Shown here: positions 1-64,000 of the stretch, piece by piece
Layout of the letters: every line of letters starts with the position of its first letter
Numbering within the stretch: position 1 is the stretch's first letter
NCBI RefSeq assembly: GCF_022662195.1
Contig: NZ_JAKMCS010000015.1
Span: 1 to 64,000, forward strand
Origin: Aestuariivivens insulae
GTDB taxonomy: Bacteria; Bacteroidota; Bacteroidia; Flavobacteriales; Flavobacteriaceae
Direction: 5' to 3'
DNA: 64,000 nucleotides
Notes under the pieces: generated by a model
Seen by the model: the letters and a program-made list of their open reading frames with translations, nothing else
What the model was told of the DNA's origin: nothing
The model's database searches: none
Translations under genes and position numbers: made by a program

Positions 1-1
1 C

Positions 2-88
2 AATAATAAAAGAAGGCATTCCTTTTTAGGAAATAAAACTATAAGAGAATTTGAATTAGATATGTATAACCAGAAACAGGCAGCTTAG
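2..88 (+). mobile_element. IS3-family transposase, C-terminal end (partial at window edge)
   Basis: The first 28 codons read in frame to a TAG stop and contain KRRHSFLG followed by a Phe-Glu pair. This matches the usual C-terminus of IS3/IS150-type OrfB integrase-transposases (K/R-RRH-S-L-G...). Only this tail lies in the window, so activity cannot be judged. The sequence after the stop (TCCATTTTTTTG, then CAAGTCCA) looks like an IS3 right end finishing in CA near position 126, but the left end is outside the window. Family assignment rests on the short motif and is fairly secure; the exact element is unknown. Confidence 0.6.
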
Positions 89-126
89 TCATTCAACTTA
101 AAGTCCATTTTTTTGTTGCAAGTCCA

Positions 127-241
127 ATATTGCTGGAATCATGAAACAAGACAAGTGGAAAAAATAGCTGAATCGATTAATAAGCTTTACGTTGAAAAAA
201 GCTCTTTATGGAATAAAATAAAGTCGAAGTTTAATAAATAA
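127..241 (+). pseudogene. Possible 3' fragment of a gene cut by the IS element
   Basis: Just beyond the presumed IS end an open frame without a start codon encodes a Lys/Glu-rich helical tail (ETRQVEKIAESINKLYVEK, then about 13 more residues) ending in TAA at 241. It could be the remaining C-terminus of a gene disrupted by the insertion. It could equally be chance open sequence, since the region is AT-rich and no homologue is recognised. Confidence 0.25.
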
Positions 242-304
242 AAAATATGTTCAACAACGGTAGCCTTTGCACAAACCCTTAATTTTCTAAAAACAAGATA
301 CAAA

Positions 305-331
305 TAAGCCCTTTTAAGGGCTTTTATTTTA
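305..331 (+). terminator. Rho-independent terminator
   Basis: AAGCCCTT, a 2-nt loop and AAGGGCTT form a perfect 8-bp stem followed by TTATTTT. It would end transcripts from the IS or from the gene fragment to its left. Confidence 0.65.
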
Positions 332-499
332 CCGTGTAAATTGCTTGCACCCTAAAATTATGAGGCTTAAAAAGACGTAAAATGTATTGTAGGGTAGCTT
401 TAAAAGCAGAATTTGGAAAAGGCCAACCTCTAAAAAGTAAGCGACATACTACAAATAAAAAACACACGTTTTAATTATGGTAACTATAAATATTAAAAT

Positions 500-1294
500 G
501 TGGCAAAGCAAAAAGGCGTCATTAAACTCAAAGGAACCACACAAGGAGTTTGCTATTACAAACTTAATGGTAAATATATTGCCCGTAAAGCTTCAGGGCC
601 TTCAAAAGAGCGCATCAACACCGACCCTGCTTTTGCAAATGTAAAGGCAAACAATCAGGAATTTGCAGCGGCAGTATTGCTCTCTAAAGCCATTAGAACA
701 GGTTTGGGAGAAATAACCAAACAATTTAAGGACACCTACATGGCAAGCCGTTTAACGGGAGTCTGTAGGTTAATCATCCAACAAGGAAGAGGAGAGCAAG
801 GAAAACGCGAAGCAAACCTCTTAAACCAACCCAATAAACTTATCGGATTCGAACTCAATAAATCAAACCCATTTAAGCAAATATATACAGCGCCAATTAA
901 AATAGAACATAATACAGGAAGTCGTGCAATAACCATAACCGTTCCCAAAAGTAGCGAAGCAAATTTAAAAAGAAAGCCCAAAAAGGCGACACACTTTAAA
1001 CTAACCGGAGCAGTAAGCTGCGTTTCAGTTTACCAATGGCAAAACAATAGTGCGGCCTATAAGCCTTTAGAACCCCATTGGGACACTTTAGGAGAGCTAT
1101 GCCACACAAAGCCCTTGCAAACCAATAAACAACATCAACACATACAAATCAAACTACAAATGCCCATGGCAAAAGCAATGCCATCGCTTGCAGCCATTAC
1201 AGTATGGACAGGAATTACCTTTGGCACAGTTATAGAAGATAAATTCGAAGCAATAGAGACCTCCAAAGCAATGCAATGCTTAACGATCCTATAA
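500..1294 (+). CDS. Conserved hypothetical protein of a Bacteroidota-specific family
   Basis: The 264-residue product is basic and has no signal peptide or membrane segment. Its N-terminal third has the pattern of an uncharacterised family common in Bacteroidota, often in several copies per genome: a Lys-Gly start, a short stretch ending near YIARKASG, an I-x-x-DPAFA-like segment, then an Asn/Glu-Phe-rich helix. No function is known. The start is GTG at 500; an ATG two bases upstream is in another frame. It stands alone between the IS end and a convergent amidohydrolase gene. The family pattern is from memory and should be checked by search. Confidence 0.6.
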   Translation: MAKQKGVIKLKGTTQGVCYYKLNGKYIARKASGPSKERINTDPAFANVKANNQEFAAAVLLSKAIRTGLGEITKQFKDTYMASRLTGVCRLIIQQGRGEQGKREANLLNQPNKLIGFELNKSNPFKQIYTAPIKIEHNTGSRAITITVPKSSEANLKRKPKKATHFKLTGAVSCVSVYQWQNNSAAYKPLEPHWDTLGELCHTKPLQTNKQHQHIQIKLQMPMAKAMPSLAAITVWTGITFGTVIEDKFEAIETSKAMQCLTIL

Positions 1295-1410
1295 CGTATA
1301 GAAAAAAATGGTTCAACATAGGATTACCCATAGTTCACCCGTATTAAAGGGCAGTAAAAGCCACCTCAGGTTAATGTAAAAACCATATAAAAGGAATCCA
1401 TTTCCCCCGC

Positions 1411-1433
1411 TAGGCTCGTCTCTAACGAGTGCT
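1411..1433. repeat. Small hairpin, REP-like
   Basis: CTCGT-CTCTA-ACGAG forms a 5-bp stem with a 5-nt loop inside a GC-richer patch (CCCCCGCTAGG before it) that stands out from its AT-rich surroundings. It lies between the ends of two convergent genes, so it may act as a weak bidirectional terminator or be a dispersed palindromic repeat. No second copy was seen in the window. Confidence 0.3.
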
Positions 1434-1463
1434 ACACATTTAAAATATCAAAAGGATACCCCC

Positions 1464-2549
1464 CTACTCATCAAACAAACTCCTATCCAATCCCGGCACA
1501 ATACGCAACGCATTTTTATAGTACACCTTTTTTAAGACCTCGTCGGGTAAGTCCAGTCCATACATGGCCCAAAAGGCGTGGTATTTTTTATGGTAGGGGA
1601 AATATTCATCGGCACTCTCAAGCACTCTAAAGTAAGTTGGGAATTCCTCTGGTTTCCAACTGTCCTTACCAAATAAAATCCTATTCTGGTACTTGATAAA
1701 AAAGGCTTTGGCAAATCGGGGTTGCCTACCCAGTTCAGCTATAATGGCGCCTATGCCAACATTCATATTGGGGATGTCGTCGAGCAATTTACCCAATCGC
1801 CCTAAATCATTGGCAAACCATCCCATATGGGCATTGATAAACGTGGTATTGGGATGCTTTTTGAACATACGGTGTTGTTCCGCAATAATTTGTTCCCATG
1901 GCGCAGGGTCGTTAGCGCCACGTTTGCGCCTTGGATGGGTTTTCAATTCCAGCCAGCGTTCGTTATCGCCATTAAATTCATCCCAAAATGGCTTGGGATC
2001 AGCCGAATGAATAAGCACAGGAATACCCAATGCTCCACAGGTTTCCCAAATGGGGGCCAAATGGTCGTCATCTACAGCCAAACGTTTACCATCCACATCC
2101 TTATTGTACATGCCCAAACTCTTATACACTTTTAAACCCCTAGCCCCTTGTTTAACATCTTCCTTAAGTTGTGCCACCGTTTTCTCAATCCAACCTGGTG
2201 CCCCTGCCCCATTAAAATCGATATTGGCAAAAACCACAAACCTATTCGGGTAATTGTTCTTAATGTTGGCTACCGCCTGTTTTAAAGCATCACCAGAACG
2301 TCCGCTTAGATTAACCATAATCTGCATATTAAGCGTATCCATCGCAGCTACAACGGGTGCTAGATCCTGTGTTGCCATTCGGTATTGGTGCCCGTGAATA
2401 TCAATAAACGGAAACTTAGCCCGTTTTATAACCTTCCCGGGTACAACTAATGTTGACTTGGGGTTATAATCTTCAAACGAAATATCTTGAGCTAAAAATG
2501 AAAATGTTATAAAAAAGGACGCTAAAAATAAAGTGGTACGCTTATTCAT
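1464..2549 (-). CDS. Secreted amidohydrolase-family protein
   Basis: A 361-residue TIM-barrel metal-dependent hydrolase of the amidohydrolase-2 type. An N-terminal signal peptide (hydrophobic run ending near LAQ) predicts export. The family's first metal motif appears as DIHGHQ after strand 1. Later come LIHSADPKP, FINAHMGWF and GKDSW, which fit the remaining histidine and aspartate ligands. The substrate cannot be read from sequence; relatives act on carboxylated or lactone substrates. It stands alone and is divergent from the Moco operon, sharing its upstream region. Confidence 0.7.
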   Translation of the reverse strand: MNKRTTLFLASFFITFSFLAQDISFEDYNPKSTLVVPGKVIKRAKFPFIDIHGHQYRMATQDLAPVVAAMDTLNMQIMVNLSGRSGDALKQAVANIKNNYPNRFVVFANIDFNGAGAPGWIEKTVAQLKEDVKQGARGLKVYKSLGMYNKDVDGKRLAVDDDHLAPIWETCGALGIPVLIHSADPKPFWDEFNGDNERWLELKTHPRRKRGANDPAPWEQIIAEQHRMFKKHPNTTFINAHMGWFANDLGRLGKLLDDIPNMNVGIGAIIAELGRQPRFAKAFFIKYQNRILFGKDSWKPEEFPTYFRVLESADEYFPYHKKYHAFWAMYGLDLPDEVLKKVYYKNALRIVPGLDRSLFDE

Positions 2550-2688
2550 TTTAATCTTGGTTTATGCGTGCATAAAAATACACTTCTATGTTTAGGAAAG
2601 CTATTATTTAAGAAGGCTTTAACAAGCCCAATGCAATAGAATGTTAACTAAAGCGCACTATAAAACAAGATTTCGACAACATATAGTT

Positions 2689-2696
2689 CAAATTTA
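2689..2696 (-). promoter_or_regulatory. Candidate -7 box for the amidohydrolase gene
   Basis: CAAATTTA on the plus strand reads TAAATTTG on the minus strand, matching the Bacteroidota -7 consensus TAnnTTTG. A 14-bp palindrome lies 10 bp further upstream. No clear -33 TTG is present. Confidence 0.4.
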
Positions 2697-2706
2697 TAAT
2701 TGTTAA

Positions 2707-2720
2707 ATGATAATTATCAT
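2707..2720. promoter_or_regulatory. Perfect 14-bp palindrome, probable operator
   Basis: ATGATAATTATCAT is a perfect inverted repeat between two divergent -7 boxes (minus strand 2689-2696, plus strand 2744-2751). It covers the place where a -33 element would normally be for the moeA promoter. That suggests binding of a dimeric regulator. The ModE-type protein encoded just downstream is one candidate; a Fur-like protein is another, because the arms resemble GATAAT. Confidence 0.5.
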
Positions 2721-2743
2721 AAGAATAAAAAAAACAAAAGCGT

Positions 2744-2751
2744 TATATTTG
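2744..2751 (+). promoter_or_regulatory. Candidate -7 box for moeA
   Basis: TATATTTG matches TAnnTTTG exactly. It lies 49 bp upstream of the chosen moeA start and inside the longer alternative reading frame, which supports the downstream start. No TTG is found at -33, so an activator may be needed. Confidence 0.5.
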
Positions 2752-2799
2752 CAAAGAAATAACGATACCCATACAACCGATTATATTCTATCTCAAGAA

Positions 2800-3975
2800 A
2801 TGATTACAATAGAACAGGCCAAGCAACTTGTTAAAAGCAATTCAAATAGCTTAGGGCCAAGTAAAATAAAACTAAAGGATGCCTTAGGGTATATATTGGC
2901 AAATGAAGTGTTGTCCCCCATAAACATGCCTCCTTTTCGGCAATCGGCTATGGATGGCTATGCCATAAACTTACACAATAACCTTGATTATAATCTTATA
3001 GGAGAAGTTAAGGCCGGTGATGGACATCAGCCTATTTTAAAACCTGGAGATGCGGTTAGAATTTTTACTGGGGCACCGGTACCAGATACGGCAAACGCCA
3101 TAATGATGCAAGAAAAAGTAACTGTAACAGACAATAGCATAAGCCTTGATTCTAAAATCCCCGAAGGTCACAACATTCGTCCATTGGGTGAACAAGTAAT
3201 GGTTGGCGAAGTGGCCCTAAAAAAAGGCACAACGATAACACCTGCGGGCGTAGGCTACTTGACTTCACTAGGGATTACAGAAATAGAAGTTTATAAAAAA
3301 CCAAGTATCGCTATTGTTACTACGGGAAATGAACTTATTGAAGCTGGCCAACCTCTTGGTTACGGAAAAATATATGAAAGTAATTCAGGCATGCTATACA
3401 ATGCGCTAGTAAGCTTGGGGTACAATGCCATTTCCATTTATAAGGTAGCCGATAATTATGAGAGCACCTACCAACTTTTAGATGAAGTTATAAACCAATT
3501 CGATATGGTATTGATAACCGGAGGGATTTCGGTTGGTGATTATGATTTTGTGGGCAAGGCCTTAAATGAGTTACAGGTTGAAACCATTTTCTATAAGGTA
3601 AAACAAAAACCTGGCAAGCCTTTATTCTTCGGAAAAAAAGATAACACTACCGTTTTTGCCTTACCAGGTAATCCCGCTGCCGCACTCACCTGCTTTTATG
3701 TATACGTTTATATTGCTTTGCAAAAAATGACGCATCAACAAACCGATGAATTACCCAGAATACAAGCTGAGTCCCTAACAAACTTTGAAAAGAAAGGTGA
3801 TAGACCGCAATTTTTAAAAGCCATTTATAGCAATGGAAAAACAAGCATATTAGAAGGACAAAACTCCTCCATGCTACAAACCTTTGCTATTGCCAATGCC
3901 TTGGTTTTTATGTCGGAAGAACAAACCCGAATCAATATAGGCGATGCCCTTGAAACCATTTTATTACCCGTTTAA
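2800..3975 (+). CDS. moeA: Molybdopterin molybdenumtransferase MoeA
   Basis: MoeA inserts molybdate into adenylylated molybdopterin to form active Moco in the cytosol. The 391-residue product has the usual architecture. An N-terminal half carries PPFRQSAMDGYA and VRIFTGAPVP. A MoCF-type domain carries TGNEL, then TGGISVGDYDF and the substrate-binding PGNPAAALTCF. A C-terminal beta domain follows. The frame could start at 2707, but the ATG at 2800 (MITIEQAK) fits family length, and the predicted promoter lies within the longer frame. It opens the Moco run and is followed after 2 nt by the ModE-type gene. Confidence 0.93.
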   Translation: MITIEQAKQLVKSNSNSLGPSKIKLKDALGYILANEVLSPINMPPFRQSAMDGYAINLHNNLDYNLIGEVKAGDGHQPILKPGDAVRIFTGAPVPDTANAIMMQEKVTVTDNSISLDSKIPEGHNIRPLGEQVMVGEVALKKGTTITPAGVGYLTSLGITEIEVYKKPSIAIVTTGNELIEAGQPLGYGKIYESNSGMLYNALVSLGYNAISIYKVADNYESTYQLLDEVINQFDMVLITGGISVGDYDFVGKALNELQVETIFYKVKQKPGKPLFFGKKDNTTVFALPGNPAAALTCFYVYVYIALQKMTHQQTDELPRIQAESLTNFEKKGDRPQFLKAIYSNGKTSILEGQNSSMLQTFAIANALVFMSEEQTRINIGDALETILLPV

Positions 3976-3977
3976 TT

Positions 3978-4316
3978 ATGAGCTATACTATAAAAAGCAG
4001 AATATGGATTGAATCTAACGGACACGTACTATTAGGTGAAGGCCGGGTACAATTGTTAAAAGCTATTGCACAAACAGGATCGCTGTCTAAAGCCGCTAAA
4101 GCTTTAAACCTATCCTATAAAAAGGCATGGCATCTTTTGGATTCGGTTAACCAATCGGCTAAAAAACCAGTAACCATAAATAGTACAGGAGGTAAAAATG
4201 GTGGTGGCACAACATTAACCGATTATGGCAAGTCCTTAATAAAGACCTTTGATGACATCAACCAAAATTGCTGGGATTTTTTAGATAAAGAACTCGAAAG
4301 AATAGAACATCTATAA
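3978..4316 (+). CDS. ModE-type winged-helix regulator without molybdate-binding domain
   Basis: A 112-residue LysR/ModE-like DNA-binding protein. The helix-turn-helix covers roughly residues 22-60, with SLSKAAKALNLSYKKAW as the recognition region. A wing segment with a Gly-rich turn (GGKNGGG) follows, then a C-terminal helix. Classical ModE has two further molybdate-binding (TOBE/Mop) domains; these are absent, so direct sensing of molybdate is unlikely unless another protein supplies it. It probably regulates the Moco operon or molybdate uptake. Its stop codon touches the repeat cassette that separates it from the rest of the operon. Confidence 0.8.
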   Translation: MSYTIKSRIWIESNGHVLLGEGRVQLLKAIAQTGSLSKAAKALNLSYKKAWHLLDSVNQSAKKPVTINSTGGKNGGGTTLTDYGKSLIKTFDDINQNCWDFLDKELERIEHL

Positions 4317-4405
4317 GTGCCTAAAGTTAAAAATACTTAAAGTGCCTAAAGTTTGGAGTACTTAAAATGATTAAAGTCAATGAATAAAAAATATAAAGTT
4401 AAAGC

Positions 4406-4534
4406 ATGACCAATAAAGAATTTGCTACAAGTTTAGAAAAACAACTTATAACTCTAAGTACTCTAAATACTCTAAGTACTTTAGGCACTTATAACTCTAA
4501 GTACTCAAACAATAAACCAAAATATGACCAATAA
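4406..4534 (+). pseudogene. Truncated N-terminal copy 1 of the four-helix-bundle gene
   Basis: Encodes 42 residues: MTNKEFATSLEKQL, then in-frame Leu-Ser/Asn/Gly-Thr triplets from the 9-bp array, then NSKYSNN before a stop. The stop overlaps the start of copy 2. Whether it is translated is unknown. It may be a decoy leader or simply a repeat unit. Confidence 0.5.
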
Positions 4535-4637
4535 AGAATTTGCTGCAAGTTTAGAAAAACAACTTTTAACTCTAAGTACTCCAAGTACTCCAAGTACTTT
4601 AGGCACTTTTAACTCTAAATACTTTAGGCACTTTTAA
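4524..4637 (+). pseudogene. Truncated N-terminal copy 2 of the four-helix-bundle gene
   Basis: Encodes 37 residues: MTNKEFAASLEKQL, then LTLSTPSTPSTLGT from the repeat array, and an FNSKYFRHF end. Its frame through the array is the same as in the other copies. It lies 30 bp upstream of the intact gene. Confidence 0.5.
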
Positions 4638-4667
4638 CTTTAAGTACTATAACAATAAACTAAAAAT

Positions 4668-5018
4668 ATGAACAATAAAGAATTTGCTGCAAGTTTAGAA
4701 AAGCGAACTGTAAAGTTTGCCATTGCCACGATTAATTTATCTACGAATTTGCATAATACTCCTGAAGCTTTGGTTCTTCGAAATCAACTCACTAAATCGG
4801 GCACAAGTATAGGCGCAAATTATAGAGAGGCCAATCGTTCCCGTAGCAAAAAAGATTTCAAAAACAAGATAAAAATTAGTCTAAGTGAAGCTAGTGAAAC
4901 AGATTATTGGCTTGAAATTATTGAGGAGCTGAATTGGGGAAACAATAATATAAACGAATTAAGAAAGGAAGCAAAAGAATTGATAGCTATTTTCACTTCA
5001 ATTGCGAATAAATTATAA
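4668..5018 (+). CDS. Four-helix-bundle protein (23S rRNA intervening-sequence / bAvd-like family)
   Basis: The 116-residue product is all helical, with the family hallmarks: an N-terminal RTVKFAIATINL-like helix, QLTKSGTSIGANYREANRSRS as the conserved central turn, and KDFKNKIKISLSEASETDYWL. The family includes proteins encoded in 23S rRNA intervening sequences and the Avd accessory protein of diversity-generating retroelements, but no reverse transcriptase or variable repeat was found here. The molecular role is unknown; relatives form pentameric barrels that bind nucleic acid. The gene is the only complete copy in a block of N-terminal repeats and splits the Moco operon. Confidence 0.8.
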   Translation: MNNKEFAASLEKRTVKFAIATINLSTNLHNTPEALVLRNQLTKSGTSIGANYREANRSRSKKDFKNKIKISLSEASETDYWLEIIEELNWGNNNINELRKEAKELIAIFTSIANKL

Positions 5019-5112
5019 AAATGTATAGTCTAACAATAAGTACTTGAAGTGCCTTAAGTTAAAAGTACTTAAAATGATTAAAGTCAATGAATAAAAAATA
5101 TAAAGTTAAAGC

Positions 5113-5217
5113 ATGACCAATAAAGAATTTGCTACAAGTATAGAAAAGCAACTTATAACTCTAAGTACTTTAGGCACTTTAGGCACTTTTAACTCTAAGT
5201 ACTTTAGGCACTTTTAA
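5113..5217 (+). pseudogene. Truncated N-terminal copy 3 (second repeat unit)
   Basis: Encodes 34 residues: MTNKEFATSIEKQL, ITLSTLGTLGT from the array, then FNSKYFRHF. Its upstream 48 bp are nearly identical to those of copy 1 (offset 707 bp), which places it at the head of the second unit. Confidence 0.5.
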
Positions 5218-5246
5218 CTTTAAGTACTCAAACAAAAACCAAAAAT

Positions 5247-5429
5247 ATGACCAATAAAGAATTAGCTGCAAGTTTAGAAAAACAACTTATAACTCCAAGT
5301 ACTTTAGACACTTTAGGCACTTTAAGTACTCTAAATACTCCAAGTACTTTAGGCACTTTAGGCACTTTAGACACTTATAACTTTAAACTTATTACATGTT
5401 ACAAAAGGAATACATCTATTTATTTTTAG
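5247..5429 (+). pseudogene. Truncated N-terminal copy 4, overlapping the tauE start
   Basis: Encodes 60 residues: MTNKELAASLEKQL followed by the longest Leu/Pro-X-Thr run in the cassette, then a short unrelated tail. It overlaps the first 34 nt of the TauE/SafE gene in another frame. Where copy 2 is followed by the full gene, this copy is followed by the permease, as if the full gene was lost or never copied here. Confidence 0.5.
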
Positions 5430-6136
5430 CCATACTACCCATCGTATCGTTTTTATATTCAAGTGTTGGGCATGGTGGTGCCAGTGGCTATTTAGCACTC
5501 ATGGCATTATTTTCTTTTGCACCGGAAACCATGAAACCTACTGCTCTACTGTTAAACTTGTTTGTCGCTGGAATTTCATTTTATTATTATTTCAGAAGTG
5601 GTTTTTTCAACAAAAAACTGTTTGTATCGTTCGCGTTAACATCCATCCCCTTGGCCTTTTTAGGAGGTACTATTGAAATTGATGCCTCCATCTATAAAAA
5701 AATATTAGCGGTACTATTGGTCTTCGCCATTTTAAAAATGCTCAACGTTTTTGGAAAAGAAAATGGCACCATAAAACCAGTAAAACTATGGCAAGGATTG
5801 GTTATTGGAGGTGTTATTGGTTTTTTCTCTGGGTTAATAGGCATTGGCGGCGGCATTATTTTAACGCCAATAATATTATTGTTGCACTGGGGCAGAATGA
5901 AAGAAGCTGCAGCCGTTTCGGCACTTTTTATCTGGGTTAACTCTGCCTCTGGTCTTATAGGGCAATTAAGCAGTGGGGTGACTTTAGAAGCAGACTCATT
6001 CTTATTGGTTGCCATTGCATTAATTGGCGGGGTTTTAGGTGGCTACCTTGGCAGTAAAAAAATAAACAACACCCAACTAAGATACATCCTTGCAGGTGTA
6101 TTACTTATAGCCTGCTTTAAATTGATTTTTACTTGA
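5396..6136 (+). CDS. TauE/SafE-family (TSUP) membrane permease
   Basis: The 246-residue protein has about eight hydrophobic segments. Two internally related glycine-rich motifs are present, SSVGHGGASGYLAL near the N-terminus and GLIGIGGGIILTP near the middle, typical of TSUP transporters of sulfite, sulfonates, thiosulfate or related organic anions. It lies inside the Moco run, and its stop overlaps the mobA start (TGATG). Transport of a sulfur compound or oxyanion linked to Moco synthesis is an inference. No substrate can be assigned from sequence. Confidence 0.8.
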   Translation: MLQKEYIYLFLAILPIVSFLYSSVGHGGASGYLALMALFSFAPETMKPTALLLNLFVAGISFYYYFRSGFFNKKLFVSFALTSIPLAFLGGTIEIDASIYKKILAVLLVFAILKMLNVFGKENGTIKPVKLWQGLVIGGVIGFFSGLIGIGGGIILTPIILLLHWGRMKEAAAVSALFIWVNSASGLIGQLSSGVTLEADSFLLVAIALIGGVLGGYLGSKKINNTQLRYILAGVLLIACFKLIFT

Positions 6137-6720
6137 TGGTAGAAAAAAAACACATAACAGGTATTGTTTTAGCAGGAGGAAAAAGCACTAGAATGGGAAC
6201 GGACAAAGGGCTTATGGAATACAACCAAAAACCTTTTGTGCAGTATTGCATCGACGCTTTAAAGCCACTGGTTTCTGAAATAATAATTGTTTCGGACCAT
6301 TCCGGTTATGATGTGTTCGGTTATGAAAGAATTGAAGATAACATAAAAAATGCTGGCCCATTGGCGGGAGTATATTCAGGATTAAAACATTCCAAAACAG
6401 CTTATAACCTCGTGTTAAGCTGTGATGTCCCTTTAATTAAAACGGCTATTTTAAAACAACTGATAGACGCTTCCGAAGATACTATTGAAATCATTCAAAT
6501 TGAAAGCGATAATAGAACCATGCCGCTTATTGCTCTATATAAAAAAGACTGTTCAAGCACTTTTTACAACTTATTGCAACAAGGAGAAAAACGATTGCAA
6601 TACGCTGTTAACCAATGTGCCGTTAAAACCATAAGCTTAAAAGAAGAAGAACAGGTTTATACTTTAAACATCAACACCAAAGAAGAATTTAAAACGATAC
6701 AAAATGAACATCACCATTAA
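6136..6720 (+). CDS. mobA: Molybdenum cofactor guanylyltransferase MobA
   Basis: MobA transfers GMP from GTP to Moco to make the guanine dinucleotide form used by DMSO-reductase-family enzymes such as the nitrate reductase in this window. The 194-residue protein shows the nucleotidyltransferase signature IVLAGGKSTRMGTDKGLM and the metal-binding region LVLSCDVPLI. The start chosen is the ATG at 6136, overlapping the preceding stop; a TTG one codon earlier is less likely. The 3' end overlaps moaD by 17 nt, which points to translational coupling. Confidence 0.9.
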   Translation: MVEKKHITGIVLAGGKSTRMGTDKGLMEYNQKPFVQYCIDALKPLVSEIIIVSDHSGYDVFGYERIEDNIKNAGPLAGVYSGLKHSKTAYNLVLSCDVPLIKTAILKQLIDASEDTIEIIQIESDNRTMPLIALYKKDCSSTFYNLLQQGEKRLQYAVNQCAVKTISLKEEEQVYTLNINTKEEFKTIQNEHHH

Positions 6721-6937
6721 GTATTTTGGACAAATAGCTGAAGTTACCAAACAAACCAATGAAACCATTTCGTTCCCCAATCATTTGGTATCGGAGCTTA
6801 TTGAGCATTTATATGTCAAATATCCGGAGTTGAAAAACAAAAGCTTTAAGATAGCACAGAATCAGGAATTGGTTTCCAATAGCACGAAACTAACCGGTGG
6901 CGACATTGCTTTATTACCCCCATTTGCGGGGGGATAA
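6704..6937 (+). CDS. moaD: Molybdopterin synthase sulfur carrier subunit MoaD
   Basis: A 77-residue ubiquitin-fold protein ending in PPFAGG. The C-terminal Gly-Gly is thiocarboxylated and donates sulfur to precursor Z within the MoaD-MoaE complex. It overlaps mobA and is followed by moaE. The activating MoeB-type enzyme is not encoded in the window. Confidence 0.9.
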   Translation: MNITIKYFGQIAEVTKQTNETISFPNHLVSELIEHLYVKYPELKNKSFKIAQNQELVSNSTKLTGGDIALLPPFAGG

Positions 6938-7022
6938 AAAAGCAAGTATTATCAGTTACAGTTAAAAGAAATAGTTAAAGATTATCCTTTAATGATTATA
7001 CGATAAATAAAAACACAAAAAA

Positions 7023-7466
7023 ATGAAAGAACACAAACATAAAAACGTATTTAAGCAAGGGGCCATTCCTTCAGAATTTATTGGTGAGTCCATTGCCAAG
7101 CACCAGACCAAAACCAGCATTGGTGCGCACAATATTTTTCTAGGGCAAGTACGTGCCGATGTCATCGATGGCAAGACCATTACCGCTATCGAGTATACAG
7201 CCTATGAAGACATGGCCAATGCCAAGTTCCATGATATACGAGAAACGGCTTTTGAAAAGTTCAACTTAACATGCATGCACATTTACCACAGTCTGGGAAC
7301 GGTAAAAGCTGGAGAAATATGCTTATTCGTATTTGTGTCTTCTCCCAGACGAAAAGAAGTGTTTAAAGCTTTGGAATATATCGTAGAACGTATAAAAGCC
7401 GATGTTCCTGTTTTTGGAAAAGAAATTTTTGAAGACGATACGCATCAGTGGAAAGTGAATAATTGA
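7023..7466 (+). CDS. moaE: Molybdopterin synthase catalytic subunit MoaE
   Basis: The 147-residue protein matches MoaE. It has IFLGQVRADVIDGKTITAIEYTAYEDMA near the middle, HSLGTVKAGEICLFVFVSSPRRKEVF with the conserved arginines, and a late Lys pair (ERIKADVPVFGKE). It converts cyclic pyranopterin monophosphate to molybdopterin using MoaD thiocarboxylate. An 85-nt spacer separates it from moaD. Heptamer repeats follow its stop codon. Confidence 0.92.
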   Translation: MKEHKHKNVFKQGAIPSEFIGESIAKHQTKTSIGAHNIFLGQVRADVIDGKTITAIEYTAYEDMANAKFHDIRETAFEKFNLTCMHIYHSLGTVKAGEICLFVFVSSPRRKEVFKALEYIVERIKADVPVFGKEIFEDDTHQWKVNN

Positions 7467-7509
7467 TGTTATTTTATGAGTTATTAAGGGTGTACGACAT
7501 AGCATTAAC

Positions 7510-7558
7510 GATTAACGATTAACGATTTATGATTTACGAACCAAGAGCCAAGAGCCAA
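7510..7558 (+). repeat. Array of seven GA-N5 heptamers
   Basis: Seven consecutive 7-bp units start with GA: GATTAAC twice, GATTTAT, GATTTAC, GAACCAA, GAGCCAA twice. They lie between moaE and the moaC-moaB fusion gene. The same heptamer grammar recurs at 8612, 53985, 59682 and 62624. Confidence 0.7.
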
Positions 7559-7689
7559 GTCTCTAAACATGTTAAACTTTTAAACAATTTACGATTGACT
7601 GGACACTAAATAGCTACAATAATGATTTTTGTCGCACACACAGTCGTTAATTCGAACACAACTATACAACAAACACTAAACAACAAACA

Positions 7690-8601
7690 ATGGTAGATAT
7701 TACACATAAAAGCACCACATTAAGAACCGCTACGGCCCAGGCCATTGTAAAGGTTAGTAAGCCAGAAACCATAGAAGCCATAAAAAACGATACGGTTCCT
7801 AAGGGCAACGTTTTTGCCATGAGCAAAGCGGCCGGTTTATTGGGCGTAAAGAGAACACCAGACCTATTACCGGACTGTCACCCCTTACCTATTGAGTTTA
7901 CGGGTGTTGAATACGAAATCGACGGTTTGGAAATCACGGTTTTGTTTACCGTTAAGACGATTTATAAAACTGGTGTAGAAGTTGAAGCCATGCACGGCGC
8001 CAGCGTTGTGGCATTGAATATGTACGACATGCTAAAACCCATTGACAAAGGCATTGAAATACACCAAATTAAACTACTTTCCAAAAAAGGTGGGAAATCC
8101 GATTTTAAAGACCGCTTTAGAAACGATTTAACGGCTGCCGTTGTCGTTTGTAGTGATACCATATCGGCAGGACATAAAGAAGACAAAGCCGGAAAGGCTA
8201 TCATTAAAAAACTGGAATCCTGTAATGTAAAAGTAACGGAGTATGTTATTATCCCTGATGAAAAGGAAATCATTCAGCAAAAAGCCAAAGCATACCAAGA
8301 ACAGGGCATCGATATGGTTATCTATACAGGCGGTACCGGACTTTCTGCCAGGGATGTAACACCAGAGGCTTTAAGCCCTATTCTTGATAGAAACATTCCC
8401 GGAATTGAAGAAGCCATCCGTAATTATGGGCAAGAACGCACCCCTTTTTCTATGTTATCACGTAGTGTGGCAGGCACTATAAAAGATACTTTAATATTGG
8501 CGCTGCCAGGCTCAACAAACGGCGCCAAAGAATCTATGGACGCCATTTTCCCTGCTGTGCTCCATAGCTTTAGAATTTTAAAGGGGGCAAGACATGATTA
8601 G
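7690..8601 (+). CDS. moaCB: Bifunctional MoaC-MoaB/MogA fusion protein
   Basis: Residues 1 to about 145 are MoaC (cyclic pyranopterin monophosphate synthase): DCHPLPI at 62-68 and KTGVEVEAMHGASVVALNMYD with the conserved histidine. Residues from about 148 are a MoaB/MogA molybdopterin adenylyltransferase: SDTISAGHKEDKAG, the MPT-binding YTGGTGLSARDVTPEA, and ALPGSTNGAKE near the end. One chain thus covers an early and a late step of Moco synthesis, flanking the MoaD/MoaE step. Such fusions are known in Bacteroidota. The usual single MoaC is about 160 residues. Confidence 0.9.
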   Translation: MVDITHKSTTLRTATAQAIVKVSKPETIEAIKNDTVPKGNVFAMSKAAGLLGVKRTPDLLPDCHPLPIEFTGVEYEIDGLEITVLFTVKTIYKTGVEVEAMHGASVVALNMYDMLKPIDKGIEIHQIKLLSKKGGKSDFKDRFRNDLTAAVVVCSDTISAGHKEDKAGKAIIKKLESCNVKVTEYVIIPDEKEIIQQKAKAYQEQGIDMVIYTGGTGLSARDVTPEALSPILDRNIPGIEEAIRNYGQERTPFSMLSRSVAGTIKDTLILALPGSTNGAKESMDAIFPAVLHSFRILKGARHD

Positions 8602-8611
8602 TTGCACATTA

Positions 8612-8653
8612 GATGTTAGACATTAGAAGTTGGAGATTTGATTAGAGGTTTGA
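8612..8653 (+). repeat. Array of six GA/GG-N5 heptamers before moaA
   Basis: GATGTTA, GACATTA, GAAGTTG, GAGATTT, GATTAGA and GGTTTGA follow without gaps and end 3 nt before the moaA start codon. This array therefore forms the whole translation initiation region of moaA. Confidence 0.55.
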
Positions 8654-8656
8654 ATT

Positions 8657-9664
8657 ATGAAAGAACATAAAAATATATTGAAGGACACACACGGTAGAGC
8701 GCATAGCTATTTGCGTATATCGCTTACAGAACGTTGCAATTTGCGCTGTTCCTATTGCATGCCGGCTGAAGGGGTACAGCTTTCTCCTAAAGGTCATTTA
8801 ATGAGCTATGAGGAAATTTACGAAATCGCCAAAACCTTCGTTGAGCATGGCGTTACCAAGATTCGGTTAACCGGTGGTGAGCCTTTGGTGAGAAAAGATA
8901 TTTCAGTTATTTTGGAAAAATTAGCCTCGCTTTCTGTTGAACTTAGTATTACCACAAATGCCGTGAATGTTGATAGACATATCGACACCCTAAAGACCAA
9001 TGGTATTAAAACCATTAACGTAAGCTTAGATTCGCTCAATGCTGAAAAATTCAAGCATATTACACGTCGGGATTATTTTGAAAAAGTGTACAACAATATT
9101 TTACTTTTAAATTCTGAAGGCTTTAAAGTTAAAGTAAACGTCGTCTTAATGAAGGATTTTAACGATAATGAAATTATCGATTTTATTAATTTAACCAAGA
9201 CCCTTCCCCTAACCATTCGCTTTATAGAATTTATGCCTTTTGACGGTAACAAATGGGATATGGCTAAAATGGTTTCCTATAAATCTATTATGGAAACCGT
9301 GTACAATGCTTTTCCTGAAGACCAAGTACACCGTTTGCAAGATGCACCCAACGACACCTCTAAAAACTATAGGATAAAAGGGTTTCAAGGTAGCTTTGCG
9401 ATTATAAGCTCGGTAACCAATCCGTTTTGCGATTCCTGTAATAGATTACGGTTAACGGCCAATGGCCAACTCAAAAACTGCCTGTTCTCCTCTACCGAAT
9501 CAGATTTATTAACATCCTTACGCCAAGGAAAATCTATTGAACCCATTATTCAAAAAGCGGTTTTAGGCAAATTTAAAATACGTGGAAGCATGAATACGTT
9601 AAAGAAGTTACAAGACCCCAAATTGCACTCTAACAACCGTAGTATGATTTCTATAGGAGGATAA
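8657..9664 (+). CDS. moaA: GTP 3',8-cyclase MoaA (radical SAM)
   Basis: MoaA performs the first step of Moco synthesis, rearranging GTP with S-adenosylmethionine. The 335-residue protein has the radical SAM motif C27-x3-C31-x2-C34, TGGEPLVRKD for SAM binding, and a second cluster motif CDSC...C in the C-terminal third. It ends in the conserved Gly-Gly needed for activity. It is the last gene of the plus-strand Moco run; no terminator is obvious, but palindromic repeats follow. Confidence 0.95.
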   Translation: MKEHKNILKDTHGRAHSYLRISLTERCNLRCSYCMPAEGVQLSPKGHLMSYEEIYEIAKTFVEHGVTKIRLTGGEPLVRKDISVILEKLASLSVELSITTNAVNVDRHIDTLKTNGIKTINVSLDSLNAEKFKHITRRDYFEKVYNNILLLNSEGFKVKVNVVLMKDFNDNEIIDFINLTKTLPLTIRFIEFMPFDGNKWDMAKMVSYKSIMETVYNAFPEDQVHRLQDAPNDTSKNYRIKGFQGSFAIISSVTNPFCDSCNRLRLTANGQLKNCLFSSTESDLLTSLRQGKSIEPIIQKAVLGKFKIRGSMNTLKKLQDPKLHSNNRSMISIGG

Positions 9665-9796
9665 ACAAACCGTAATAATTTTTCAAATCCTTTGTTTTTA
9701 TAGAACAATAAAATATCCTGAAGCATTGGTTATCATTCCGAAAGTTACTGAAATCAAAATATATTTTGATTGAAAGTACTTTGAAGAGCAAACGAT

Positions 9797-9832
9797 GAGG
9801 AATCACATCATGATTTTTTTATGAGATTTCTC
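9797..9832. repeat. Imperfect palindromic repeat downstream of moaA
   Basis: GAGGAATCACAT and ATGAGATTTCTC pair at 10 of 12 positions around a T-rich loop. This may be the moaA terminator or a dispersed palindrome. The rest of the 9665-10193 gap contains two further structured repeats and no supported gene. Confidence 0.4.
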
Positions 9833-9960
9833 GTTGCTTGTACTTCGCTCTGTCAACATTGATAATCCTTTCAAAAAAAGTTTTAAAAACTAAAGTTACA
9901 GTTATGAAATTGTAGAGCTTAAAACTTTTATTAAATAACGAGAATAACCGATAAGTAATT

Positions 9961-10010
9961 TATGTCAGTTTTGAGTGTGTCGACGTTTACTGTTGGCATG
10001 TATCGAAAAT
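9961..10010 (-). repeat. REP-like element, copy A
   Basis: Read on the minus strand this has TTTTCGATAC, an inner hairpin around CAACAGTAAACGTCG, and ACTCAAAACTGACAT. It is about 80 percent identical by eye to copy B at 38417-38469, which has the canonical arms TTCTCGATAC and ACTCGAACTGAC. The inner stem keeps pairing through a G-T wobble. Confidence 0.6.
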
Positions 10011-10036
10011 CCAAAAAAAACCTCCCTTTTAAAGTA

Positions 10037-10082
10037 CTTCTCGATACTAAATTCTTCCAGAATTTAACTCGAAGAGACATTA
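10037..10082 (+). repeat. REP-like element, copy C
   Basis: The outer arms CTTCTCGATAC and ACTCGAAG match those of copy B, but the inner hairpin is different: TAAATTCT-TCC-AGAATTTA, a perfect 8-bp stem. With copy A it forms an inverted pair 26 bp apart. Confidence 0.55.
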
Positions 10083-10193
10083 GGACTCTTAAACATTATT
10101 CACCTTAAATACTAATTAACGTGAGTTTCTATGTTAATTAAGGCCAAGAAAGCCAACAAGCTTAGAAGTCCCATGAGCACCTAAAATGAAGCC

Positions 10194-11636
10194 TTAAACC
10201 TTACGCGTTTTTATCAATGTTTTTTTCTCAAAACTACTTTTAGGCGCTTCGCATAATGAACATTGGTAAGTCTCTGGGAGTTTTTCAAAAGGTGTATTGG
10301 GCGCTATATCTTGGGTAATATCGCCATAAACTTCGTTATAAACCGTTAAGCAATCTGTACACTGATAGACATTTTCTTCAACCATCTCTTTTTGCTGAGC
10401 TTGTTCTTCTTCTTCCTCTCTTTCATTTCCTAATTGTTCAAAATAGAGCTTACTCAGTTCCATTAACAGGCCAGGAAGTTCTACTTTATCTACGTCCTGT
10501 ACGTGCATAATATACTCTCTGGTATTTGGATCGAAATTTTTAGCGTACAAGAGGTTATAGGTATCCCTTATTTTAAAGTCTCCTATATTATCGGGTTGCC
10601 TATTCTTTTCCACTACAATTGAAGTGAAATTATAGGTATCGCTATCGTAACTGGTAATACCAAAAGTTAAACCATAGGTGCTTATATCATTTTGGTCAAA
10701 ATTGGTCACTAAATATTTTTTTAGGTTTAAAGCGTCCTTATCATTTACTGGAACATGCCAATTCATCTCCAACATAGAATGCCTCACATTTATACCAAAC
10801 TTACCCAAAAGCTTTTCCCATTGTAGCCTATTCTTCTCCGGGATACCTTTAACAATAAAAGATTTCCAAGGGGTTATTGATATTTTACCTATTTTGTTTT
10901 CAGCACATAAATCGCACATAGCCTTTAAAAACGCCAGATCGTACCTATTGTTTCTCCAATATAGCCCAAGCCAATAGCGATCTGTACCAATACGGTTCAT
11001 TCCTTCATAATATGGAAAAGGATAAAATGGTACATCCAAAGGTTTATCTACGGTCCTATTATTGGTGTCCACGGCATCACTAACCAATTCAAAAACCGTC
11101 TCAATCGTTTCTGGTTCTTCAATTAAAACCCCTTCTATACCGCTTACAATTTTACTCATGTCCCAGCTATAGATAAGCGCAGGATACATTAACGTTTTTT
11201 TCCAACCTGGTAGCCTGACATACAAATACCAATAATCTTCATGCTGTGAGGCTATAAAATTGACATTTCCGGTAAACAGTGGCACCAGTCTTTGCTTCGG
11301 ATCGGTAACATTTACACGTAATTTAGGCTTGTATTTAAACTGCTCTAAAATATACAGGTACTTATCACTGGTAAGCCATGATGTACTGGATAGAATTTCT
11401 GCTGAAACATAGGAAGAAGCTATATTTTCAACCTTGTCACGCTTAGGTTTTACAAACTTAATCTTATCAAACTGATTAAATTTTGCCTCGTCTATTTTTT
11501 CTGGAAAAATAATATCCTGTCGAGATCCAAAAGAAATGGCGTCCAACCCCAGGCCTTCTGCGGCTTCACAAATATACTTTAGTTCTCCTGGAGACAACAC
11601 ACCTCCGCTTATCATTAATCTATATCGTTCTTCCAT
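10194..11636 (-). CDS. Rubredoxin-tailed nitrite/sulfite-reductase-like protein
   Basis: Of 480 residues, the first 400 or so resemble the ferredoxin-like halves of nitrite/sulfite reductases: GGVLSPGELKYICEAAEGLGL corresponds to GGEITPDKLIVIGEVAKKYDL in NirB of this window. The C-x5-C and C-x3-C motifs that hold siroheme and the 4Fe-4S cluster are missing. The last 60 residues form a rubredoxin domain (YQCTDC ... YQCSLCEAP, two C-x2-C knuckles) after a Glu/Gln-rich linker. It probably passes electrons to, or stabilises, the nitrate reductase, with whose stop codon its start overlaps by one base. Catalysis of nitrite reduction is unlikely. Confidence 0.7.
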   Translation of the reverse strand: MEERYRLMISGGVLSPGELKYICEAAEGLGLDAISFGSRQDIIFPEKIDEAKFNQFDKIKFVKPKRDKVENIASSYVSAEILSSTSWLTSDKYLYILEQFKYKPKLRVNVTDPKQRLVPLFTGNVNFIASQHEDYWYLYVRLPGWKKTLMYPALIYSWDMSKIVSGIEGVLIEEPETIETVFELVSDAVDTNNRTVDKPLDVPFYPFPYYEGMNRIGTDRYWLGLYWRNNRYDLAFLKAMCDLCAENKIGKISITPWKSFIVKGIPEKNRLQWEKLLGKFGINVRHSMLEMNWHVPVNDKDALNLKKYLVTNFDQNDISTYGLTFGITSYDSDTYNFTSIVVEKNRQPDNIGDFKIRDTYNLLYAKNFDPNTREYIMHVQDVDKVELPGLLMELSKLYFEQLGNEREEEEEQAQQKEMVEENVYQCTDCLTVYNEVYGDITQDIAPNTPFEKLPETYQCSLCEAPKSSFEKKTLIKTRKV

Positions 11637-14600
11637 TATGCCAATACTTTTGATTTATGAAGTATATCCCTAACTTCGGTTTTACAACTACCACAGCCTA
11701 AACCAGCTCCTGTTTGTTTACATAATTCAGTAAAATCCGTACATCCCTTTGCAATAGCTTCCTCTACGTTGCCCTCACCAACCTGGCTACAGGAACAAAT
11801 TAGCTTTCCTATTACCGGTTTATCATTTGAAGTCCCTCTTAGCAAGGTATTGCGTTTCTCGGACATTTCAATTTTACTTTCTATTAAGGTCTTGAATTCT
11901 GCAAATTCATTCTTATCCCCCATTAGAACCGCTCCAACCAATAAATCATCTTTAACAATACATTTTTTGTAGTAACGCTTTGAAATATCTGTAAATACCA
12001 CTTCCTCATAGCTCAAATCGTTTTCAGGCACATTAATATCTCCGATGCTGCATAAATTTAAATCATTGAATTTCAATATATTCATAAGAACAGAACCGTC
12101 ATAGGTACTACTAACATCGCCAGCAATAAAGTTTGCTAAAATAACAGCTTGTTCTTCAGCCGCTGAAGTGATTCCGAATAACTGATTGTTAAATTCTGCA
12201 ATTTCACCAATGGCAAAAACATCGGGGTCAGACGATTGTAAATGCTGATTTACGACCACGCCTCGCCCGCATTTAATTCCACTTTCCTTGGCTATTTCAA
12301 TATTTGGTATGGTTCCTATGGCATATACAATGGCGTTTGCGGTGAAGAGCTTTCCACTTTTTAGGCTTATATTTAATTCACCTGTATCTTCATCATCAAA
12401 TACGGTACTCACTTCATTATCAAAATAAATCTGAATGCCTCGTTCCTGAACGTCCAATGCCAGTAACTTACTTGAAACTTTATCTAACTGGCGTTCCATG
12501 AGTCGTGAAGCGCGTTGTACTATGGTAACTTTTACATTTTTATGCTTTAAGGCCGCTGCCAGCTCCAAGCCCAATAACCCGCCACCAACAATAGCGACAT
12601 GCTGTTCTTCTGCAGGCAAACCAGTATCTTCTAAATAGGCTTTAAATCTGTCGGCATCTACTTTATTACGCATGGTAAAGCGCCCTGGAAGATCTATTTG
12701 AACATCCCTAGGAATAAAGGCACGACTACCCGTAGCCAAAATTAATTTATCGAATGTATGGGCTTCTCCATTACTATCTGTTACTGTTTTTTTCTCGGAA
12801 TCCAGTTTTGTTATAAAGGTCTCTGGATGCAAGTGTACATTAAGCTTATCTAATTCTAATTGCTTAATTTTTAATAATTGCTCCCAACTCAATTCTTCAG
12901 TGACGTACTCTGGAAGCAGTACCCTGTTATAAAACAAGTTAGGTTCTTTTGAAAACACATGAATCTCGTCTTTTTCGTTTTGATCTCTATAATCTTGAAT
13001 AAAACGAAACGATGCCGCGCCTGCACCGGCGATGACAATTTTCTCTTTTGGTTTTTCGTACTTAGAAACAGACACCCTTGTGAATTTAAAATCAGGCTCC
13101 TTAGATACCGGATCAACATGGGTATTGGTTAAGTTATTGGCCCTATTAAAATCGTTTTGCAACTGTTTTCCCCAATGCATGGGTAAAAACACCACGCCTT
13201 TTTTAATGGATTCCGTTACTTTGGCCCTAACTCTTACCTGACCATTTTCTCCTAAAACCTCGGTAATATCCCCATCTTTAATCTTGTTTAAATACGCATC
13301 AACTGGATTGATTTCCAACACCGGTTTTGGATAATGCGTCTTTAAACGTGATACCTTTCCTGTTTTGGTCATGGTATGCCACTGGTCTCGAACACGACCC
13401 GTTGTTAGTATTAGGGGGTAATCTGGACTAGGCTGTACCGATGTATTCTCTATCGTAGTAACGACATTAAAAATGGCCTTTTTTGATGGGGTATAAAATA
13501 CTTTATCCTGAAACAAGCGAGGCGTCCCTTCGTGTCTATATTCATTTACCGGCCATTGGAATGTCCCTTCATTTTTCAGTCTGTCATAGTTTAGATAGGA
13601 TACGTCTATATTCGTCCCTTTGGTCATGGCACAGTACTCGTCGTAAATCTCTTCGGCACTATTGTAGTTAAACCCACGAAAGCCCATACGTTGTGCAAAA
13701 TCGCAAAAGATCTCTACATCTGGTCTTGCCTCTCCTGGTGGGTCTATCTCTTTTGGCAAATATGAAATACGGCGCTCAGAATTGGTCATAGTGCCTTCTT
13801 TTTCCAGCCAACCTGCTGCCGGCAATACCAAATCGGCAAATTTAACCGTATCTGAACGATGTGAAATGTCTTGTACTACCACGAATTTTGCTTGCTTCAT
13901 CGCCCTTTCTATACGGTTGGTATTTGGAAGGCTTACCAACGGATTGGTACAGGCTATCCAAATGGCTTTCAATTTGCCAGACTCTAGGGCATCAAACATT
14001 TCCGTGGCTGTTAACCCTGGTTTAGGGTTAATTTTTTCAACACCCCAAAATTGGGCTACTTCCCGTCTATGTTCCTCGTTCATCAAATCCTTATGAACAG
14101 CCAAAAGGTTGGCCATTCCTCCTACTTCGCGACCTCCCATAGCATTGGGTTGCCCTGTAAGCGAGAATGGTCCGGAACCAGGTTTTCCTACCTGGCCCGT
14201 TATTAAAGAAAGGTTTAACAGGGCTACATTTTTATTTACCCCAACCACACTTTGGTTAAGCCCCATTGCCCACATACTAATAAAGCCTTTGGACAACCCG
14301 ATAATATCGGCGGCCTTTTTAATATCTTTTTCGGCTACACCACACAGTTTGGCCGCCTTACTTATCTTGGTTTCAAATATTTGCGCTTTATAGGCTTCAA
14401 ACCCTTCGGTATGATGTTTTATAAAATCCTCATCTATAAGTCCACGTTCGTATAACCTCCTACCAATAGCATTATATAGAATGACATCTGTTCCAGGCAA
14501 AACCTGTAAATGTAAATCTGCAAAACTTGCTGTATCTGTTTTCCTAGGATCAACTACTATAATCTGAACATCTGGATTCTCTTCTTTATGTTTTTCTAGG

Positions 14601-15157
14601 CGTCTGAATAAAATGGGATGGCACCATGCAGGATTAGCACCGGTAATTAAAAATGTATCTGCCAATTCAATATCGGCATAAGAAATAGGCACACTATCCT
14701 CTCCAAAAGTCTTTTTATAACCAACCACAGCAGAGCTCATACATAACCTTGAATTGGTATCTATGTTATTTGTTCCCAAAAACCCTTTTGTTAATTTATT
14801 GGCTATATAATACTCTTCTGTTAAGCTTTGTCCAGAAACATAAAATCCAACACTATCGGGCCCGTGTTTCTTTATAATTGATTTAAAAACGTTTGCCGCT
14901 CTATCCAAAGCAGTGTCCCAACTCACCCGTTCATAGGGATGCGAACGGCTCCAACGCATTTCTGGATATAGAATTCTGTCTGAAGTATCGTTAACAACAT
15001 AATGCAGGTTCCTTCCTTTAGAGCAAAGCATCCCTTTATTAACTGGATGATCTTTATCGCCTTCAACAATAACCTTATTGTTGTTATCCTTTTTAACAAT
15101 AATACCGCAGCCAACACCACAATAGGAACATGTTGTTTTTACTTCATTTTTAACCAT
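11636..15157 (-). CDS. nasA: Assimilatory nitrate reductase fused to FAD/NAD reductase and BFD-type [2Fe-2S] domain
   Basis: The 1173-residue cytosolic enzyme reduces nitrate to nitrite. N-terminal C10-x2-C13-x3-C17 and C45 bind a 4Fe-4S cluster. The bis-MGD catalytic domain follows, with Cys in NSRLCMSSAV as likely Mo ligand, and a molydopterin-binding domain (LTTGRVRDQWHTMT). From about residue 715 an FAD/NAD(P)-dependent reductase begins (IVIAGAGAAS, later AIVGGGLLGLELAAAL). The C-terminus is a bacterioferritin-ferredoxin-like [2Fe-2S] domain (CSCSQVGEGN ... GLGCGSC). The fusion puts the diaphorase that is usually separate (NasB/NasC) on the same chain. An operator-like site lies about 90 bp upstream. 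Confidence 0.9.
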   Translation of the reverse strand: MVKNEVKTTCSYCGVGCGIIVKKDNNNKVIVEGDKDHPVNKGMLCSKGRNLHYVVNDTSDRILYPEMRWSRSHPYERVSWDTALDRAANVFKSIIKKHGPDSVGFYVSGQSLTEEYYIANKLTKGFLGTNNIDTNSRLCMSSAVVGYKKTFGEDSVPISYADIELADTFLITGANPAWCHPILFRRLEKHKEENPDVQIIVVDPRKTDTASFADLHLQVLPGTDVILYNAIGRRLYERGLIDEDFIKHHTEGFEAYKAQIFETKISKAAKLCGVAEKDIKKAADIIGLSKGFISMWAMGLNQSVVGVNKNVALLNLSLITGQVGKPGSGPFSLTGQPNAMGGREVGGMANLLAVHKDLMNEEHRREVAQFWGVEKINPKPGLTATEMFDALESGKLKAIWIACTNPLVSLPNTNRIERAMKQAKFVVVQDISHRSDTVKFADLVLPAAGWLEKEGTMTNSERRISYLPKEIDPPGEARPDVEIFCDFAQRMGFRGFNYNSAEEIYDEYCAMTKGTNIDVSYLNYDRLKNEGTFQWPVNEYRHEGTPRLFQDKVFYTPSKKAIFNVVTTIENTSVQPSPDYPLILTTGRVRDQWHTMTKTGKVSRLKTHYPKPVLEINPVDAYLNKIKDGDITEVLGENGQVRVRAKVTESIKKGVVFLPMHWGKQLQNDFNRANNLTNTHVDPVSKEPDFKFTRVSVSKYEKPKEKIVIAGAGAASFRFIQDYRDQNEKDEIHVFSKEPNLFYNRVLLPEYVTEELSWEQLLKIKQLELDKLNVHLHPETFITKLDSEKKTVTDSNGEAHTFDKLILATGSRAFIPRDVQIDLPGRFTMRNKVDADRFKAYLEDTGLPAEEQHVAIVGGGLLGLELAAALKHKNVKVTIVQRASRLMERQLDKVSSKLLALDVQERGIQIYFDNEVSTVFDDEDTGELNISLKSGKLFTANAIVYAIGTIPNIEIAKESGIKCGRGVVVNQHLQSSDPDVFAIGEIAEFNNQLFGITSAAEEQAVILANFIAGDVSSTYDGSVLMNILKFNDLNLCSIGDINVPENDLSYEEVVFTDISKRYYKKCIVKDDLLVGAVLMGDKNEFAEFKTLIESKIEMSEKRNTLLRGTSNDKPVIGKLICSCSQVGEGNVEEAIAKGCTDFTELCKQTGAGLGCGSCKTEVRDILHKSKVLA

Positions 15158-15245
15158 ACATCAGCATTTTTACGAATTTTAAACAATCTCTTCAAAAACC
15201 ATTTTAAATCAAAAATGTATTTCAATACACTAGGTAATGTAAAAT

Positions 15246-15261
15246 TACGTATAAATACTTA
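15246..15261 (-). promoter_or_regulatory. Operator-like hexamer pair upstream of nasA
   Basis: TACGTA, 4 bp, TACTTA. It is the same pair as at 17053-17068 upstream of narK and, inverted, at 23546-23561 upstream of nirB. The third hexamer expected nearer the gene is degenerate (AATGTA at 15236-15241). TACTTA fits the first six bases of the NarL heptamer TACYYMT. Confidence 0.55.
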
Positions 15262-15394
15262 ATTACAGTACAAGTATAATAAGTAATCAACAAAAAATAT
15301 TAGATTGATAAATATAGAATAGTGATTTTAAGGAATTGGTAAAAAAAAGTTAGTATTAAATTCTTGACTATAAAATCGATAAATATCCTATCCT

Positions 15395-15430
15395 ATAAAA
15401 AAAGCCAGTAAAGATGACCTTTACTGGCTT
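15395..15430 (-). terminator. Rho-independent terminator of the narK gene
   Basis: On the minus strand AAGCCAGTAAAG and CTTTACTGGCTT form a perfect 12-bp stem with a 5-nt loop, followed by a T run. It separates narK from nasA, so the two are transcribed independently. Confidence 0.85.
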
Positions 15431-15455
15431 CAATTTAAATTAACCTCTCTTTAGT

Positions 15456-16979
15456 TTAAACCTTAACTTTAATCGTTTCAACCGTATCAAATTCTTCAAA
15501 CTCTTCAAATTTATTCATTAGCTGCGGTGTGGCTTTATCTGCCATTTTTTGAACAACCCTATGCATCCAAACCAAGCATATGGCCGATAAAATCAACATT
15601 AAAATCCAGCAGCTAGACCATAATCCTGTGCCTTCTAAAAGGTACCCGAAAATTATTGGGCAAAAGAAGCCTCCAAGTCCCCCAAGGACACCAACCATAC
15701 CTCCAACAACACCGACTTCTTCGGGGAAATAATCTGGAATATGCTTATAAACAGCTGCCTTCCCTATACCCCATATAGAACCTATTATTATAGCAATTAT
15801 AGCAAATATCCAAAGATTGGCTTGAAAATATATATGTGTTTTCCCTTCAGCTATTAACTGTTTCTTTTTAACAACATCTCCTTTTTTTACCAAGGCTTGT
15901 TGCCATGATTCCTTAACAGGCAATAGGTGAAACCCATCATCTGCATTAGCTAATTTATCTCCTTTTACCTGCAGTGGGTATGCAACGCCGTCCAATTCAA
16001 TGTAGGTTGGAGTGACGTTGGTAACAACTCCAGATGTTTTCGCCATAATTCCTTTACCTGCAGCATAAATATTCATTCTAGGGATAATCAAGGCCGCGCT
16101 AAATATTAGCGACGTACCTAGAACCCAATACATCACTTTTCTAGCTCCAAATTTATCCGAAAGCCAGCCTCCAAATGCCCTAATAACACCAGATGGCAAA
16201 CTAAAGCATGAGGCCAAAAAGCCCGCTGTTGCTAAGTCAACGGCATACACGTTGGTATAGTATGGCACTAACCAACCAGCAAATGCAACAAAACAACCAA
16301 ATACCAAAAAGTAATATAACCCAAACCTCCAAACCCTTACACTTTTAAGGGGCTGCAACATGCCAGCCAAGTTTTTAGTACTCGAAATTGGTTTTTTGTT
16401 TTTAGTAGTAAAAAAGAAAACAATGGCCATGAGTATTAAAAAGGCTGCATAAATTTTGGGCATCTCTCTCCAGCCTTCCAAATTGGTTTTTCCATCGGTA
16501 AGATAATCTAAAAGTTTAGGTCCTACCAAAGTAGTTATCGCAGCACCAGCGTTTCCTGCTCCAAATATCCCCAAAGCAACACCTTGCCTTTCTCTGGGAA
16601 ACCAAATGGACGAAAAAGCAATCCCGACGGCAAAGCTTGCACCAGTAATACCAAAGCCTAAGCTACAGAGTGCAAAGGACCAAAAATCATTTGCATAAGA
16701 CAACAAATACATGGGTATTGCACATATTACCAATAAGCCCACAAAAACTGGTTTGCCACCTAGCTTATCTGTTAATATGCCTGCGGGCAACCTAAATATA
16801 GCTCCAGTTAATACCGGAATTCCAATTAACCAACCAATTTCCACTGCACTCCAGTCAAAAACCTGGTTATCAACTAAAAAAGTAACTAATATCCCATTCA
16901 ACAGCCAAGCGGCAAAACAGAATGTAAATGATAGGGTGTTTAAAAACAGGGTCTTATTAGCTCCTTTTGTTACGTTCAT
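15456..16979 (-). CDS. narK: Nitrate/nitrite transporter, NarK/NNP family, with periplasmic-size insertion
   Basis: A 507-residue MFS protein with about 12 membrane segments. Both nitrate-signature regions are present: GAGNAGAAITTLVGP after a conserved RERQG loop, and GMVGVLGGLGGFFCP in the C-terminal half. It imports nitrate for the adjacent reductase. Residues about 302-388 are an extra soluble stretch between two membrane segments: GVVTNVTPTYIELDGV ... VKKGDVVKKKQLIAEGK, which reads like half of a biotinyl/lipoyl-type barrel. Ordinary NNP proteins lack this. The gene has its own terminator and an upstream three-hexamer operator. Confidence 0.88.
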   Translation of the reverse strand: MNVTKGANKTLFLNTLSFTFCFAAWLLNGILVTFLVDNQVFDWSAVEIGWLIGIPVLTGAIFRLPAGILTDKLGGKPVFVGLLVICAIPMYLLSYANDFWSFALCSLGFGITGASFAVGIAFSSIWFPRERQGVALGIFGAGNAGAAITTLVGPKLLDYLTDGKTNLEGWREMPKIYAAFLILMAIVFFFTTKNKKPISSTKNLAGMLQPLKSVRVWRFGLYYFLVFGCFVAFAGWLVPYYTNVYAVDLATAGFLASCFSLPSGVIRAFGGWLSDKFGARKVMYWVLGTSLIFSAALIIPRMNIYAAGKGIMAKTSGVVTNVTPTYIELDGVAYPLQVKGDKLANADDGFHLLPVKESWQQALVKKGDVVKKKQLIAEGKTHIYFQANLWIFAIIAIIIGSIWGIGKAAVYKHIPDYFPEEVGVVGGMVGVLGGLGGFFCPIIFGYLLEGTGLWSSCWILMLILSAICLVWMHRVVQKMADKATPQLMNKFEEFEEFDTVETIKVKV

Positions 16980-17036
16980 TACAATTTAATTAAGGTTTTA
17001 AAACTTTTACACGAATAAACTACGTATTCTTAAAAC

Positions 17037-17068
17037 CAAAACTAAGTAATTTTACGTAATAATACTTA
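17037..17068 (-). promoter_or_regulatory. Three-hexamer operator overlapping the narK -7 box
   Basis: TAAGTA, 4 bp, TACGTA, 4 bp, TACTTA: a 26-bp arrangement with dyad symmetry (17043-17068). CAAAACTA at 17037-17044 reads TAGTTTTG on the minus strand, a match to the -7 consensus, and shares two bases with the first hexamer. A further TACGTA lies at 17021-17026. The same geometry occurs upstream of nirB. Confidence 0.6.
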
Positions 17069-17187
17069 GAAAAAATAAGTGTTTTTAAAATAAATATGAA
17101 ATTGACAATTAACTGGAGCTATTTTTTCAATTTAAATAAAAGTGGGGATTAATAAATTCATTTTATTAATCCATAAACGTAAGGACT

Positions 17188-17850
17188 TTAGTATAACTGA
17201 TACGTCTTAGCCTTTTCTGTAAGCTCTTTTAAATTAGAAACTTCCAACTTTTTCATTAAATTAAATCGATGGACTTCTGCCGTACGCTTACTAATTCCTA
17301 ACTCTTCGGCGATATCTTTATTGTTTTTCAATTCCAAAACCAAACTGAGTATTTGCTTTTCGCGCTTGGTAAGCTTAAAGGGAAGTTCTACGGGTTGCTT
17401 TTGGGGCTCTTGAGCTATGCTGGGTCTATTAACAAAATTATTCATAATAATAGCAGACACATCTCCTGTAAAATATTTACCTCCAGAGGCCACCCTATTC
17501 AAGGCCTTTAAGAACTCATCCTTACTAGCGCCTTTCAGCAAATAACCATCTGCACCAGCTTGAATGGACTTTACAACATATTCTTCTGAATCGTGCATAG
17601 ACAGTACCAATGTACGAACATCCTTGTGGTGTATATTGACTTCTTTAACAACCTCAATACCATTCATTTCTGGCATTCTAATATCCACAATTAGTATATG
17701 TGGTTTATGCTCCGCAATAACTTCCAAGGCTTCCTTTCCATCTGAAGCCTCGGCGATCACCTCAATACCTTTCTGGTCCTCTAATAGGGCTTTTATGCCA
17801 TCTCTTACTAATTCATGGTCATCTGCCAGTACTACTTGAATTTTGTCCAT
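17188..17850 (-). CDS. NarL-type response regulator
   Basis: A 220-residue two-component regulator. The receiver domain (residues 1-120) has acidic DD at 10-11, phosphoacceptor Asp in LIVDIRMPEMNG and Lys in LLKGASK. A LuxR/GerE helix-turn-helix occupies the last 65 residues (LTKREKQILSLVLELKNNKDIAEELGIS ... VHRFNLMKKL). It lies downstream of the NarX-like kinase, its probable partner, and between nir and nas genes. It is the best candidate for binding the TACGTA/TACTTA elements of this cluster. Confidence 0.85.
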   Translation of the reverse strand: MDKIQVVLADDHELVRDGIKALLEDQKGIEVIAEASDGKEALEVIAEHKPHILIVDIRMPEMNGIEVVKEVNIHHKDVRTLVLSMHDSEEYVVKSIQAGADGYLLKGASKDEFLKALNRVASGGKYFTGDVSAIIMNNFVNRPSIAQEPQKQPVELPFKLTKREKQILSLVLELKNNKDIAEELGISKRTAEVHRFNLMKKLEVSNLKELTEKAKTYQLY

Positions 17851-17869
17851 AAGTTACTCGTTATTTCAG

Positions 17870-17908
17870 CAAAAATAAGAAAATTAAGTATCACTACGTA
17901 ATTACTTG
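17870..17908 (-). promoter_or_regulatory. Operator-like hexamers upstream of the NarL-type gene
   Basis: TAAGTA (17885-17890), 4 bp, TACGTA (17895-17900), 2 bp, TACTTG (17903-17908). A CAAAAATA box at 17870-17877 gives TATTTTTG on the minus strand as a possible -7 element. This suggests that the regulator controls its own gene. Confidence 0.5.
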
Positions 17909-17942
17909 TTTTTTAATACTGTAGCTTAAATAAAGGATGAAA

Positions 17943-19763
17943 CTACATTTTTCCTAATGGAATATTAAGCGTCACACGTGTTCCTTTTCCTGGTTCGGAA
18001 TGAAGGAATAAGCGACCGTTAATATACTTAATACGTTCGCGCATAAAAGTTAACCCCATTCCGCCATCGCCATTTTTAACACGCTCCACCTTATCTGGTT
18101 CGAAACCCTTTCCATTATCATCTATTACAACACTTAATATATTCTTGCTACTGGACAACGACACTAAAATATGGGTTGAATCGGCGTACTTTATAGCATT
18201 GTTAATAGCTTCTTGTGTTATCCTGTAAATATTGATTTCGGTGAGCGAATCTAAGCGCTCATTAAAATCGGTTTTATTAAAAAGCAATATGTCCTTCCCG
18301 GTAAGTTTAGCTAACTCTTTGGTGAGTTTTGTTAAGGCGGGAACAATGCCATGGTCTGTTAATTCTGGTGGGGTTAAGTTAAAAGTTGCCGTGCGTACGC
18401 CTTTAATTATGTTGGTTGTCAACTCTTTTAAATGCTCAATTTTAGTAGCCGTTTTGGCGGTATCTGAAACATCGATACTCTCCAAATTATACTTTAACCC
18501 TGTTAGCATTTGGCCTATGCCATCATGTACATCTTTTGCAATACGGTTTTGCTCTTTTTCTTGGTTCTCAATAATTTTGCTGGAGATGATCTTTTGCTGA
18601 TTCATTTTCTCCTCAAAGCTTTCCTTAGTCAGTCGCTCAATTTCAAGTTGCCCTGCTTTTCGTTTTGTAATATCGGAAGCTATAATAAGTAATTCAGATT
18701 TATCGTCGGTAGGACTAAACGGAATGATTGCCATTTCCAACCAAATGCCTTCACCGTCTTTTGTAGTTGCTTTAAGTTCGCCTTGCCAGCCTGTCTTTTT
18801 ATATTTCGAGACCAAATCATCAATAACCATGCGCTCATTTTCATGGGTGGACAGGATTTCGGAAAAACTGGCACTGGCCTTAAATCTATTAAATTTAAAA
18901 AGCCTCGAAAACTTATTCCCCATATGAACAACCCTTCCTTCTGAAGTGATTCGAGCAAACAACAGTGTTTCATCCATAGCATGGGTCAAAGCCCGCAATT
19001 CTTTAATAGACTTTTCTTTGGCTTCACTTAAAACATCCGCATTATAGGCCATTTCCTTGGCTTTCTTTTCGGCAAGGATCAATTCAGATAAACTTCGTTT
19101 TACGGTTTTGGCTGTGGGCCAGAAAATAAAAAGGAATTCTGCCAATAACACCAACAAGGTAAATGCCATTAACAAGAGTTCCAGTTTTCGTAACCATGCC
19201 ACCCTTTCTTCGGCTTCTAGATCGTATTGGTTTACAATAGCATCCATTTTCTGCAAAAAGCCTACTTCATTTTGTTTTACGGTTTCAACACTACTAAAAA
19301 AGTCTTGGGTTAAAATATTGGGGGTACCTTCAATTTGTCGTATAATAGTTTCAGAAGCTTCTTTGATAGCCTTAAATGTCGGATTGATTTCATCGAACAT
19401 TTTAGAAACAATCATGCTATTGTTTCCTGGCAAGCCTAAGTTATCATTTCCTTTTTGTAATGCATTATGCGATAGGGTCCAAACAGATAAAGTATGCTTT
19501 AAATTATCTTTTGTAACAATCCTTTGACTATAATCATTCTCTGTTGAAAGTGATAAAATTTCCTTGGTGAGTTTCTGGCTCAACATACGCTGCCTACCGG
19601 CTACGTTGATAACACCCGAGTCGCTTTCTTGATCTTTTAAGTGTTTTCTAATTAAAAACTGACTAACAATAACCGACAAAGCAATGGCACTTAATGCTAT
19701 AATATATAAACGACGTAATCGTTCAAAAGTACTTTGATCTAATGAATTACGTTTGCTAGCCAT
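17943..19763 (-). CDS. NarX-like sensor histidine kinase (nitrate/nitrite sensor)
   Basis: A 606-residue membrane kinase. One membrane helix near residues 20-38 is followed by a PilJ/NarX-type sensor region whose P-box-like motif INVAGRQRMLSQ corresponds to the nitrate-binding helix of NarX. A second membrane helix comes near 195. Then come a coiled linker, a PAS domain (about 265-370), a HisKA_3 dimerisation domain with phosphoacceptor His in NRIAKDVHDGIGQ, and an HATPase (NAIKYA, DNGKGFEP, GGMGLTFMRERI). The ATG at 19763 is preferred over an in-frame TTG at 19769. It presumably signals external nitrate to the NarL-type protein. Confidence 0.85.
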   Translation of the reverse strand: MASKRNSLDQSTFERLRRLYIIALSAIALSVIVSQFLIRKHLKDQESDSGVINVAGRQRMLSQKLTKEILSLSTENDYSQRIVTKDNLKHTLSVWTLSHNALQKGNDNLGLPGNNSMIVSKMFDEINPTFKAIKEASETIIRQIEGTPNILTQDFFSSVETVKQNEVGFLQKMDAIVNQYDLEAEERVAWLRKLELLLMAFTLLVLLAEFLFIFWPTAKTVKRSLSELILAEKKAKEMAYNADVLSEAKEKSIKELRALTHAMDETLLFARITSEGRVVHMGNKFSRLFKFNRFKASASFSEILSTHENERMVIDDLVSKYKKTGWQGELKATTKDGEGIWLEMAIIPFSPTDDKSELLIIASDITKRKAGQLEIERLTKESFEEKMNQQKIISSKIIENQEKEQNRIAKDVHDGIGQMLTGLKYNLESIDVSDTAKTATKIEHLKELTTNIIKGVRTATFNLTPPELTDHGIVPALTKLTKELAKLTGKDILLFNKTDFNERLDSLTEINIYRITQEAINNAIKYADSTHILVSLSSSKNILSVVIDDNGKGFEPDKVERVKNGDGGMGLTFMRERIKYINGRLFLHSEPGKGTRVTLNIPLGKM

Positions 19764-19780
19764 TACCAACCGTTATTTTA

Positions 19781-20368
19781 TTATATCCCTAAAGCCTGCT
19801 TTACCAACGAAAGGTTTTTATCAGAATAATTGAGCTTCAATGCAGCTTCATGTCCTTTTTCAGACATTTTTTTCCAGGTTTTTTGAAGAATATCTATTAC
19901 TTTTTCTTCGGGGTGCTTCGCAGCAAACTCTTCAAAATAATAGTCAAGAAAAACCAAGCAAACTGTATCTTCCAATGTTTGGGACTCTTCGTTCTTCTTA
20001 ATTAACTTTTTGGTTATAAGTTGGGAAACCCGCTCTATGTATTGGTCGTCATACCCTACTTGCTTTAAAATATCAGCAGTAATTTCGGCATGCATCTTTT
20101 TAAGGGTTTCACGCCATTTTAAATACCCTACTCTATCCATGGGGTATTCATCCCTTGCAATCTTCCATCTACAAATATGTTGTGCTCGTGCCGCTATTTG
20201 CAAAGCTTTAGATGCATTAGGTTCAAACTGCAACAATTTTCGCGTCATACGCTGTGAATACAGCAATTCCTTCGGGTATTCCATACCACTAACTGGGTAT
20301 GTATTTATGTCTTCTGCGTTTTTTTTATCAATTAATGCTATGGCCGTCTCAAATCGTGTTGGTTTCAT
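19781..20368 (-). CDS. DUF4202 family protein
   Basis: A soluble 195-residue helical protein with the conserved core AARAQHICRWKIARDEYPMDR and KKMHAEITADILKQVGYD. I recognise this as the DUF4202 family, often encoded beside nitrite reductase genes in Bacteroidota and Proteobacteria. The conserved His and Arg residues could form a metal or nucleotide site, but no activity is known. It sits 20 nt after nirD and 18 nt before the kinase gene, so it is almost certainly co-transcribed. Confidence 0.75.
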   Translation of the reverse strand: MKPTRFETAIALIDKKNAEDINTYPVSGMEYPKELLYSQRMTRKLLQFEPNASKALQIAARAQHICRWKIARDEYPMDRVGYLKWRETLKKMHAEITADILKQVGYDDQYIERVSQLITKKLIKKNEESQTLEDTVCLVFLDYYFEEFAAKHPEEKVIDILQKTWKKMSEKGHEAALKLNYSDKNLSLVKQALGI

Positions 20369-20387
20369 AATGATGCTATTGGGATGA

Positions 20388-20765
20388 TTAATCTACAAAG
20401 CCAATATACACATTTCCTTCTTCAATTTTAACAGGATAAGTAGCAATTTTATAATCTTCACCTCCCAAATTAGATCCGTCCTCTAATGAAAAGTTCTTTT
20501 TATGCATGGGGCAGGCTACTTTAGGAATACCATCTTTATCACCTATCATCCCAAGAGCCAATACATTCTCCATTTTGTGGGGGCACATATTTTGGCAAGC
20601 ATACCACTTCCCCATTCTTGTGTAATTATAGACTGCTATTTGCTTGGTTTTATATTTTATACAGGCGCCGCTATTCTCTGGAAAATCGGATACACTACCC
20701 ACTTTAAACCAAGTCGCTACTTCATGCTCTAAAACTGTTTGGTACTGTTCTAAAAAATCTTGCAT
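20388..20765 (-). CDS. nirD: Nitrite reductase small subunit NirD (Rieske protein)
   Basis: The 125-residue Rieske-type [2Fe-2S] protein has ligands in NMCPHKMEN (C-x-H) and CPMHKKNF (C-x2-H). It accompanies NirB in NAD(P)H-dependent assimilatory nitrite reduction. The ATG at 20765 is preferred over a GTG one codon upstream. A 230-bp spacer holding a large hairpin repeat separates it from nirB. Confidence 0.88.
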   Translation of the reverse strand: MQDFLEQYQTVLEHEVATWFKVGSVSDFPENSGACIKYKTKQIAVYNYTRMGKWYACQNMCPHKMENVLALGMIGDKDGIPKVACPMHKKNFSLEDGSNLGGEDYKIATYPVKIEEGNVYIGFVD

Positions 20766-20797
20766 CACTCTAAATTTTATCTTTAAATTATTCTTTT

Positions 20798-20967
20798 TTG
20801 GGCGTTACCCTGACGGTAAAGGTCAGGGTCGGGCTTTCCGTTACAATCTTTTTGTGCTTCACCTTTCGTTGCTTTGCATGGTGCGTTCAAAGAATATATA
20901 TATTATTTTCAACCTATGTTCAGGGCGACACAAAAAGGATTTTCACTTCAATCCCTAACGCAAACCC
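20798..20967. repeat. Long structured flavobacterial-type repeat between nirB and nirD
   Basis: The element begins GGGCGTTACCCTGAC and ends TAACGCAAACCC, so its ends are complementary (GCGTTA/TAACGC). Inside are ACCCTGAC-7 nt-GTCAGGGT (perfect 8-bp hairpin, 20807-20829) and AATCTTTTTGTG paired with CACAAAAAGGAT. Similar sequences with a GGGCGTT...TAACGC frame are, from memory, dispersed in many Flavobacteriia. Within the nir transcript it would fold into a large stem, which could set the nirB to nirD ratio. Confidence 0.65.
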
Positions 20968-21001
20968 AATTCTAAGTTCATTTTTTCAACTTCAAACTTT
21001 A

Positions 21002-23521
21002 TTAAACCCAGGCCTTAGGCATTTTTTGATCGCGCATTGGCACAAACACTAAATTGTCGTCTGTATCATCAGAGTTAACAAAGTGCTTAAAGCGTTTAAG
21101 CATGTTTGGATCTTCAATCGCTTGTTTCCATTCGCATTCGTATTTATTGATCAATCCCTGCATCTCTTTTTCCAACTCTTCGGCTATACCTAGTGAATCT
21201 TCAATAATTACTTGACGCAAATAATCGATACCGCCTTCCAGTTTATCCAACCAAGGCGCTGTTCTTACCAAAGGTCCGGCGGTTCGTATGTAATACATAA
21301 GGAACCTGTCTAAATATTTTATAGCGGTTTCGTCATCCAGTTGTTCTGCAAAAAGAACCGCATGTTTTGGGGTTGCCCCTCCATTACCGCATACATAGAG
21401 GTTCCATCCGCCTTCAACGGCAATCAATCCAAAATCCTTACCTCTAGCCTCGGCACATTCCCGTATGCATCCAGACACACCTCCTTTTAGCTTATGGGGC
21501 GATCGTAAGCCTCTATACCTATTTTCTATCTCTATGGCAAAGGTCACACTCTCATGCATACCATAGCGGCACCATGTAGATCCCACACAACTTTTTACGG
21601 TACGTAGTGATTTACCATAGGCGTGCCCGCTTTCAAATCCGGCATCGATTAAATCTTTCCAAATAAGGGGCAATTCATGTAATTGTGCCCCAAACAGGTC
21701 AATACGCTGTCCGCCAGTTATTTTTGTGTATAAGTCATATTTTTTAGCGACCTCTCCAATAACAATTAATTTGTCGGGAGTAATCTCTCCACCAGGAACC
21801 CTTGGTACCACCGAATAGGTACCGTTACGCTGAATATTGGCTAAAAAGCGATCGTTTGTATCTTGTATCGCTACCTGACGGTTAGGCGTTTCCATATGGA
21901 TGCTTGCAAAAATAGACGCCACTACCGGTTTACAAGTTTCACAACCATGGCCTTCGCCAAATAAGTTCAAGGCTTCATCGTAATCTTTTACCTTATTAAT
22001 TTTTATAAGATCATATAATTCCTGTCTATTAAAGGCAAAGTGTTCACAAACCGTTTCCTTAACTTCTTTTCCTTGCGATTTCAAGGTTTCATTAACCAAA
22101 TCGACCACCATGGGCTTACATCCACCACAGCCAGTGGTTGCCTTTGTTTTAGCAATAACATCCCCCAGGTTATTACAGCCTCCTTCGGTAATGGAACAAC
22201 AGATGTCGCCTTTGGTCACACTTTCACATGAACACACTTGAGCGACATCTGGAATATCCATAACACTACCAAACGAAGATCCGCCTTCTCCACGTCCTCC
22301 AATAATCAATTCTTCTGCTTCTTCGGGTATTGGCAGACCATTTAAATAAATTTGATGAAGCATATTATAATCGGAAGCATCACCAACTAAGATACCTCCC
22401 AATAGCGATTTACCATCATGACTCACATTAATACGCTTATAAAGGTTTCTTGTCTTATTTTCATAAACAATAGAATAGCCTTTTTCAACCGGCATAAAAG
22501 GTTCGCCATAGCTTGCCACATCAACACCTATCAATTTCAGTTTGGTAGACATATCAATATTATCCTCCATCAAAACATCTGGGTTTCCTAAAATTTGTTG
22601 AACTGCAACCTCAGCCATATCATAGCCAGGAGCCACCAGACCATAAATCATCTGGTTAAACAAGGCCACCTCTCCAATGGCATAAATCTCGGGATCTGAT
22701 GTTTGCATCCTATTATTAACGACAATACCCCCTCGAACTCCCATTTCTAAATGGCATGTTTTTCCCAGTTCATCACGTGGTCTTATACCAGCAGATACCA
22801 CTAACATCTCTACATCTATTTTATCATACTCGCCAAACTGCATGCCTGTAATAGCTCCCTTGCCCAAAATCTTATTGGTGGCCTTAGACAAGTGGACCTT
22901 TATACCTAAGGATTCTATTTTTTCCTGTAACACCTTACTGCCACGCGTATCTAATTGCCTTGGCATTAACTTTGGAGCAAACTCTACTACATGAGGTTCA
23001 AACCCCATATCCAGTACAGCCTTGGCTGCTTCCAGTCCTAAAAGTCCACCACCAAGCACTGCTGCTTTTATGGTTTCTTCCTTATCGGTTTTTAAGGTTT
23101 CAGCATAAGCCAACATGTCTTCAAGGTCTTCAATAGTTCGATATACAAAAACGCCTTTTTTTTCGATTCCATCGATATTAGGAACAAAAGGTGCCGATCC
23201 AGTAGCTAATACTAAGTAATCGTATTTATAATGTAGATCCTTAGAGGTTGTAACCTTTTTCGAAGCCCTATGGATATCTGTAACCCGTTCATTGGTTATC
23301 AACTTAATACCTTGAGACTCATACCAGGAACGCGGTGCCATTTCCAAAGCTTCTGCATCTTGATTTTCGAAGTATTCACTTAAATGAACACGATCGTATG
23401 CTGGTCTTGGCTCTTCACCAAAAACCAATATTTCAAATCCATTACTATCTGGTTGTGCTACAAACTTCTCACAGAATTTATAACCAACCATACCATTACC
23501 TACGACGATTACTCTTTTCAT
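21002..23521 (-). CDS. nirB: Nitrite reductase [NAD(P)H] large subunit NirB
   Basis: The 839-residue protein reduces nitrite to ammonium. In order it has an FAD/NAD(P) reductase domain (VIVVGNGMVGYKF, AVLGGGLLGLEAA), two BFD-type [2Fe-2S] domains (CSCESVTKGD ... TTGCGGCKP and CEHF ... GHGCETCKP), a ferredoxin-like half (GGEITPDKL), and the siroheme/4Fe-4S domain with C-x5-C (CVGSTWC) and C-x3-C (CIREC). MKRVIVV at 23521 is chosen over an upstream in-frame ATG because it starts directly at the FAD-binding strand. Siroheme synthesis genes are not in the window. Confidence 0.93.
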   Translation of the reverse strand: MKRVIVVGNGMVGYKFCEKFVAQPDSNGFEILVFGEEPRPAYDRVHLSEYFENQDAEALEMAPRSWYESQGIKLITNERVTDIHRASKKVTTSKDLHYKYDYLVLATGSAPFVPNIDGIEKKGVFVYRTIEDLEDMLAYAETLKTDKEETIKAAVLGGGLLGLEAAKAVLDMGFEPHVVEFAPKLMPRQLDTRGSKVLQEKIESLGIKVHLSKATNKILGKGAITGMQFGEYDKIDVEMLVVSAGIRPRDELGKTCHLEMGVRGGIVVNNRMQTSDPEIYAIGEVALFNQMIYGLVAPGYDMAEVAVQQILGNPDVLMEDNIDMSTKLKLIGVDVASYGEPFMPVEKGYSIVYENKTRNLYKRINVSHDGKSLLGGILVGDASDYNMLHQIYLNGLPIPEEAEELIIGGRGEGGSSFGSVMDIPDVAQVCSCESVTKGDICCSITEGGCNNLGDVIAKTKATTGCGGCKPMVVDLVNETLKSQGKEVKETVCEHFAFNRQELYDLIKINKVKDYDEALNLFGEGHGCETCKPVVASIFASIHMETPNRQVAIQDTNDRFLANIQRNGTYSVVPRVPGGEITPDKLIVIGEVAKKYDLYTKITGGQRIDLFGAQLHELPLIWKDLIDAGFESGHAYGKSLRTVKSCVGSTWCRYGMHESVTFAIEIENRYRGLRSPHKLKGGVSGCIRECAEARGKDFGLIAVEGGWNLYVCGNGGATPKHAVLFAEQLDDETAIKYLDRFLMYYIRTAGPLVRTAPWLDKLEGGIDYLRQVIIEDSLGIAEELEKEMQGLINKYECEWKQAIEDPNMLKRFKHFVNSDDTDDNLVFVPMRDQKMPKAWV

Positions 23522-23539
23522 ATCTACGTATTTATAAAA

Positions 23540-23575
23540 CAAAAATAAGTATATATACGTATTAATTGATACGTA
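23540..23575 (-). promoter_or_regulatory. Operator-like hexamers overlapping the nirB -7 box
   Basis: CAAAAATA (23540-23547; minus strand TATTTTTG) overlaps TAAGTA (23546-23551). After 4 bp comes TACGTA (23556-23561) and after 8 bp a second TACGTA (23570-23575). The spacing from the -7 box to the first two hexamers is identical to that at narK. Another TACGTA lies at 23525-23530. Confidence 0.6.
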
Positions 23576-23710
23576 ATAGTGTCAATTTTAGTAAAAAAGT
23601 AAATTATTAGGAATTTCGTAAATGGAATTAGGCTTCTTTATTCATAACTCAAAAAACGGGATATTTTTTAAGAAAATACAAACCCATATATTAAGGCAAC
23701 ACAATCCTAT

Positions 23711-25993
23711 TTATGAAGCTTCGACTGTTATAATGACACTTTTAGAAGCAGGCGTTTTAGCCGTATGCGCAAAGCTTTCTAAAGGTACCAACACATTGGT
23801 CTCGGGAAAATAAGTCGCACAGCAACTTTTGGGAATATCGTACCCTACCACTTTAAAATTATTGGCTGTTCTGATCTTACCCTTGTAATGTGATTTTAAA
23901 TTAACAACTTGCCCATCTTTAAGATGACGCGCTTTCATATCGTTACGGTTCATAAAAATAATTCGCCTTTCATTATAAATGCCGCGATACCTATCGTTCA
24001 TACCATAAATAGTGGTATTGAATTGATCATGGCTACGAATGGTCATCATTATTAATTCACCGTCTTTCAAAATCCATTTGGGCAGTTTATTCAACGTGAA
24101 ATTCGCCTTACCTGTTTGGGTCTTAAACTGTCTAATACGGGCTCCATTGGGCAAATAAAAACCTGATGGTATTTTTAAGCGTTTGTTATAATCTTCGAAA
24201 CCGGAAACAACTTCTGCTATATCATCCCGTACCAGATTATAATCTGCTTTATATTTTAACCAATCTATATTTGAACGTCCTTTTAATGTGGCATGCGCTA
24301 TACCACAAACTACAGCCACTTCACTTAATAAATCCGTAGAGCAAGGCTCCAAAACACCTTTGGTTGATGAAACAATACCCATTGAGTTTTCTACACTCTG
24401 TACCTGCTCTCCTGTTTTTTGGAAGTCCTTTTCGGTACGTCCTAGACATGGTAAAATAAGGGCCTCCTTACCTGTTACCAAATGCGAGCGGTTTAATTTT
24501 GTGCTCACATGCACGGTTAAACTACAGTTAGATAGTGCTTGTGCCGAATATAACGTATCTGGTACTGCTGAAATGAAATTTCCCCCCACCCCAAAGAATA
24601 CCTTGGCTTTCTTTTCATACATGGCCTTAATGGCATCAATTACAGAATAACCTTGTTTAGCTGATGGCTTAAAACCATATTTGGCTTCAATTTTATCTAA
24701 AAAGGCTTGTGGTGCTGCTTCCCAAATACCTACGGTTCTATCGCCCTGTACATTGGAATGCCCCCGCACCGGGCATGTTCCAGCACCTTCTTTTCCAATA
24801 CTCCCTTTTAACAATAAAAGGTTAACCAGTTCTCTAATATTGTCTACTGCATTTTCGTGCTGGGTCAAACCCATGGCCCAACAGATAATAATCTTGTTGT
24901 TGTTAAGGATTAAATCAAACACCTCATCAAAAATTGCTTGGGACACTCCTGCCGCCTTTAAGCAATCATCGAAATTATAGGTTTTTAAATCTACAATGAA
25001 ATCATGATAACCATGTGTATACTCATCTATAAAATCTTTATCAAACACTCGTCCTGTTTCTGCTTCTTTTTCCAATAGCTTAAGCAAAATGGATTTAAAA
25101 AAAGCGACGTCCCCATTAATCATTAGAGGAACAAAAACGTCTGCTATTGGCGTTCCTCCCGTTAATAGTTTTATGGGATTTTGCGGATTGGTAAATTTGA
25201 TAAGACCTGCTTCGGGTAACGGATTGACAGCTATTATTTTTCCTCCATTATTTTTACACTTTTCCAATGCAGAAAGCATTCTAGGATGGTTTGTTCCGGG
25301 GTTTTGCCCTATAACCATAACTACCTCCGCCTTATATAGATCGTCTAGTGTTACAGATCCTTTTCCAATACCTAAGGTTTCAGATAGCGCTTTACCACTG
25401 GCTTCATGGCACATATTGGAACAATCGGGTAAATTGGATGTGCCAAATTCACGAACAAACAACTGGTAGAGAAAAGCGGCTTCGTTGGTAGTTCTCCCCG
25501 ACGTGTAAAATACAGCTTCGTCAGGATTATTAAGTGCGTTTAAATGTGTGGCTACTTTCCTAAAAGCATCTTCCCAAGAAATGGGCCTATAATGGCTTTC
25601 GCCTTCTGCCAGAAATAAAGGTTCTGCCAAGCGCCCCGATTTCCCTAATTCAAAATCGGACCAACTCGCTAATTCGTCTACCGAATGTTTGGCAAAGAAG
25701 GCATGGCCTATGGTTTTATTTTGGGCTTCTTCGGCTATGGCCTTTAAACCATTTTCGCAATATTCCCCTAACGATGAGCGCTCGTCATCGGGATCGGGCC
25801 ATGCACAACCTGGGCAATCAAAACCTCCCTTTTGATTAATTTTAAAGGAAAGCTTTAAGGCATCAACCATATTCATATACTTACTGGCATGCCCAACGGC
25901 ACTAGAAACACCACCAAAACCCGCACTGTTCTTGGCCGGTGCTTTGATTTTTAGATCGTTAAACACTTCTGGCGTTAATGCCTTTTTATCCAT
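23711..25993 (-). CDS. FdhF/YdeP-type molybdopterin oxidoreductase
   Basis: A 760-residue member of the DMSO-reductase superfamily, FdhF/YdeP branch. The cluster-binding region has CPGCAWPDPDD with further cysteines nearby. The probable Mo ligand is the Cys of SNMCHEASGKAL (Cys, not Sec). HENAVDNIRELVNLLLLKG and GTCPVRGHSNVQGDRTVGI are typical of this branch. There is no Tat signal, so it is cytosolic. The substrate is unknown; E. coli YdeP is tied to acid resistance. Its position at the head of the nitrate cluster suggests a linked role, but no TACGTA operator was found upstream. Confidence 0.8.
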   Translation of the reverse strand: MDKKALTPEVFNDLKIKAPAKNSAGFGGVSSAVGHASKYMNMVDALKLSFKINQKGGFDCPGCAWPDPDDERSSLGEYCENGLKAIAEEAQNKTIGHAFFAKHSVDELASWSDFELGKSGRLAEPLFLAEGESHYRPISWEDAFRKVATHLNALNNPDEAVFYTSGRTTNEAAFLYQLFVREFGTSNLPDCSNMCHEASGKALSETLGIGKGSVTLDDLYKAEVVMVIGQNPGTNHPRMLSALEKCKNNGGKIIAVNPLPEAGLIKFTNPQNPIKLLTGGTPIADVFVPLMINGDVAFFKSILLKLLEKEAETGRVFDKDFIDEYTHGYHDFIVDLKTYNFDDCLKAAGVSQAIFDEVFDLILNNNKIIICWAMGLTQHENAVDNIRELVNLLLLKGSIGKEGAGTCPVRGHSNVQGDRTVGIWEAAPQAFLDKIEAKYGFKPSAKQGYSVIDAIKAMYEKKAKVFFGVGGNFISAVPDTLYSAQALSNCSLTVHVSTKLNRSHLVTGKEALILPCLGRTEKDFQKTGEQVQSVENSMGIVSSTKGVLEPCSTDLLSEVAVVCGIAHATLKGRSNIDWLKYKADYNLVRDDIAEVVSGFEDYNKRLKIPSGFYLPNGARIRQFKTQTGKANFTLNKLPKWILKDGELIMMTIRSHDQFNTTIYGMNDRYRGIYNERRIIFMNRNDMKARHLKDGQVVNLKSHYKGKIRTANNFKVVGYDIPKSCCATYFPETNVLVPLESFAHTAKTPASKSVIITVEAS

Positions 25994-26117
25994 AACACTT
26001 TATTCTATTTCAAATATCGTATTTTTTATAACATTATATATAAATATTACACCTAGTTACTTGTTAAAGAGCAAATAAATATTCTATATTAGAGTATTGA
26101 TATTGGGAAATTAAAAA

Positions 26118-27146
26118 ATGAAGAAGAAAATTACTTTAAAGGATATAGCCACCACGTTTGGCGTTTCCATTGCTACAGTGTCGAAAGCACTTAATGACAG
26201 CTATGACATTAGCGTTACGACCAAGCAAAAAATACAGGAGTACGCCAAAGCACACCATTACAAGCCTAACACTATAGCCCTTAATTTACTTAAAAAATCC
26301 AAGACTAAAACCATTGGTGTTGTTATCCCCAATATTATGAATAGTTTTTTTGCTAAGGCTTTTGTTGGTATTGAAAATATAGCTTCTCAGAATGGTTATC
26401 AGCTTGTATCATGTATTTCCAATGAATCTTATGAAAAAGAAGTTAAAACCATTGAGCTACTAAAACATGGTGATTTGGATGGTCTTATCATTTCCTTAGC
26501 CGAAGAGACCCAGATAAAGCAAAACTTCACGCACTTACAAAATACGCTGGACGAAGGAATCCCCATAGTCATGTTCGATAGGGTTACTGAGAATATTGCT
26601 TGCGATAAGGTTATTGTTAATGATATGGAAAGTGCGTATAGTGCAACCCATCACTTACTTAAATCTGGCTGTAAGCGTGTGGCGTTAATCTCCATAATCG
26701 ATAATTTAAGTGTTGGCAAGCTTCGTGTTGAAGGCTATAAAAAAGCAATTACCGAATTTAACATGCCTATTGAAGATCGGCTTATTGTTCGCATTGGCAA
26801 TCATGAAGATTTTGATGCGATATTAAAAGTTACGCTTTCCGATAAAACTATTGATGGCCTCATTTGCCTAGAGGAGGATGCTACGGTTAATACTACAAAA
26901 CTGGTTAAACAGATGGGATATAAAATCCCCGAAGACATCTCTATTGTATGTTTTACCAACGGAAAGATTTTACAACACCTCAGCCCTTCTATTTCAGCTA
27001 TTAGCCAACATGGGAAACATATTGGGGAAACGGCCATATCGATGCTTATTGATCGTATTGAAAACAATACGCCCAATAAGCCCTTTATAACCAAAATGGT
27101 AAAAACAAGCTTGATTGAGCGTGAAAGTACTAAATCTATTAAATAA
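26118..27146 (+). CDS. LacI-family transcriptional regulator
   Basis: A 342-residue LacI/GalR protein. The N-terminal helix-turn-helix (ITLKDIATTFGVSIATVSKALN) is followed by the hinge region (KPNTIALNLLKKSKTKTIGVV) and a periplasmic-binding-protein-like effector domain. It converges on the xylose operon with 4 bp between the stop codons. Control of the xyl genes by xylose or a derivative is the natural inference; no operator palindrome was recognised upstream of xylB. Confidence 0.85.
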   Translation: MKKKITLKDIATTFGVSIATVSKALNDSYDISVTTKQKIQEYAKAHHYKPNTIALNLLKKSKTKTIGVVIPNIMNSFFAKAFVGIENIASQNGYQLVSCISNESYEKEVKTIELLKHGDLDGLIISLAEETQIKQNFTHLQNTLDEGIPIVMFDRVTENIACDKVIVNDMESAYSATHHLLKSGCKRVALISIIDNLSVGKLRVEGYKKAITEFNMPIEDRLIVRIGNHEDFDAILKVTLSDKTIDGLICLEEDATVNTTKLVKQMGYKIPEDISIVCFTNGKILQHLSPSISAISQHGKHIGETAISMLIDRIENNTPNKPFITKMVKTSLIERESTKSIK

Positions 27147-27150
27147 TTCC

Positions 27151-28767
27151 TTATCCCGTAAAGTAGGTTAGTATAGTAACCACTACAATAACCAATACGA
27201 TGGACAATACAACGTCTATGGTATCAAAACTAGCTTTATTGGCCTGTTTTTGTTCTTCGGAAAGGGTCCCAAAAGCCAAGCCTTTAATGGCTTGATAGTT
27301 TGGCGCTTCAGAGACCAAGCTTACGATAACGCAAACAATCACAGAAAATATAAACATAAATATAGCCATATGGGCAAAATTGATAGCTGCAAAACTATGG
27401 GCCACTCCTGTTAGACTATCGATGTTTATTTCTGCTGTAATACGTAATGCAGCAACAACCAATCCAGACATTAGGGTAACTATTGCAGCTTTGGCATTAA
27501 CCCGTTTCCATACTATTCCCAGTATAAAAACAGCTGTAATTGGTGGTGCGATATAAGACTGTACACTCTGTAAATATTTATACAGTGTGCCGCCACCTAT
27601 TTTTTCCATAATGGGAATCCATATAATACCCAATACTACCACAATAGCTGTAGCAATTTGACCTATTCTAACCAATCGCTTCTCGGTCATGTTAGGCTTT
27701 AATTTCTTGTATATATCAATGGTAAAAATTGTAGAACACGAATTAAATACCGAAGCCAACGAACTCATAAGGGCCGCCATTAGACCTCCAGCTACTAAAC
27801 CTTTTAGTCCAACCGGAAGCAATGTTTTAACCATAACAGGAAAAACCTGATCTGCTCTATCGTACGAGAGCACGCCTTTTTGTGCCAAGGCAAAGGCAAT
27901 TATACCTGGGATTAAAAAAATAAAAATGGGTAATATCTTTAAGTAGGCTCCAAAAATGGCACCTCTTCTACCAATTTTGATGTTATTCGCCGCCAAGGTT
28001 CGTTGTACTATATATTGGTCTGTACACCAATACCAGACCCCAACGACTGTTCCTCCAAACAATAGCCCTGTCCAGGGAAATTCTGGATCGTCTATAGGGC
28101 GCCACATATTAAAATGTCCCGAACCAACCGTAGTTCTTAACTCAGCCCAGCCTCCAACTTCCTGTAACCCTAAATAAGTTATAATTACAGATCCTGCAAT
28201 AAGGATAACGGTTTGTAATGTTTCAGTATAAATAACGGCTTTCATGCCGCCTATAATGGTATATATTCCTGTGAAGACCACAATACCTATGGCACCATAC
28301 CAAAACGGAATACCTAGTAATTCTGATACCACTATACCGCCAGCATAAATGGTTACCGATACTTTGGTAACAACATACCCCGCAAGTGAAAATACCGATA
28401 AAAACCAACGGGAACGTGCATCGAAACGTTTTTCCAGGAATTCTGGCATGGTAAAAGCTCCACTTCTAATATAAAATGGCAAAAACAACCATCCTAAAAG
28501 GAGTACTATCCAAGCGTGCAACTCGTAATGTGCCATGGGCATACCCGACTCGGCTCCTGTACCGGCTAAACCAACCACATGTTCCGAGCCTATATTAGAC
28601 GCAAAAATAGAAGCTCCTATCACAAACCATCCCACATTTCGTCCTGCTAAAAAATAATCTTCGGTATTTTTATTCCTCTGTAGGATCACCCACACAGCAA
28701 CTCCCATTAGAGCCAAAAAATAAGCACCTAATACGACCCAATCTAAACCTTCTAATACTGAATTCAT
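27151..28767 (-). CDS. Sodium/solute symporter, SGLT-like sugar transporter
   Basis: A 538-residue SSS-family protein with about 14 membrane segments. The sugar-transporting branch is indicated by FLAGRNVGWFVIGASIFASNIGSEHVVGLAGTGA in segments 1-2 and WYWCTDQYIVQRTLAA later. Probably a Na+/xylose symporter, given its place 4 nt downstream of xylA in the same direction. Glucose or galactose cannot be excluded. Confidence 0.82.
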   Translation of the reverse strand: MNSVLEGLDWVVLGAYFLALMGVAVWVILQRNKNTEDYFLAGRNVGWFVIGASIFASNIGSEHVVGLAGTGAESGMPMAHYELHAWIVLLLGWLFLPFYIRSGAFTMPEFLEKRFDARSRWFLSVFSLAGYVVTKVSVTIYAGGIVVSELLGIPFWYGAIGIVVFTGIYTIIGGMKAVIYTETLQTVILIAGSVIITYLGLQEVGGWAELRTTVGSGHFNMWRPIDDPEFPWTGLLFGGTVVGVWYWCTDQYIVQRTLAANNIKIGRRGAIFGAYLKILPIFIFLIPGIIAFALAQKGVLSYDRADQVFPVMVKTLLPVGLKGLVAGGLMAALMSSLASVFNSCSTIFTIDIYKKLKPNMTEKRLVRIGQIATAIVVVLGIIWIPIMEKIGGGTLYKYLQSVQSYIAPPITAVFILGIVWKRVNAKAAIVTLMSGLVVAALRITAEINIDSLTGVAHSFAAINFAHMAIFMFIFSVIVCVIVSLVSEAPNYQAIKGLAFGTLSEEQKQANKASFDTIDVVLSIVLVIVVVTILTYFTG

Positions 28768-28771
28768 AAGA

Positions 28772-30097
28772 CTAAATGTATTGGTTTATAATATTTTCAA
28801 ATAACTCTTGCTTGCCGCTCACCAATGGCAATTCTCCATTTTCCTGGGCAATTTTATACAAATCGGTTAGCGCAAGTTTGCCCTCTTCAAATGCTTTACC
28901 ATTCCCTGAATCGAACGAACTATAACGTTCTTCTCTTAATTTTTCATAGGGTGAAGAGGTTAAAATTTTATTAGCTGTCAATAAGGCGCGTGCAAAGGTA
29001 TCTGCTCCACCGATATGTGCATGAAAAACATCGTCTATATCGGTAGAGTTTCTTCTTATTTTGGCATCAAAATTTACGCCACCACCTTGCAGTCCGCCTG
29101 CCTTAAGGAATACCAACATGGCTTCGGTTGTTTCTTGGATATTATTGGGAAACTGATCGGTATCCCATCCATTTTGGTAATCTCCCCTATTGGCGTCGAT
29201 ACTACCCAACATACCGGCTTTTGCCGCGACTTCCAATTCATGTTGAAAAGTATGCTGGGCCAATGTTGCGTGGTTAACTTCTATATTTATCTTAAAGTCT
29301 TTATCTAAACCATATTCCTTTAAAAAGCCAATAGCCGTAGCCGTATCAAAATCATATTGGTGCTTAGAAGGCTCCATGGGTTTAGGCTCAATGAAAAACG
29401 TTCCTTTAAAACCTTGGCTTCTGGCATAATCTTTAGCCATAGTTAAAAATTGTGCCATATGATCTAATTCTCTACCCATATTGGTGTTCAACAAAGACAT
29501 ATAACCTTCACGGCCGCCCCAGAACACATAGTTTTCACCATTAAGCTTTATGGTAGCATCTAAAGCCAGTTTTACCTGCCCGCCCGCTCTGGCCACGACA
29601 TTAAATTCTGGATTGGTTGCAGCTCCATTCATATATCTCGGATTGGAAAAGCAATTAGCCGTACCCCACAGCAATTTTATTCCTGAGGCAGCTTGCTTGT
29701 CCTTAATATAATCGGTTATGGTTGCCAATCGTTTTTCAGATTCTGAAAAAGAGGAAGCTTCTGCAACTAAATCATAATCATGGAAACAGAAATAATCAAA
29801 GCCCATTTTACTTATAAATTCAAAAGCTGCGTCGGCTTTATCCTTCGCCGCCTGTATAGGGTCTGTAGATTGGTCCCATTTAAAGTTTTGGGTTCCTGGT
29901 CCAAAAGGATCGGCTCCCTGTCCGCAGAAGGTATGCCAATAGGCCACTGCAAATTTAAAATGCTCTCGCATGGTCTTACCCGCTACCACTTGGTCTGGAT
30001 TGTAATATTTAAATGCCAGGGGATTATCTGACTCCCTTCCTTCGTATTGTATCTCTGAAATACCTTTAAAATACTCTGTGTTTCCTATTATTGCCAT
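28772..30097 (-). CDS. xylA: Xylose isomerase
   Basis: Converts D-xylose to D-xylulose. The 441 residues match the long (class II) type. [10 protein letters not shown] carries the catalytic His-Asp pair, [17 protein letters not shown] carries metal-binding Glu and Lys, and [18 protein letters not shown] and [20 protein letters not shown] carry the second metal site. Between xylB and the symporter, with short spacers, it forms a three-gene operon. Confidence 0.96.
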
Positions 30098-30121
30098 CTA
30101 TATTTATTATTTATTTTATGA

Positions 30122-31609
30122 TTAAACTTTGTTCAATATAAGTTCAAGTTCCTGTTTCCAATTTTTATAAGCTTTTAAGTACGGCTCCTTATTGCTTAGA
30201 GGTTTAAAGGTCATAACGTGATCATTATCCATGATCACTTTTCCAAAACTTTCAAAGTCGCCCTTATGCAGCTCTACTGCCCGAGCAGCACCAATAGCTC
30301 CGGTGGTATTGTATATTTCTATGTCTTGGTCTATTAATGTGGCTACTGTATTTGCAAATATCCCTGAGCGGAATAAATTATCATTTCCAGCACGTATAAC
30401 CTTTGCTTTTATACCATCTGACTTTAATAATTCCATGCCATAGACGAACGAAAACGCAATGCCTTCCAAAGCGGCCCTACATAGGTGCCCTTTATGATGC
30501 TTATTTAAGTTCAAATGAATTATTCGTGTGCCTATTTCTTTATTATTCAACATGCGTTCGGCTCCATTTCCAAAAGGTATTAAGCAAACGCCCTCTGATC
30601 CTACAGCTATATCTGAAGCCAACTGGTTCATCTCTTCATAAGAGCTAACAGCTAAATTGTTCAATAACCAACGGTATTGGATACCTGCCCCATTAATGCA
30701 CAATAATTTACCTATACGAAGCTCAGTTCGTTTTGTATAATTAACATGTGCAAAATTGTTGACACGAGAACTTTCTTTTACAGACATGCTATCGGTCACG
30801 GCATATAAAACGCCCGAAGTGCCTCCTGTTGCCGCTACTTCTCCAGGGTTGAACACATTTAGTGATAATGCATTGTTTGGTTGATCGCCCGCTCTGTAGT
30901 ATATAGGTGTTCCCTTGGCTAAACCACTTTCCTCAGCCCCTTTCTTATCAACCATTGCTTGTAACCCAAAAGTTTCAACAACATCTGGGATCAATGCCCT
31001 TTCAATACCATAGTAATCGAGTAAAAATTGGGCGATATCATGTTTGTTAAAATCCCAAAAAATACCTTCAGACAAACCAGATATGGTAGTATTTATAGTA
31101 TTGGATAATTTATATGCGATATAATCCCCGGGCAACATGAACTTATGTATACGCTCATATAGCTGTGGCTCATTATCTTTTACCCATTTTAATTTTGAAG
31201 CCGTAAAATTTGCTGGTGAGTTTAACAAATTGGATGTACAGTTTTCATCTCCTATACCAGAGAATGCCTCATTACCAATTCCAACCGCCCGGCTATCACA
31301 CCAAATGATACTTTTTCTTAGCGGAACCCCCTGTTTATCAACAACAACCAACCCATGCATTTGATACGAGATCCCAATGCCCTTAATTTGGTCACTGGAT
31401 ATATTGTATTGCGCTTTTAAACGTTTTATGGCATTACAACTATGTAGCCACCAATCATCTGGTTCTTGCTCCGCCCATCCACTTTTTAGGGCCTGCATAT
31501 CCATTTCTTCTTTTGGCTCTTGAACAACGCCTATGCTCCTTCCTGATGCTGCTTCTACTAAAGCTGCTTTTATACTGGAACTACCTATATCTAATCCTAA
31601 ATAATACAA
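30122..31609 (-). CDS. xylB: Xylulokinase
   Basis: A 495-residue FGGY-family kinase that phosphorylates D-xylulose to xylulose 5-phosphate. The N-terminal phosphate-binding loop GLDIGSSSIKAAL, the YQMHGLVVVD segment, WCDSRAV, and ATGGTSGVLYAV are all family typical. The start is TTG at 31609: the only in-frame start, because a stop codon lies two codons upstream. First gene of the operon. Confidence 0.93.
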   Translation of the reverse strand: MYYLGLDIGSSSIKAALVEAASGRSIGVVQEPKEEMDMQALKSGWAEQEPDDWWLHSCNAIKRLKAQYNISSDQIKGIGISYQMHGLVVVDKQGVPLRKSIIWCDSRAVGIGNEAFSGIGDENCTSNLLNSPANFTASKLKWVKDNEPQLYERIHKFMLPGDYIAYKLSNTINTTISGLSEGIFWDFNKHDIAQFLLDYYGIERALIPDVVETFGLQAMVDKKGAEESGLAKGTPIYYRAGDQPNNALSLNVFNPGEVAATGGTSGVLYAVTDSMSVKESSRVNNFAHVNYTKRTELRIGKLLCINGAGIQYRWLLNNLAVSSYEEMNQLASDIAVGSEGVCLIPFGNGAERMLNNKEIGTRIIHLNLNKHHKGHLCRAALEGIAFSFVYGMELLKSDGIKAKVIRAGNDNLFRSGIFANTVATLIDQDIEIYNTTGAIGAARAVELHKGDFESFGKVIMDNDHVMTFKPLSNKEPYLKAYKNWKQELELILNKV

Positions 31610-31632
31610 TGTCTATAAAAATAATGTTGATT

Positions 31633-31640
31633 CAAATTTA
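31633..31640 (-). promoter_or_regulatory. Candidate -7 box of the xylBA-symporter operon
   Basis: CAAATTTA reads TAAATTTG on the minus strand, matching TAnnTTTG, 24 bp upstream of the xylB start. No convincing -33 TTG was seen. Confidence 0.35.
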
Positions 31641-31792
31641 AGAAGAGATCCCTTATTTTTATTCGATATGCTTTATTCAGTCAGAAGAACTCAATACCAC
31701 AAAAAACATAACAACCTGATTTTAAGATGTATAATTAATAAATTACACTACTTAAAGGTTTTCGTGATTTCCTTAGCTTACTCTGGCTACGA

Positions 31793-32410
31793 CTATTTAA
31801 AATTCTGGGTATGTAAGTTTTTGTAATCTTCTAAGGTGTCCAAGTCAACATTCTTAAATGCACAGTTTAAGATTTTAACAAAGACCTGATTCTTTTTCAA
31901 TAGAGCCTTTGCTCCTAAGTCACCTTTTAACTGTGATAATTGCACTAAATAGCTAGCATCGAACAGGACGGGCACCCCTTGTGTTCCATTTTGATAAAAT
32001 GTTGCAATGATTTGTTTCTTGCCTGTTGAAAAATTTGAAATCAAAGTATTGAGGTATTCAGAAGATACCAATGGCTGATCTGCTAGGGTAATTAACAGAC
32101 CATCTGGCTTTATGGTTTGTTGCTTTACATAATTTGAAGCGAAAGCTATTGAAGACGCTAAACCCTGTGCCCATTGCTTATGATCTAAAATTGTTATTGG
32201 TAAATGCTCTATTTCTTTCTTTATAATGGCATAGTTTGCTCCTAAAACAACAATAATTTCTTTGGATTTGGTCTTTAAGGCGGTCTTTATCGTATGAAGA
32301 ATCAAACTATATTCCCCCCACTGTAAGAGTTGTTTGGGAGTTCCCATTCTGGTTGAAGCTCCTGCTGCTAAAATAACTAAAGCAATATTTGACGATTCAG
32401 TAGACAACAT
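31793..32410 (-). CDS. mocA: MocA-like molybdenum cofactor cytidylyltransferase
   Basis: A 205-residue nucleotidyltransferase with LVILAAGASTRMGTPKQLLQW and ADQPLVSSEYL. By family it adds a nucleotide to Moco; the MocA branch uses CTP and serves xanthine-dehydrogenase-type enzymes. It is the last gene of the oxidoreductase operon and its ATG overlaps the xdhC stop by one base. The cytidine preference is inferred from its neighbours. Confidence 0.8.
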   Translation of the reverse strand: MLSTESSNIALVILAAGASTRMGTPKQLLQWGEYSLILHTIKTALKTKSKEIIVVLGANYAIIKKEIEHLPITILDHKQWAQGLASSIAFASNYVKQQTIKPDGLLITLADQPLVSSEYLNTLISNFSTGKKQIIATFYQNGTQGVPVLFDASYLVQLSQLKGDLGAKALLKKNQVFVKILNCAFKNVDLDTLEDYKNLHTQNFK

Positions 32411-33438
32411 TAGATTGTCTTTTTAGTATGGATTTTGCCTATCTTCTTACTTAATGATATGGGCTCATGATTTCGAGTAAAAGCTAAAATCTCTGAAACA
32501 ATAGAAACCGCAATTTCCTCTGGAGTTTCCGACCCTATATTTAATCCTGCAGGGCCATGGATAGAATCTAAAAAAGCATCGTCGATTTCGGGGCAATATT
32601 CCATAAACTGGTTTAACATATCGTCCCTTCGCTTCGAAGGCCCCAATAAACCAATATAAGCCGGTGTCGTATTTTTAAGAGCCACTAAGTATCGCAGATC
32701 ATTGGCAAAATTATGGGTCATAAGCACTATCGCTGTTTGACCATCAATTTTATCTACTTCTAACTGTTCTGGTGTACTACAAATAAAAGCATGGGCCCCC
32801 GAAAAGTTTGCTATTGATTTTTGCTCTTTTACCCCTGCTACGATTACAACTTCCCAACCAGTCAATGCGGCATACTGGCATAATTTCACCGCATCGTGCT
32901 CTGCACCAATAATCATTAACTTAAAACGCGGCGGCATAGGTTGCCTAAAAACAGAAAGTGTATTGGTGTCGTAATCCAAAGAAGGGTTTGAAATTGAAAA
33001 TATGGCATCTTCTATTTTCACATAAGAGCCCAAGCCCTTGTTAGATCCCTCTTTTTTTTCAAAATAGGAAAGGATTTCAAACGAAAATCTGTTGTCTATA
33101 CAATTAGAAAACGCCTTATAGAATGTATTACCTGGATCGAATAGTTCCAATAAAATATATAATATCCCTTCGCAACCTAAACGGTAGCGTCCATCGTAAG
33201 TCATGATTTTTGAAGTTCCGGTTTTAAAAACCGACTGCGATTGCAACTGCACTTCTTTTTCCACACAACCACCGCTTACAGCTCCAACCATAGTGCCATT
33301 TTCCAAGACCAACATTCTAACACCAGGTCTACGATAGGACGAACCATCCAATGCGACTACCGAAGCTAAAACCGATGCAACACCGCTTTGCTTCGCCGAT
33401 AGGGCTTGCTCTACTATATTCTTGAATTCGTGTGTCAT
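32410..33438 (-). CDS. xdhC: XdhC/CoxI-family Moco maturation protein
   Basis: The 342-residue protein binds Moco and promotes its sulfuration before insertion into the oxidoreductase. It shows the N-terminal XdhC motif VVALDGSSYRRPGVRMLV and GAVSGGCVEKEV, and a C-terminal Rossmann-like domain (YIGLLGPSKRRDDML). The frame is open upstream into the preceding gene, but the ATG at 33438 (MTHEFKN) starts 8 nt beyond the preceding stop and fits the family. Confidence 0.87.
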   Translation of the reverse strand: MTHEFKNIVEQALSAKQSGVASVLASVVALDGSSYRRPGVRMLVLENGTMVGAVSGGCVEKEVQLQSQSVFKTGTSKIMTYDGRYRLGCEGILYILLELFDPGNTFYKAFSNCIDNRFSFEILSYFEKKEGSNKGLGSYVKIEDAIFSISNPSLDYDTNTLSVFRQPMPPRFKLMIIGAEHDAVKLCQYAALTGWEVVIVAGVKEQKSIANFSGAHAFICSTPEQLEVDKIDGQTAIVLMTHNFANDLRYLVALKNTTPAYIGLLGPSKRRDDMLNQFMEYCPEIDDAFLDSIHGPAGLNIGSETPEEIAVSIVSEILAFTRNHEPISLSKKIGKIHTKKTI

Positions 33439-33445
33439 AGCAGTA

Positions 33446-35650
33446 TTATCCAACCACTTTTTCCATTGCCATATTATTTGCAAATGGTTGTTTGTAAAGT
33501 CGTTGTCCTGTCGCCTGATATATAGCGTTTGCCAAAGCACCCACTACGGGTGGCAGCCCTGGTTCACCTAAACCAGTTGGATCTACATCGCTATCAACAA
33601 AGTATACTTCAATAGCTTCTGGAGCTTGCGAATGACGAATAAGTTGATACCTATCAAAATTAGTTTCATTAGGAGTACCATTCTCAAAGGTCAACTGACT
33701 GTACATTGCATGGCCTATACCATCTATTACACCACCCTGTATGATATTTTCAGCACCATCTGGATTGATAACGATACCACAGTCGACCGCACACCAAACT
33801 TTTTTAACTTTTGGTTTTCCATTTTCCATAGCTACATCAACCACTTGGGCAACATAAGAATGATGGCAGAAATAAGCGGCCACACCGCGATATATACCTG
33901 GTTTGGTTTCTCCCCAATTTGATTTTTCCTTAACTAATTTCAAAACCCCAGCATACCGTTCGGGTTCATATTCGTTCTTTTCTCCAACAGGTTTATTAAT
34001 GGCTCGATCGAATAATTCTAAACGGAAATCTATGGGATCCTTTCCTGCTAATTCCGCGACCTCATCCAAAAAGGCTTGTTCGGCCCCTGCCGTAAAATGT
34101 GATCTAGGAGCCCGCCATGCCCCTGTTGTTACATTGGTTTCCACATTGATATTTTCAGCTAAATAATTATCGACCGTTCCTGCTGGAAAACGGTCTTTAA
34201 ATACTGATCCTTCTGGTAAACCAGCGCCTTTCACACTAAAGGCAACTAGGTTATTGCTTTCATCCAAACCTGCTTTATAAACCAACTGGTAAGCTGGCCT
34301 ATAGGTTCCTTGGGTCATATCGTCTTCCCTAGTGTATATAATCTTAACAGGTGCTCCTATTTTTTTGGATATGGCTGCAGCCTCTACTCCAAAATGCACA
34401 TATAACCTTCTACCAAAGCCTCCTCCTATACGGGTCATATTCACCGTAATATCTTCTATTGGCAAACCCAGCAATTTAGAAACAGAGGTTTCCAGTGCTT
34501 CAGGCGTTTGTGTAGGTCCTATAAGTTCCGCAGAACTATCGGTAACATTTGCAAAAAAGTTCATCGGTTCCAAGGTATTGTGTGGTAGAAACGGTGAACT
34601 ATAGCTCCGCTCAATCACTTTAACTGCTTTACTAAAAGCATCATCTGGATCGCCATCTTTTCTACTATCCTTAACTGTTCCAGAAACCAATGCGGTTTCC
34701 AATAGGTTGGTATGCATTTCTGAATTTTCCAATTCTGAAGCCTTTTCCCAATTGGCCTTAATGGCTTTTTTGGCTTTCATTAATTGCCATGTGGAATCTC
34801 CTACTAGGGCTATAAGTTGTAGAAAGCCTTTTTCATCACACCACGCTGGGTCTTCAACTGTAATATCAATAGTAAAGGCATCTTTCACTCCGGGCATCGC
34901 TTTAATTTCTTCTTCATTGAAATCCTTCAACTTCATGCCGAATGCTGGTGGATGCTGTATCATGGCCAATTGCATGCCTTCTCTTTTAAAGTCCAGCCCG
35001 TACATGGGTTTTCCGGTTACAATTTTTTCGCCTTCAACATTCTTTTTACTGGTCCCTATTAATTCAAAATCATGGATATCCTTAAGCTCAACTTCCTCAG
35101 GAATTTCAATACCTACGGCTTTAGAGGCAATAGCGCCATAACCAATGCTTCGTTCTCCATTTATCTCTTTAATAATGCCTTTAGCCACACTTAAATCTGA
35201 AACTGCTACACCCCATTCTTTGGCAGCTGCCTCCAATAACATCCTTCTTCCGGTGGCGCCCGCCATTCTAAGGGCATTCCAACTCAATCGGATGGATAAA
35301 CTACCTCCTGCAAATTGATTTTGATATATCCCTGTATTCAATGGTGCCTGCTCCACAACTACATTATTCCAATCCACATCCAGTTCTTCGGCTACAATCA
35401 TAGGCATTGAGGTTCTTACATTCTGACCGATCTCTGGATTGGGAGAATATATGGTTACCATACCGGTATCCCCAATCTTTATGTAGCCATTGATTTCAAA
35501 CCACTCCTTAGGAATGGCTACTGTTTCCTTTATTTTTTTATCTGAAGTGCATCCTGTAAACCAACTAAAGCCTATAAGCATCCCACCACCTGCTGCGGCG
35601 GATATCTTCAAGAAAGAACGACGGTTGTATTGTGTTTTTATTTTGGTCAT
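33446..35650 (-). CDS. Isoquinoline 1-oxidoreductase-type molybdopterin-binding subunit
   Basis: The 734-residue large subunit of a xanthine-dehydrogenase-family enzyme. It begins with a Tat-type signal (NRRSFLKISAAAGGGMLIGF) and so acts in the periplasm. Moco-binding segments IGGGFGRRLYVHFG and GAWRAPRSH, and the catalytic Glu in GLGEPGLPPVVGALANA, are present. It pairs with the 2Fe-2S subunit encoded 12 nt upstream. The substrate (an aldehyde or N-heterocycle) cannot be told from sequence. Confidence 0.85.
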   Translation of the reverse strand: MTKIKTQYNRRSFLKISAAAGGGMLIGFSWFTGCTSDKKIKETVAIPKEWFEINGYIKIGDTGMVTIYSPNPEIGQNVRTSMPMIVAEELDVDWNNVVVEQAPLNTGIYQNQFAGGSLSIRLSWNALRMAGATGRRMLLEAAAKEWGVAVSDLSVAKGIIKEINGERSIGYGAIASKAVGIEIPEEVELKDIHDFELIGTSKKNVEGEKIVTGKPMYGLDFKREGMQLAMIQHPPAFGMKLKDFNEEEIKAMPGVKDAFTIDITVEDPAWCDEKGFLQLIALVGDSTWQLMKAKKAIKANWEKASELENSEMHTNLLETALVSGTVKDSRKDGDPDDAFSKAVKVIERSYSSPFLPHNTLEPMNFFANVTDSSAELIGPTQTPEALETSVSKLLGLPIEDITVNMTRIGGGFGRRLYVHFGVEAAAISKKIGAPVKIIYTREDDMTQGTYRPAYQLVYKAGLDESNNLVAFSVKGAGLPEGSVFKDRFPAGTVDNYLAENINVETNVTTGAWRAPRSHFTAGAEQAFLDEVAELAGKDPIDFRLELFDRAINKPVGEKNEYEPERYAGVLKLVKEKSNWGETKPGIYRGVAAYFCHHSYVAQVVDVAMENGKPKVKKVWCAVDCGIVINPDGAENIIQGGVIDGIGHAMYSQLTFENGTPNETNFDRYQLIRHSQAPEAIEVYFVDSDVDPTGLGEPGLPPVVGALANAIYQATGQRLYKQPFANNMAMEKVVG

Positions 35651-35661
35651 GATTCCTGGAT

Positions 35662-36117
35662 TTAAAGTTTAGATGCTGTTTTAATAGCTTGTTTTATTCT
35701 TACATAGGTTCCACATCTGCAAATGTTTCCATTCATGGCTGCATCAATATCTTCATCTGAAGGGTTTGGATTGTTCTCTAACAAGGCAGCTGCGCTCATA
35801 ATTTGTCCGCTCTGGCAGTACCCACATTGATAAACATCGTGTTCTAGCCATGCTTTTTGTACTGGATGGTCTGCATCTTCAGAAAGGCCTTCTATAGTTG
35901 TGATTTTCATGCCTTCAGCCTGTGATACCTGGAGCAAGCAACTACGAACTGCATTTCCGTTAACATGAACTGTACATGCGCCACATTGCCCAATACCACA
36001 ACCATATTTTGTTCCCAAAAGATCTAAATGATCCCTTAAAATCCATAATAAAGGCGTATCCATATCTGCTTCAACAGTATGTTTGTTACCATTAATTTTT
36101 AAAGTGAAAGTTGGCAT
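35662..36117 (-). CDS. (2Fe-2S)-binding small subunit of the molybdo-oxidoreductase
   Basis: The 151-residue subunit carries two [2Fe-2S] clusters: a plant-ferredoxin-type site ([15 protein letters not shown] ... RSCL) and the four-helix site ([11 protein letters not shown] ... GNICRCGTY). [10 protein letters not shown] at 36117 is the likely start; the open frame extends 22 codons further upstream with no family similarity. It has no signal peptide and probably travels with the Tat-exported large subunit. First gene of the operon. Confidence 0.88.
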
Positions 36118-36264
36118 AGCTAAGTGTATTAGAAGTTTGCTTTCTAAAGTACAAAAAATATAAACACCCCTCTTTATTACCAAATGGGTTTTAACATTGT
36201 TTTAATAAAACCCTAACGCTTACTTTTTTGGTAGAGCAGCATATAGCTTTACCACAAAAAAAAT

Positions 36265-36295
36265 AGGTTGCCTTGGAAAATGTTCCAGACAACCT
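36265..36295 (-). terminator. Terminator after the DUF5077/discoidin lipoprotein gene
   Basis: On the minus strand AGGTTGTCTGGAA and TTCCAAGGCAACCT pair with small mismatches, followed by a run of T (ATTTTTTTT). Confidence 0.65.
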
Positions 36296-36325
36296 ACTTG
36301 TTTAAAAGATAACTATAGGGTAATA

Positions 36326-38152
36326 CTACTCGGTAGTATAGGCATAAATTTCGGCCATGGCTGCATTATTGGTGCCATCGTGAGCCGACTTGGCTATAAA
36401 TTTGAAATACCTGAATGTCGTTGCAGAAGACAAATTAATATCTTGTGGTGCCGACGAATTACCTAAAACGAAATCACCTAGACTCTGCCAGCTTGAATTA
36501 TCGGTACTTACCTGAATTTCAACGTCCTTTACGGCCCTACTAAGGCTTTGTCTTTGTACAAATCGAAAGCCGCTTGCGGTAATCGATGAACCAGCATCTA
36601 CAGTAATATGGTGTGGTGGTGTGGCCGTACAACCAGACCAACATGAGTGCCAGTAGGTATTCACATCGCCATCCAATACATCGGCTGCCCGTCCTGTTGA
36701 TCCTTCACCTCCACTATCTTCTTGGGTACTATAATCGATAACAGACCATCCTGTTCTGCTCAATAAAGTTGGTTCTGCTGGAAGTGTAGGCACCTCTAAC
36801 TGTGCAAAGTTTATATTTGGTGCAACGCCACTAGCTGTTCTAGTATGTGAAGAATAAGGTACTTGGTTATCGCTAAAGAAGCCACAGTTTTTTAAATAAA
36901 AGCTGCTTGAATTAGTGCTACTTACACCTCCATCATAATCAAATCTAACACCGCTACTTGCAGTACCATCCACAGTATACGTAGCCGTTGTCATTTCATT
37001 CCAATTGCCTTGAGTATCATACGCCCATTGATTGGTAAAATCCACACGTCTGGTTTCGTCACCCATAGTCGTATTGAAGTTCTCTATAAAGGAATGTAAA
37101 TCTGTTAGGTGTGGGGCTGCAGGGTATGGCCTTCTAAAGCTGGCTATCAATTTCCAATCTCCAACCTCTGGGGCATAGAAATAGGCTGTATAATCAGTAG
37201 TATTACTAGCATTCGATTCACCCTTCAACAAAAACTTATAGGTGTTTCCGGCAACCCACGGATAAACCAAATAACTCTGGGCACCAGAGCCTTCGCCTCC
37301 AAACTCCCCTACAGTCACTCCATCGCCATAACCCAAAGGAATTACTGTATATTCTTCAGGTATTTGGTTAGGGTCTTGGGTATCGTAAGCACTCCATACC
37401 GAGAACAAAATACGTCTTTCGGTCTCGCTGTTAACCTGCATGCCGAAATAACCTCCCGAAAAACCATCTGCCATAAAATATGATCCTACAGGATCCATTC
37501 CTACCGGCACGGTTAACTCATTGTAAAACCAGGTAATATCTTTATTAGCAGGTTCATCATAACCTAAATGACAGGAAGGTCCTCGTCTCCCCCAATAAAA
37601 CCAATCTGAATCGACATAGGTAATGTTAGCCGACCAAGAGCTATCTCCCAGTAACACATTGGATATCTCCCCAAAAGAGCTTCCACTGGTAGAAACCCCT
37701 TCCAGTTCTACATAGTAATAGCCAGTTTGGTTGATCGTAACTGAGCCTATATAATGCTTTTTAAAGTTATTGGAACTCGAAAATGTTTGTTGTTGGGAAA
37801 CGCCATCGAAAGTAACCTTTAATGTGGTATTTCCCGAAAATTTTGCTTGAAGCCCAAGTTCTATACTACCAGTTGATTTGGCATAAAAATAAGTTCTGAT
37901 CTTGTCGCTTGAACTTGTCCAATTTTTAATACCTCCCGACACTACTATATTTGAAGTGGCTGTTGGATTGTCGACCACCCAACTGTTTCCTTCACAGGGT
38001 ACCGAAATGGATAAATTATTAGTAGATGGCCCTCCCTTGGCTTCGGCTTCTACTATTGCTTGATCCCCGCTTGTAGCTTCATCTTTACTGCATGAGTAAT
38101 TACACAACAAAGTAGAAAAACATACTAATAGTACTAATTTGATTGTTTTCAT
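36326..38152 (-). CDS. DUF5077/DUF3472 lipoprotein with C-terminal discoidin domain
   Basis: A 608-residue exported protein; the signal ends near NYSCSKDE, a plausible lipobox. Residues about 50-175 look like DUF5077 (VPCEGNSWVVDNP, jelly-roll-like). About 180-440 match DUF3472 (WFYWGRRGPSCHLGY, YFMADGFSGGYFGMQ). From about 460 an F5/8 type C (discoidin) domain has NTYWHSCWSGCTATPPHH, nearly repeated in the small lipoprotein at 42162. It probably binds glycans at the surface. It is the last gene of the SusCD-linked run. Confidence 0.72.
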   Translation of the reverse strand: MKTIKLVLLVCFSTLLCNYSCSKDEATSGDQAIVEAEAKGGPSTNNLSISVPCEGNSWVVDNPTATSNIVVSGGIKNWTSSSDKIRTYFYAKSTGSIELGLQAKFSGNTTLKVTFDGVSQQQTFSSSNNFKKHYIGSVTINQTGYYYVELEGVSTSGSSFGEISNVLLGDSSWSANITYVDSDWFYWGRRGPSCHLGYDEPANKDITWFYNELTVPVGMDPVGSYFMADGFSGGYFGMQVNSETERRILFSVWSAYDTQDPNQIPEEYTVIPLGYGDGVTVGEFGGEGSGAQSYLVYPWVAGNTYKFLLKGESNASNTTDYTAYFYAPEVGDWKLIASFRRPYPAAPHLTDLHSFIENFNTTMGDETRRVDFTNQWAYDTQGNWNEMTTATYTVDGTASSGVRFDYDGGVSSTNSSSFYLKNCGFFSDNQVPYSSHTRTASGVAPNINFAQLEVPTLPAEPTLLSRTGWSVIDYSTQEDSGGEGSTGRAADVLDGDVNTYWHSCWSGCTATPPHHITVDAGSSITASGFRFVQRQSLSRAVKDVEIQVSTDNSSWQSLGDFVLGNSSAPQDINLSSATTFRYFKFIAKSAHDGTNNAAMAEIYAYTTE

Positions 38153-38288
38153 AGTTTTAGTTTAGTTTTATAGTTAATAAATGGTTTAAGTATCTACTTA
38201 TAATACAGTTATAAAGATGCGAAGTACTATTCCAAACAGTAATATTTTAACATTTTTTGAAATAATTTTCGCCTCTACGTTTATTCAT

Positions 38289-38349
38289 AACCGCTTTATA
38301 ATAGGACAATTAAACCTTTAAAGCAACATCATAAAAAAGCGGTTTTTTT
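38289..38349 (+). terminator. Weak terminator-like inverted repeat, plus strand
   Basis: AACCGCTTT and AAAGCGGTT pair across a 38-nt loop, with T7 after the second arm. No plus-strand gene precedes it. It lies in the leader of a minus-strand gene, so its role is unclear. Confidence 0.3.
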
Positions 38350-38416
38350 ATTTAAACAATATCACATAGCAGACTCAACCCTTTGTACAAGTCGACAGAA
38401 TTTTAGTCTTAAAAAT

Positions 38417-38469
38417 AGTTCTCGATACATACCGACAGTAAACGTCGGCACACTCGAACTGACTGACAT
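38417..38469 (+). repeat. REP-like element, copy B
   Basis: TTCTCGATAC, then CCGAC-AGTAAAC-GTCGG (5-bp hairpin), then ACTCGAACTGACTGACAT. It matches copies A and C near 10 kb in its arms. Located just after the VCBS/UnbV gene. Nothing else is supported in the 356-bp gap apart from the weak inverted repeat at 38289. Confidence 0.65.
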
Positions 38470-38508
38470 ATTATTACTGCTTTGATTCAAAATACACGAT
38501 GGGTAGAG

Positions 38509-41500
38509 TTAATCTAACTTTCTGTCTTTGGATATTTTAAATATTTGGTGGAAATCGTTATTATTTACCACCAAAACTTCACCTCCATTAGTTGTATTCA
38601 GTTTGTTTATGGCTCGTACATCACCATCGGCATAAAAACCTGTTTCCCTATTGTTTATATATTTGAATGCTCCACCAGACAGACCTTTTAAAAATGCCCC
38701 TGTTCCTGCATCTGCTCGTGTGGTCTCTACTTCCGATTGGTAATTATTCCCCGCCATTAATAGGTCTTTAATAGCATCGCCATCAAAATCATCGAATATG
38801 ATACTATTAATTGGTGCTATTTGGGCTTCTATTGGAAATGCAGAAAACACAAAACCTTTATCCCCTTGATTCAAGAATATTCCAGATTGGAATTCAACAA
38901 CTTCGTAGTGCAATGATTCCGAAAAATTATCGCCTATAATACCTGCTATATCCCTGTTTGCAAATTCGTTATAAGAGGTTATTCTTTCCTTTAAATAAGG
39001 CATTTGCTGCGCAGTGCAACCTTTACCTCTTACGGGCACTTGTTTATCGTTATAATATTTAGCGAGCATGATATCTTCTGTACCATTACCATCATAGTCC
39101 TTGGTATAAACATGAAACGGTTTTTCTTTTGAAGCATGAAACTTATAGTTAAGCCCTAGATTACCTGCCACAATATCCTGGTCTCCATCATTATCGATAT
39201 CTTGAACTAAGATGGTATTCCACCAGCCTTTGGTATCGGACAGGTTTTTATATGTATCATCTTTAGACAATTCTCCTTTATTGTTAACAAAAACTTCAAT
39301 GCCCATCCATTCTCCGGTAACGATCAAATCGAGATCATCATCATTATCAATATCGCTCCATTGCGCACTCGTTACCATTCCAATATGCTCCAATTCTGGC
39401 GCCTGTTCTTTTGTTTTATTTACAAAGGTTCCATTTTCATTGATTAACAAATAGCTCTCGGGTGCATAAGGATATTTACCAGGAATCACCCTTCCTCCCA
39501 CAAATACATCTATATCACCATCTTGATCATAGTCTGATGTCACCACAATAGAACCGGATGTTTTAATTTCAGGTAATTTTGATGTTGAGCGTTTGAAATC
39601 ATTTCTGCCGTTATTAATGTATAACCTATCCTGAAGCAACGGTGAATCTTCATCAAATTCATAGCTTCCACTCACCACATACAAATCGGCATCACCATCG
39701 TTATCGGCATCAAAGAAACTGGCACTTATATCTTCAAAGGATTTATCTTTGACAAAATCCTCGACGGTAACAGATGTAAAACCACCATCTTTATTACCCA
39801 TAAGCAATTGGGCCTCTTGATTATGGCCACCTCCAATAAAGACATCATCCAATCCGTCTTGATTAAGATCCTTTACAGCAACACAAGGCCCTGTTTGCGA
39901 TAGTTTGTGGGGTAATAATACCTGCTTGTCAAAATCATTAAAATCCAGATCGACATGAACTAAATCTGTTTGTTTCTCTTCAAATAGCGTATGATTTGTT
40001 GCTATATTACTTTCTGAATTTTGTTTTTCAATACTTTCAGCATAATCTATACTTAAAAGCTGATTGGTCGCTACATTATTTAGTGTTTGTGTTTTTCCAT
40101 CTCCCCAGATAATTTCAACTTTAGGTACAGTTGTGGTTTGCCCCAGTCCAAAATGTAACTTATTTGATACTGACGACAAATAGCCTCTTGCATTAAAAAG
40201 CTGTCTGGTCAATACCTCTCCATTATCCTGATAGATCTTTACGGTTGATCCAACACCATAGGCATTGGTTTTGGGCCCTTTAAATACCAATTGTAAATAA
40301 TTGTTGGTATTAATGGCTCTGGCATTATTTCTTAGAATAGTCGCATTTTCATCTAAATTATTGGTAACAATATCTAAGTCGCCATCGTTGTCTAAGTCTA
40401 CATACACAGCACCATTAGAAAAGGTGGGTTTTTCATCGGCCCACTCAGATGAAACATCATCAAACTTAAAACCGCCTTTATTTTTAAATAAGTAGTTTGT
40501 TAGCTTTTGCTGTGGCAATTTTTGGGTGAACTCATAAAAATCCTTCTCTTTTAGATTTTCTTTGTTTGTGTTTATATACTTATTTATTGCAATATTGGTA
40601 TCCCGATCCACTACATCTCTATAAATACCATTGGTAACATAGATATCATTTAATCCATCCAGATCAAAATCAGCAATAAGGGCCGCCCAACTCCAATCGG
40701 TTTTAGCCAGTCCAGACATATTAGCCACTTCACTAAAGGTACCGTTGCCATTATTTACCTGCATGACATTATGCATGTACTGGTAGTGATACCCCATGTT
40801 TATCATTTCCCAAAATCTATCAATTGACATCATAGACATAGTAGTCTTTGAACGCACATAATCTTCTGGACTCATATCCAATACCATTAGATCTGAAAAT
40901 CCATCATTATTAATATCTGCAATATCACTTCCCATACTATAATAAGACATGTGTTTGAATAAAGAATCTCTTTTCTCAGAAAAGGTTCCGTCTCCATTGT
41001 TTATATAGGCAAAGTCTGGGGTTATAAAATCGTTACTTACATAAATATCTGGCCACCCATCATTATTGAGGTCTCCTACTTGTGCATTAAGCCCAAATCC
41101 TAAATCGGGCATAATACCTGCTTGTAATGAAACATCCGTAAAATGACCATTACCATCATTATTATAGAGTTTGTCTGTACCTTTAAAAGAATTTGTTTCC
41201 TGGCTATTTTTTATTTTATCCAAATCAATAATCTTATCGGATAATGCAAAACCTGAAGGTGCATTGGCAATATAAACATCCAAATCTCCGTCTTTATCGT
41301 AATCGAAGAACGTAGATGCTATAGATCTATTAGTATCTGCCAAACCATAGTCTTGCGCTTTTTCGGTAAAGGTGAGGTCACCATTATTAATATATAGCAT
41401 ATTTGCCAACTTTTCATCACCATTATACCAACCAGCTCGGTTTATATAAATATCTAAAAAGCCATCATTGTTAACATCGACGACGGAAGTTCCTACATCA

Positions 41501-41841
41501 AATCCAGGCCTTTTCTTTATTCCTGCTTTAATGGTAATATCCTCAAACTGAAAATTCCCTTTGTTTAAAAAAAGTTTGTTGTGATAAATGTTAGACGTAA
41601 AGAATAGATCTTCTAGACCATCATTATTAAAATCGGCAGCTGCCACACCACCTCCAATATAAATGTATAAGTACTTATAGTAGTGAAGTTGTTCTGACTC
41701 TAATATTTTATTTTCAAAAGTTACGCCCGAAATACTAGCTGGAATCTTAGTGAAAAGTTGAGAAGTTTCTAACTTATCAATAGTCTTCTTACAAGAAACT
41801 GATAGAACTATTAGTAAAAGTAATTTATATTTATTCAACAT
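38509..41841 (-). CDS. VCBS/FG-GAP repeat lipoprotein with ASPIC/UnbV domain
   Basis: A 1110-residue lipoprotein (signal ending in LSVSC). It carries many calcium-binding beta-propeller repeats of the form DxNNDGxxDLF, for instance DFNNDGLEDLFF, DVNNDGFLDIYI and DLDNDGDLDIVT. An ASPIC/UnbV-like domain near residues 510-600 (YLQLVFKGPKTNAYGVGSTVKIY ... GLGQTTTVPKVEIIWGDG) divides two propellers. Such proteins accompany SusCD pairs in Bacteroidota and are thought to bind or process surface substrates; the activity is unknown. A promoter candidate lies about 190 bp upstream. Confidence 0.82.
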   Translation of the reverse strand: MLNKYKLLLLIVLSVSCKKTIDKLETSQLFTKIPASISGVTFENKILESEQLHYYKYLYIYIGGGVAAADFNNDGLEDLFFTSNIYHNKLFLNKGNFQFEDITIKAGIKKRPGFDVGTSVVDVNNDGFLDIYINRAGWYNGDEKLANMLYINNGDLTFTEKAQDYGLADTNRSIASTFFDYDKDGDLDVYIANAPSGFALSDKIIDLDKIKNSQETNSFKGTDKLYNNDGNGHFTDVSLQAGIMPDLGFGLNAQVGDLNNDGWPDIYVSNDFITPDFAYINNGDGTFSEKRDSLFKHMSYYSMGSDIADINNDGFSDLMVLDMSPEDYVRSKTTMSMMSIDRFWEMINMGYHYQYMHNVMQVNNGNGTFSEVANMSGLAKTDWSWAALIADFDLDGLNDIYVTNGIYRDVVDRDTNIAINKYINTNKENLKEKDFYEFTQKLPQQKLTNYLFKNKGGFKFDDVSSEWADEKPTFSNGAVYVDLDNDGDLDIVTNNLDENATILRNNARAINTNNYLQLVFKGPKTNAYGVGSTVKIYQDNGEVLTRQLFNARGYLSSVSNKLHFGLGQTTTVPKVEIIWGDGKTQTLNNVATNQLLSIDYAESIEKQNSESNIATNHTLFEEKQTDLVHVDLDFNDFDKQVLLPHKLSQTGPCVAVKDLNQDGLDDVFIGGGHNQEAQLLMGNKDGGFTSVTVEDFVKDKSFEDISASFFDADNDGDADLYVVSGSYEFDEDSPLLQDRLYINNGRNDFKRSTSKLPEIKTSGSIVVTSDYDQDGDIDVFVGGRVIPGKYPYAPESYLLINENGTFVNKTKEQAPELEHIGMVTSAQWSDIDNDDDLDLIVTGEWMGIEVFVNNKGELSKDDTYKNLSDTKGWWNTILVQDIDNDGDQDIVAGNLGLNYKFHASKEKPFHVYTKDYDGNGTEDIMLAKYYNDKQVPVRGKGCTAQQMPYLKERITSYNEFANRDIAGIIGDNFSESLHYEVVEFQSGIFLNQGDKGFVFSAFPIEAQIAPINSIIFDDFDGDAIKDLLMAGNNYQSEVETTRADAGTGAFLKGLSGGAFKYINNRETGFYADGDVRAINKLNTTNGGEVLVVNNNDFHQIFKISKDRKLD

Positions 41842-41991
41842 TGGGAAATTTTAAAATGACATATTTAACTCAACTATTTTGTGTGCAAACTTCTATTAAT
41901 AATCGCTTGAAGTTATTATGCTAGCCTACATATAGGGTTTTGCTTGTAAACGTAACACCATTATTAAGTTCATACTTACTAAAAAAAGAAA

Positions 41992-42118
41992 AGGCTATCT
42001 GAAATTCACTATTCAATAATTATCAAGCTAAGCAAAACTAATATACATTGTTTATTATCAATGATTTAATATTTATTTTGTACTCAACGTGACATAATGA
42101 TTTCTTTTCAGACAGCCT
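41992..42118 (-). terminator. Long inverted repeat, probable terminator after the small discoidin lipoprotein gene
   Basis: On the minus strand AGGCTGTCTGAAA and TTTCAGATAGCCT pair almost perfectly, followed by TTTTCTTTTTTT. The 100-nt loop contains the promoter candidate for the next gene, so termination and restart are nested. Apart from this and the promoter, the 320-bp gap holds nothing supported. Confidence 0.6.
42033..42061 (-). promoter_or_regulatory. Promoter candidate for the VCBS/UnbV gene
   Basis: Minus strand TTG (42059-42061), 18 bp, TAGTTTTG (42033-42040). This matches the Bacteroidota TTG/TAnnTTTG pattern and implies a leader of about 185 nt. Confidence 0.5.
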
Positions 42119-42161
42119 CTTTAATCAATTATTTCTATTACATTATTTAAATCTAAGCATA

Positions 42162-42731
42162 CTAAAAGTAAGGTGAAATTTCAGCTAATGCAGCATTATT
42201 TGTGCCATCAAAAACTTTAACTACTTTAAATTTAAAATATCTTGCTGTTACAGCTTCTTCTAGGGGTTTATTTTGAACAGCTCCTGTACTGGATTTTTCT
42301 AATTCAAACTGCCCTAAAGACGTCCAGGTAGCATTATCTTCACTTATTTCTATTTCACAGATCTCAATATTTCTTGTCCCTGAAGTTCTTTGGATAAAAT
42401 TAAACCCTCCAATTTGTTGGGACGTTTTCATATCAATAACAAAATAATGTGGTGGTACTGCAGTACATCCATTCCAGCAGGAATGCCAAAAAGTATCTGG
42501 GTTACGGTCAAAAGTATTCCATACCCTACCATTATTTGCTCCTTCCCCATCTTGATCCTCTTGACTCGTGTAGTCTATTACCTCCCAGTTACTTGCATCT
42601 AAAGGTACTGGAGGTAATTTAATATCAGGGTTAGGATAAACTAATTCTTCATTACATGAGAATATCATTGCTACTAAACCTACTAAGTAAAAAACAATAA
42701 TAGGCCGTTTTATTTTTATAAATGTTTTCAT
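42162..42731 (-). CDS. Small discoidin-domain lipoprotein (SusE/F position)
   Basis: A 189-residue lipoprotein (lipobox IFSC) made almost entirely of one F5/8 type C domain. DTFWHSCWNGCTAVPPHY matches the C-terminal domain of the protein at 36326-38152, including two cysteines. It directly follows susD, where SusE/SusF-type surface glycan-binding proteins are usually encoded, so it probably helps bind substrate at the cell surface. Confidence 0.78.
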   Translation of the reverse strand: MKTFIKIKRPIIVFYLVGLVAMIFSCNEELVYPNPDIKLPPVPLDASNWEVIDYTSQEDQDGEGANNGRVWNTFDRNPDTFWHSCWNGCTAVPPHYFVIDMKTSQQIGGFNFIQRTSGTRNIEICEIEISEDNATWTSLGQFELEKSSTGAVQNKPLEEAVTARYFKFKVVKVFDGTNNAALAEISPYF

Positions 42732-42747
42732 TTTTATTTTCGCTTGA

Positions 42748-44403
42748 TTAATCGTTTTGAATTAAACTTGGTTGCAATATTATTTGCTGTTCCGGAATAA
42801 ATTCGATTACTCGAGGATGTGTAGCCGGTATCTCTAAAAATGGGTTAGCACCCGATAAGTGTCTACCCGGGTAGCGACGATTCATAGTCCGTCCATTTCT
42901 ATAAACATCATATCGTCTGTGCCCCTCATAGGCCAATTCCAACCTACGCTCTTGTAAAACAACGTCCAATACACTCATGCCACTAGGTAAATTAGCTAGT
43001 GTATATTCAGGAACCCCTGCTCGAGCCCTAAGTATATTTATAGCATCCAATGCTGGTTGATCTTGCCCTCTTTTAGCTAAAGACTCTGCTTTGTTTAGAT
43101 ACATTTCCGCCAAACGTGAAACCATAGGCGACCACATGTGTAAATCGTCTTCCTGTAAAGAACATTTTAAGATATAAAACTTGGGGTGGCCATTTCGCTT
43201 TTCCATATCAAAATCATAGATAACATCTTGGCGACCGTTTGGCCCATCAAAATAATAAACGGTTTTACCATTTACGTCTTCTGATTCTAAAGTGTAATTA
43301 TTACCATCATAATCAAAGGTAATTGTACCTCCATTATCTGTTGTTCTTGCAAACTGATAGGCATAATTAGAATCTACCCAATATACTGCTGGTATTTTAC
43401 CACCATTTCCATCATCTAAATATTGTGGATCTATAAATGCACCACGCGCATCACCTGGATTTTGATTTATTAAATCTAAATAGGTTCTAGACGCGTACAT
43501 TTCTCCCCATCCAGATCCTTCAACATTAGCATAAAAAGACCCAATAGTATACCAATCATCCCACTGCCCTAGCAAATCTGAATCACTACTTAACGTAACC
43601 GCAAAAATTGCCTCTTCATTATTACTAGGAATAAGCGTATTCATTACCTTAAAATCGCTATTAGCCAATAAACTATATTGACCTGAGTTAATAACCTTAT
43701 TGGCATATTCTTCAGCTTTTTCATTGTTCTCCATATACAAGTACACCCTTGACAATAAGGCTTGAGCTGCCTCTTTAGATGCATAGGAAGCACCTTGGTT
43801 TATGGTCATTAAACTTTCTGCCTTTAATAAATCACTAATAACCTGATCGTAAACTTCTTGTACTGTGTGCCTATCTGGAGTATCCTCCACATCTGAAGTT
43901 AACTTAAGTGGGATTGATAAATTTCCTCCACCTTGATTATATGGTCTACCAAACACATTTCCCATTTGAAAAAACACTAAGCCTCTCAAATAATAGTTTT
44001 CCCCTAGTTGGTTATCGGTCTCCACAGACTCTCCTTCTGCAACTTGCTCTATAACGGTATTTGCTCCTACAATAATTTTATAGGAGTTTCTCCAAAACCT
44101 AGCTACTCTACTATTGGTAGGAATGGCTTGGTAATTATACAGGAAAAACAAATGATCTGTTGTACCTCCACTAAGGGTCACATTGTCCCCTGAATATTCT
44201 GAAATTCTATGCAAATCATCAACCCATCCATCATAGCCAACATCACCTTTTAAAGCAGAGTAATTACCAACGGTAATAGCGCGAACAGAACCTGGATCAC
44301 TAAACAAATCATCTATTGCTATTTCATCGTATGGATTACGTTCTAACTCACATGACACTAATGAAAATGTCATCACTGAAAGCAGTATTATAAATCTTTT
44401 CAT
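42748..44403 (-). CDS. susD: SusD/RagB family nutrient-binding lipoprotein
   Basis: A 551-residue outer-membrane lipoprotein (lipobox SLVSC, Cys18) with the SusD/RagB layout: TPR-like helices (NYYLRGLVFFQMGNVFG, AAQALLSRVYLYMENNEKAEEYA) and the C-terminal hallmark ERRLELAYEGHRRYDVYR. It forms a lid over the SusC-type transporter encoded 25 nt upstream. Substrate specificity cannot be read; no glycosidase neighbours help. Confidence 0.92.
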   Translation of the reverse strand: MKRFIILLSVMTFSLVSCELERNPYDEIAIDDLFSDPGSVRAITVGNYSALKGDVGYDGWVDDLHRISEYSGDNVTLSGGTTDHLFFLYNYQAIPTNSRVARFWRNSYKIIVGANTVIEQVAEGESVETDNQLGENYYLRGLVFFQMGNVFGRPYNQGGGNLSIPLKLTSDVEDTPDRHTVQEVYDQVISDLLKAESLMTINQGASYASKEAAQALLSRVYLYMENNEKAEEYANKVINSGQYSLLANSDFKVMNTLIPSNNEEAIFAVTLSSDSDLLGQWDDWYTIGSFYANVEGSGWGEMYASRTYLDLINQNPGDARGAFIDPQYLDDGNGGKIPAVYWVDSNYAYQFARTTDNGGTITFDYDGNNYTLESEDVNGKTVYYFDGPNGRQDVIYDFDMEKRNGHPKFYILKCSLQEDDLHMWSPMVSRLAEMYLNKAESLAKRGQDQPALDAINILRARAGVPEYTLANLPSGMSVLDVVLQERRLELAYEGHRRYDVYRNGRTMNRRYPGRHLSGANPFLEIPATHPRVIEFIPEQQIILQPSLIQND

Positions 44404-44428
44404 ACTTTATATTTTATAATTTTAATTA

Positions 44429-47400
44429 TTAAAATGAAACGTTTACCCCAAAAACATAACGTCTTGGTATTGGATATGTTAAACTAGGGCTACCAGACAA
44501 ACCTGGACCATCATTATCATTTGGGTTACCTGTTACCACGGGTGATACTCCAGAGTAGTTGGTTATGGTAAACAAATTATCTCCAGAAACATAAACATTG
44601 GCTTTAGATAATCCTATCTTTTGTAATACCTTTTGAGGAAGGTTATATGATAAGGTTATATTACGCATTCTTAAATAACTAGCATCTTCTAAATAGCGAG
44701 ACGAAGGTTTATTTGAATTTTGGTTACCCCCATCAACAGCACGTGGATGAGTAGCCATATCTCCTGGGTTTTCCCATCTACTCCAACTATCGGCCAACAC
44801 TTGTTGGTTAAACGTTGAATAGAATCCATCTGAATCAAATAACTCCCTAGAAGCGTTGTATAAATAACTGCCACTTGAAAAATCGAAATTAACAGCTAAT
44901 GATAATCCTTTATAATTCCAACTGGAATTAAAGCCTCCAATAAAATCTGGTGTTGAAGATTTATCTAAAATCTGTACTGTGGCTTCGTCGTACGAACTGG
45001 TATAAGACACCTCACCTGTATTAGTATCTACTTTTTCCCATAAAGGATCACCATTAGCAGGGTGTACACCCGCCCATTTACGCATATACCATGTATCTTG
45101 ATCCATTCCTACTTTCCAAATCTTATTACCTCGTGGCAACTCATCTCCTTCAAATAGTCCAGCAACTTTATTTTTGTTAGCTCCGATATTGACACCTACG
45201 TTCCAATTAAAAGATTCATTTTGTACGATATCAGCAGATAAAACGGCTTCAACCCCTTTGTTGGTTATTCCTCCTACATTACGCCATTGATGGCTAAAGG
45301 CTTGTGAATCTCTTAAAGGAACTCTCCAAACTAAATCTTTTGTATCCTTATTATAATAATCTAAAGAAATATCTATTCTATCAAAAAGCTTAGCATCTAT
45401 TCCTATGTTGGTTTCACTAGATTTTTCCCAGCCCAAGTCAAGATTTGGGAACTGCCTTGCTTGAACCCCAGGTTCTCCTATATATTGAGGCCCCAATCTA
45501 AAAGTGCCCTGGTAAGGGTATAAACCAGCGGTTAAATTACCCACTTCGCCTTGACTAACTCTTAATTTAAGTTCATTAACTATGTTACTCTTAAAAAAGT
45601 CTTCTTTATGAATTAACCAACTGGCTCCAACAGAATAAAAATTCCCGTATTCTTTGTCACCAGCAAATCTTGATGACCCATCCCTACGGATAGACGCTTT
45701 TAAAAAATAACGGTCTTTATAGTCATATTCTGCATATAAGAAGAAAGCTTGAAAGGCATAATCATTTTTTAACCCAGAAAAATTACCTGGTTCAGTAGCA
45801 TTGTTCAATATTTCCGAACCTGCAGTGATATTATTAGCAGATACCCCAAAAGATTCATAAGCGTAATCCCTAAATTCATAGCCGCCCATTAACTTAATAC
45901 TGTGGTCGTTAAAAGAGTTAGAGTACGTTAACGATTGTAATGTATATCGGGTTAATCTGTTGGCTGTGTAATCTGATATACTTCCGCCATTAGATTGCCC
46001 TGAATTTGACCTTGGGTCTGTATAATCTTTAGATAAGTATCTATAAAGTGTAAAATTATTTGCTGAATTAAATTTAAGATTTGGAATGATTTTGTATTCA
46101 AAATCAAAATTACCACTCATATTAAATGTATTGTTGGACGAGTAGTTCCATTGCTGATCGTATAGGTAGTTTCTTGAATCCCTTCCTAACCAATCCTGAG
46201 ATTCCTGTGCATGAACCGGCATTCCATCTGCATCATACGGTAAATCCCAAGGTAAGTTTAAGTACAGTTCATATAAAGGAGCTTGTGCTATTCTATCCCT
46301 ATCGTCAAAACTAAACGACACTTTAGGCATTATTTTTAAGCGCTCAGAGATATTATAGTCTAAATTCATTCTAAACGTATAACGATCCAATTCATTTCCT
46401 CGCAATGTACCAGTCTCATTATAAATACCTCCATTTATAAATAAGTTCAGTTTTTCAGTCCCCGAAGTGAATGTAACATTGGTTTCTTTTACAATACCTG
46501 TTTGCGAACCTAATTCTAACCAATCTGTATCTCGACTCAATAAATCTTCTGAAAACCAAGGATTCGAATTTCCAAATTGGGTGTGGTAATCGTACAATTG
46601 CTGAGAATTCATTACCTCAAAACCACCTGTATTAAGTTCGTTCATTGCAATCTTTGAACTAATAGTAATTTCCGATTTTCCTAATGAACCTCGTTTTGTA
46701 GTAACTATTACAACTCCATTAGCTCCTGAAGAACCATATAAACTTGTTGCCGAAGCATCTTTTAATACAGAAATAGAAGCCACATCATTAGGGTTTATTA
46801 TTGGTGTATCATGCTGTATAACACCATCTACAACCCATAAAGGAGCATTAGAGCCATTAAAAGTTGATTTACCTCGTATTAAAATACTAGGTACAGAACC
46901 AGGCTCTCCACTAGCAGGTGTAATTTGTACCCCTGCCGCTTTACCTTGTAGCATTGAAGACACATCGGGTGTTGTAATATCTTTTAACTCATCAGACTTA
47001 ATACTTACAACAGATGATGTTATAGCCTCTTTCTTTTGTGTACCGTAAGCAACAACTAATATTTCTTCTAATGAATCTACATCTTCCAATAAGGTCACAT
47101 TAATAACGGTTTGTCCATTTACTGGAAGCTCCTGGGTTTTATAGCCTACATAAGAATATACCAAAACCTCATTTTCATTGACTTTAATCTTGTAATTACC
47201 ATCAAAATCTGAAGTTACCCCCCTAGACGTCCCCTTTACTGTAATGGTAGCTCCTGCTAATGGCATTCCAGTATTATCTATTATTTGTCCAGTAACCTCA
47301 AGCTCCTGAACTTTTGGTGCTTGTACTGTAGTGTTTAATACCAAATCGGCTTTTTTCTTTTTCTTCAAAACAATTTGTGTTCCTCTTACTTTAAACGAGG

Positions 47401-47710
47401 TTTGCGTATTGCCAAAAAGGTTTTCCAAAAAATCGGCTATATCGGTTTCTTTTGCATTTACAGTAACCTTTCGTTTTAAATTAACAAACTTGGTATTGTA
47501 TACAAATCTATATTCGGTGGTAGACTCAATTTTACTTATAACATTTGCGACAGTCATGTCCTCTACATCCAATGAAATTGTCTGAGAGTAACTATCATTA
47601 GCAAACATGCTGAAAAAAGAAGCAAAGACCAATAGTAAAGTTAATTTCATTTTTAAATCGAGTTTAATAAAAGGAAGGCGCCTCCCTTTTTTCTCATGGA
47701 GTTTTTTCAT
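44429..47710 (-). CDS. susC: SusC/RagA TonB-dependent transporter with STN signalling domain
   Basis: A 1093-residue outer-membrane transporter. After a long basic N-terminus comes the signal peptide (ending near DSYSQ). Residues about 47-115 are a secretin/TonB short N-terminal (STN) domain, which marks transducers that signal to FecR anti-sigma factors. A carboxypeptidase-regulatory-like domain (GQIIDNTGMPLAGATITVKGT), the plug (LQGKAAGVQIT ... SILIRG) and a beta barrel ending in GVNVSF follow. The FecR and sigma genes upstream complete the circuit. The leader holds a strong plus-strand terminator. Confidence 0.93.
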   Translation of the reverse strand: MKKLHEKKGRRLPFIKLDLKMKLTLLLVFASFFSMFANDSYSQTISLDVEDMTVANVISKIESTTEYRFVYNTKFVNLKRKVTVNAKETDIADFLENLFGNTQTSFKVRGTQIVLKKKKKADLVLNTTVQAPKVQELEVTGQIIDNTGMPLAGATITVKGTSRGVTSDFDGNYKIKVNENEVLVYSYVGYKTQELPVNGQTVINVTLLEDVDSLEEILVVAYGTQKKEAITSSVVSIKSDELKDITTPDVSSMLQGKAAGVQITPASGEPGSVPSILIRGKSTFNGSNAPLWVVDGVIQHDTPIINPNDVASISVLKDASATSLYGSSGANGVVIVTTKRGSLGKSEITISSKIAMNELNTGGFEVMNSQQLYDYHTQFGNSNPWFSEDLLSRDTDWLELGSQTGIVKETNVTFTSGTEKLNLFINGGIYNETGTLRGNELDRYTFRMNLDYNISERLKIMPKVSFSFDDRDRIAQAPLYELYLNLPWDLPYDADGMPVHAQESQDWLGRDSRNYLYDQQWNYSSNNTFNMSGNFDFEYKIIPNLKFNSANNFTLYRYLSKDYTDPRSNSGQSNGGSISDYTANRLTRYTLQSLTYSNSFNDHSIKLMGGYEFRDYAYESFGVSANNITAGSEILNNATEPGNFSGLKNDYAFQAFFLYAEYDYKDRYFLKASIRRDGSSRFAGDKEYGNFYSVGASWLIHKEDFFKSNIVNELKLRVSQGEVGNLTAGLYPYQGTFRLGPQYIGEPGVQARQFPNLDLGWEKSSETNIGIDAKLFDRIDISLDYYNKDTKDLVWRVPLRDSQAFSHQWRNVGGITNKGVEAVLSADIVQNESFNWNVGVNIGANKNKVAGLFEGDELPRGNKIWKVGMDQDTWYMRKWAGVHPANGDPLWEKVDTNTGEVSYTSSYDEATVQILDKSSTPDFIGGFNSSWNYKGLSLAVNFDFSSGSYLYNASRELFDSDGFYSTFNQQVLADSWSRWENPGDMATHPRAVDGGNQNSNKPSSRYLEDASYLRMRNITLSYNLPQKVLQKIGLSKANVYVSGDNLFTITNYSGVSPVVTGNPNDNDGPGLSGSPSLTYPIPRRYVFGVNVSF

Positions 47711-47768
47711 ACTTTTAAGGTGTTAAATAGTGAATACTAAATTTTTGTTGGTATTTCACTCAAACTCT

Positions 47769-47800
47769 CGGGAAATGTGGCATCATTTCCCGTTTTTTTT
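47769..47800 (+). terminator. Strong plus-strand terminator in the susC leader
   Basis: CGGGAAATG-6 nt-CATTTCCCG is a perfect 9-bp stem followed by eight T residues. It works only on the plus strand, opposite to susC, and no plus-strand gene precedes it. That points to an antisense RNA starting within the susC 5' region. Confidence 0.75.
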
Positions 47801-47888
47801 ATCGGTGTTTGAAAGTGAATTTTGTTGATTTGATTTTAGCGTTGTTTTATCTCATAGATTATGGTTTTATTTTGGTTAAAGTATATTG

Positions 47889-49037
47889 TTAGTTAATAAA
47901 TATGGTATTCCCTTTAATGTTATATTCCAGATCGTAACTGTCGCTAAAATAACTTAGCACATTCTCCAAGGGCTCTTCATTAAAATTCGCATAAAAGATT
48001 TCATCATTCAATTCCCTATCGGTTATGATGATATTTACATTATAATAGCGCTCTAGTTTTTTGGTGATATTTTTGAACGGCATGTTCCTAAACATTAAAC
48101 CGCCTTGCATCCACGCCGTATAAAGATCTGTATCAACCGCTTCGGTTGTAATTTTATACAGTCCCTTATCAAACGACCCTTTGGTCCCTGGCGTTATTGT
48201 TGTATTTTCCTTTAGCGATTCTTCATCTGTGTACAAGCCCACCGAGCCTTCTACCAAAACCACATCGGTAGCTGCATCTTCAGGATAAGCTGTTACATTA
48301 AACTCTGTACCAAATACCTGTATGTTTAAGTTATCGGCATGCACAATAAATGGGTGGTCTATATCCTTAGACACATCAAAATAAGCTTCCCCATCAAGGA
48401 ATACCTGTCTTGTTTTTTCTCCTTTTATAAACTTAACGGGGTATTTTAAAGACGTACCCGCATTTAAATGCACATTCGTTCCGTCTGATAGCTTTACTTC
48501 AAAACGTTTACCATAAGGCACGGTTAATGTGTTATAAACCAACTTGTCCTCTGTGATATTATTACTATAGGTTAACTGATTTCCTTTTTGCTGACCTATT
48601 ACTGTCCCTTCTTTATCAACAATTTGAGTAGAGCCATCTTCTTTAATCACTTCTATATTACCATTATCCAACTGGAGTGTTATGCTTTCCTCTGGTATAA
48701 TGGGTTCTTGTTTTGCCGTAAAGTAACCTTTTTGGTACATAAAGCCCGTTCCTAAAAGCACAATAACAATAGCAGCATATTTCAATACATGCTTTACTTT
48801 ACGCAATCGGTACACGCGTTTATCTTTATTAATGTATTCTAGCAATCTCTTATTGGAAAGTTCTTCATTAAAGGTTTGAATATTAAAGTCTATAGCATAA
48901 TTAACTTCAACATAATTCTTAAACTCCTCTACATGATCAGGATTCTCTAGCCATGCTTCCAATGTTTCCATATCTGAAAATGAAGCCTGTTTGGTAAAGT
49001 ATTTTATTATTATTTTTTGGATTTTTGGTGATATCAT
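47889..49037 (-). CDS. FecR-type anti-sigma factor
   Basis: The 382-residue inner-membrane protein has a cytoplasmic N-terminal helix bundle, one membrane helix (YAAIVIVLLGTGFMYQKG), a periplasmic FecR domain (VPYGKRFEVKLSDGTNVHLNAGTSLKYP) and a C-terminal DUF4974 domain (FKNITKKLERYYNVNI) that contacts the transporter's STN domain. It holds the ECF sigma factor until substrate uptake is sensed. The sigma gene is divergent from it rather than directly upstream on the same strand. Confidence 0.9.
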   Translation of the reverse strand: MISPKIQKIIIKYFTKQASFSDMETLEAWLENPDHVEEFKNYVEVNYAIDFNIQTFNEELSNKRLLEYINKDKRVYRLRKVKHVLKYAAIVIVLLGTGFMYQKGYFTAKQEPIIPEESITLQLDNGNIEVIKEDGSTQIVDKEGTVIGQQKGNQLTYSNNITEDKLVYNTLTVPYGKRFEVKLSDGTNVHLNAGTSLKYPVKFIKGEKTRQVFLDGEAYFDVSKDIDHPFIVHADNLNIQVFGTEFNVTAYPEDAATDVVLVEGSVGLYTDEESLKENTTITPGTKGSFDKGLYKITTEAVDTDLYTAWMQGGLMFRNMPFKNITKKLERYYNVNIIITDRELNDEIFYANFNEEPLENVLSYFSDSYDLEYNIKGNTIFIN

Positions 49038-49154
49038 TTCTTTTAATCTATAGTACTACAACGTTATAATTTTACATAACCCTAACTTTTATCATAACTT
49101 TTTTTTTATTTTCGCTTCGTTTGATATTAAATCATTATCATTTCGTTAAAAAAT

Positions 49155-49748
49155 ATGAGATTTTCTTTCACAGATGACATTGCCCTTATTAAGTCCTTAA
49201 AAAAAGGAGACCCTGAGGCTTATACCTTTCTGGTGAAGAATTATCATCATAAACTTTGTGTTTATGCATACAGCCTTACAAGCGATAATGACCAGTCTGA
49301 AGATATCGTCCAAAACGTTTTTGTTAAAATTTGGAGAAAGCGCAGCAAGTTAAAAGATGACTTTTCGGTTAAAAGTTATTTATATAAAATGATATATAAC
49401 GAATTTATTGATCAATACCGAAAGCAAAAAATAACCTTGGTTCTGGAAAAGAAACATATAGATGCCTTAAGTTCTATTGTTGAAGAAAAAGACGAAAAAT
49501 CATTGGAACGCCTCATCGCTATTGTTAAGCAAGAAATAGAAAATCTGCCACCAAAATGTAAAAAAACATTTTTATTAAGTAAAGAAGAAGGTCTCTCCAA
49601 TATAGAGATTTCAGAATACTTGGATGTATCCATTAAAACTGTTGAAGCTCATATTAGTAAAGCATTTGCATTGCTTCGTAAAGCAGTAGGCCATAAAATA
49701 AACGGCGTGCTATTTTTATTGTTTGATAGACATATAAAAACTGAATAG
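49155..49748 (+). CDS. ECF-type RNA polymerase sigma factor
   Basis: A 197-residue sigma-70 factor with region 2 (DDQSEDIVQNVFVKIWRKR-like, then SYLYKMIYNEFIDQYRK) and region 4 (LPPKCKKTFLLSKEEGLSNIEISEYLDVSIKTVEAHI). It belongs to the Bacteroidota group that serves FecR/SusC systems. Divergent from fecR across 117 bp, it presumably drives expression of the SusCD locus. Confidence 0.9.
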   Translation: MRFSFTDDIALIKSLKKGDPEAYTFLVKNYHHKLCVYAYSLTSDNDQSEDIVQNVFVKIWRKRSKLKDDFSVKSYLYKMIYNEFIDQYRKQKITLVLEKKHIDALSSIVEEKDEKSLERLIAIVKQEIENLPPKCKKTFLLSKEEGLSNIEISEYLDVSIKTVEAHISKAFALLRKAVGHKINGVLFLLFDRHIKTE

Positions 49749-49764
49749 ATTTAATAACTAGCGC

Positions 49765-50781
49765 TTAGCTCCTCAATCCTTCGTCCAGTTTTTTTTGTAT
49801 ATCCCTTGTTATTTCAATCTCTTGTAATTGGGTTTTGATAAAATCCAAAGCACGGTGCTCATTATAATAAATGTTCTTTTTATCAATAAAACCTACATGC
49901 CCTCCATGCTTAGGCATTTCCAAATATAAGTTAGGATTTTCTTTGGCCGCTTTTACCGGATAGCACTCTGGAGATAAAAACGAATCGTTTAAGGCATTTA
50001 TTACCAAGGTTGGTGTTGTTATATCATGCAAATACTGCAAACTACTGGCCTTTTCATAGTAGTCCCTTGCATTTTTAAAGCCGTGTGCTTTTGCTGTATA
50101 CACTTCATCAAAATCAATTAGTGTCTTTATGGAATATATGTCATTTTCACTCAAAACATCCTTAAATCGTTGCTGCTTTTTCTTTAACCTATTTACTAGG
50201 TGTCTCTTAAACCTATCGTGATACAACCTATTTTTTGTACGAAGTAATTCCTTGGCCGATCCATAAAGATAGCAGGGTGCCGATACCGCTATTGCTGCTT
50301 TAACCTGGAAAGGCACTTCGTTCCGTTCTCCTAAATATTTTAGAACCATATTACCCCCTAGGCTAATACCCTTTATATATACTTCTTCATATTCCTTCTC
50401 ATTTACAACATGTTCTACAACTGCTTTTAAGTCGTCGGTAGCACCAGAGTGGTAACTGTAATATTTTAAATTATCATAGCCACTACAGCCTCTAAAGTTC
50501 ACACAAACGGCATCTATACCATTATCATTAAAAAGCTTAGCTGCCCCTGTTACATAGGGACGCTGACCGTGGCCTTCAAGCCCATGCAATAAAATAATAA
50601 GTTTGTTGTTTTTCTCCTTTGAAAAACTCCAGTCCAAATCCAAAAAATCCCCATCACTTAAAGTAATGCGTTCACGTTCTTGGTTTAACGAAATGCGTCT
50701 TACCAATCCTGAATAAACGGTAGCTATAAATCCGTTTTTAAAATAAAATGGAGGTTTGTAGGTAGGTTCTACTATGGGCAT
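49765..50781 (-). CDS. Alpha/beta hydrolase, YheT-like
   Basis: A 338-residue cytosolic hydrolase. The oxyanion region LLHGLEGHGQRPYV, nucleophile elbow IKGISLGGNMVLKY (Ser in G-x-S-x-G-G), an Asp in NALNDSFLSPE and the terminal His in HGGHVGFI complete the triad. This pattern is that of the YheT/EMB8-like family of uncertain substrate. It is 4 nt downstream of the adenine deaminase gene. Confidence 0.82.
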   Translation of the reverse strand: MPIVEPTYKPPFYFKNGFIATVYSGLVRRISLNQERERITLSDGDFLDLDWSFSKEKNNKLIILLHGLEGHGQRPYVTGAAKLFNDNGIDAVCVNFRGCSGYDNLKYYSYHSGATDDLKAVVEHVVNEKEYEEVYIKGISLGGNMVLKYLGERNEVPFQVKAAIAVSAPCYLYGSAKELLRTKNRLYHDRFKRHLVNRLKKKQQRFKDVLSENDIYSIKTLIDFDEVYTAKAHGFKNARDYYEKASSLQYLHDITTPTLVINALNDSFLSPECYPVKAAKENPNLYLEMPKHGGHVGFIDKKNIYYNEHRALDFIKTQLQEIEITRDIQKKLDEGLRS

Positions 50782-50784
50782 AAA

Positions 50785-52407
50785 CTAATTAATTTCTAAG
50801 GTTGTGAATTCAAAAGTATTTCCGTTGAACAATCCTTTATCGCTTAATTTCAACGCAGGAATAACCAGCAATGCCATAAAGGACAAGGTCATATATGGTG
50901 CGATTAACATAGATCCCAATCGCTTAGCCATGGCATCTAATTTGGCATATTGCTGTCCAATGGTATCTCCATCTTTATCACTCATGATTCCAGCAACAGG
51001 TAGTGGCATTATATGACTTTCTGTATCAGATATGGCGCAAATACCTCCTTTATGTTCTATGATTAAGTTAACGGCTTTACAAATAGCCTCGTCTGAAACT
51101 CCAACAGCAATAATATTATGGGAATCGTGTCCCACTGAAGAGGCTATAGCGCCTTCCTGCAATCCAAAATTCTTAATAAACGCTAAAGCAGGTTTTTGAT
51201 TTTTATAGCGGTTTACCACAGCCATCTTTAAAATATCTGTTTTTGTATTTGATACTAAATTACCACCTTCTAGAGTTGCATTGCCAATTATTTCATTGGT
51301 GACCAATTGCCCTTCCAAGGCCTCGATAACCCTAATTTGCCTAGCGGAAGATTCTACTTTAAAATCTAAAACCTCTTTCTTATTACAATTAAAATTATTG
51401 GGAATGGCTATTTTTACTGACTCTATTAAAGACTTTCCTTGGTTAAAAACCAACTCACCATTAACATAGGTTTGTAGCGTCTTAAACGTCTTAAGATCCT
51501 CAACAACAATGCAATCGGCTGCATCACCTTCGTTTAACAACCCCACTTCCAAATTATAATGCTTAACCGGATTGATACAAGCCACCTGCAAGACTTTAAA
51601 AAGATCAATCCCTTTAGCGATTGCCCTGGCACATAGCTGATTGATATGCCCAAGCATTAAATCGTCTGGATGCTTATCGTCACTACAAAACATCATGTTT
51701 TCGAAATGATCAGGCAACAACTCGATAAGGGCTTCAAAGTTTTTGGCTGCACTCCCCTCCCGAATTAAAATCTTCATGCCTTTTTGTAGCTTTTCCAAGG
51801 CTTCATCATAAGTAAAGCATTCATGATCTGTGGAAATCCCACTGCTGATATATTTGGAAATCGCATCTCCTCTTAAACCGGGTGCATGGCCATCTATGGG
51901 TTTTCCATTCTGTTTTGCCCAGGCCAGTTTCTTTAGGACTTCTTCATCATTAAGCAACACCCCGGGATAGTTCATCATTTCTGCCAAATACTTAATATCT
52001 GGATTTTCTAAAAGCTTTTTTATGCCATCTGAATCTATTACCGCTCCAGCCGATTCAAACGCTGTTGCCGGCACACAGGACGGCGCCCCAAAATTAAATT
52101 TGAAAGGCACTTGCTTGCCATTTTCAATCATAAACTCAACACCCTTAACACCCAATACATTGGCAATTTCATGCGGATCGGAAACCGTAGCAACTGTACC
52201 ATGCTTAACCGCTAATCGAGCAAATTCGCTTGGCACCAACATAGAGCTTTCTATATGGATATGTGCATCAATAAAACCAGGAAGGATATAATGATTAACA
52301 TCATGGTCTTTGGCTTCAATAGCAGCAATACGTCCATTAGAGATCGTTATTTCTCCTTTAAAAATGCGTTGGTTTGGGATGTCTACTATTTGGCCTTGTA
52401 GTTTCAA
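50785..52407 (-). CDS. ade: Adenine deaminase
   Basis: A 540-residue metallo-dependent hydrolase converting adenine to hypoxanthine. [47 protein letters not shown] is broken up over residues about 40-88 and is characteristic of Ade; [12 protein letters not shown] and [14 protein letters not shown] follow. The start is TTG at 52407; no in-frame ATG or GTG precedes it before a stop. Confidence 0.92.
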
Positions 52408-52492
52408 TTTATAAACTTATTTCAATATTTCTTTCAATATATTCTCGATTACTTATTAAGTGGCTTCATTTATATTTTAATTTTTATATGTG

Positions 52493-52541
52493 GATTCCTG
52501 CCTCCCCTTCGACAAGCTCAGGGTAATACGCAGGAATGACA
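52493..52541. repeat. Nested palindromic repeat between ade and tilS
   Basis: GATTCCTGC and GCAGGAAT form the outer arms, and CCCTTCGACAAGCTCAGGG forms an inner hairpin. The sequence ends GGAATGACAA. The inner motif is, from memory, a frequent dispersed repeat in flavobacterial genomes. It may terminate the tilS transcript. Confidence 0.5.
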
Positions 52542-52543
52542 AA

Positions 52544-53854
52544 TCATCTCAATTCTATCTTAAGAATGTGTTTGGTATGGTCTGTAACCCGAAAACGGTT
52601 ATCTGCGCGTCTGCCAACTACCCATACAATGGCATCTTCTGTACATAACAACCAAGCATTTTCTTTATCTAAAAGCGATAGTTTTTCATCCTTAAAATAT
52701 TTGCTCAACTTCTTTCTTCCGGTCATGCCCAAAGGATAAAAATACTCGCCTTCCTTCTTTTTTCGAAGCTTCAACGGAAATTGCAACAGGGCTTTATCTA
52801 CATAAATGCAATTTGCGTTTGTTTCTGAAATTGTATCAACTTCAGTAAAACGCAATGTACCTAAAGGGGTTTCTACAGCTGACAATTGTTCTAAAACCAA
52901 CACAGCTTCACGCTCTCCCTTATTAATTTCACTTAACAGTAAATGCGTCCGGTTTTTTATTAAACGATGGGTTTTGGAAAGCACATACTTGCCGGTTTCG
53001 GCATCTAACAAATGGGTAACATCTTCCCATTCGGTAAAACCATAGCTCTTAAAGACTTCATATAGATAGGCCTTGGGGTTATCCAGCTTTTTAAATTCTG
53101 AAACTTTAAACGCCATAACATTACCACCCAAACGTTCCATGGTGTTATTTAAAAACGTTTCAATACTGTCCTTTATAATATTTGACGACGCATTTAAATT
53201 ATCCAAAGTCGTTTGAAAGCTTTGCAACAAACTTGGGTTAATGGTCTTTAGAATTGGCACCACTTCATGCCTTAGCTTATTCCGCAAGTATTTAACCGAT
53301 TTGTTACTGCTATCGTCCCGCCATTTAATGTTATGGGATTTAGCAAAATCCACAATATCATCTTCAGAAAAAGGTAATAATGGCCTAACAAATTTATCAT
53401 TAACTTCTGGAATTCCTGTAAGCCCTTCCAAGCCGGTTCCCCTTGTGAAATTAATTAGAAAGGTTTCCAGATTATCATCGGCATGGTGTGCCGTTAAAAT
53501 ATAGTTGAAATGCAATTGTTCTGCCAATTCCGTAAACCAGTTGTAGCGCAGTTCCCGAGCGGCCATTTGAATGGAAAGCTTCTGTGCTTTGGCATAGGTT
53601 TCTGTATCAAAACTTTCAACAAAAACTTCAACATCTAAGTCTTCGGCCAAATCCAGTACAAAGGATTCATCCAAATCACTTTCATCACCCCTTAAATTAA
53701 AATTGCAATGGGCCAACGCTATATTTAAGCCCATTTTATAACATAAATGGGTCAATACAACACTATCCACACCGCCAGAAATGGCAATTAAAAGCTTCCC
53801 ATCATTTAAAAAAGGCAATCGAGAATTTATATGGTTTTTGAATGTCTCTAGCAT
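52544..53854 (-). CDS. tilS: tRNA(Ile)-lysidine synthase
   Basis: Modifies the wobble C of tRNA-Ile(CAU) to lysidine, an essential step. The 436-residue protein has the PP-loop LIAISGGVDSVVLTHL near the N-terminus, ALAHCNFNLRGDESDLDE, TAHHADDNLETFLINFTRG, and a C-terminal TilS domain (LRKKKEGEYFYPLGMTGRKKLSKYF). Single gene. Confidence 0.94.
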   Translation of the reverse strand: MLETFKNHINSRLPFLNDGKLLIAISGGVDSVVLTHLCYKMGLNIALAHCNFNLRGDESDLDESFVLDLAEDLDVEVFVESFDTETYAKAQKLSIQMAARELRYNWFTELAEQLHFNYILTAHHADDNLETFLINFTRGTGLEGLTGIPEVNDKFVRPLLPFSEDDIVDFAKSHNIKWRDDSSNKSVKYLRNKLRHEVVPILKTINPSLLQSFQTTLDNLNASSNIIKDSIETFLNNTMERLGGNVMAFKVSEFKKLDNPKAYLYEVFKSYGFTEWEDVTHLLDAETGKYVLSKTHRLIKNRTHLLLSEINKGEREAVLVLEQLSAVETPLGTLRFTEVDTISETNANCIYVDKALLQFPLKLRKKKEGEYFYPLGMTGRKKLSKYFKDEKLSLLDKENAWLLCTEDAIVWVVGRRADNRFRVTDHTKHILKIELR

Positions 53855-53984
53855 GTGTTCAAATATACAACATTGCCTTTTGAAATTTGCATGATACTTT
53901 TTATTGAATCTACGGCATACATCATTTTAAAGATTGAAAGGATTGATAAAAATTGAAGGGATTGATAATGATGAAAACATTAAT

Positions 53985-54108
53985 GATTGAAGATTGAAGA
54001 TTGATGATTAACGATTAACGAAATTTGATTAACCGAACACTAAATACTGAATACTGATTACTGATTACTGATTACTGAACACTGAATACTGCGACTGAAC
54101 ACTGAAGG
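53985..54108 (+). repeat. Array of GA-N5 heptamers
   Basis: Heptamers drift stepwise: GATTGAA twice, GATTGAT, GATTAAC twice, then a short break, then GAATACT, GATTACT three times, GAACACT, GAATACT and GAACACT. This fills most of the 369-bp gap between tilS and the sigma-like gene. Confidence 0.7.
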
Positions 54109-54161
54109 GAAACGATGACTTGTCATCTATTTGGCTTAAAAAACCTTATGCAAAGTTGATA

Positions 54162-54190
54162 TTTGTCATAAACCAACTCTAGTAATTTTG
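54162..54190 (+). promoter_or_regulatory. Promoter of the sigma-like gene
   Basis: TTTG (54162-54165), 17 bp, TAATTTTG (54183-54190), matching both Bacteroidota elements, 33 bp before the ATG. Confidence 0.6.
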
Positions 54191-54223
54191 TAACTTTAGA
54201 GTATCATCTTAAACCTTAGTATT

Positions 54224-54916
54224 ATGAGCTCTTTAGAAAGATTAAACGATAAAACAGCCCAAAAGGCTTTCAATAAAAAAGTAGTTTCTGTAACACAGCA
54301 TTTAAGGGCTTATGTAAAGCATAGGTTATATATTGCTGAATCTACAGGAATTATCCCCAAAAACATGTATAATTCCAATGACTTGATAGATGAAGCTATT
54401 GCTAAATTCTACGAACAAGGCTTTAATATTGATGCTGATACTTTAGCTATTAAACTGAAACTCTTTAAAATTGTTGATACCGATATAGATAGCCTTTTCC
54501 AAAAAGAAGCATTTCACAAAAATACCTTCAGCACTGATGCTATTTTAAATGAAGAGCTCGACGGCTTGGAGGAAAATTTTACCGTTGATGAAGACTTTGA
54601 TTTTATTATGCATGAGGAATTAAATGATATTTCATATAAACAAAGCCGTAAGCACCAACATGTTTTTGTTTACGACGATACAGATATCACTTTGGCCAGT
54701 GCTTTTGAAATTGAAAATATTAAAGGTTTACAGCTAAAAAATACGCTTGGTAAATTTTACTCCTTTTTACCTTTTAACGTGTCTGATATTATCGATCTTT
54801 TTGTTTTTGGTAGATTGGACTTTGATGCCATTGCCAAAGTAAAAAACATTGAACCAAAACGTGTTGAGCGTATTCTAACCTTAGCTGAAGAAGCCATAAA
54901 AAAGAATTTAGACTAA
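54224..54916 (+). CDS. Sigma-70-like regulatory protein, function unknown
   Basis: A 230-residue acidic, soluble protein. The N-terminal part (SVTQHLRAYVKHRLYIAE ... LIDEAIAKFYEQGF) has the pattern of sigma region 2. The end (FDAIAKVKNIEPKRVERILTLAEEAI) looks like the helix-turn-helix of region 4, with a long acidic linker between. I recognise no named family. It may be a diverged sigma factor or a regulator derived from one. Monocistronic with its own promoter. Confidence 0.5.
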   Translation: MSSLERLNDKTAQKAFNKKVVSVTQHLRAYVKHRLYIAESTGIIPKNMYNSNDLIDEAIAKFYEQGFNIDADTLAIKLKLFKIVDTDIDSLFQKEAFHKNTFSTDAILNEELDGLEENFTVDEDFDFIMHEELNDISYKQSRKHQHVFVYDDTDITLASAFEIENIKGLQLKNTLGKFYSFLPFNVSDIIDLFVFGRLDFDAIAKVKNIEPKRVERILTLAEEAIKKNLD

Positions 54917-54928
54917 AAGCCTGTTTAA

Positions 54929-56227
54929 TTACGAATTCTCTAAAACAGTACGCATAGCCTTGGCTTTAACCAAACATTCCTCGTATTCCTTTAGCGGGTC
55001 ACTCTTTGCTGTAATGGCACTACCTACCGAATAGGATACATACTGCCTAGAAGCGTTGTACAGAATACTTCTAATAACTACGTTAAAATCGAAGTCACCA
55101 TGGGGTGTAAAATAACCAATGGCTCCAGAGTAAACACCTCGCTTGGTTTCCTCTAAGGCCTCTATAATTTGCATGGCCGAGATTTTGGGAGCGCCCGTCA
55201 TACTTCCCATAGGAAAAGTACTTTCAATAATGTCAACTGGATGAATAGCAGGATCAACATCTGCCGTAACGGTCGATATCATTTGATGCACTTGATTGAA
55301 GGTATATACCTTACACAATTCTTCAACCGCAACACTACCTTTTATAGCTGTTTTGGATAAATCGTTACGTACCAAGTCCACGATCATAATATTCTCACTA
55401 CGCTCTTTGCTATCGTTTAATAAAGCCGATTTTAACAGCCTATCCTCTTCCAAATCCACCGACCGTTTTGCTGTACCTTTTATGGGCTGGGAAATGACCT
55501 TTTGCCCCTTTTTTTTTAAATAACGCTCCGGCGAAGCACTTAAGGCATACTTATCATGTAACTTTATAAACGACGCAAATGGCGGTTTGGAAATTTTATT
55601 TAATTTATTGTACGTCTCTAGCGGATCTATTTGAGTATCTTCAGCATAAAACTCCTGACAAAAATTCGCCTCATAAACATCTCCCCTACGAATATGATCA
55701 AGCATTTGGGTTACCTTTTCAAAATACTCATCCTTATGGATACGCAACTTTATTCTAACATCATCTTTGCTTGGTGAATTATTTGGTGTGGTTATTTGTT
55801 CAATTGCTTTTAAATCCTGGGCAACTTCAGCTTCAACACATTTTAAATATAGTACTTCTACGGTGTCCCCTTTAACCAAAAACAACTTTTTAGGTTGAAA
55901 AAAGTATAAATCGGGAAAAGCCAATCCGTCAAAATTGGCGGAGTTTAAATGCTCCACAGCATTTTTTAAATCATAAGTTAAATAGCCAAAAATCCAATCT
56001 TGGGTATGGATTTGATATTCTTTTAACTTTTCAAAAGCCTGATAATAATCGGTCTGGATCCCCGTAAAGGCATCTACAGCTAAAATAGCATCAAAATTAG
56101 AGTACTCCTGCTCATAGCTATTGGAATCTAGCCAAACGACATCGTCGTATTGCTGTCCCCAAAGCAGTATCTTATTCTTAAACTCATCAATAAAATCTAT
56201 ATTAAAAGTCTGTGATGTTCTCAACAA
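54929..56227 (-). CDS. pabB: Aminodeoxychorismate synthase component I / anthranilate synthase component I-like
   Basis: A 432-residue chorismate-binding enzyme. RRGDVYEANFCQEFYAED, SASPERYLKK, QPIKGTAKRS, ENIMIVDLVRNDLSKTA and GSMTGAPKISAMQIIEALE are chorismate-enzyme motifs. PIKGT favours PabB (folate branch) over TrpE, which usually has a different N-terminal tryptophan site. No amidotransferase partner is adjacent. The first codon is TTG (two in a row); no ATG is available before a stop upstream. Confidence 0.85.
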   Translation of the reverse strand: MLRTSQTFNIDFIDEFKNKILLWGQQYDDVVWLDSNSYEQEYSNFDAILAVDAFTGIQTDYYQAFEKLKEYQIHTQDWIFGYLTYDLKNAVEHLNSANFDGLAFPDLYFFQPKKLFLVKGDTVEVLYLKCVEAEVAQDLKAIEQITTPNNSPSKDDVRIKLRIHKDEYFEKVTQMLDHIRRGDVYEANFCQEFYAEDTQIDPLETYNKLNKISKPPFASFIKLHDKYALSASPERYLKKKGQKVISQPIKGTAKRSVDLEEDRLLKSALLNDSKERSENIMIVDLVRNDLSKTAIKGSVAVEELCKVYTFNQVHQMISTVTADVDPAIHPVDIIESTFPMGSMTGAPKISAMQIIEALEETKRGVYSGAIGYFTPHGDFDFNVVIRSILYNASRQYVSYSVGSAITAKSDPLKEYEECLVKAKAMRTVLENS

Positions 56228-56303
56228 AAAAAAGATTAAGCCGTAAAGTTAGTTAGATTACTTAAAAAATCAGGAATTTTGCACCTACTTTAAATGAATT
56301 TTG

Positions 56304-57194
56304 ATGCACACACTTAAAAACGACAAACTGGAAATTACCATAAAGCAAATTGGAGCTGAACTGTGTAAAATTAAATCGGCAAAGCACAACACCAATTTTA
56401 TGTGGGATGGCAACCCAAATATTTGGAACGGGATTTCGCCAGTTCTCTTCCCAATAATTGGAGCGCTAAAGGATGGTTCATATAACTTTAATGGTGCTGA
56501 TTATAAACTTCCTAAACATGGTTTTATTAGGCATAATGAAAACATGCTATTGGATAAAAAAAACAGTAATAGTCTAATTTTCAAATTGGGTTACAATGAA
56601 GCGCTATTGAAAATGTACCCTTTTAAATTTGAATTTTATATAAGCTACTTGCTTAAAGATAACACGCTTGAAGTAACCCATACCGTAAAAAACCGTGATA
56701 ATAAAACCATATATTTTTCGGTGGGAGGCCATCCTGCCTTTAAATGCCCTGTTTTTGATGATGAAACTTACAACGACTACAAATTAGAACTAGAACACAA
56801 CGAAACCGCAAAAAGGCACTTAATCAATTTAGAAAACGGACTGATAGCTGATAATACAGAACCTGTTTTTAATGATTCCAACATTATAAAATTAAGGCAC
56901 GACTTGTTTGATAATGATGCTTTGGTTTTTAAGAATTTAAGATCTAGAAAAGTAACCTTAATGAGCAACAAATATGGTGCTATCCTAACGGTAAGCTATC
57001 CTGACTTCCCCTATTTGGGTATTTGGGCAAAACCCGAAGGTGATTTTGTATGTATAGAACCTTGGTTAGGCATCGCTGATAGTGAAACTACCAACCAGGA
57101 TTTTAAAACCAAGGAAGGCATCTTGACATTGGTTCCCAACAAATTGTTTAAAGCCAGTTATACCATAGAAATTAACAATTCCCTTTTGGTCTAA
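56304..57194 (+). CDS. Aldose 1-epimerase family protein
   Basis: The 296-residue galactose-mutarotase-fold protein belongs to the YeaD/LacX-like group of sugar epimerases. Key regions are GAELCKIKSAKHNTNFMWDG near the N-terminus, LPKHGFIRH, FSVGGHPAFKCP with a conserved His, and FVCIEPWLGIADSE with the catalytic Glu. The ATG at 56304 is preferred over the in-frame TTG at 56301. It may interconvert sugar anomers; the substrate is unknown. Confidence 0.85.
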   Translation: MHTLKNDKLEITIKQIGAELCKIKSAKHNTNFMWDGNPNIWNGISPVLFPIIGALKDGSYNFNGADYKLPKHGFIRHNENMLLDKKNSNSLIFKLGYNEALLKMYPFKFEFYISYLLKDNTLEVTHTVKNRDNKTIYFSVGGHPAFKCPVFDDETYNDYKLELEHNETAKRHLINLENGLIADNTEPVFNDSNIIKLRHDLFDNDALVFKNLRSRKVTLMSNKYGAILTVSYPDFPYLGIWAKPEGDFVCIEPWLGIADSETTNQDFKTKEGILTLVPNKLFKASYTIEINNSLLV

Positions 57195-57213
57195 TAAATT
57201 AGTGGTAGATTTG
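57185..57213 (+). promoter_or_regulatory. Promoter of the DEAD-box helicase gene
   Basis: TTTG (57185-57188), 17 bp, TAGATTTG (57206-57213). The start codon follows only 17 bp after the -7 box, so the leader is very short. Confidence 0.55.
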
Positions 57214-57230
57214 CAATCTAAATACTTGCT

Positions 57231-58583
57231 GTGACATTTTCCGATTTAAAATTAAACACGCCACTTTTAAATGCCCTTGACGATTTAGGGTTTATCACCC
57301 CCACTCCCATACAGGAAAAAGCCTTTAACGTTGTGGCTTCTGGTAAAGATACCGTTGGCATAGCTCAAACAGGTACAGGTAAAACCTTTGCCTATATGCT
57401 GCCCATTTTAAAAAACTTGCCGTTTTCCAGGCAAGAGAACCCAAGGGTTTTGGTTTTAGTGCCTACAAGAGAACTGGTCATACAAGTTGTTGAAGAAATT
57501 GAAAAACTTTCTAAATACATTAACAACCGTGTATTGGGCGTTTATGGAGGTACCAATATCAATACCCAAAAGCAAGCTGTTGCCGAAGGGTTGGATATTT
57601 TAGTAGCTACACCAGGCCGCTTATACGATTTGGCCGTAAGCAGGGTGCTTCAATTAAAATCGATACAAAAACTGGTAATCGATGAAGTGGATGTGATGTT
57701 GGATTTAGGCTTTAGGCACCAACTTATCAATATTTTTGATATTCTTCCCGAGCGCCGACAAAACATCATGTTTTCGGCAACCATGACACATGATGTAGAT
57801 GCCTTGCTAAATGATTTCTTTAAAACACCAGAACGCATTTCTATAGCCGTTTCGGGAACACCATTAGATAATATAGACCAAACACGCTATAACGTTCCTA
57901 ACTTTTACACCAAGGTTAACCTACTCGTTCACCTTTTAAATGACACCGAAACGTTTAACAAAGTACTTATTTTCGTGGCGTATAAGCGAATGGCAGACCG
58001 TTTGTTTGAAAAGCTTGAAGAGGTGTTTCATAACGAACTCTGCGTTATACACTCCAACAAAACCCAAAACTACAGGTTACGAAGCATAGAACAGTTTAAG
58101 GAAGGGCAAAACCGCATTTTAGTAGCGACCGATGTTATGGCTCGTGGATTAGATATAGACAATATATCGCATGTTATCAATTTTGACACCCCTGAATTCC
58201 CAGAAAACTACATGCACCGCATTGGTAGAACAGGGCGTGCCGAACGTAAGGGAGCTTCCATTGTGTTCTCAACCGAGAAGGAACAAGAAGCCTTATCGCG
58301 TATTGAAGCGCTTATGCAAATGGAAATTCCATTAATAGAATTACCAGAGCCTGTAGAAATTTCAACCGAACTTATTGAAGAAGAGCGTCCTCAAATTAAA
58401 GAACATTACAACCCTTTAAAGTCTAAAGCAGAAGATGTTCCCGGTCCTGCTTTTCATGAAAAAAAGACTAAAAACAAAAAAGTTAACCTTGGAGGTTCCT
58501 ACCGAAGGGAGATAACAAAGAAGTATAAAAAGCCTAAAACCCGTGGGGATAAAAATTACAATAGGCGGAATAAGAAAAAGTAA
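57231..58583 (+). CDS. DEAD/DEAH-box RNA helicase (RhlE-like)
   Basis: The 450-residue ATP-dependent RNA helicase has Q motif FITPTPIQEKA, motif I AQTGTGKT, Ia PTRELV, Ib TPGR, motif II DEVD (a variant of DEAD), III SAT, V ARGLDID and VI HRIGRTGR. A basic Lys/Arg-rich tail (residues about 385-450) probably binds RNA. The start is GTG. Likely role in ribosome assembly or RNA turnover. Confidence 0.92.
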   Translation: MTFSDLKLNTPLLNALDDLGFITPTPIQEKAFNVVASGKDTVGIAQTGTGKTFAYMLPILKNLPFSRQENPRVLVLVPTRELVIQVVEEIEKLSKYINNRVLGVYGGTNINTQKQAVAEGLDILVATPGRLYDLAVSRVLQLKSIQKLVIDEVDVMLDLGFRHQLINIFDILPERRQNIMFSATMTHDVDALLNDFFKTPERISIAVSGTPLDNIDQTRYNVPNFYTKVNLLVHLLNDTETFNKVLIFVAYKRMADRLFEKLEEVFHNELCVIHSNKTQNYRLRSIEQFKEGQNRILVATDVMARGLDIDNISHVINFDTPEFPENYMHRIGRTGRAERKGASIVFSTEKEQEALSRIEALMQMEIPLIELPEPVEISTELIEEERPQIKEHYNPLKSKAEDVPGPAFHEKKTKNKKVNLGGSYRREITKKYKKPKTRGDKNYNRRNKKK

Positions 58584-58759
58584 ATCGTTTACAGTAAATA
58601 GTCGCCGTTTCCAGTCAAAGTTAACCGAAATGCTATTCTTTACCTTTATCCCTAAGCCCATTTGGCAACGGATCTACAACAAATTTCAGCCTTAAGTGAA
58701 AATGGCTAATTGGTGGTTCTGGAACCTTTATTCAGAATGGAGTTACGCTTTTGTTTAAT

Positions 58760-59323
58760 TTAAAATCGATACCCAATTCGCAAATGTAAATTCAGAGCAG
58801 TTTCTCCTTCATTTTCCAAGTATCCAACACTTTTGGCGAAAATATACTTATAGCCAATACCTATTCCAGTTTCATATGTAAAATGATTTCCAATGTTCCT
58901 TCTAATTCCCCAGGTTGGAATAATGGAAATTTGATCAGCCACTTCTACATTATTATAATTTGAAATTACAAACCAATTTGGATTATAACTTGTCTGAATA
59001 GTTAAAAAATTTCCACTATTCCCTCTAATATTTCTGGATTTAGATACTCGTTTATCTAAATTATAATACCACCTTGGTTCTAATCTAATAACAGGTGTCA
59101 TTAAATATCCTTTTTTCGGATAGAAACTTCCAAACCAAAATCCAGCATCCATTCCAATTTCTACTCTTAAAGCTATTTGGTTTGATAATTTTGTTTCTCT
59201 ATGAGCCCAAATTCCTAAAACTCCTGTTTGTATTCCATAAGTAGATTGTTCTACACTTACATTCTGAGATTTTGCTATAAAAGTCAATCCGCAAAAAGTC
59301 AAGGTCAATAAGATTTTTTTCAT
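58760..59323 (-). CDS. Small outer-membrane beta-barrel-like protein, unknown
   Basis: A 187-residue protein with a clear signal peptide (cleavage near AKSQ). Alternating hydrophobic strands and a C-terminal LNLHLRIGYRF, ending in Phe, are typical of outer-membrane barrels. No family was recognised. Monocistronic. Confidence 0.55.
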   Translation of the reverse strand: MKKILLTLTFCGLTFIAKSQNVSVEQSTYGIQTGVLGIWAHRETKLSNQIALRVEIGMDAGFWFGSFYPKKGYLMTPVIRLEPRWYYNLDKRVSKSRNIRGNSGNFLTIQTSYNPNWFVISNYNNVEVADQISIIPTWGIRRNIGNHFTYETGIGIGYKYIFAKSVGYLENEGETALNLHLRIGYRF

Positions 59324-59384
59324 TAGGCCAAATTTTCTATAGTTTAAAGTTTATACAACTAGTATGACAATTTAAAATCTAAAA

Positions 59385-59676
59385 GATTTGATTAAATATA
59401 TTGAGCCTAAATGTTATGAAAAATAAAAATGGAGGAGGCAACCTTATTGACTAACATCTACATAGATAAACAGCTTTTTTTGAGCATAAATGGATACATG
59501 GGAGATAAATGATTAAAAAAACATAATACTTATGTTATTTAGCCTAATTATATTTAATAAATACCTATTAAGTATTTATAGATAAAGTATCAATTCTAGA
59601 GATCAAAAGTTTTGTAATCACCTTCCACACGGGCGTACTACAAATGCCATACTTAAGGCTATTAACAATTGATGAT
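59385..59676 (+). repeat. Long direct repeat, copy 1
   Basis: About 290 bp, roughly 96 percent identical by eye to 62320-62612. It contains a conserved hairpin AACATAA-TAC-TTATGTT (59520-59536) and a 12-codon open frame starting at 59416 (MKNKNGGGNLID). GA-N5 heptamers follow. Further on, TTTTCAATTTTAAATTAA at about 59790 resembles sequence upstream of gcvT, so the duplication may once have been longer. Otherwise the 59324-59877 gap holds no gene. Confidence 0.85.
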
Positions 59677-59681
59677 TGCCC

Positions 59682-59702
59682 GAACACCGAACACTGAATT
59701 AC
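59682..59702 (+). repeat. Short GA-N5 heptamer run
   Basis: GAACACC, GAACACT and GAATTAC directly after direct repeat copy 1, matching the longer array that follows copy 2. Confidence 0.5.
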
Positions 59703-59877
59703 TACAAAAGCGATATTCATCATACATTCTTCATCTTACTAATATAACTTTAATAGTTTATTCAAAAAAAGTGCGGTTTATTGTGTCATTTTCAATTTTA
59801 AATTAATTATATCCAAAGTTTAGCTCTTTACTATTCATGTATTTTGATACCAAATTATCATTTCACATTATTATTAT

Positions 59878-60459
59878 TTAGAATTTCACACCCAAACTAG
59901 CCCCAAATGACTTTACTGTTAATGATCGAGGTCTTTCATTTGATCCACCCAGCAAAGGTTTTGAACCGTCTAATTTAAAATAATTTTGTTCAAAAAATAG
60001 ATTTCCAATAATGTTAAAATTATCTTTTTTTATAAAAGGAATTCCTAATCCCAATCTTAAATTATTTCCATTTCTAAACCTCTTTTTATTTAGAGTGAAA
60101 TTATTTACTTCTTGTAAATAAATATAAACATTGTTCCTGTCTACAAAGAAATATTTCAATACTCCACCAAGTTTTATCATCGAAAAATTGGGTTTTGATT
60201 GCGTTTGAAAACCTCCAATGAGACCAATACTTAACTTTTTAAATAAGAAGTAATTGCGACTTCCTTGAAAACCAAAAGAGTTTAACAAAAAACCATCCTC
60301 TTTTAGTTCTTTTTCAATTATTTTATTTTTGTCATCATTATAGAAATAGTCCTTCTTGTTAGGAAATACAAAATCCATTTCAAAAGAGGTTCCCCATTTA
60401 CTTTGCGCAAAACCCAATCCGAAAGCGAAAACAAATATTATTCTAAAAAAATGTTTCAT
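59878..60459 (-). CDS. Putative outer-membrane beta-barrel protein of the repeat-flanked block
   Basis: A 193-residue protein with a signal peptide (ending near GFAQ). It is rich in alternating beta-strand patterns and ends in KSFGASLGVKF, a barrel-type C-terminus. No family was recognised. It lies 18 nt downstream of the lipoprotein gene, so the two form an operon. Composition looks more AT-rich than the metabolic genes nearby. Confidence 0.5.
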   Translation of the reverse strand: MKHFFRIIFVFAFGLGFAQSKWGTSFEMDFVFPNKKDYFYNDDKNKIIEKELKEDGFLLNSFGFQGSRNYFLFKKLSIGLIGGFQTQSKPNFSMIKLGGVLKYFFVDRNNVYIYLQEVNNFTLNKKRFRNGNNLRLGLGIPFIKKDNFNIIGNLFFEQNYFKLDGSKPLLGGSNERPRSLTVKSFGASLGVKF

Positions 60460-60477
60460 AAAATGTATAATTTAAAG

Positions 60478-62103
60478 CTATCTAATCATTCTATTACCTT
60501 TCCAAGTATTACCTCGTCTAGCCATTCCATAAAAGTCTAGCTCATAATAAGTATAATTTCTGAACTTAGCATTTGAAGGTCCTATACTGAATTTAATACC
60601 GCCATTTTTACAATCAATGCATTTTGATACTTTAATTTCAAAACTAACATCTGAATAAAACTTATGCTTTATTTTATTATCGTTTGTTTTTTTTAACCTA
60701 TCTGCAAAATATAAAACTTCTATTTCCTCATCATCCTTTTGATAAATAACAACAAATTTTCTCTTTATACTACCTTTACTTTTTAAAAAATCAAACCCAG
60801 CTCCATAAAGTGCTTTGATATTTGATTCAGTATATATAGTATTTCCTGTTGTTAGATTTATATTTAAGTTTCCAATTAATGGGATTTTAGGAATGTAAAT
60901 ATTTAAAATATCATGATCATCATAATCAAAGAAGGGCAACTCATTTTTTGTCACATTTATAGCAGTCTCGACCCAATTGTTAGCTTGACTATATTTAGTA
61001 TAATATGTTGCATTATACATATAAATTGGTGCCTTGCCTAAATTAGTAAATAATTGAGGATGAGAGTAAGAATTAATTTCAGGCTCTGGTCTTTTATACT
61101 TTAAGTAAATTGTATTTATCCCTAAATGTAATTCATCAGATTTAGAAGCCCACCAAATGCCTAACCTTTTTCTCTGGGTTTTAGTAAGTATGCCAGCAGA
61201 GGCATAAATTAACCATTTTTGATCCCAAAATTCTGTTTTTATCCTGTGCTTACTGTCAAAATAATTTGTACAGTAATAACTTTTACCAAATATATTTTGA
61301 AACCAATTATCACGTCCCTCACATACTGGTAGCCCACTAATTAATTGTTGCAATTTTTCTTCTCCCGAAATTTGGGGAATTGGCGGAGGCATATTTCCGC
61401 CTATTACATCTCCTCCATTGCAATCATCTTCAATTGGTGCTACATATCTGTAAACTTTGTCTCTTACTCTTGTAATACCTGCATACATTTCTCTTTCTCT
61501 ACACAAATCTATAGGAACTAACTTTGCTGTTTTTGAGAAAGATTTACTGACATTTTCATTTTCTTCTTTAAAATAATCAAATAAATAAGTAGAGTCCTTT
61601 ACATGTGCAAAAAACATACCTTTGTCTTCAGTAAACTTATAAATACTATCGCTTACTATAATTTCATTATCTTCATTTACAAGTCCTGCCAAAAGAGGGT
61701 CCTTTATAAATCCATCAGAGTCTTCTCCTTTATAGGCCTCCGATGTTTTACCATGTAATCCTGAAGAAGATTTATATAGTTGCCTCTTCAAATTTATTTC
61801 TCCCGAAAGTTTAGCTAGTAGTTGTTCATTTTCAGAATTTATAATTGGTGTATGAGAACGAAACCCCTTTTGGTAAAATTTCTCAAATTCTTGTTCAATT
61901 TTGCCTTCACCTTGATTTTGAAGTTCCTCAATGGTTTCCTTTAATGATTCTTTTGATGAAAAGACAAATCTTCCATTTTTAATGTTTTTTTCAACTATTG
62001 ATTCGGATTGATTTTTTTCTAAATTGTTCAATTCTAAATTATCTTGGCAAGAGATCAAAATTAAAGATAGAATTAATGTGATTTGGTATTTATATGCTTT
62101 CAT
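60478..62103 (-). CDS. Hypothetical lipoprotein of the repeat-flanked block
   Basis: A 541-residue lipoprotein (lipobox LISC) with an Asn/Glu/Lys-rich N-terminal third. A central part has several cysteines (DLCRERE, EDDCNGG, PVCEGR, YYCTNYF) and a Pro-rich stretch, and the C-terminal third carries a C-x2-C pair (KCIDCKNGG). I recognise no family and see no HExxH or other catalytic motif. With the downstream barrel protein it forms a two-gene envelope module between long direct repeats. Confidence 0.5.
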   Translation of the reverse strand: MKAYKYQITLILSLILISCQDNLELNNLEKNQSESIVEKNIKNGRFVFSSKESLKETIEELQNQGEGKIEQEFEKFYQKGFRSHTPIINSENEQLLAKLSGEINLKRQLYKSSSGLHGKTSEAYKGEDSDGFIKDPLLAGLVNEDNEIIVSDSIYKFTEDKGMFFAHVKDSTYLFDYFKEENENVSKSFSKTAKLVPIDLCREREMYAGITRVRDKVYRYVAPIEDDCNGGDVIGGNMPPPIPQISGEEKLQQLISGLPVCEGRDNWFQNIFGKSYYCTNYFDSKHRIKTEFWDQKWLIYASAGILTKTQRKRLGIWWASKSDELHLGINTIYLKYKRPEPEINSYSHPQLFTNLGKAPIYMYNATYYTKYSQANNWVETAINVTKNELPFFDYDDHDILNIYIPKIPLIGNLNINLTTGNTIYTESNIKALYGAGFDFLKSKGSIKRKFVVIYQKDDEEIEVLYFADRLKKTNDNKIKHKFYSDVSFEIKVSKCIDCKNGGIKFSIGPSNAKFRNYTYYELDFYGMARRGNTWKGNRMIR

Positions 62104-62233
62104 TTTTTTTTTGTTATAAAATCAAAAGATTGAGTAGGGTATTCTCCAATTCTGAATCTTCACCAAAAGAGTTTGATTTCTTAACTTTATGGTGGTTTCA
62201 TTTCAATAAACAATATTTTTTATGTGGTACAAG

Positions 62234-62277
62234 TACCCGACAAATGCTTTCTACAGCACTAATCTTGTGTTCGGGTA
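62234..62277. repeat. Inverted repeat upstream of the lipoprotein gene
   Basis: TACCCGA and TCGGGTA pair across a 30-nt loop within the 216 bp between the lipoprotein start and direct repeat copy 2. Could be regulatory; no promoter was assigned here. Confidence 0.3.
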
Positions 62278-62319
62278 TATCACGTGAATACCTTATAATA
62301 CTGTTTAAAGTCTTTTAAG

Positions 62320-62612
62320 GATTTGATTAAATATATTGAGCCTAAATGTTATGAAAAATAAAAATGGAGGAGACAACCTTATTGACTAACATCTACATAG
62401 ATAAACAGCTTTTTTTTGAGCATAAATGGATATATGGGAGATAAATATTTAAAAAAACATAATACTTATGTTATTTAGCCTAATTATATTTAAAAAATAC
62501 CCATTAAGTACTTATAGATAAAGTATCAATTCTAGAGATCAAAAGTTTTGTAATCACCTTCCACACGGGCGTACTACAAATGCCATACTTAAGGCTATTA
62601 AAAATTGATAAT
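62320..62612 (+). repeat. Long direct repeat, copy 2
   Basis: Partner of 59385-59676, in the same orientation, with about ten scattered differences (for instance MKNKNGGDNLID in the small frame). A heptamer array and the gcvT promoter follow. No other gene is supported between 62104 and 62808. Confidence 0.85.
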
Positions 62613-62623
62613 TACAGTACACT

Positions 62624-62700
62624 GATTACTGATTACTGATTACTGATCACTGAACACTGAGTACTGAACACTGAGTACTGAACACTGAGTACTGATTACC
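62624..62700 (+). repeat. Eleven perfect GA-N5 heptamers
   Basis: GATTACT three times, GATCACT, GAACACT, GAGTACT, GAACACT, GAGTACT, GAACACT, GAGTACT, GATTACC, without a single gap. GAACACT and GAGTACT alternate with a 14-bp higher-order period. Confidence 0.85.
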
Positions 62701-62743
62701 AACACTAAATACCTCACTAGAAAACATCTTTTTCGATTTTAAA

Positions 62744-62774
62744 TTGACTATATCGTTATAGTGAATTACATTTG
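62744..62774 (+). promoter_or_regulatory. Promoter of gcvT
   Basis: TTG (62744-62746), 20 bp, TACATTTG (62767-62774), 34 bp before the ATG. Good match to the Bacteroidota consensus. Confidence 0.65.
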
Positions 62775-62808
62775 CGCTCAAACTATTTTAAAACAATAAA
62801 ACTAAATA

Positions 62809-63891
62809 ATGAAGAATACAGCACTAACTACAACCCACGAAGCATTAGGAGCTAAAATGGTACCTTTTGCAGGTTATAACATGCCCGTACAATACGAAGG
62901 TGTAAACATAGAACACGAAACCGTACGCAACGCTGTTGGCGTATTTGACGTATCCCATATGGGCGAATTTTTAATCGAGGGCAAACACGCATTGGAATTA
63001 ATACAAAAAGTATCCAGTAACGATGCCTCCAAATTAACCATAGGAAAAGCCCAATACAGTTGTTTACCAAATGATAATGGTGGCATTGTAGACGATTTAA
63101 TTATTTATCGCTTAAAAGAGCACACCTATTTATTGGTAGTTAATGCAAGTAATATAGAAAAGGATTGGAATTGGATTAAATCTAAAAACGATGTTGGTGC
63201 AGACATGTGCAATTTAAGCGACGACTATTCGCTACTAGCCATCCAAGGTCCTAAAGCCATCGAAGCCATGCAGAGTTTAACTAGCGAAGACTTATCTGCC
63301 ATTAAATTCTATAATTTTGTTGTTGGTGATTTTGCTGGTATAGACGATGTTATTATTTCTGCAACAGGCTATACCGGTAGCGGTGGATTTGAAATCTACT
63401 GCAAGAATAGCGAAGTAAAACAAATTTGGGATAAAGTATTCGAAGCCGGAGCCTCTTTTGGTATAAAACCAATTGGTTTAGCAGCAAGGGATACTTTGCG
63501 TTTAGAAATGGGCTATTGCCTTTATGGAAACGATATCGATGATACGACTTCGCCTATCGAAGCTGGTTTAGGTTGGATTACCAAGTTTACAAAAGACTTT
63601 ACAAATTCTGAAGCCTTAAAAGCCGAAAAAGAAGCTGGACCAAAACGTAAGCTTATTGCTTTCGAATTGGATGAACGTGGTATTCCTCGTCAAGGATACG
63701 ATATCGTTGATGACAATGGAAATAAAATAGGACATGTAACCTCTGGCACTATGGCACCATCACTAGGCAAAGGCATTGGTTTAGGCTACGTAACAACTAA
63801 CTTTTCGGGAGTTAACAGCAAAATATATATACAAATACGTAAAAATGCAGTTCCAGCAACGGTAGTTAAATTACCGTTCTATAAAGGTTAA
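62809..63891 (+). CDS. gcvT: Glycine cleavage system T protein (aminomethyltransferase)
   Basis: The 360-residue T protein transfers the methylene group from aminomethyl-lipoyl H protein to tetrahydrofolate, releasing ammonia. [58 protein letters not shown] and the C-terminal [21 protein letters not shown] are diagnostic. Length is normal. The epimerase-like gene follows after 17 nt, so they are probably co-transcribed. Confidence 0.96.
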
Positions 63892-63908
63892 AAAACGGTA
63901 TTGATGTA

Positions 63909-64000
63909 ATGAAGGGGCTGAAAAAAAAAGGAAAGCATCGCATATTAATATTAGGGGGCAGTGGCTTTTTGGGCAATGCCATTTATAAAGAACTCTGCCC
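63909..64000 (+). CDS. NAD(P)-dependent epimerase/dehydratase-like protein (N-terminal fragment, runs off window)
   Basis: The frame starting at ATG 63909 encodes a basic N-terminus followed by RILILGGSGFLGNAIYKELC, a Rossmann-fold GGxGFLG nucleotide-binding motif typical of extended short-chain dehydrogenases. Only about 30 residues are inside the window, so the substrate is unknown. The A9 run near the start is a possible slippage site. Confidence 0.6.
   Translation, partial: MKGLKKKGKHRILILGGSGFLGNAIYKELC

What the first reader, a model, noticed from the sequence alone, without database searches (positions are those of the whole stretch)
4316..5395. Four-helix-bundle gene embedded in repeated copies of its own 5' end
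The first 11 to 14 codons of a 116-residue four-helix-bundle gene occur five times in 850 bp. Only one copy is complete; the others run into 9-bp repeat arrays. Reverse-complement arrays flank both units, so a transcript could fold with the start codons in loops. The family includes Avd of diversity-generating retroelements and rRNA intervening-sequence proteins, yet no reverse transcriptase is nearby. The layout suggests a self-copying or template-like cassette of undescribed type that landed inside a Moco operon.
Basis: partly seen in the sequence, partly recalled or inferred. Interest (0 to 1): 0.8.

Follow-up and report, generated by a model that had tools for sequence, protein, structure and literature searches.

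The report
Gene armed with inverted short repeats
The odd repeat cluster is one member of a widespread class of small, apparently mobile DNA elements in which a gene for a four-helix protein sits between two mirror-image arrays of short repeats, and related proteins tend to carry related repeats even at unrelated sites in distant bacteria; the repeated gene ends that drew attention look like a local amplification of broken copies.

Summary
The layout is real: one complete PF05635/TIGR02436 gene (4668-5018) plus four copies of its first 12-13 codons, separated by 9-bp arrays. The self-copying-template reading fails: repeated 5' ends occur in 1 of 116 Flavobacteriaceae loci examined. The four copies read as an internal-deletion derivative, gene start joined to the 3' repeat arm, then tandemly amplified.

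What recurs is larger. IVP genes tend to lie between two inverted short-repeat arrays: flank pairing >=28 in 60 of 115 loci against 13 of 339 control genes, and in 42 of 52 non-Bacteroidota loci. The usual unit is 7 bp. Related proteins carry related arrays at unrelated sites, across phyla. An element's two arms match each other better than relatives' arms. Both neighbours point the same way as the gene in 107 of 114 loci. Genus-mates show empty sites without these arrays.

Best reading: a mobile element built like the rRNA intervening sequence but living in protein-coding operons, whose protein probably recognises its own arms. Movement and recognition are inferred. Ten searches of the paper library found no description.

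The parts
3978..4316 (+). Upstream neighbour: ModE-domain protein; the element begins at its stop codon
4316..4377 (.). 5'-type arm of half 1 (units such as AAGTGCCTAAAGTT, reverse complement of the 3'-type arrays)
4406..4450 (+). Truncated copy 1 of the gene's 5' end (ORF 4406-4534, 42 codons)
4451..4511 (.). 3'-type array (ACTCTAAGT / ACTTTAGGC units, 9 bp)
4524..4568 (+). Truncated copy 2 (ORF 4524-4637, 37 codons)
4569..4649 (.). 3'-type array (9- and 25-bp periods)
4668..5018 (+). Complete IVP/S23-family four-helix-bundle gene, 116 codons
   Evidence: predicted fold mean pLDDT 95.8, best PDB match 2rld (S23 family), TM up to 0.87
5038..5084 (.). 5'-type arm of half 2; 5038-5212 is 86% identical to 4331-4505
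5113..5157 (+). Truncated copy 3 (ORF 5113-5217, 34 codons)
5158..5228 (.). 3'-type array
5247..5292 (+). Truncated copy 4 (ORF 5247-5429, 60 codons, overlaps the TauE gene start)
5293..5390 (.). 3'-type array, outer 3' arm of the whole cassette
5396..6136 (+). Downstream neighbour: TauE/SafE family gene

Best explanation
The window holds one copy of a small mobile element: an IVP (S23-family) gene between two arms that are inverted, short-unit tandem arrays. SHOWN by comparison: the gene-plus-inverted-arms layout recurs well above control in many bacteria; arm sequence goes with protein relatedness, not with the host genome; the two arms of one element match each other best; in most loci the gene lies in the same sense as both neighbours; filled and empty versions of the same gap exist. 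INFERRED: co-transcribed with its host operon, the arms fold into a long stem with the gene in the loop, as in the rRNA intervening sequence; the basic, probably pentameric protein recognises the arms of its own clade; gene and arms are copied together into new operon gaps by machinery still unknown. The four short copies are an internal-deletion derivative (first 12-13 codons joined to the 3' arm) multiplied by tandem duplication through the arrays; they are not the working part.
For: Arms pair: own up/down inverted score mean 30.2 against 19.5 for mispaired flanks, largest of 2000 permutations 21.4; median 28 inverted against 19 direct. 60 of 115 loci >=28 against 13 of 339 control genes, p 1e-29. 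Wider set: 16 of 23 Bacteroidota and 42 of 52 other-phylum loci >=28. Tandem score >=14 in 103 of 223 against 4 of 339; period 7 or 14 in 86 of the 103. Arm-protein coupling between different sites: score >=28 in about 2% of pairs at 25-40% protein identity, 45% at 60-70%, 65% at >=70%; Mantel r 0.32-0.37, p <=0.0033 (Flavobacteriaceae alone r 0.27-0.36, p 0.002). Same genome, different site: background. Window clade: GTGCCTA/TAGGCAC in 13 of 20 loci >=52% identical, including Desulfobacterales, Auribacterota and Planctomycetota bins, against 2 of 204 others (without the window 12 of 19). A second clade, from the same genome's L005: 5' arm rich in CAGT (26 of 29), 3' arm in ACTG (29 of 29), over 7 sites. 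Own arms match better than relatives' arms: 33.1 against 23.9, 100 of 134, p 1e-13. Same-sense neighbours in 107 of 114 loci, both opposite in 0; controls 195 and 40 of 333. nqrC-nqrD gap filled in one genome, a few nt in three genus-mates; ModE-TauE gap empty in two genus-mates. The window protein falls outside the group holding the six other ModE-TauE copies (97/94). Deletion derivative: copy tails match 3' regions of nine homologues at 24-71, gene interiors at 12-18.
Against: No movement was observed; empty sites are between species. 55 of 115 Flavobacteriaceae loci and 18 of 30 loci from the phylum-wide HMM search fall below the pairing threshold, and only 6 of those 30 have a strong tandem array. 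No exact boundary or target duplication was established. The complete gene in the window has lost its own immediate 3' arm: the next array is 5'-type. Recurrent gaps (98 site groups for 224 loci) could partly be vertical inheritance. RNA folding of the arms was computed only at the window locus. No catalytic activity is known for the family.
Confidence: 0.75

Rival explanations
1. Regulatory or RNA-processing cassette rather than a mobile element: the arms form an mRNA hairpin that separates the expression of operon halves or lets the protein regulate its own message; distribution comes from ordinary inheritance and horizontal transfer of operons.
For: Strong sense bias within operons; stable fold at the window; arms matched within each element; many loci share the same gaps, e.g. 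ModE-TauE in seven genera and atpA-atpG in a large group.
Against: Close relatives sit in unrelated operons (one search list); neighbouring nqr gaps (B/C and C/D) are filled in different genomes; empty sites lack arms; the window copy does not group with the other ModE-TauE copies. Regulation and mobility are not exclusive.
Confidence: 0.2
2. The arms are incidental: short-period arrays are common in AT-rich intergenic DNA and IVP genes are passengers that land in them.
For: Gene-less arrays exist in the window (7504, 53928, 54035, 62621) and elsewhere in the genome; heptamer arrays in bacteria are described without this gene in the passages I read (PMC4679880).
Against: Controls: 13 of 339 genes with matched inverted flanks and 4 of 339 with strong arrays. 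Empty sites have no such arrays. Arms go with the protein clade at different sites. The 20 gene-less array loci fetched are of one orientation or nearly so, not inverted pairs.
Confidence: 0.06
3. A trans-acting system like RAYT/REPIN: the protein also spreads or maintains gene-less arrays of its own dialect elsewhere in the genome.
For: Two or more hits of the array ACTGAWYACTGAWYACTGA in 11 of 36 genomes with an L005-clade gene against 6 of 163 without (p 9e-6), and 11 of 36 against 5 of 75 other IVP-bearing genomes (p 0.0025). Window arrays 54026-54110 and 62615-62700 match, of all IVP loci compared, best to L005 of the same genome.
Against: For the window's own dialect, exact 14-mer hits occur in 3 of 10 genomes with a window-clade gene against 12 of 189 (p 0.03), and in two of the three every hit lies at the gene itself. 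Some hits counted in the L005 test are the gene's own arms (all six listed in G093). Phylogeny was not corrected. Two other window arrays (7500-7545, 53920-54020) match elements of other genomes best. Gene-less arrays are not inverted pairs.
Confidence: 0.25
4. One reading: a self-copying or template-like cassette related to diversity-generating retroelements, with the repeated N-termini as template or target.
For: Fold resembles Avd (TM about 0.6 to 4dwl and 8ub7 chains); repeated 5' ends are real.
Against: Repeated 5' ends in 1 of 116 loci; the copies have the structure of deletion derivatives; no RT near the element and only a partial one in the genome.
Confidence: 0.03

Closest known systems
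Intervening sequence (IVS) of bacterial 23S rRNA with S23p ORF, e.g. Coxiella (PMC4990558, passages seen)
   Same: Protein family; gene lying in the loop of a stem made by inverted ends; small size; in Coxiella, heptamer repeats of varying number directly upstream of the ORF; long suspected of being mobile.
   Different: Here the element lies between protein-coding genes; both arms are short-unit arrays whose sequence follows the protein clade; RNase III cutting not tested. 0 of 20 other-phylum loci scanned with Rfam lay inside rRNA.
REPIN/RAYT (PMC3116915, outline and abstract seen)
   Same: Inverted short repeats forming hairpins, tied to a particular protein; gene-less repeats in the same genomes (L005 dialect).
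   Different: The protein is a four-helix bundle, not a tyrosine transposase; repeats are 7-10 bp arrays; gene-less arrays are not hairpins.
MITEs (internal-deletion derivatives of mobile elements; recalled, plus one abstract in the listing)
   Same: The four short copies keep both ends and lose the coding interior.
   Different: Found here only as a tandem cluster at the parent locus; not found dispersed.
Avd of diversity-generating retroelements (PMC10053308, passages)
   Same: Same fold class at TM about 0.6; the paper states likely homology of PF05635 and Avd.
   Different: No reverse transcriptase, template or variable repeat in the element.
Intergenic heptamer repeats, e.g. TAACTGA (PMC4679880; abstract, passages and section 12)
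   Same: 7-bp intergenic arrays with a patchy distribution over Cyanobacteria, Bacteroidetes and Beggiatoaceae, 'no mechanism evident'.
   Different: The words 'intervening', 'helix bundle' and 'S23' do not occur in its main text; whether those arrays belong to IVP elements was not tested here.

Membership tests
PF05635 / TIGR02436 (IVP, S23 family) | Protein over the curated HMM cut-off | tested here: met
   PF05635 72.5 bits (cut-off 33.8), TIGR02436 91.1 bits (cut-off 24)
PF05635 / TIGR02436 (IVP, S23 family) | Four-helix-bundle fold of 2rld / 2gsc | tested here: met
   AF2 pLDDT 95.8; 2rld TM up to 0.87, 2gsc about 0.8
23S rRNA intervening sequence | Located inside an rRNA gene | tested here: not met
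   Element lies between ModE-domain and TauE genes; the window's only Rfam match is Flavo-1 at 20823-20964
23S rRNA intervening sequence | S23 ORF in the loop of a stem formed by inverted ends | tested here: met
   Inverted arms and fold at the window; inverted arms in many relatives
23S rRNA intervening sequence | Excision by RNase III | not testable with these tools
   needs RNA experiments
Diversity-generating retroelement | Reverse transcriptase in the cassette | tested here: not met
   None in the ORFs listed for 1-12000; one partial RVT_1 at a contig end in the genome
Diversity-generating retroelement | Template and variable repeat with adenine-directed changes | tested here: inconclusive
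   The four copies share changes from the gene and join to the 3' arm; adenine bias was not formally tested
REPIN/RAYT | Y1 tyrosine transposase next to the repeats | tested here: not met
   The only gene of the element is PF05635
REPIN/RAYT | Dispersed gene-less repeats depending on the gene in trans | tested here: inconclusive
   Enriched for the L005 dialect, weak for the window dialect
MITE-like deletion derivative (the four short copies) | Keeps both ends, lacks the coding interior | tested here: met
   Copy tails match 3' regions of homologues, not gene interiors
MITE-like deletion derivative (the four short copies) | Dispersed to other sites | tested here: not met
   A search of the own genome with 4316-5395 gave only short pieces elsewhere

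The most novel reading that the evidence does not exclude
A very widespread class of mobile elements, outside the known transposon, intron and retroelement classes, in which a small non-enzymatic four-helix protein and a matching 'dialect' of short-repeat arms evolve together. The protein reads its own arms, arms of fixed polarity are carried with the gene across phyla, and some gene-less heptamer arrays in bacterial intergenic regions are by-products. The 23S rRNA intervening sequence would be the rRNA-resident branch of this class.
Probability: 0.5. Interest if true: 0.9.

Novelty: new variant of a known kind. Interest (0 to 1): 0.8.

Why it matters
The IVP/S23 protein family has no known function (said so in PMC4990558) and is common: 223 of 296 sampled genomes of the window's phylum hold a member. 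A clade-specific pairing of protein and repeat arm gives it a direct, cheap test: does the protein bind its own arm? If yes, it would help explain patchy intergenic heptamer arrays, tie the rRNA intervening sequences to a larger family, and raise the question of how an element with no recognised enzyme moves between phyla.

Tried and rejected
Template/retroelement reading: rejected because the repeated 5' ends are confined to this locus among 116. Arms as incidental arrays: rejected on controls and clade coupling. Simple dispersed relatives of the window dialect: one search gave only short pieces, some of them intergenic (seen: L007 and L009 have inverted pieces, L008 lies between genes that flank other IVP genes in L103 and L112); not statistically tested. 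Trans dependence for the window dialect: weak. Plasmids or phages as carriers: 25 of 72,556 plasmid records and 2 of 50,697 phage records match, so not the main carriers of close relatives. rRNA residence of distant relatives: 0 of 20 scanned (the other 60 loci were not scanned). Target-site duplications: looked for by eye only, nothing claimed.

Literature: ten searches found no paper describing inverted short-repeat arms around this gene family. The library holds open-licence papers only, so absence in print is not established. Papers were seen as listings, abstracts or passages; one named section was read. PMC3936711 (passages) reports the family inside cas loci; PMC11270868 (passages) reports it inside rRNA insertions of CPR bacteria.

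Rows dropped before counts: L027 (broken fragment) was not loaded; L105 had too short a flank (115 of 116 used). Of 110 wide loci 105 were used: L175 and L211 hit an early stop in my gene call, and three others had flanks too short. L309 was left out. Two loci had no neighbour call, and six controls. Beyond the loci fetched automatically, 80 further places of those printed were taken, roughly in order of score; many places were not fetched. The threshold of 28 was chosen after seeing the distribution. The GTGCCTA motif was chosen from the window.

Full report
Observation. The layout described is there. A 116-codon gene at 4668-5018 is accompanied by four copies of its first 12-13 codons at 4406, 4524, 5113 and 5247, all within 886 bp and separated by arrays with 9- and 25-bp periods. 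The core motif AAGTGCCTAAAGT occurs 14 times in the window, all at this locus; 0.09 expected. Arrays of opposite orientation precede both halves, and the RNA of 4312-4513 folds far better than shuffles (z -4.66), with 47 pairs enclosing the ATG of the first short copy.

What the short copies are. Beyond codon 12-13 their tails no longer match the gene. They match the region just after the stop codon of nine homologues at scores 24-71, against 12-18 for the gene interiors; the window gene's own 3' side scores only 17-20, because its own 3' arm is missing. So each is an internal-deletion derivative: gene start joined to the 3' arm. They share one junction, which suggests one deletion followed by tandem duplication (the halves 4331-4505 and 5038-5212 are 86% identical). 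In 116 Flavobacteriaceae loci, only this one has copies of its gene's 5' end nearby (67 and 62; next best 30).

The general element. The own genome has five members by sequence search and 14 by HMM. Reading the five loci showed each gene between inverted short repeats of different sequence. Among 115 loci of the family, the upstream 200 nt pair with the reverse complement of the downstream 200 nt at a mean of 30.2, against 19.5 when flanks are mispaired; no permutation of 2000 exceeded 21.4. Control genes from 20 stretches of 20 kb plus the window reach the threshold of 28 in 13 of 339, IVP loci in 60 of 115. In the wider sets the figures are 12 of 30 (phylum-wide HMM search), 16 of 23 (named Bacteroidota) and 42 of 52 (other phyla), each above its mispaired control at p 0.0005. 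The pattern is therefore common but not universal, and it is weakest in the best HMM scorers. Strong tandem arrays stand in 103 of 223 IVP flanks against 4 of 339 controls, with period 7 or its double in 86 of the 103.

Dialects follow the protein. Between loci at different sites, the chance of a shared arm sequence rises from about 2% at 25-40% protein identity to 45% at 60-70% and 65% at 70% or more; in the wrong polarity it is 14% and 21%. With one locus per site the Mantel correlation is 0.32-0.37, p at most 0.0033; within Flavobacteriaceae it is 0.27-0.36, p 0.002 in each of 20 draws. Loci of the same genome at different sites are at background. The window's clade carries GTGCCTA/TAGGCAC in 13 of 20 loci against 2 of 204, including metagenome bins labelled Deltaproteobacteria, Desulfobacterales, Auribacterota and Planctomycetota. 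The motif was taken from the window; without the window it is 12 of 19. A second clade, L005, has CAGT in the 5' arm (26 of 29) and ACTG in the 3' arm (29 of 29) over seven site groups. On top of the clade sequence, an element's own arms match each other better than they match relatives' arms (100 of 134).

Insertion and orientation. In 107 of 114 loci both neighbours point the same way as the gene and in none are both opposed; controls 195 and 40 of 333. The nqrC-nqrD gap is a few nt in three genus-mates and holds gene plus arms in the fourth. The ModE-TauE gap lacks the element in two genus-mates; in the third, ModE is followed by another gene. One of the empty gaps (L051) holds a short CTGAAT-like stretch of another type. 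The same ModE-TauE gap is filled in six other genera by proteins 66-69% identical, while the closest relatives (84, 76 and 75%) sit in other operons. A tree puts the window protein outside the group that holds those six (97/94). This fits repeated use of the same gap, or replacement of one copy by another.

Gene-less arrays. The window has short arrays without a gene. Two of them match, of all IVP loci compared, best to L005 of the same genome; two others match elements of other genomes best. Genomes with an L005-clade gene more often hold two or more such array hits (11 of 36 against 6 of 163). In the 20 array loci fetched there is no IVP gene, and the arrays run in one orientation in 17 and nearly so in 3. 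For the window dialect the trans link is weak. A trans role is thus open.

Mechanism. The protein is a predicted four-helix bundle (pLDDT 95.8) closest to S23-family structures, with a weaker likeness to Avd. It is basic in 194 of 224 members examined. PMC4990558 (passages) reports that an S23 family structure is a pentameric ring, that the rRNA intervening sequence carries this gene in the loop of a stem cut out by RNase III, and that Coxiella has heptamer repeats upstream of the ORF. I infer the same plan here: arms fold, the protein recognises its own arms, and gene and arms move together into operon gaps. What carries out the insertion is unknown; the genome has one partial reverse transcriptase match at a contig end.

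Standing. It works like an rRNA intervening sequence but fails its membership test by location. It is not a diversity-generating retroelement or a RAYT system by their defining enzymes. Ten literature searches found no description (listed under Tried and rejected), in a library of open-licence papers only. The window's genus is probably Aestuariivivens: one genus-mate contig has the same length (285,551) as a contig of A. sediminis.

Noticed in passing
54026-54110 and 62615-62700: Gene-less heptamer arrays (ACTGATT, ACTGAAC types); of the IVP loci compared, their best match is the arms of L005 in the same genome (scores 55 and 57, median 16-17).
   Followed up: partly
7504-7539 and 53928-54016: Further short arrays (ATTAACG; GATTGA types) in intergenic DNA; best matches are IVP elements of other genomes.
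   Followed up: partly
20823-20964 (- strand): Flavo-1 sRNA, the only Rfam match at gathering score in the window.
   Followed up: no
L100, L093, L122: IVP loci with long direct repeats between upstream and downstream flanks (scores 275, 110, 116), unlike the usual inverted layout.
   Followed up: no
L008 (own genome) with L103 and L112: The same gap after an ftsW-like gene (named by eye from sequence) holds a gene-less array of the window dialect in the own genome and IVP genes with other arms in two other genomes.
   Followed up: no
L016 and L019: Two neighbouring gaps of one nqr operon (C/D and B/C) are filled by related IVP genes in different genomes.
   Followed up: partly
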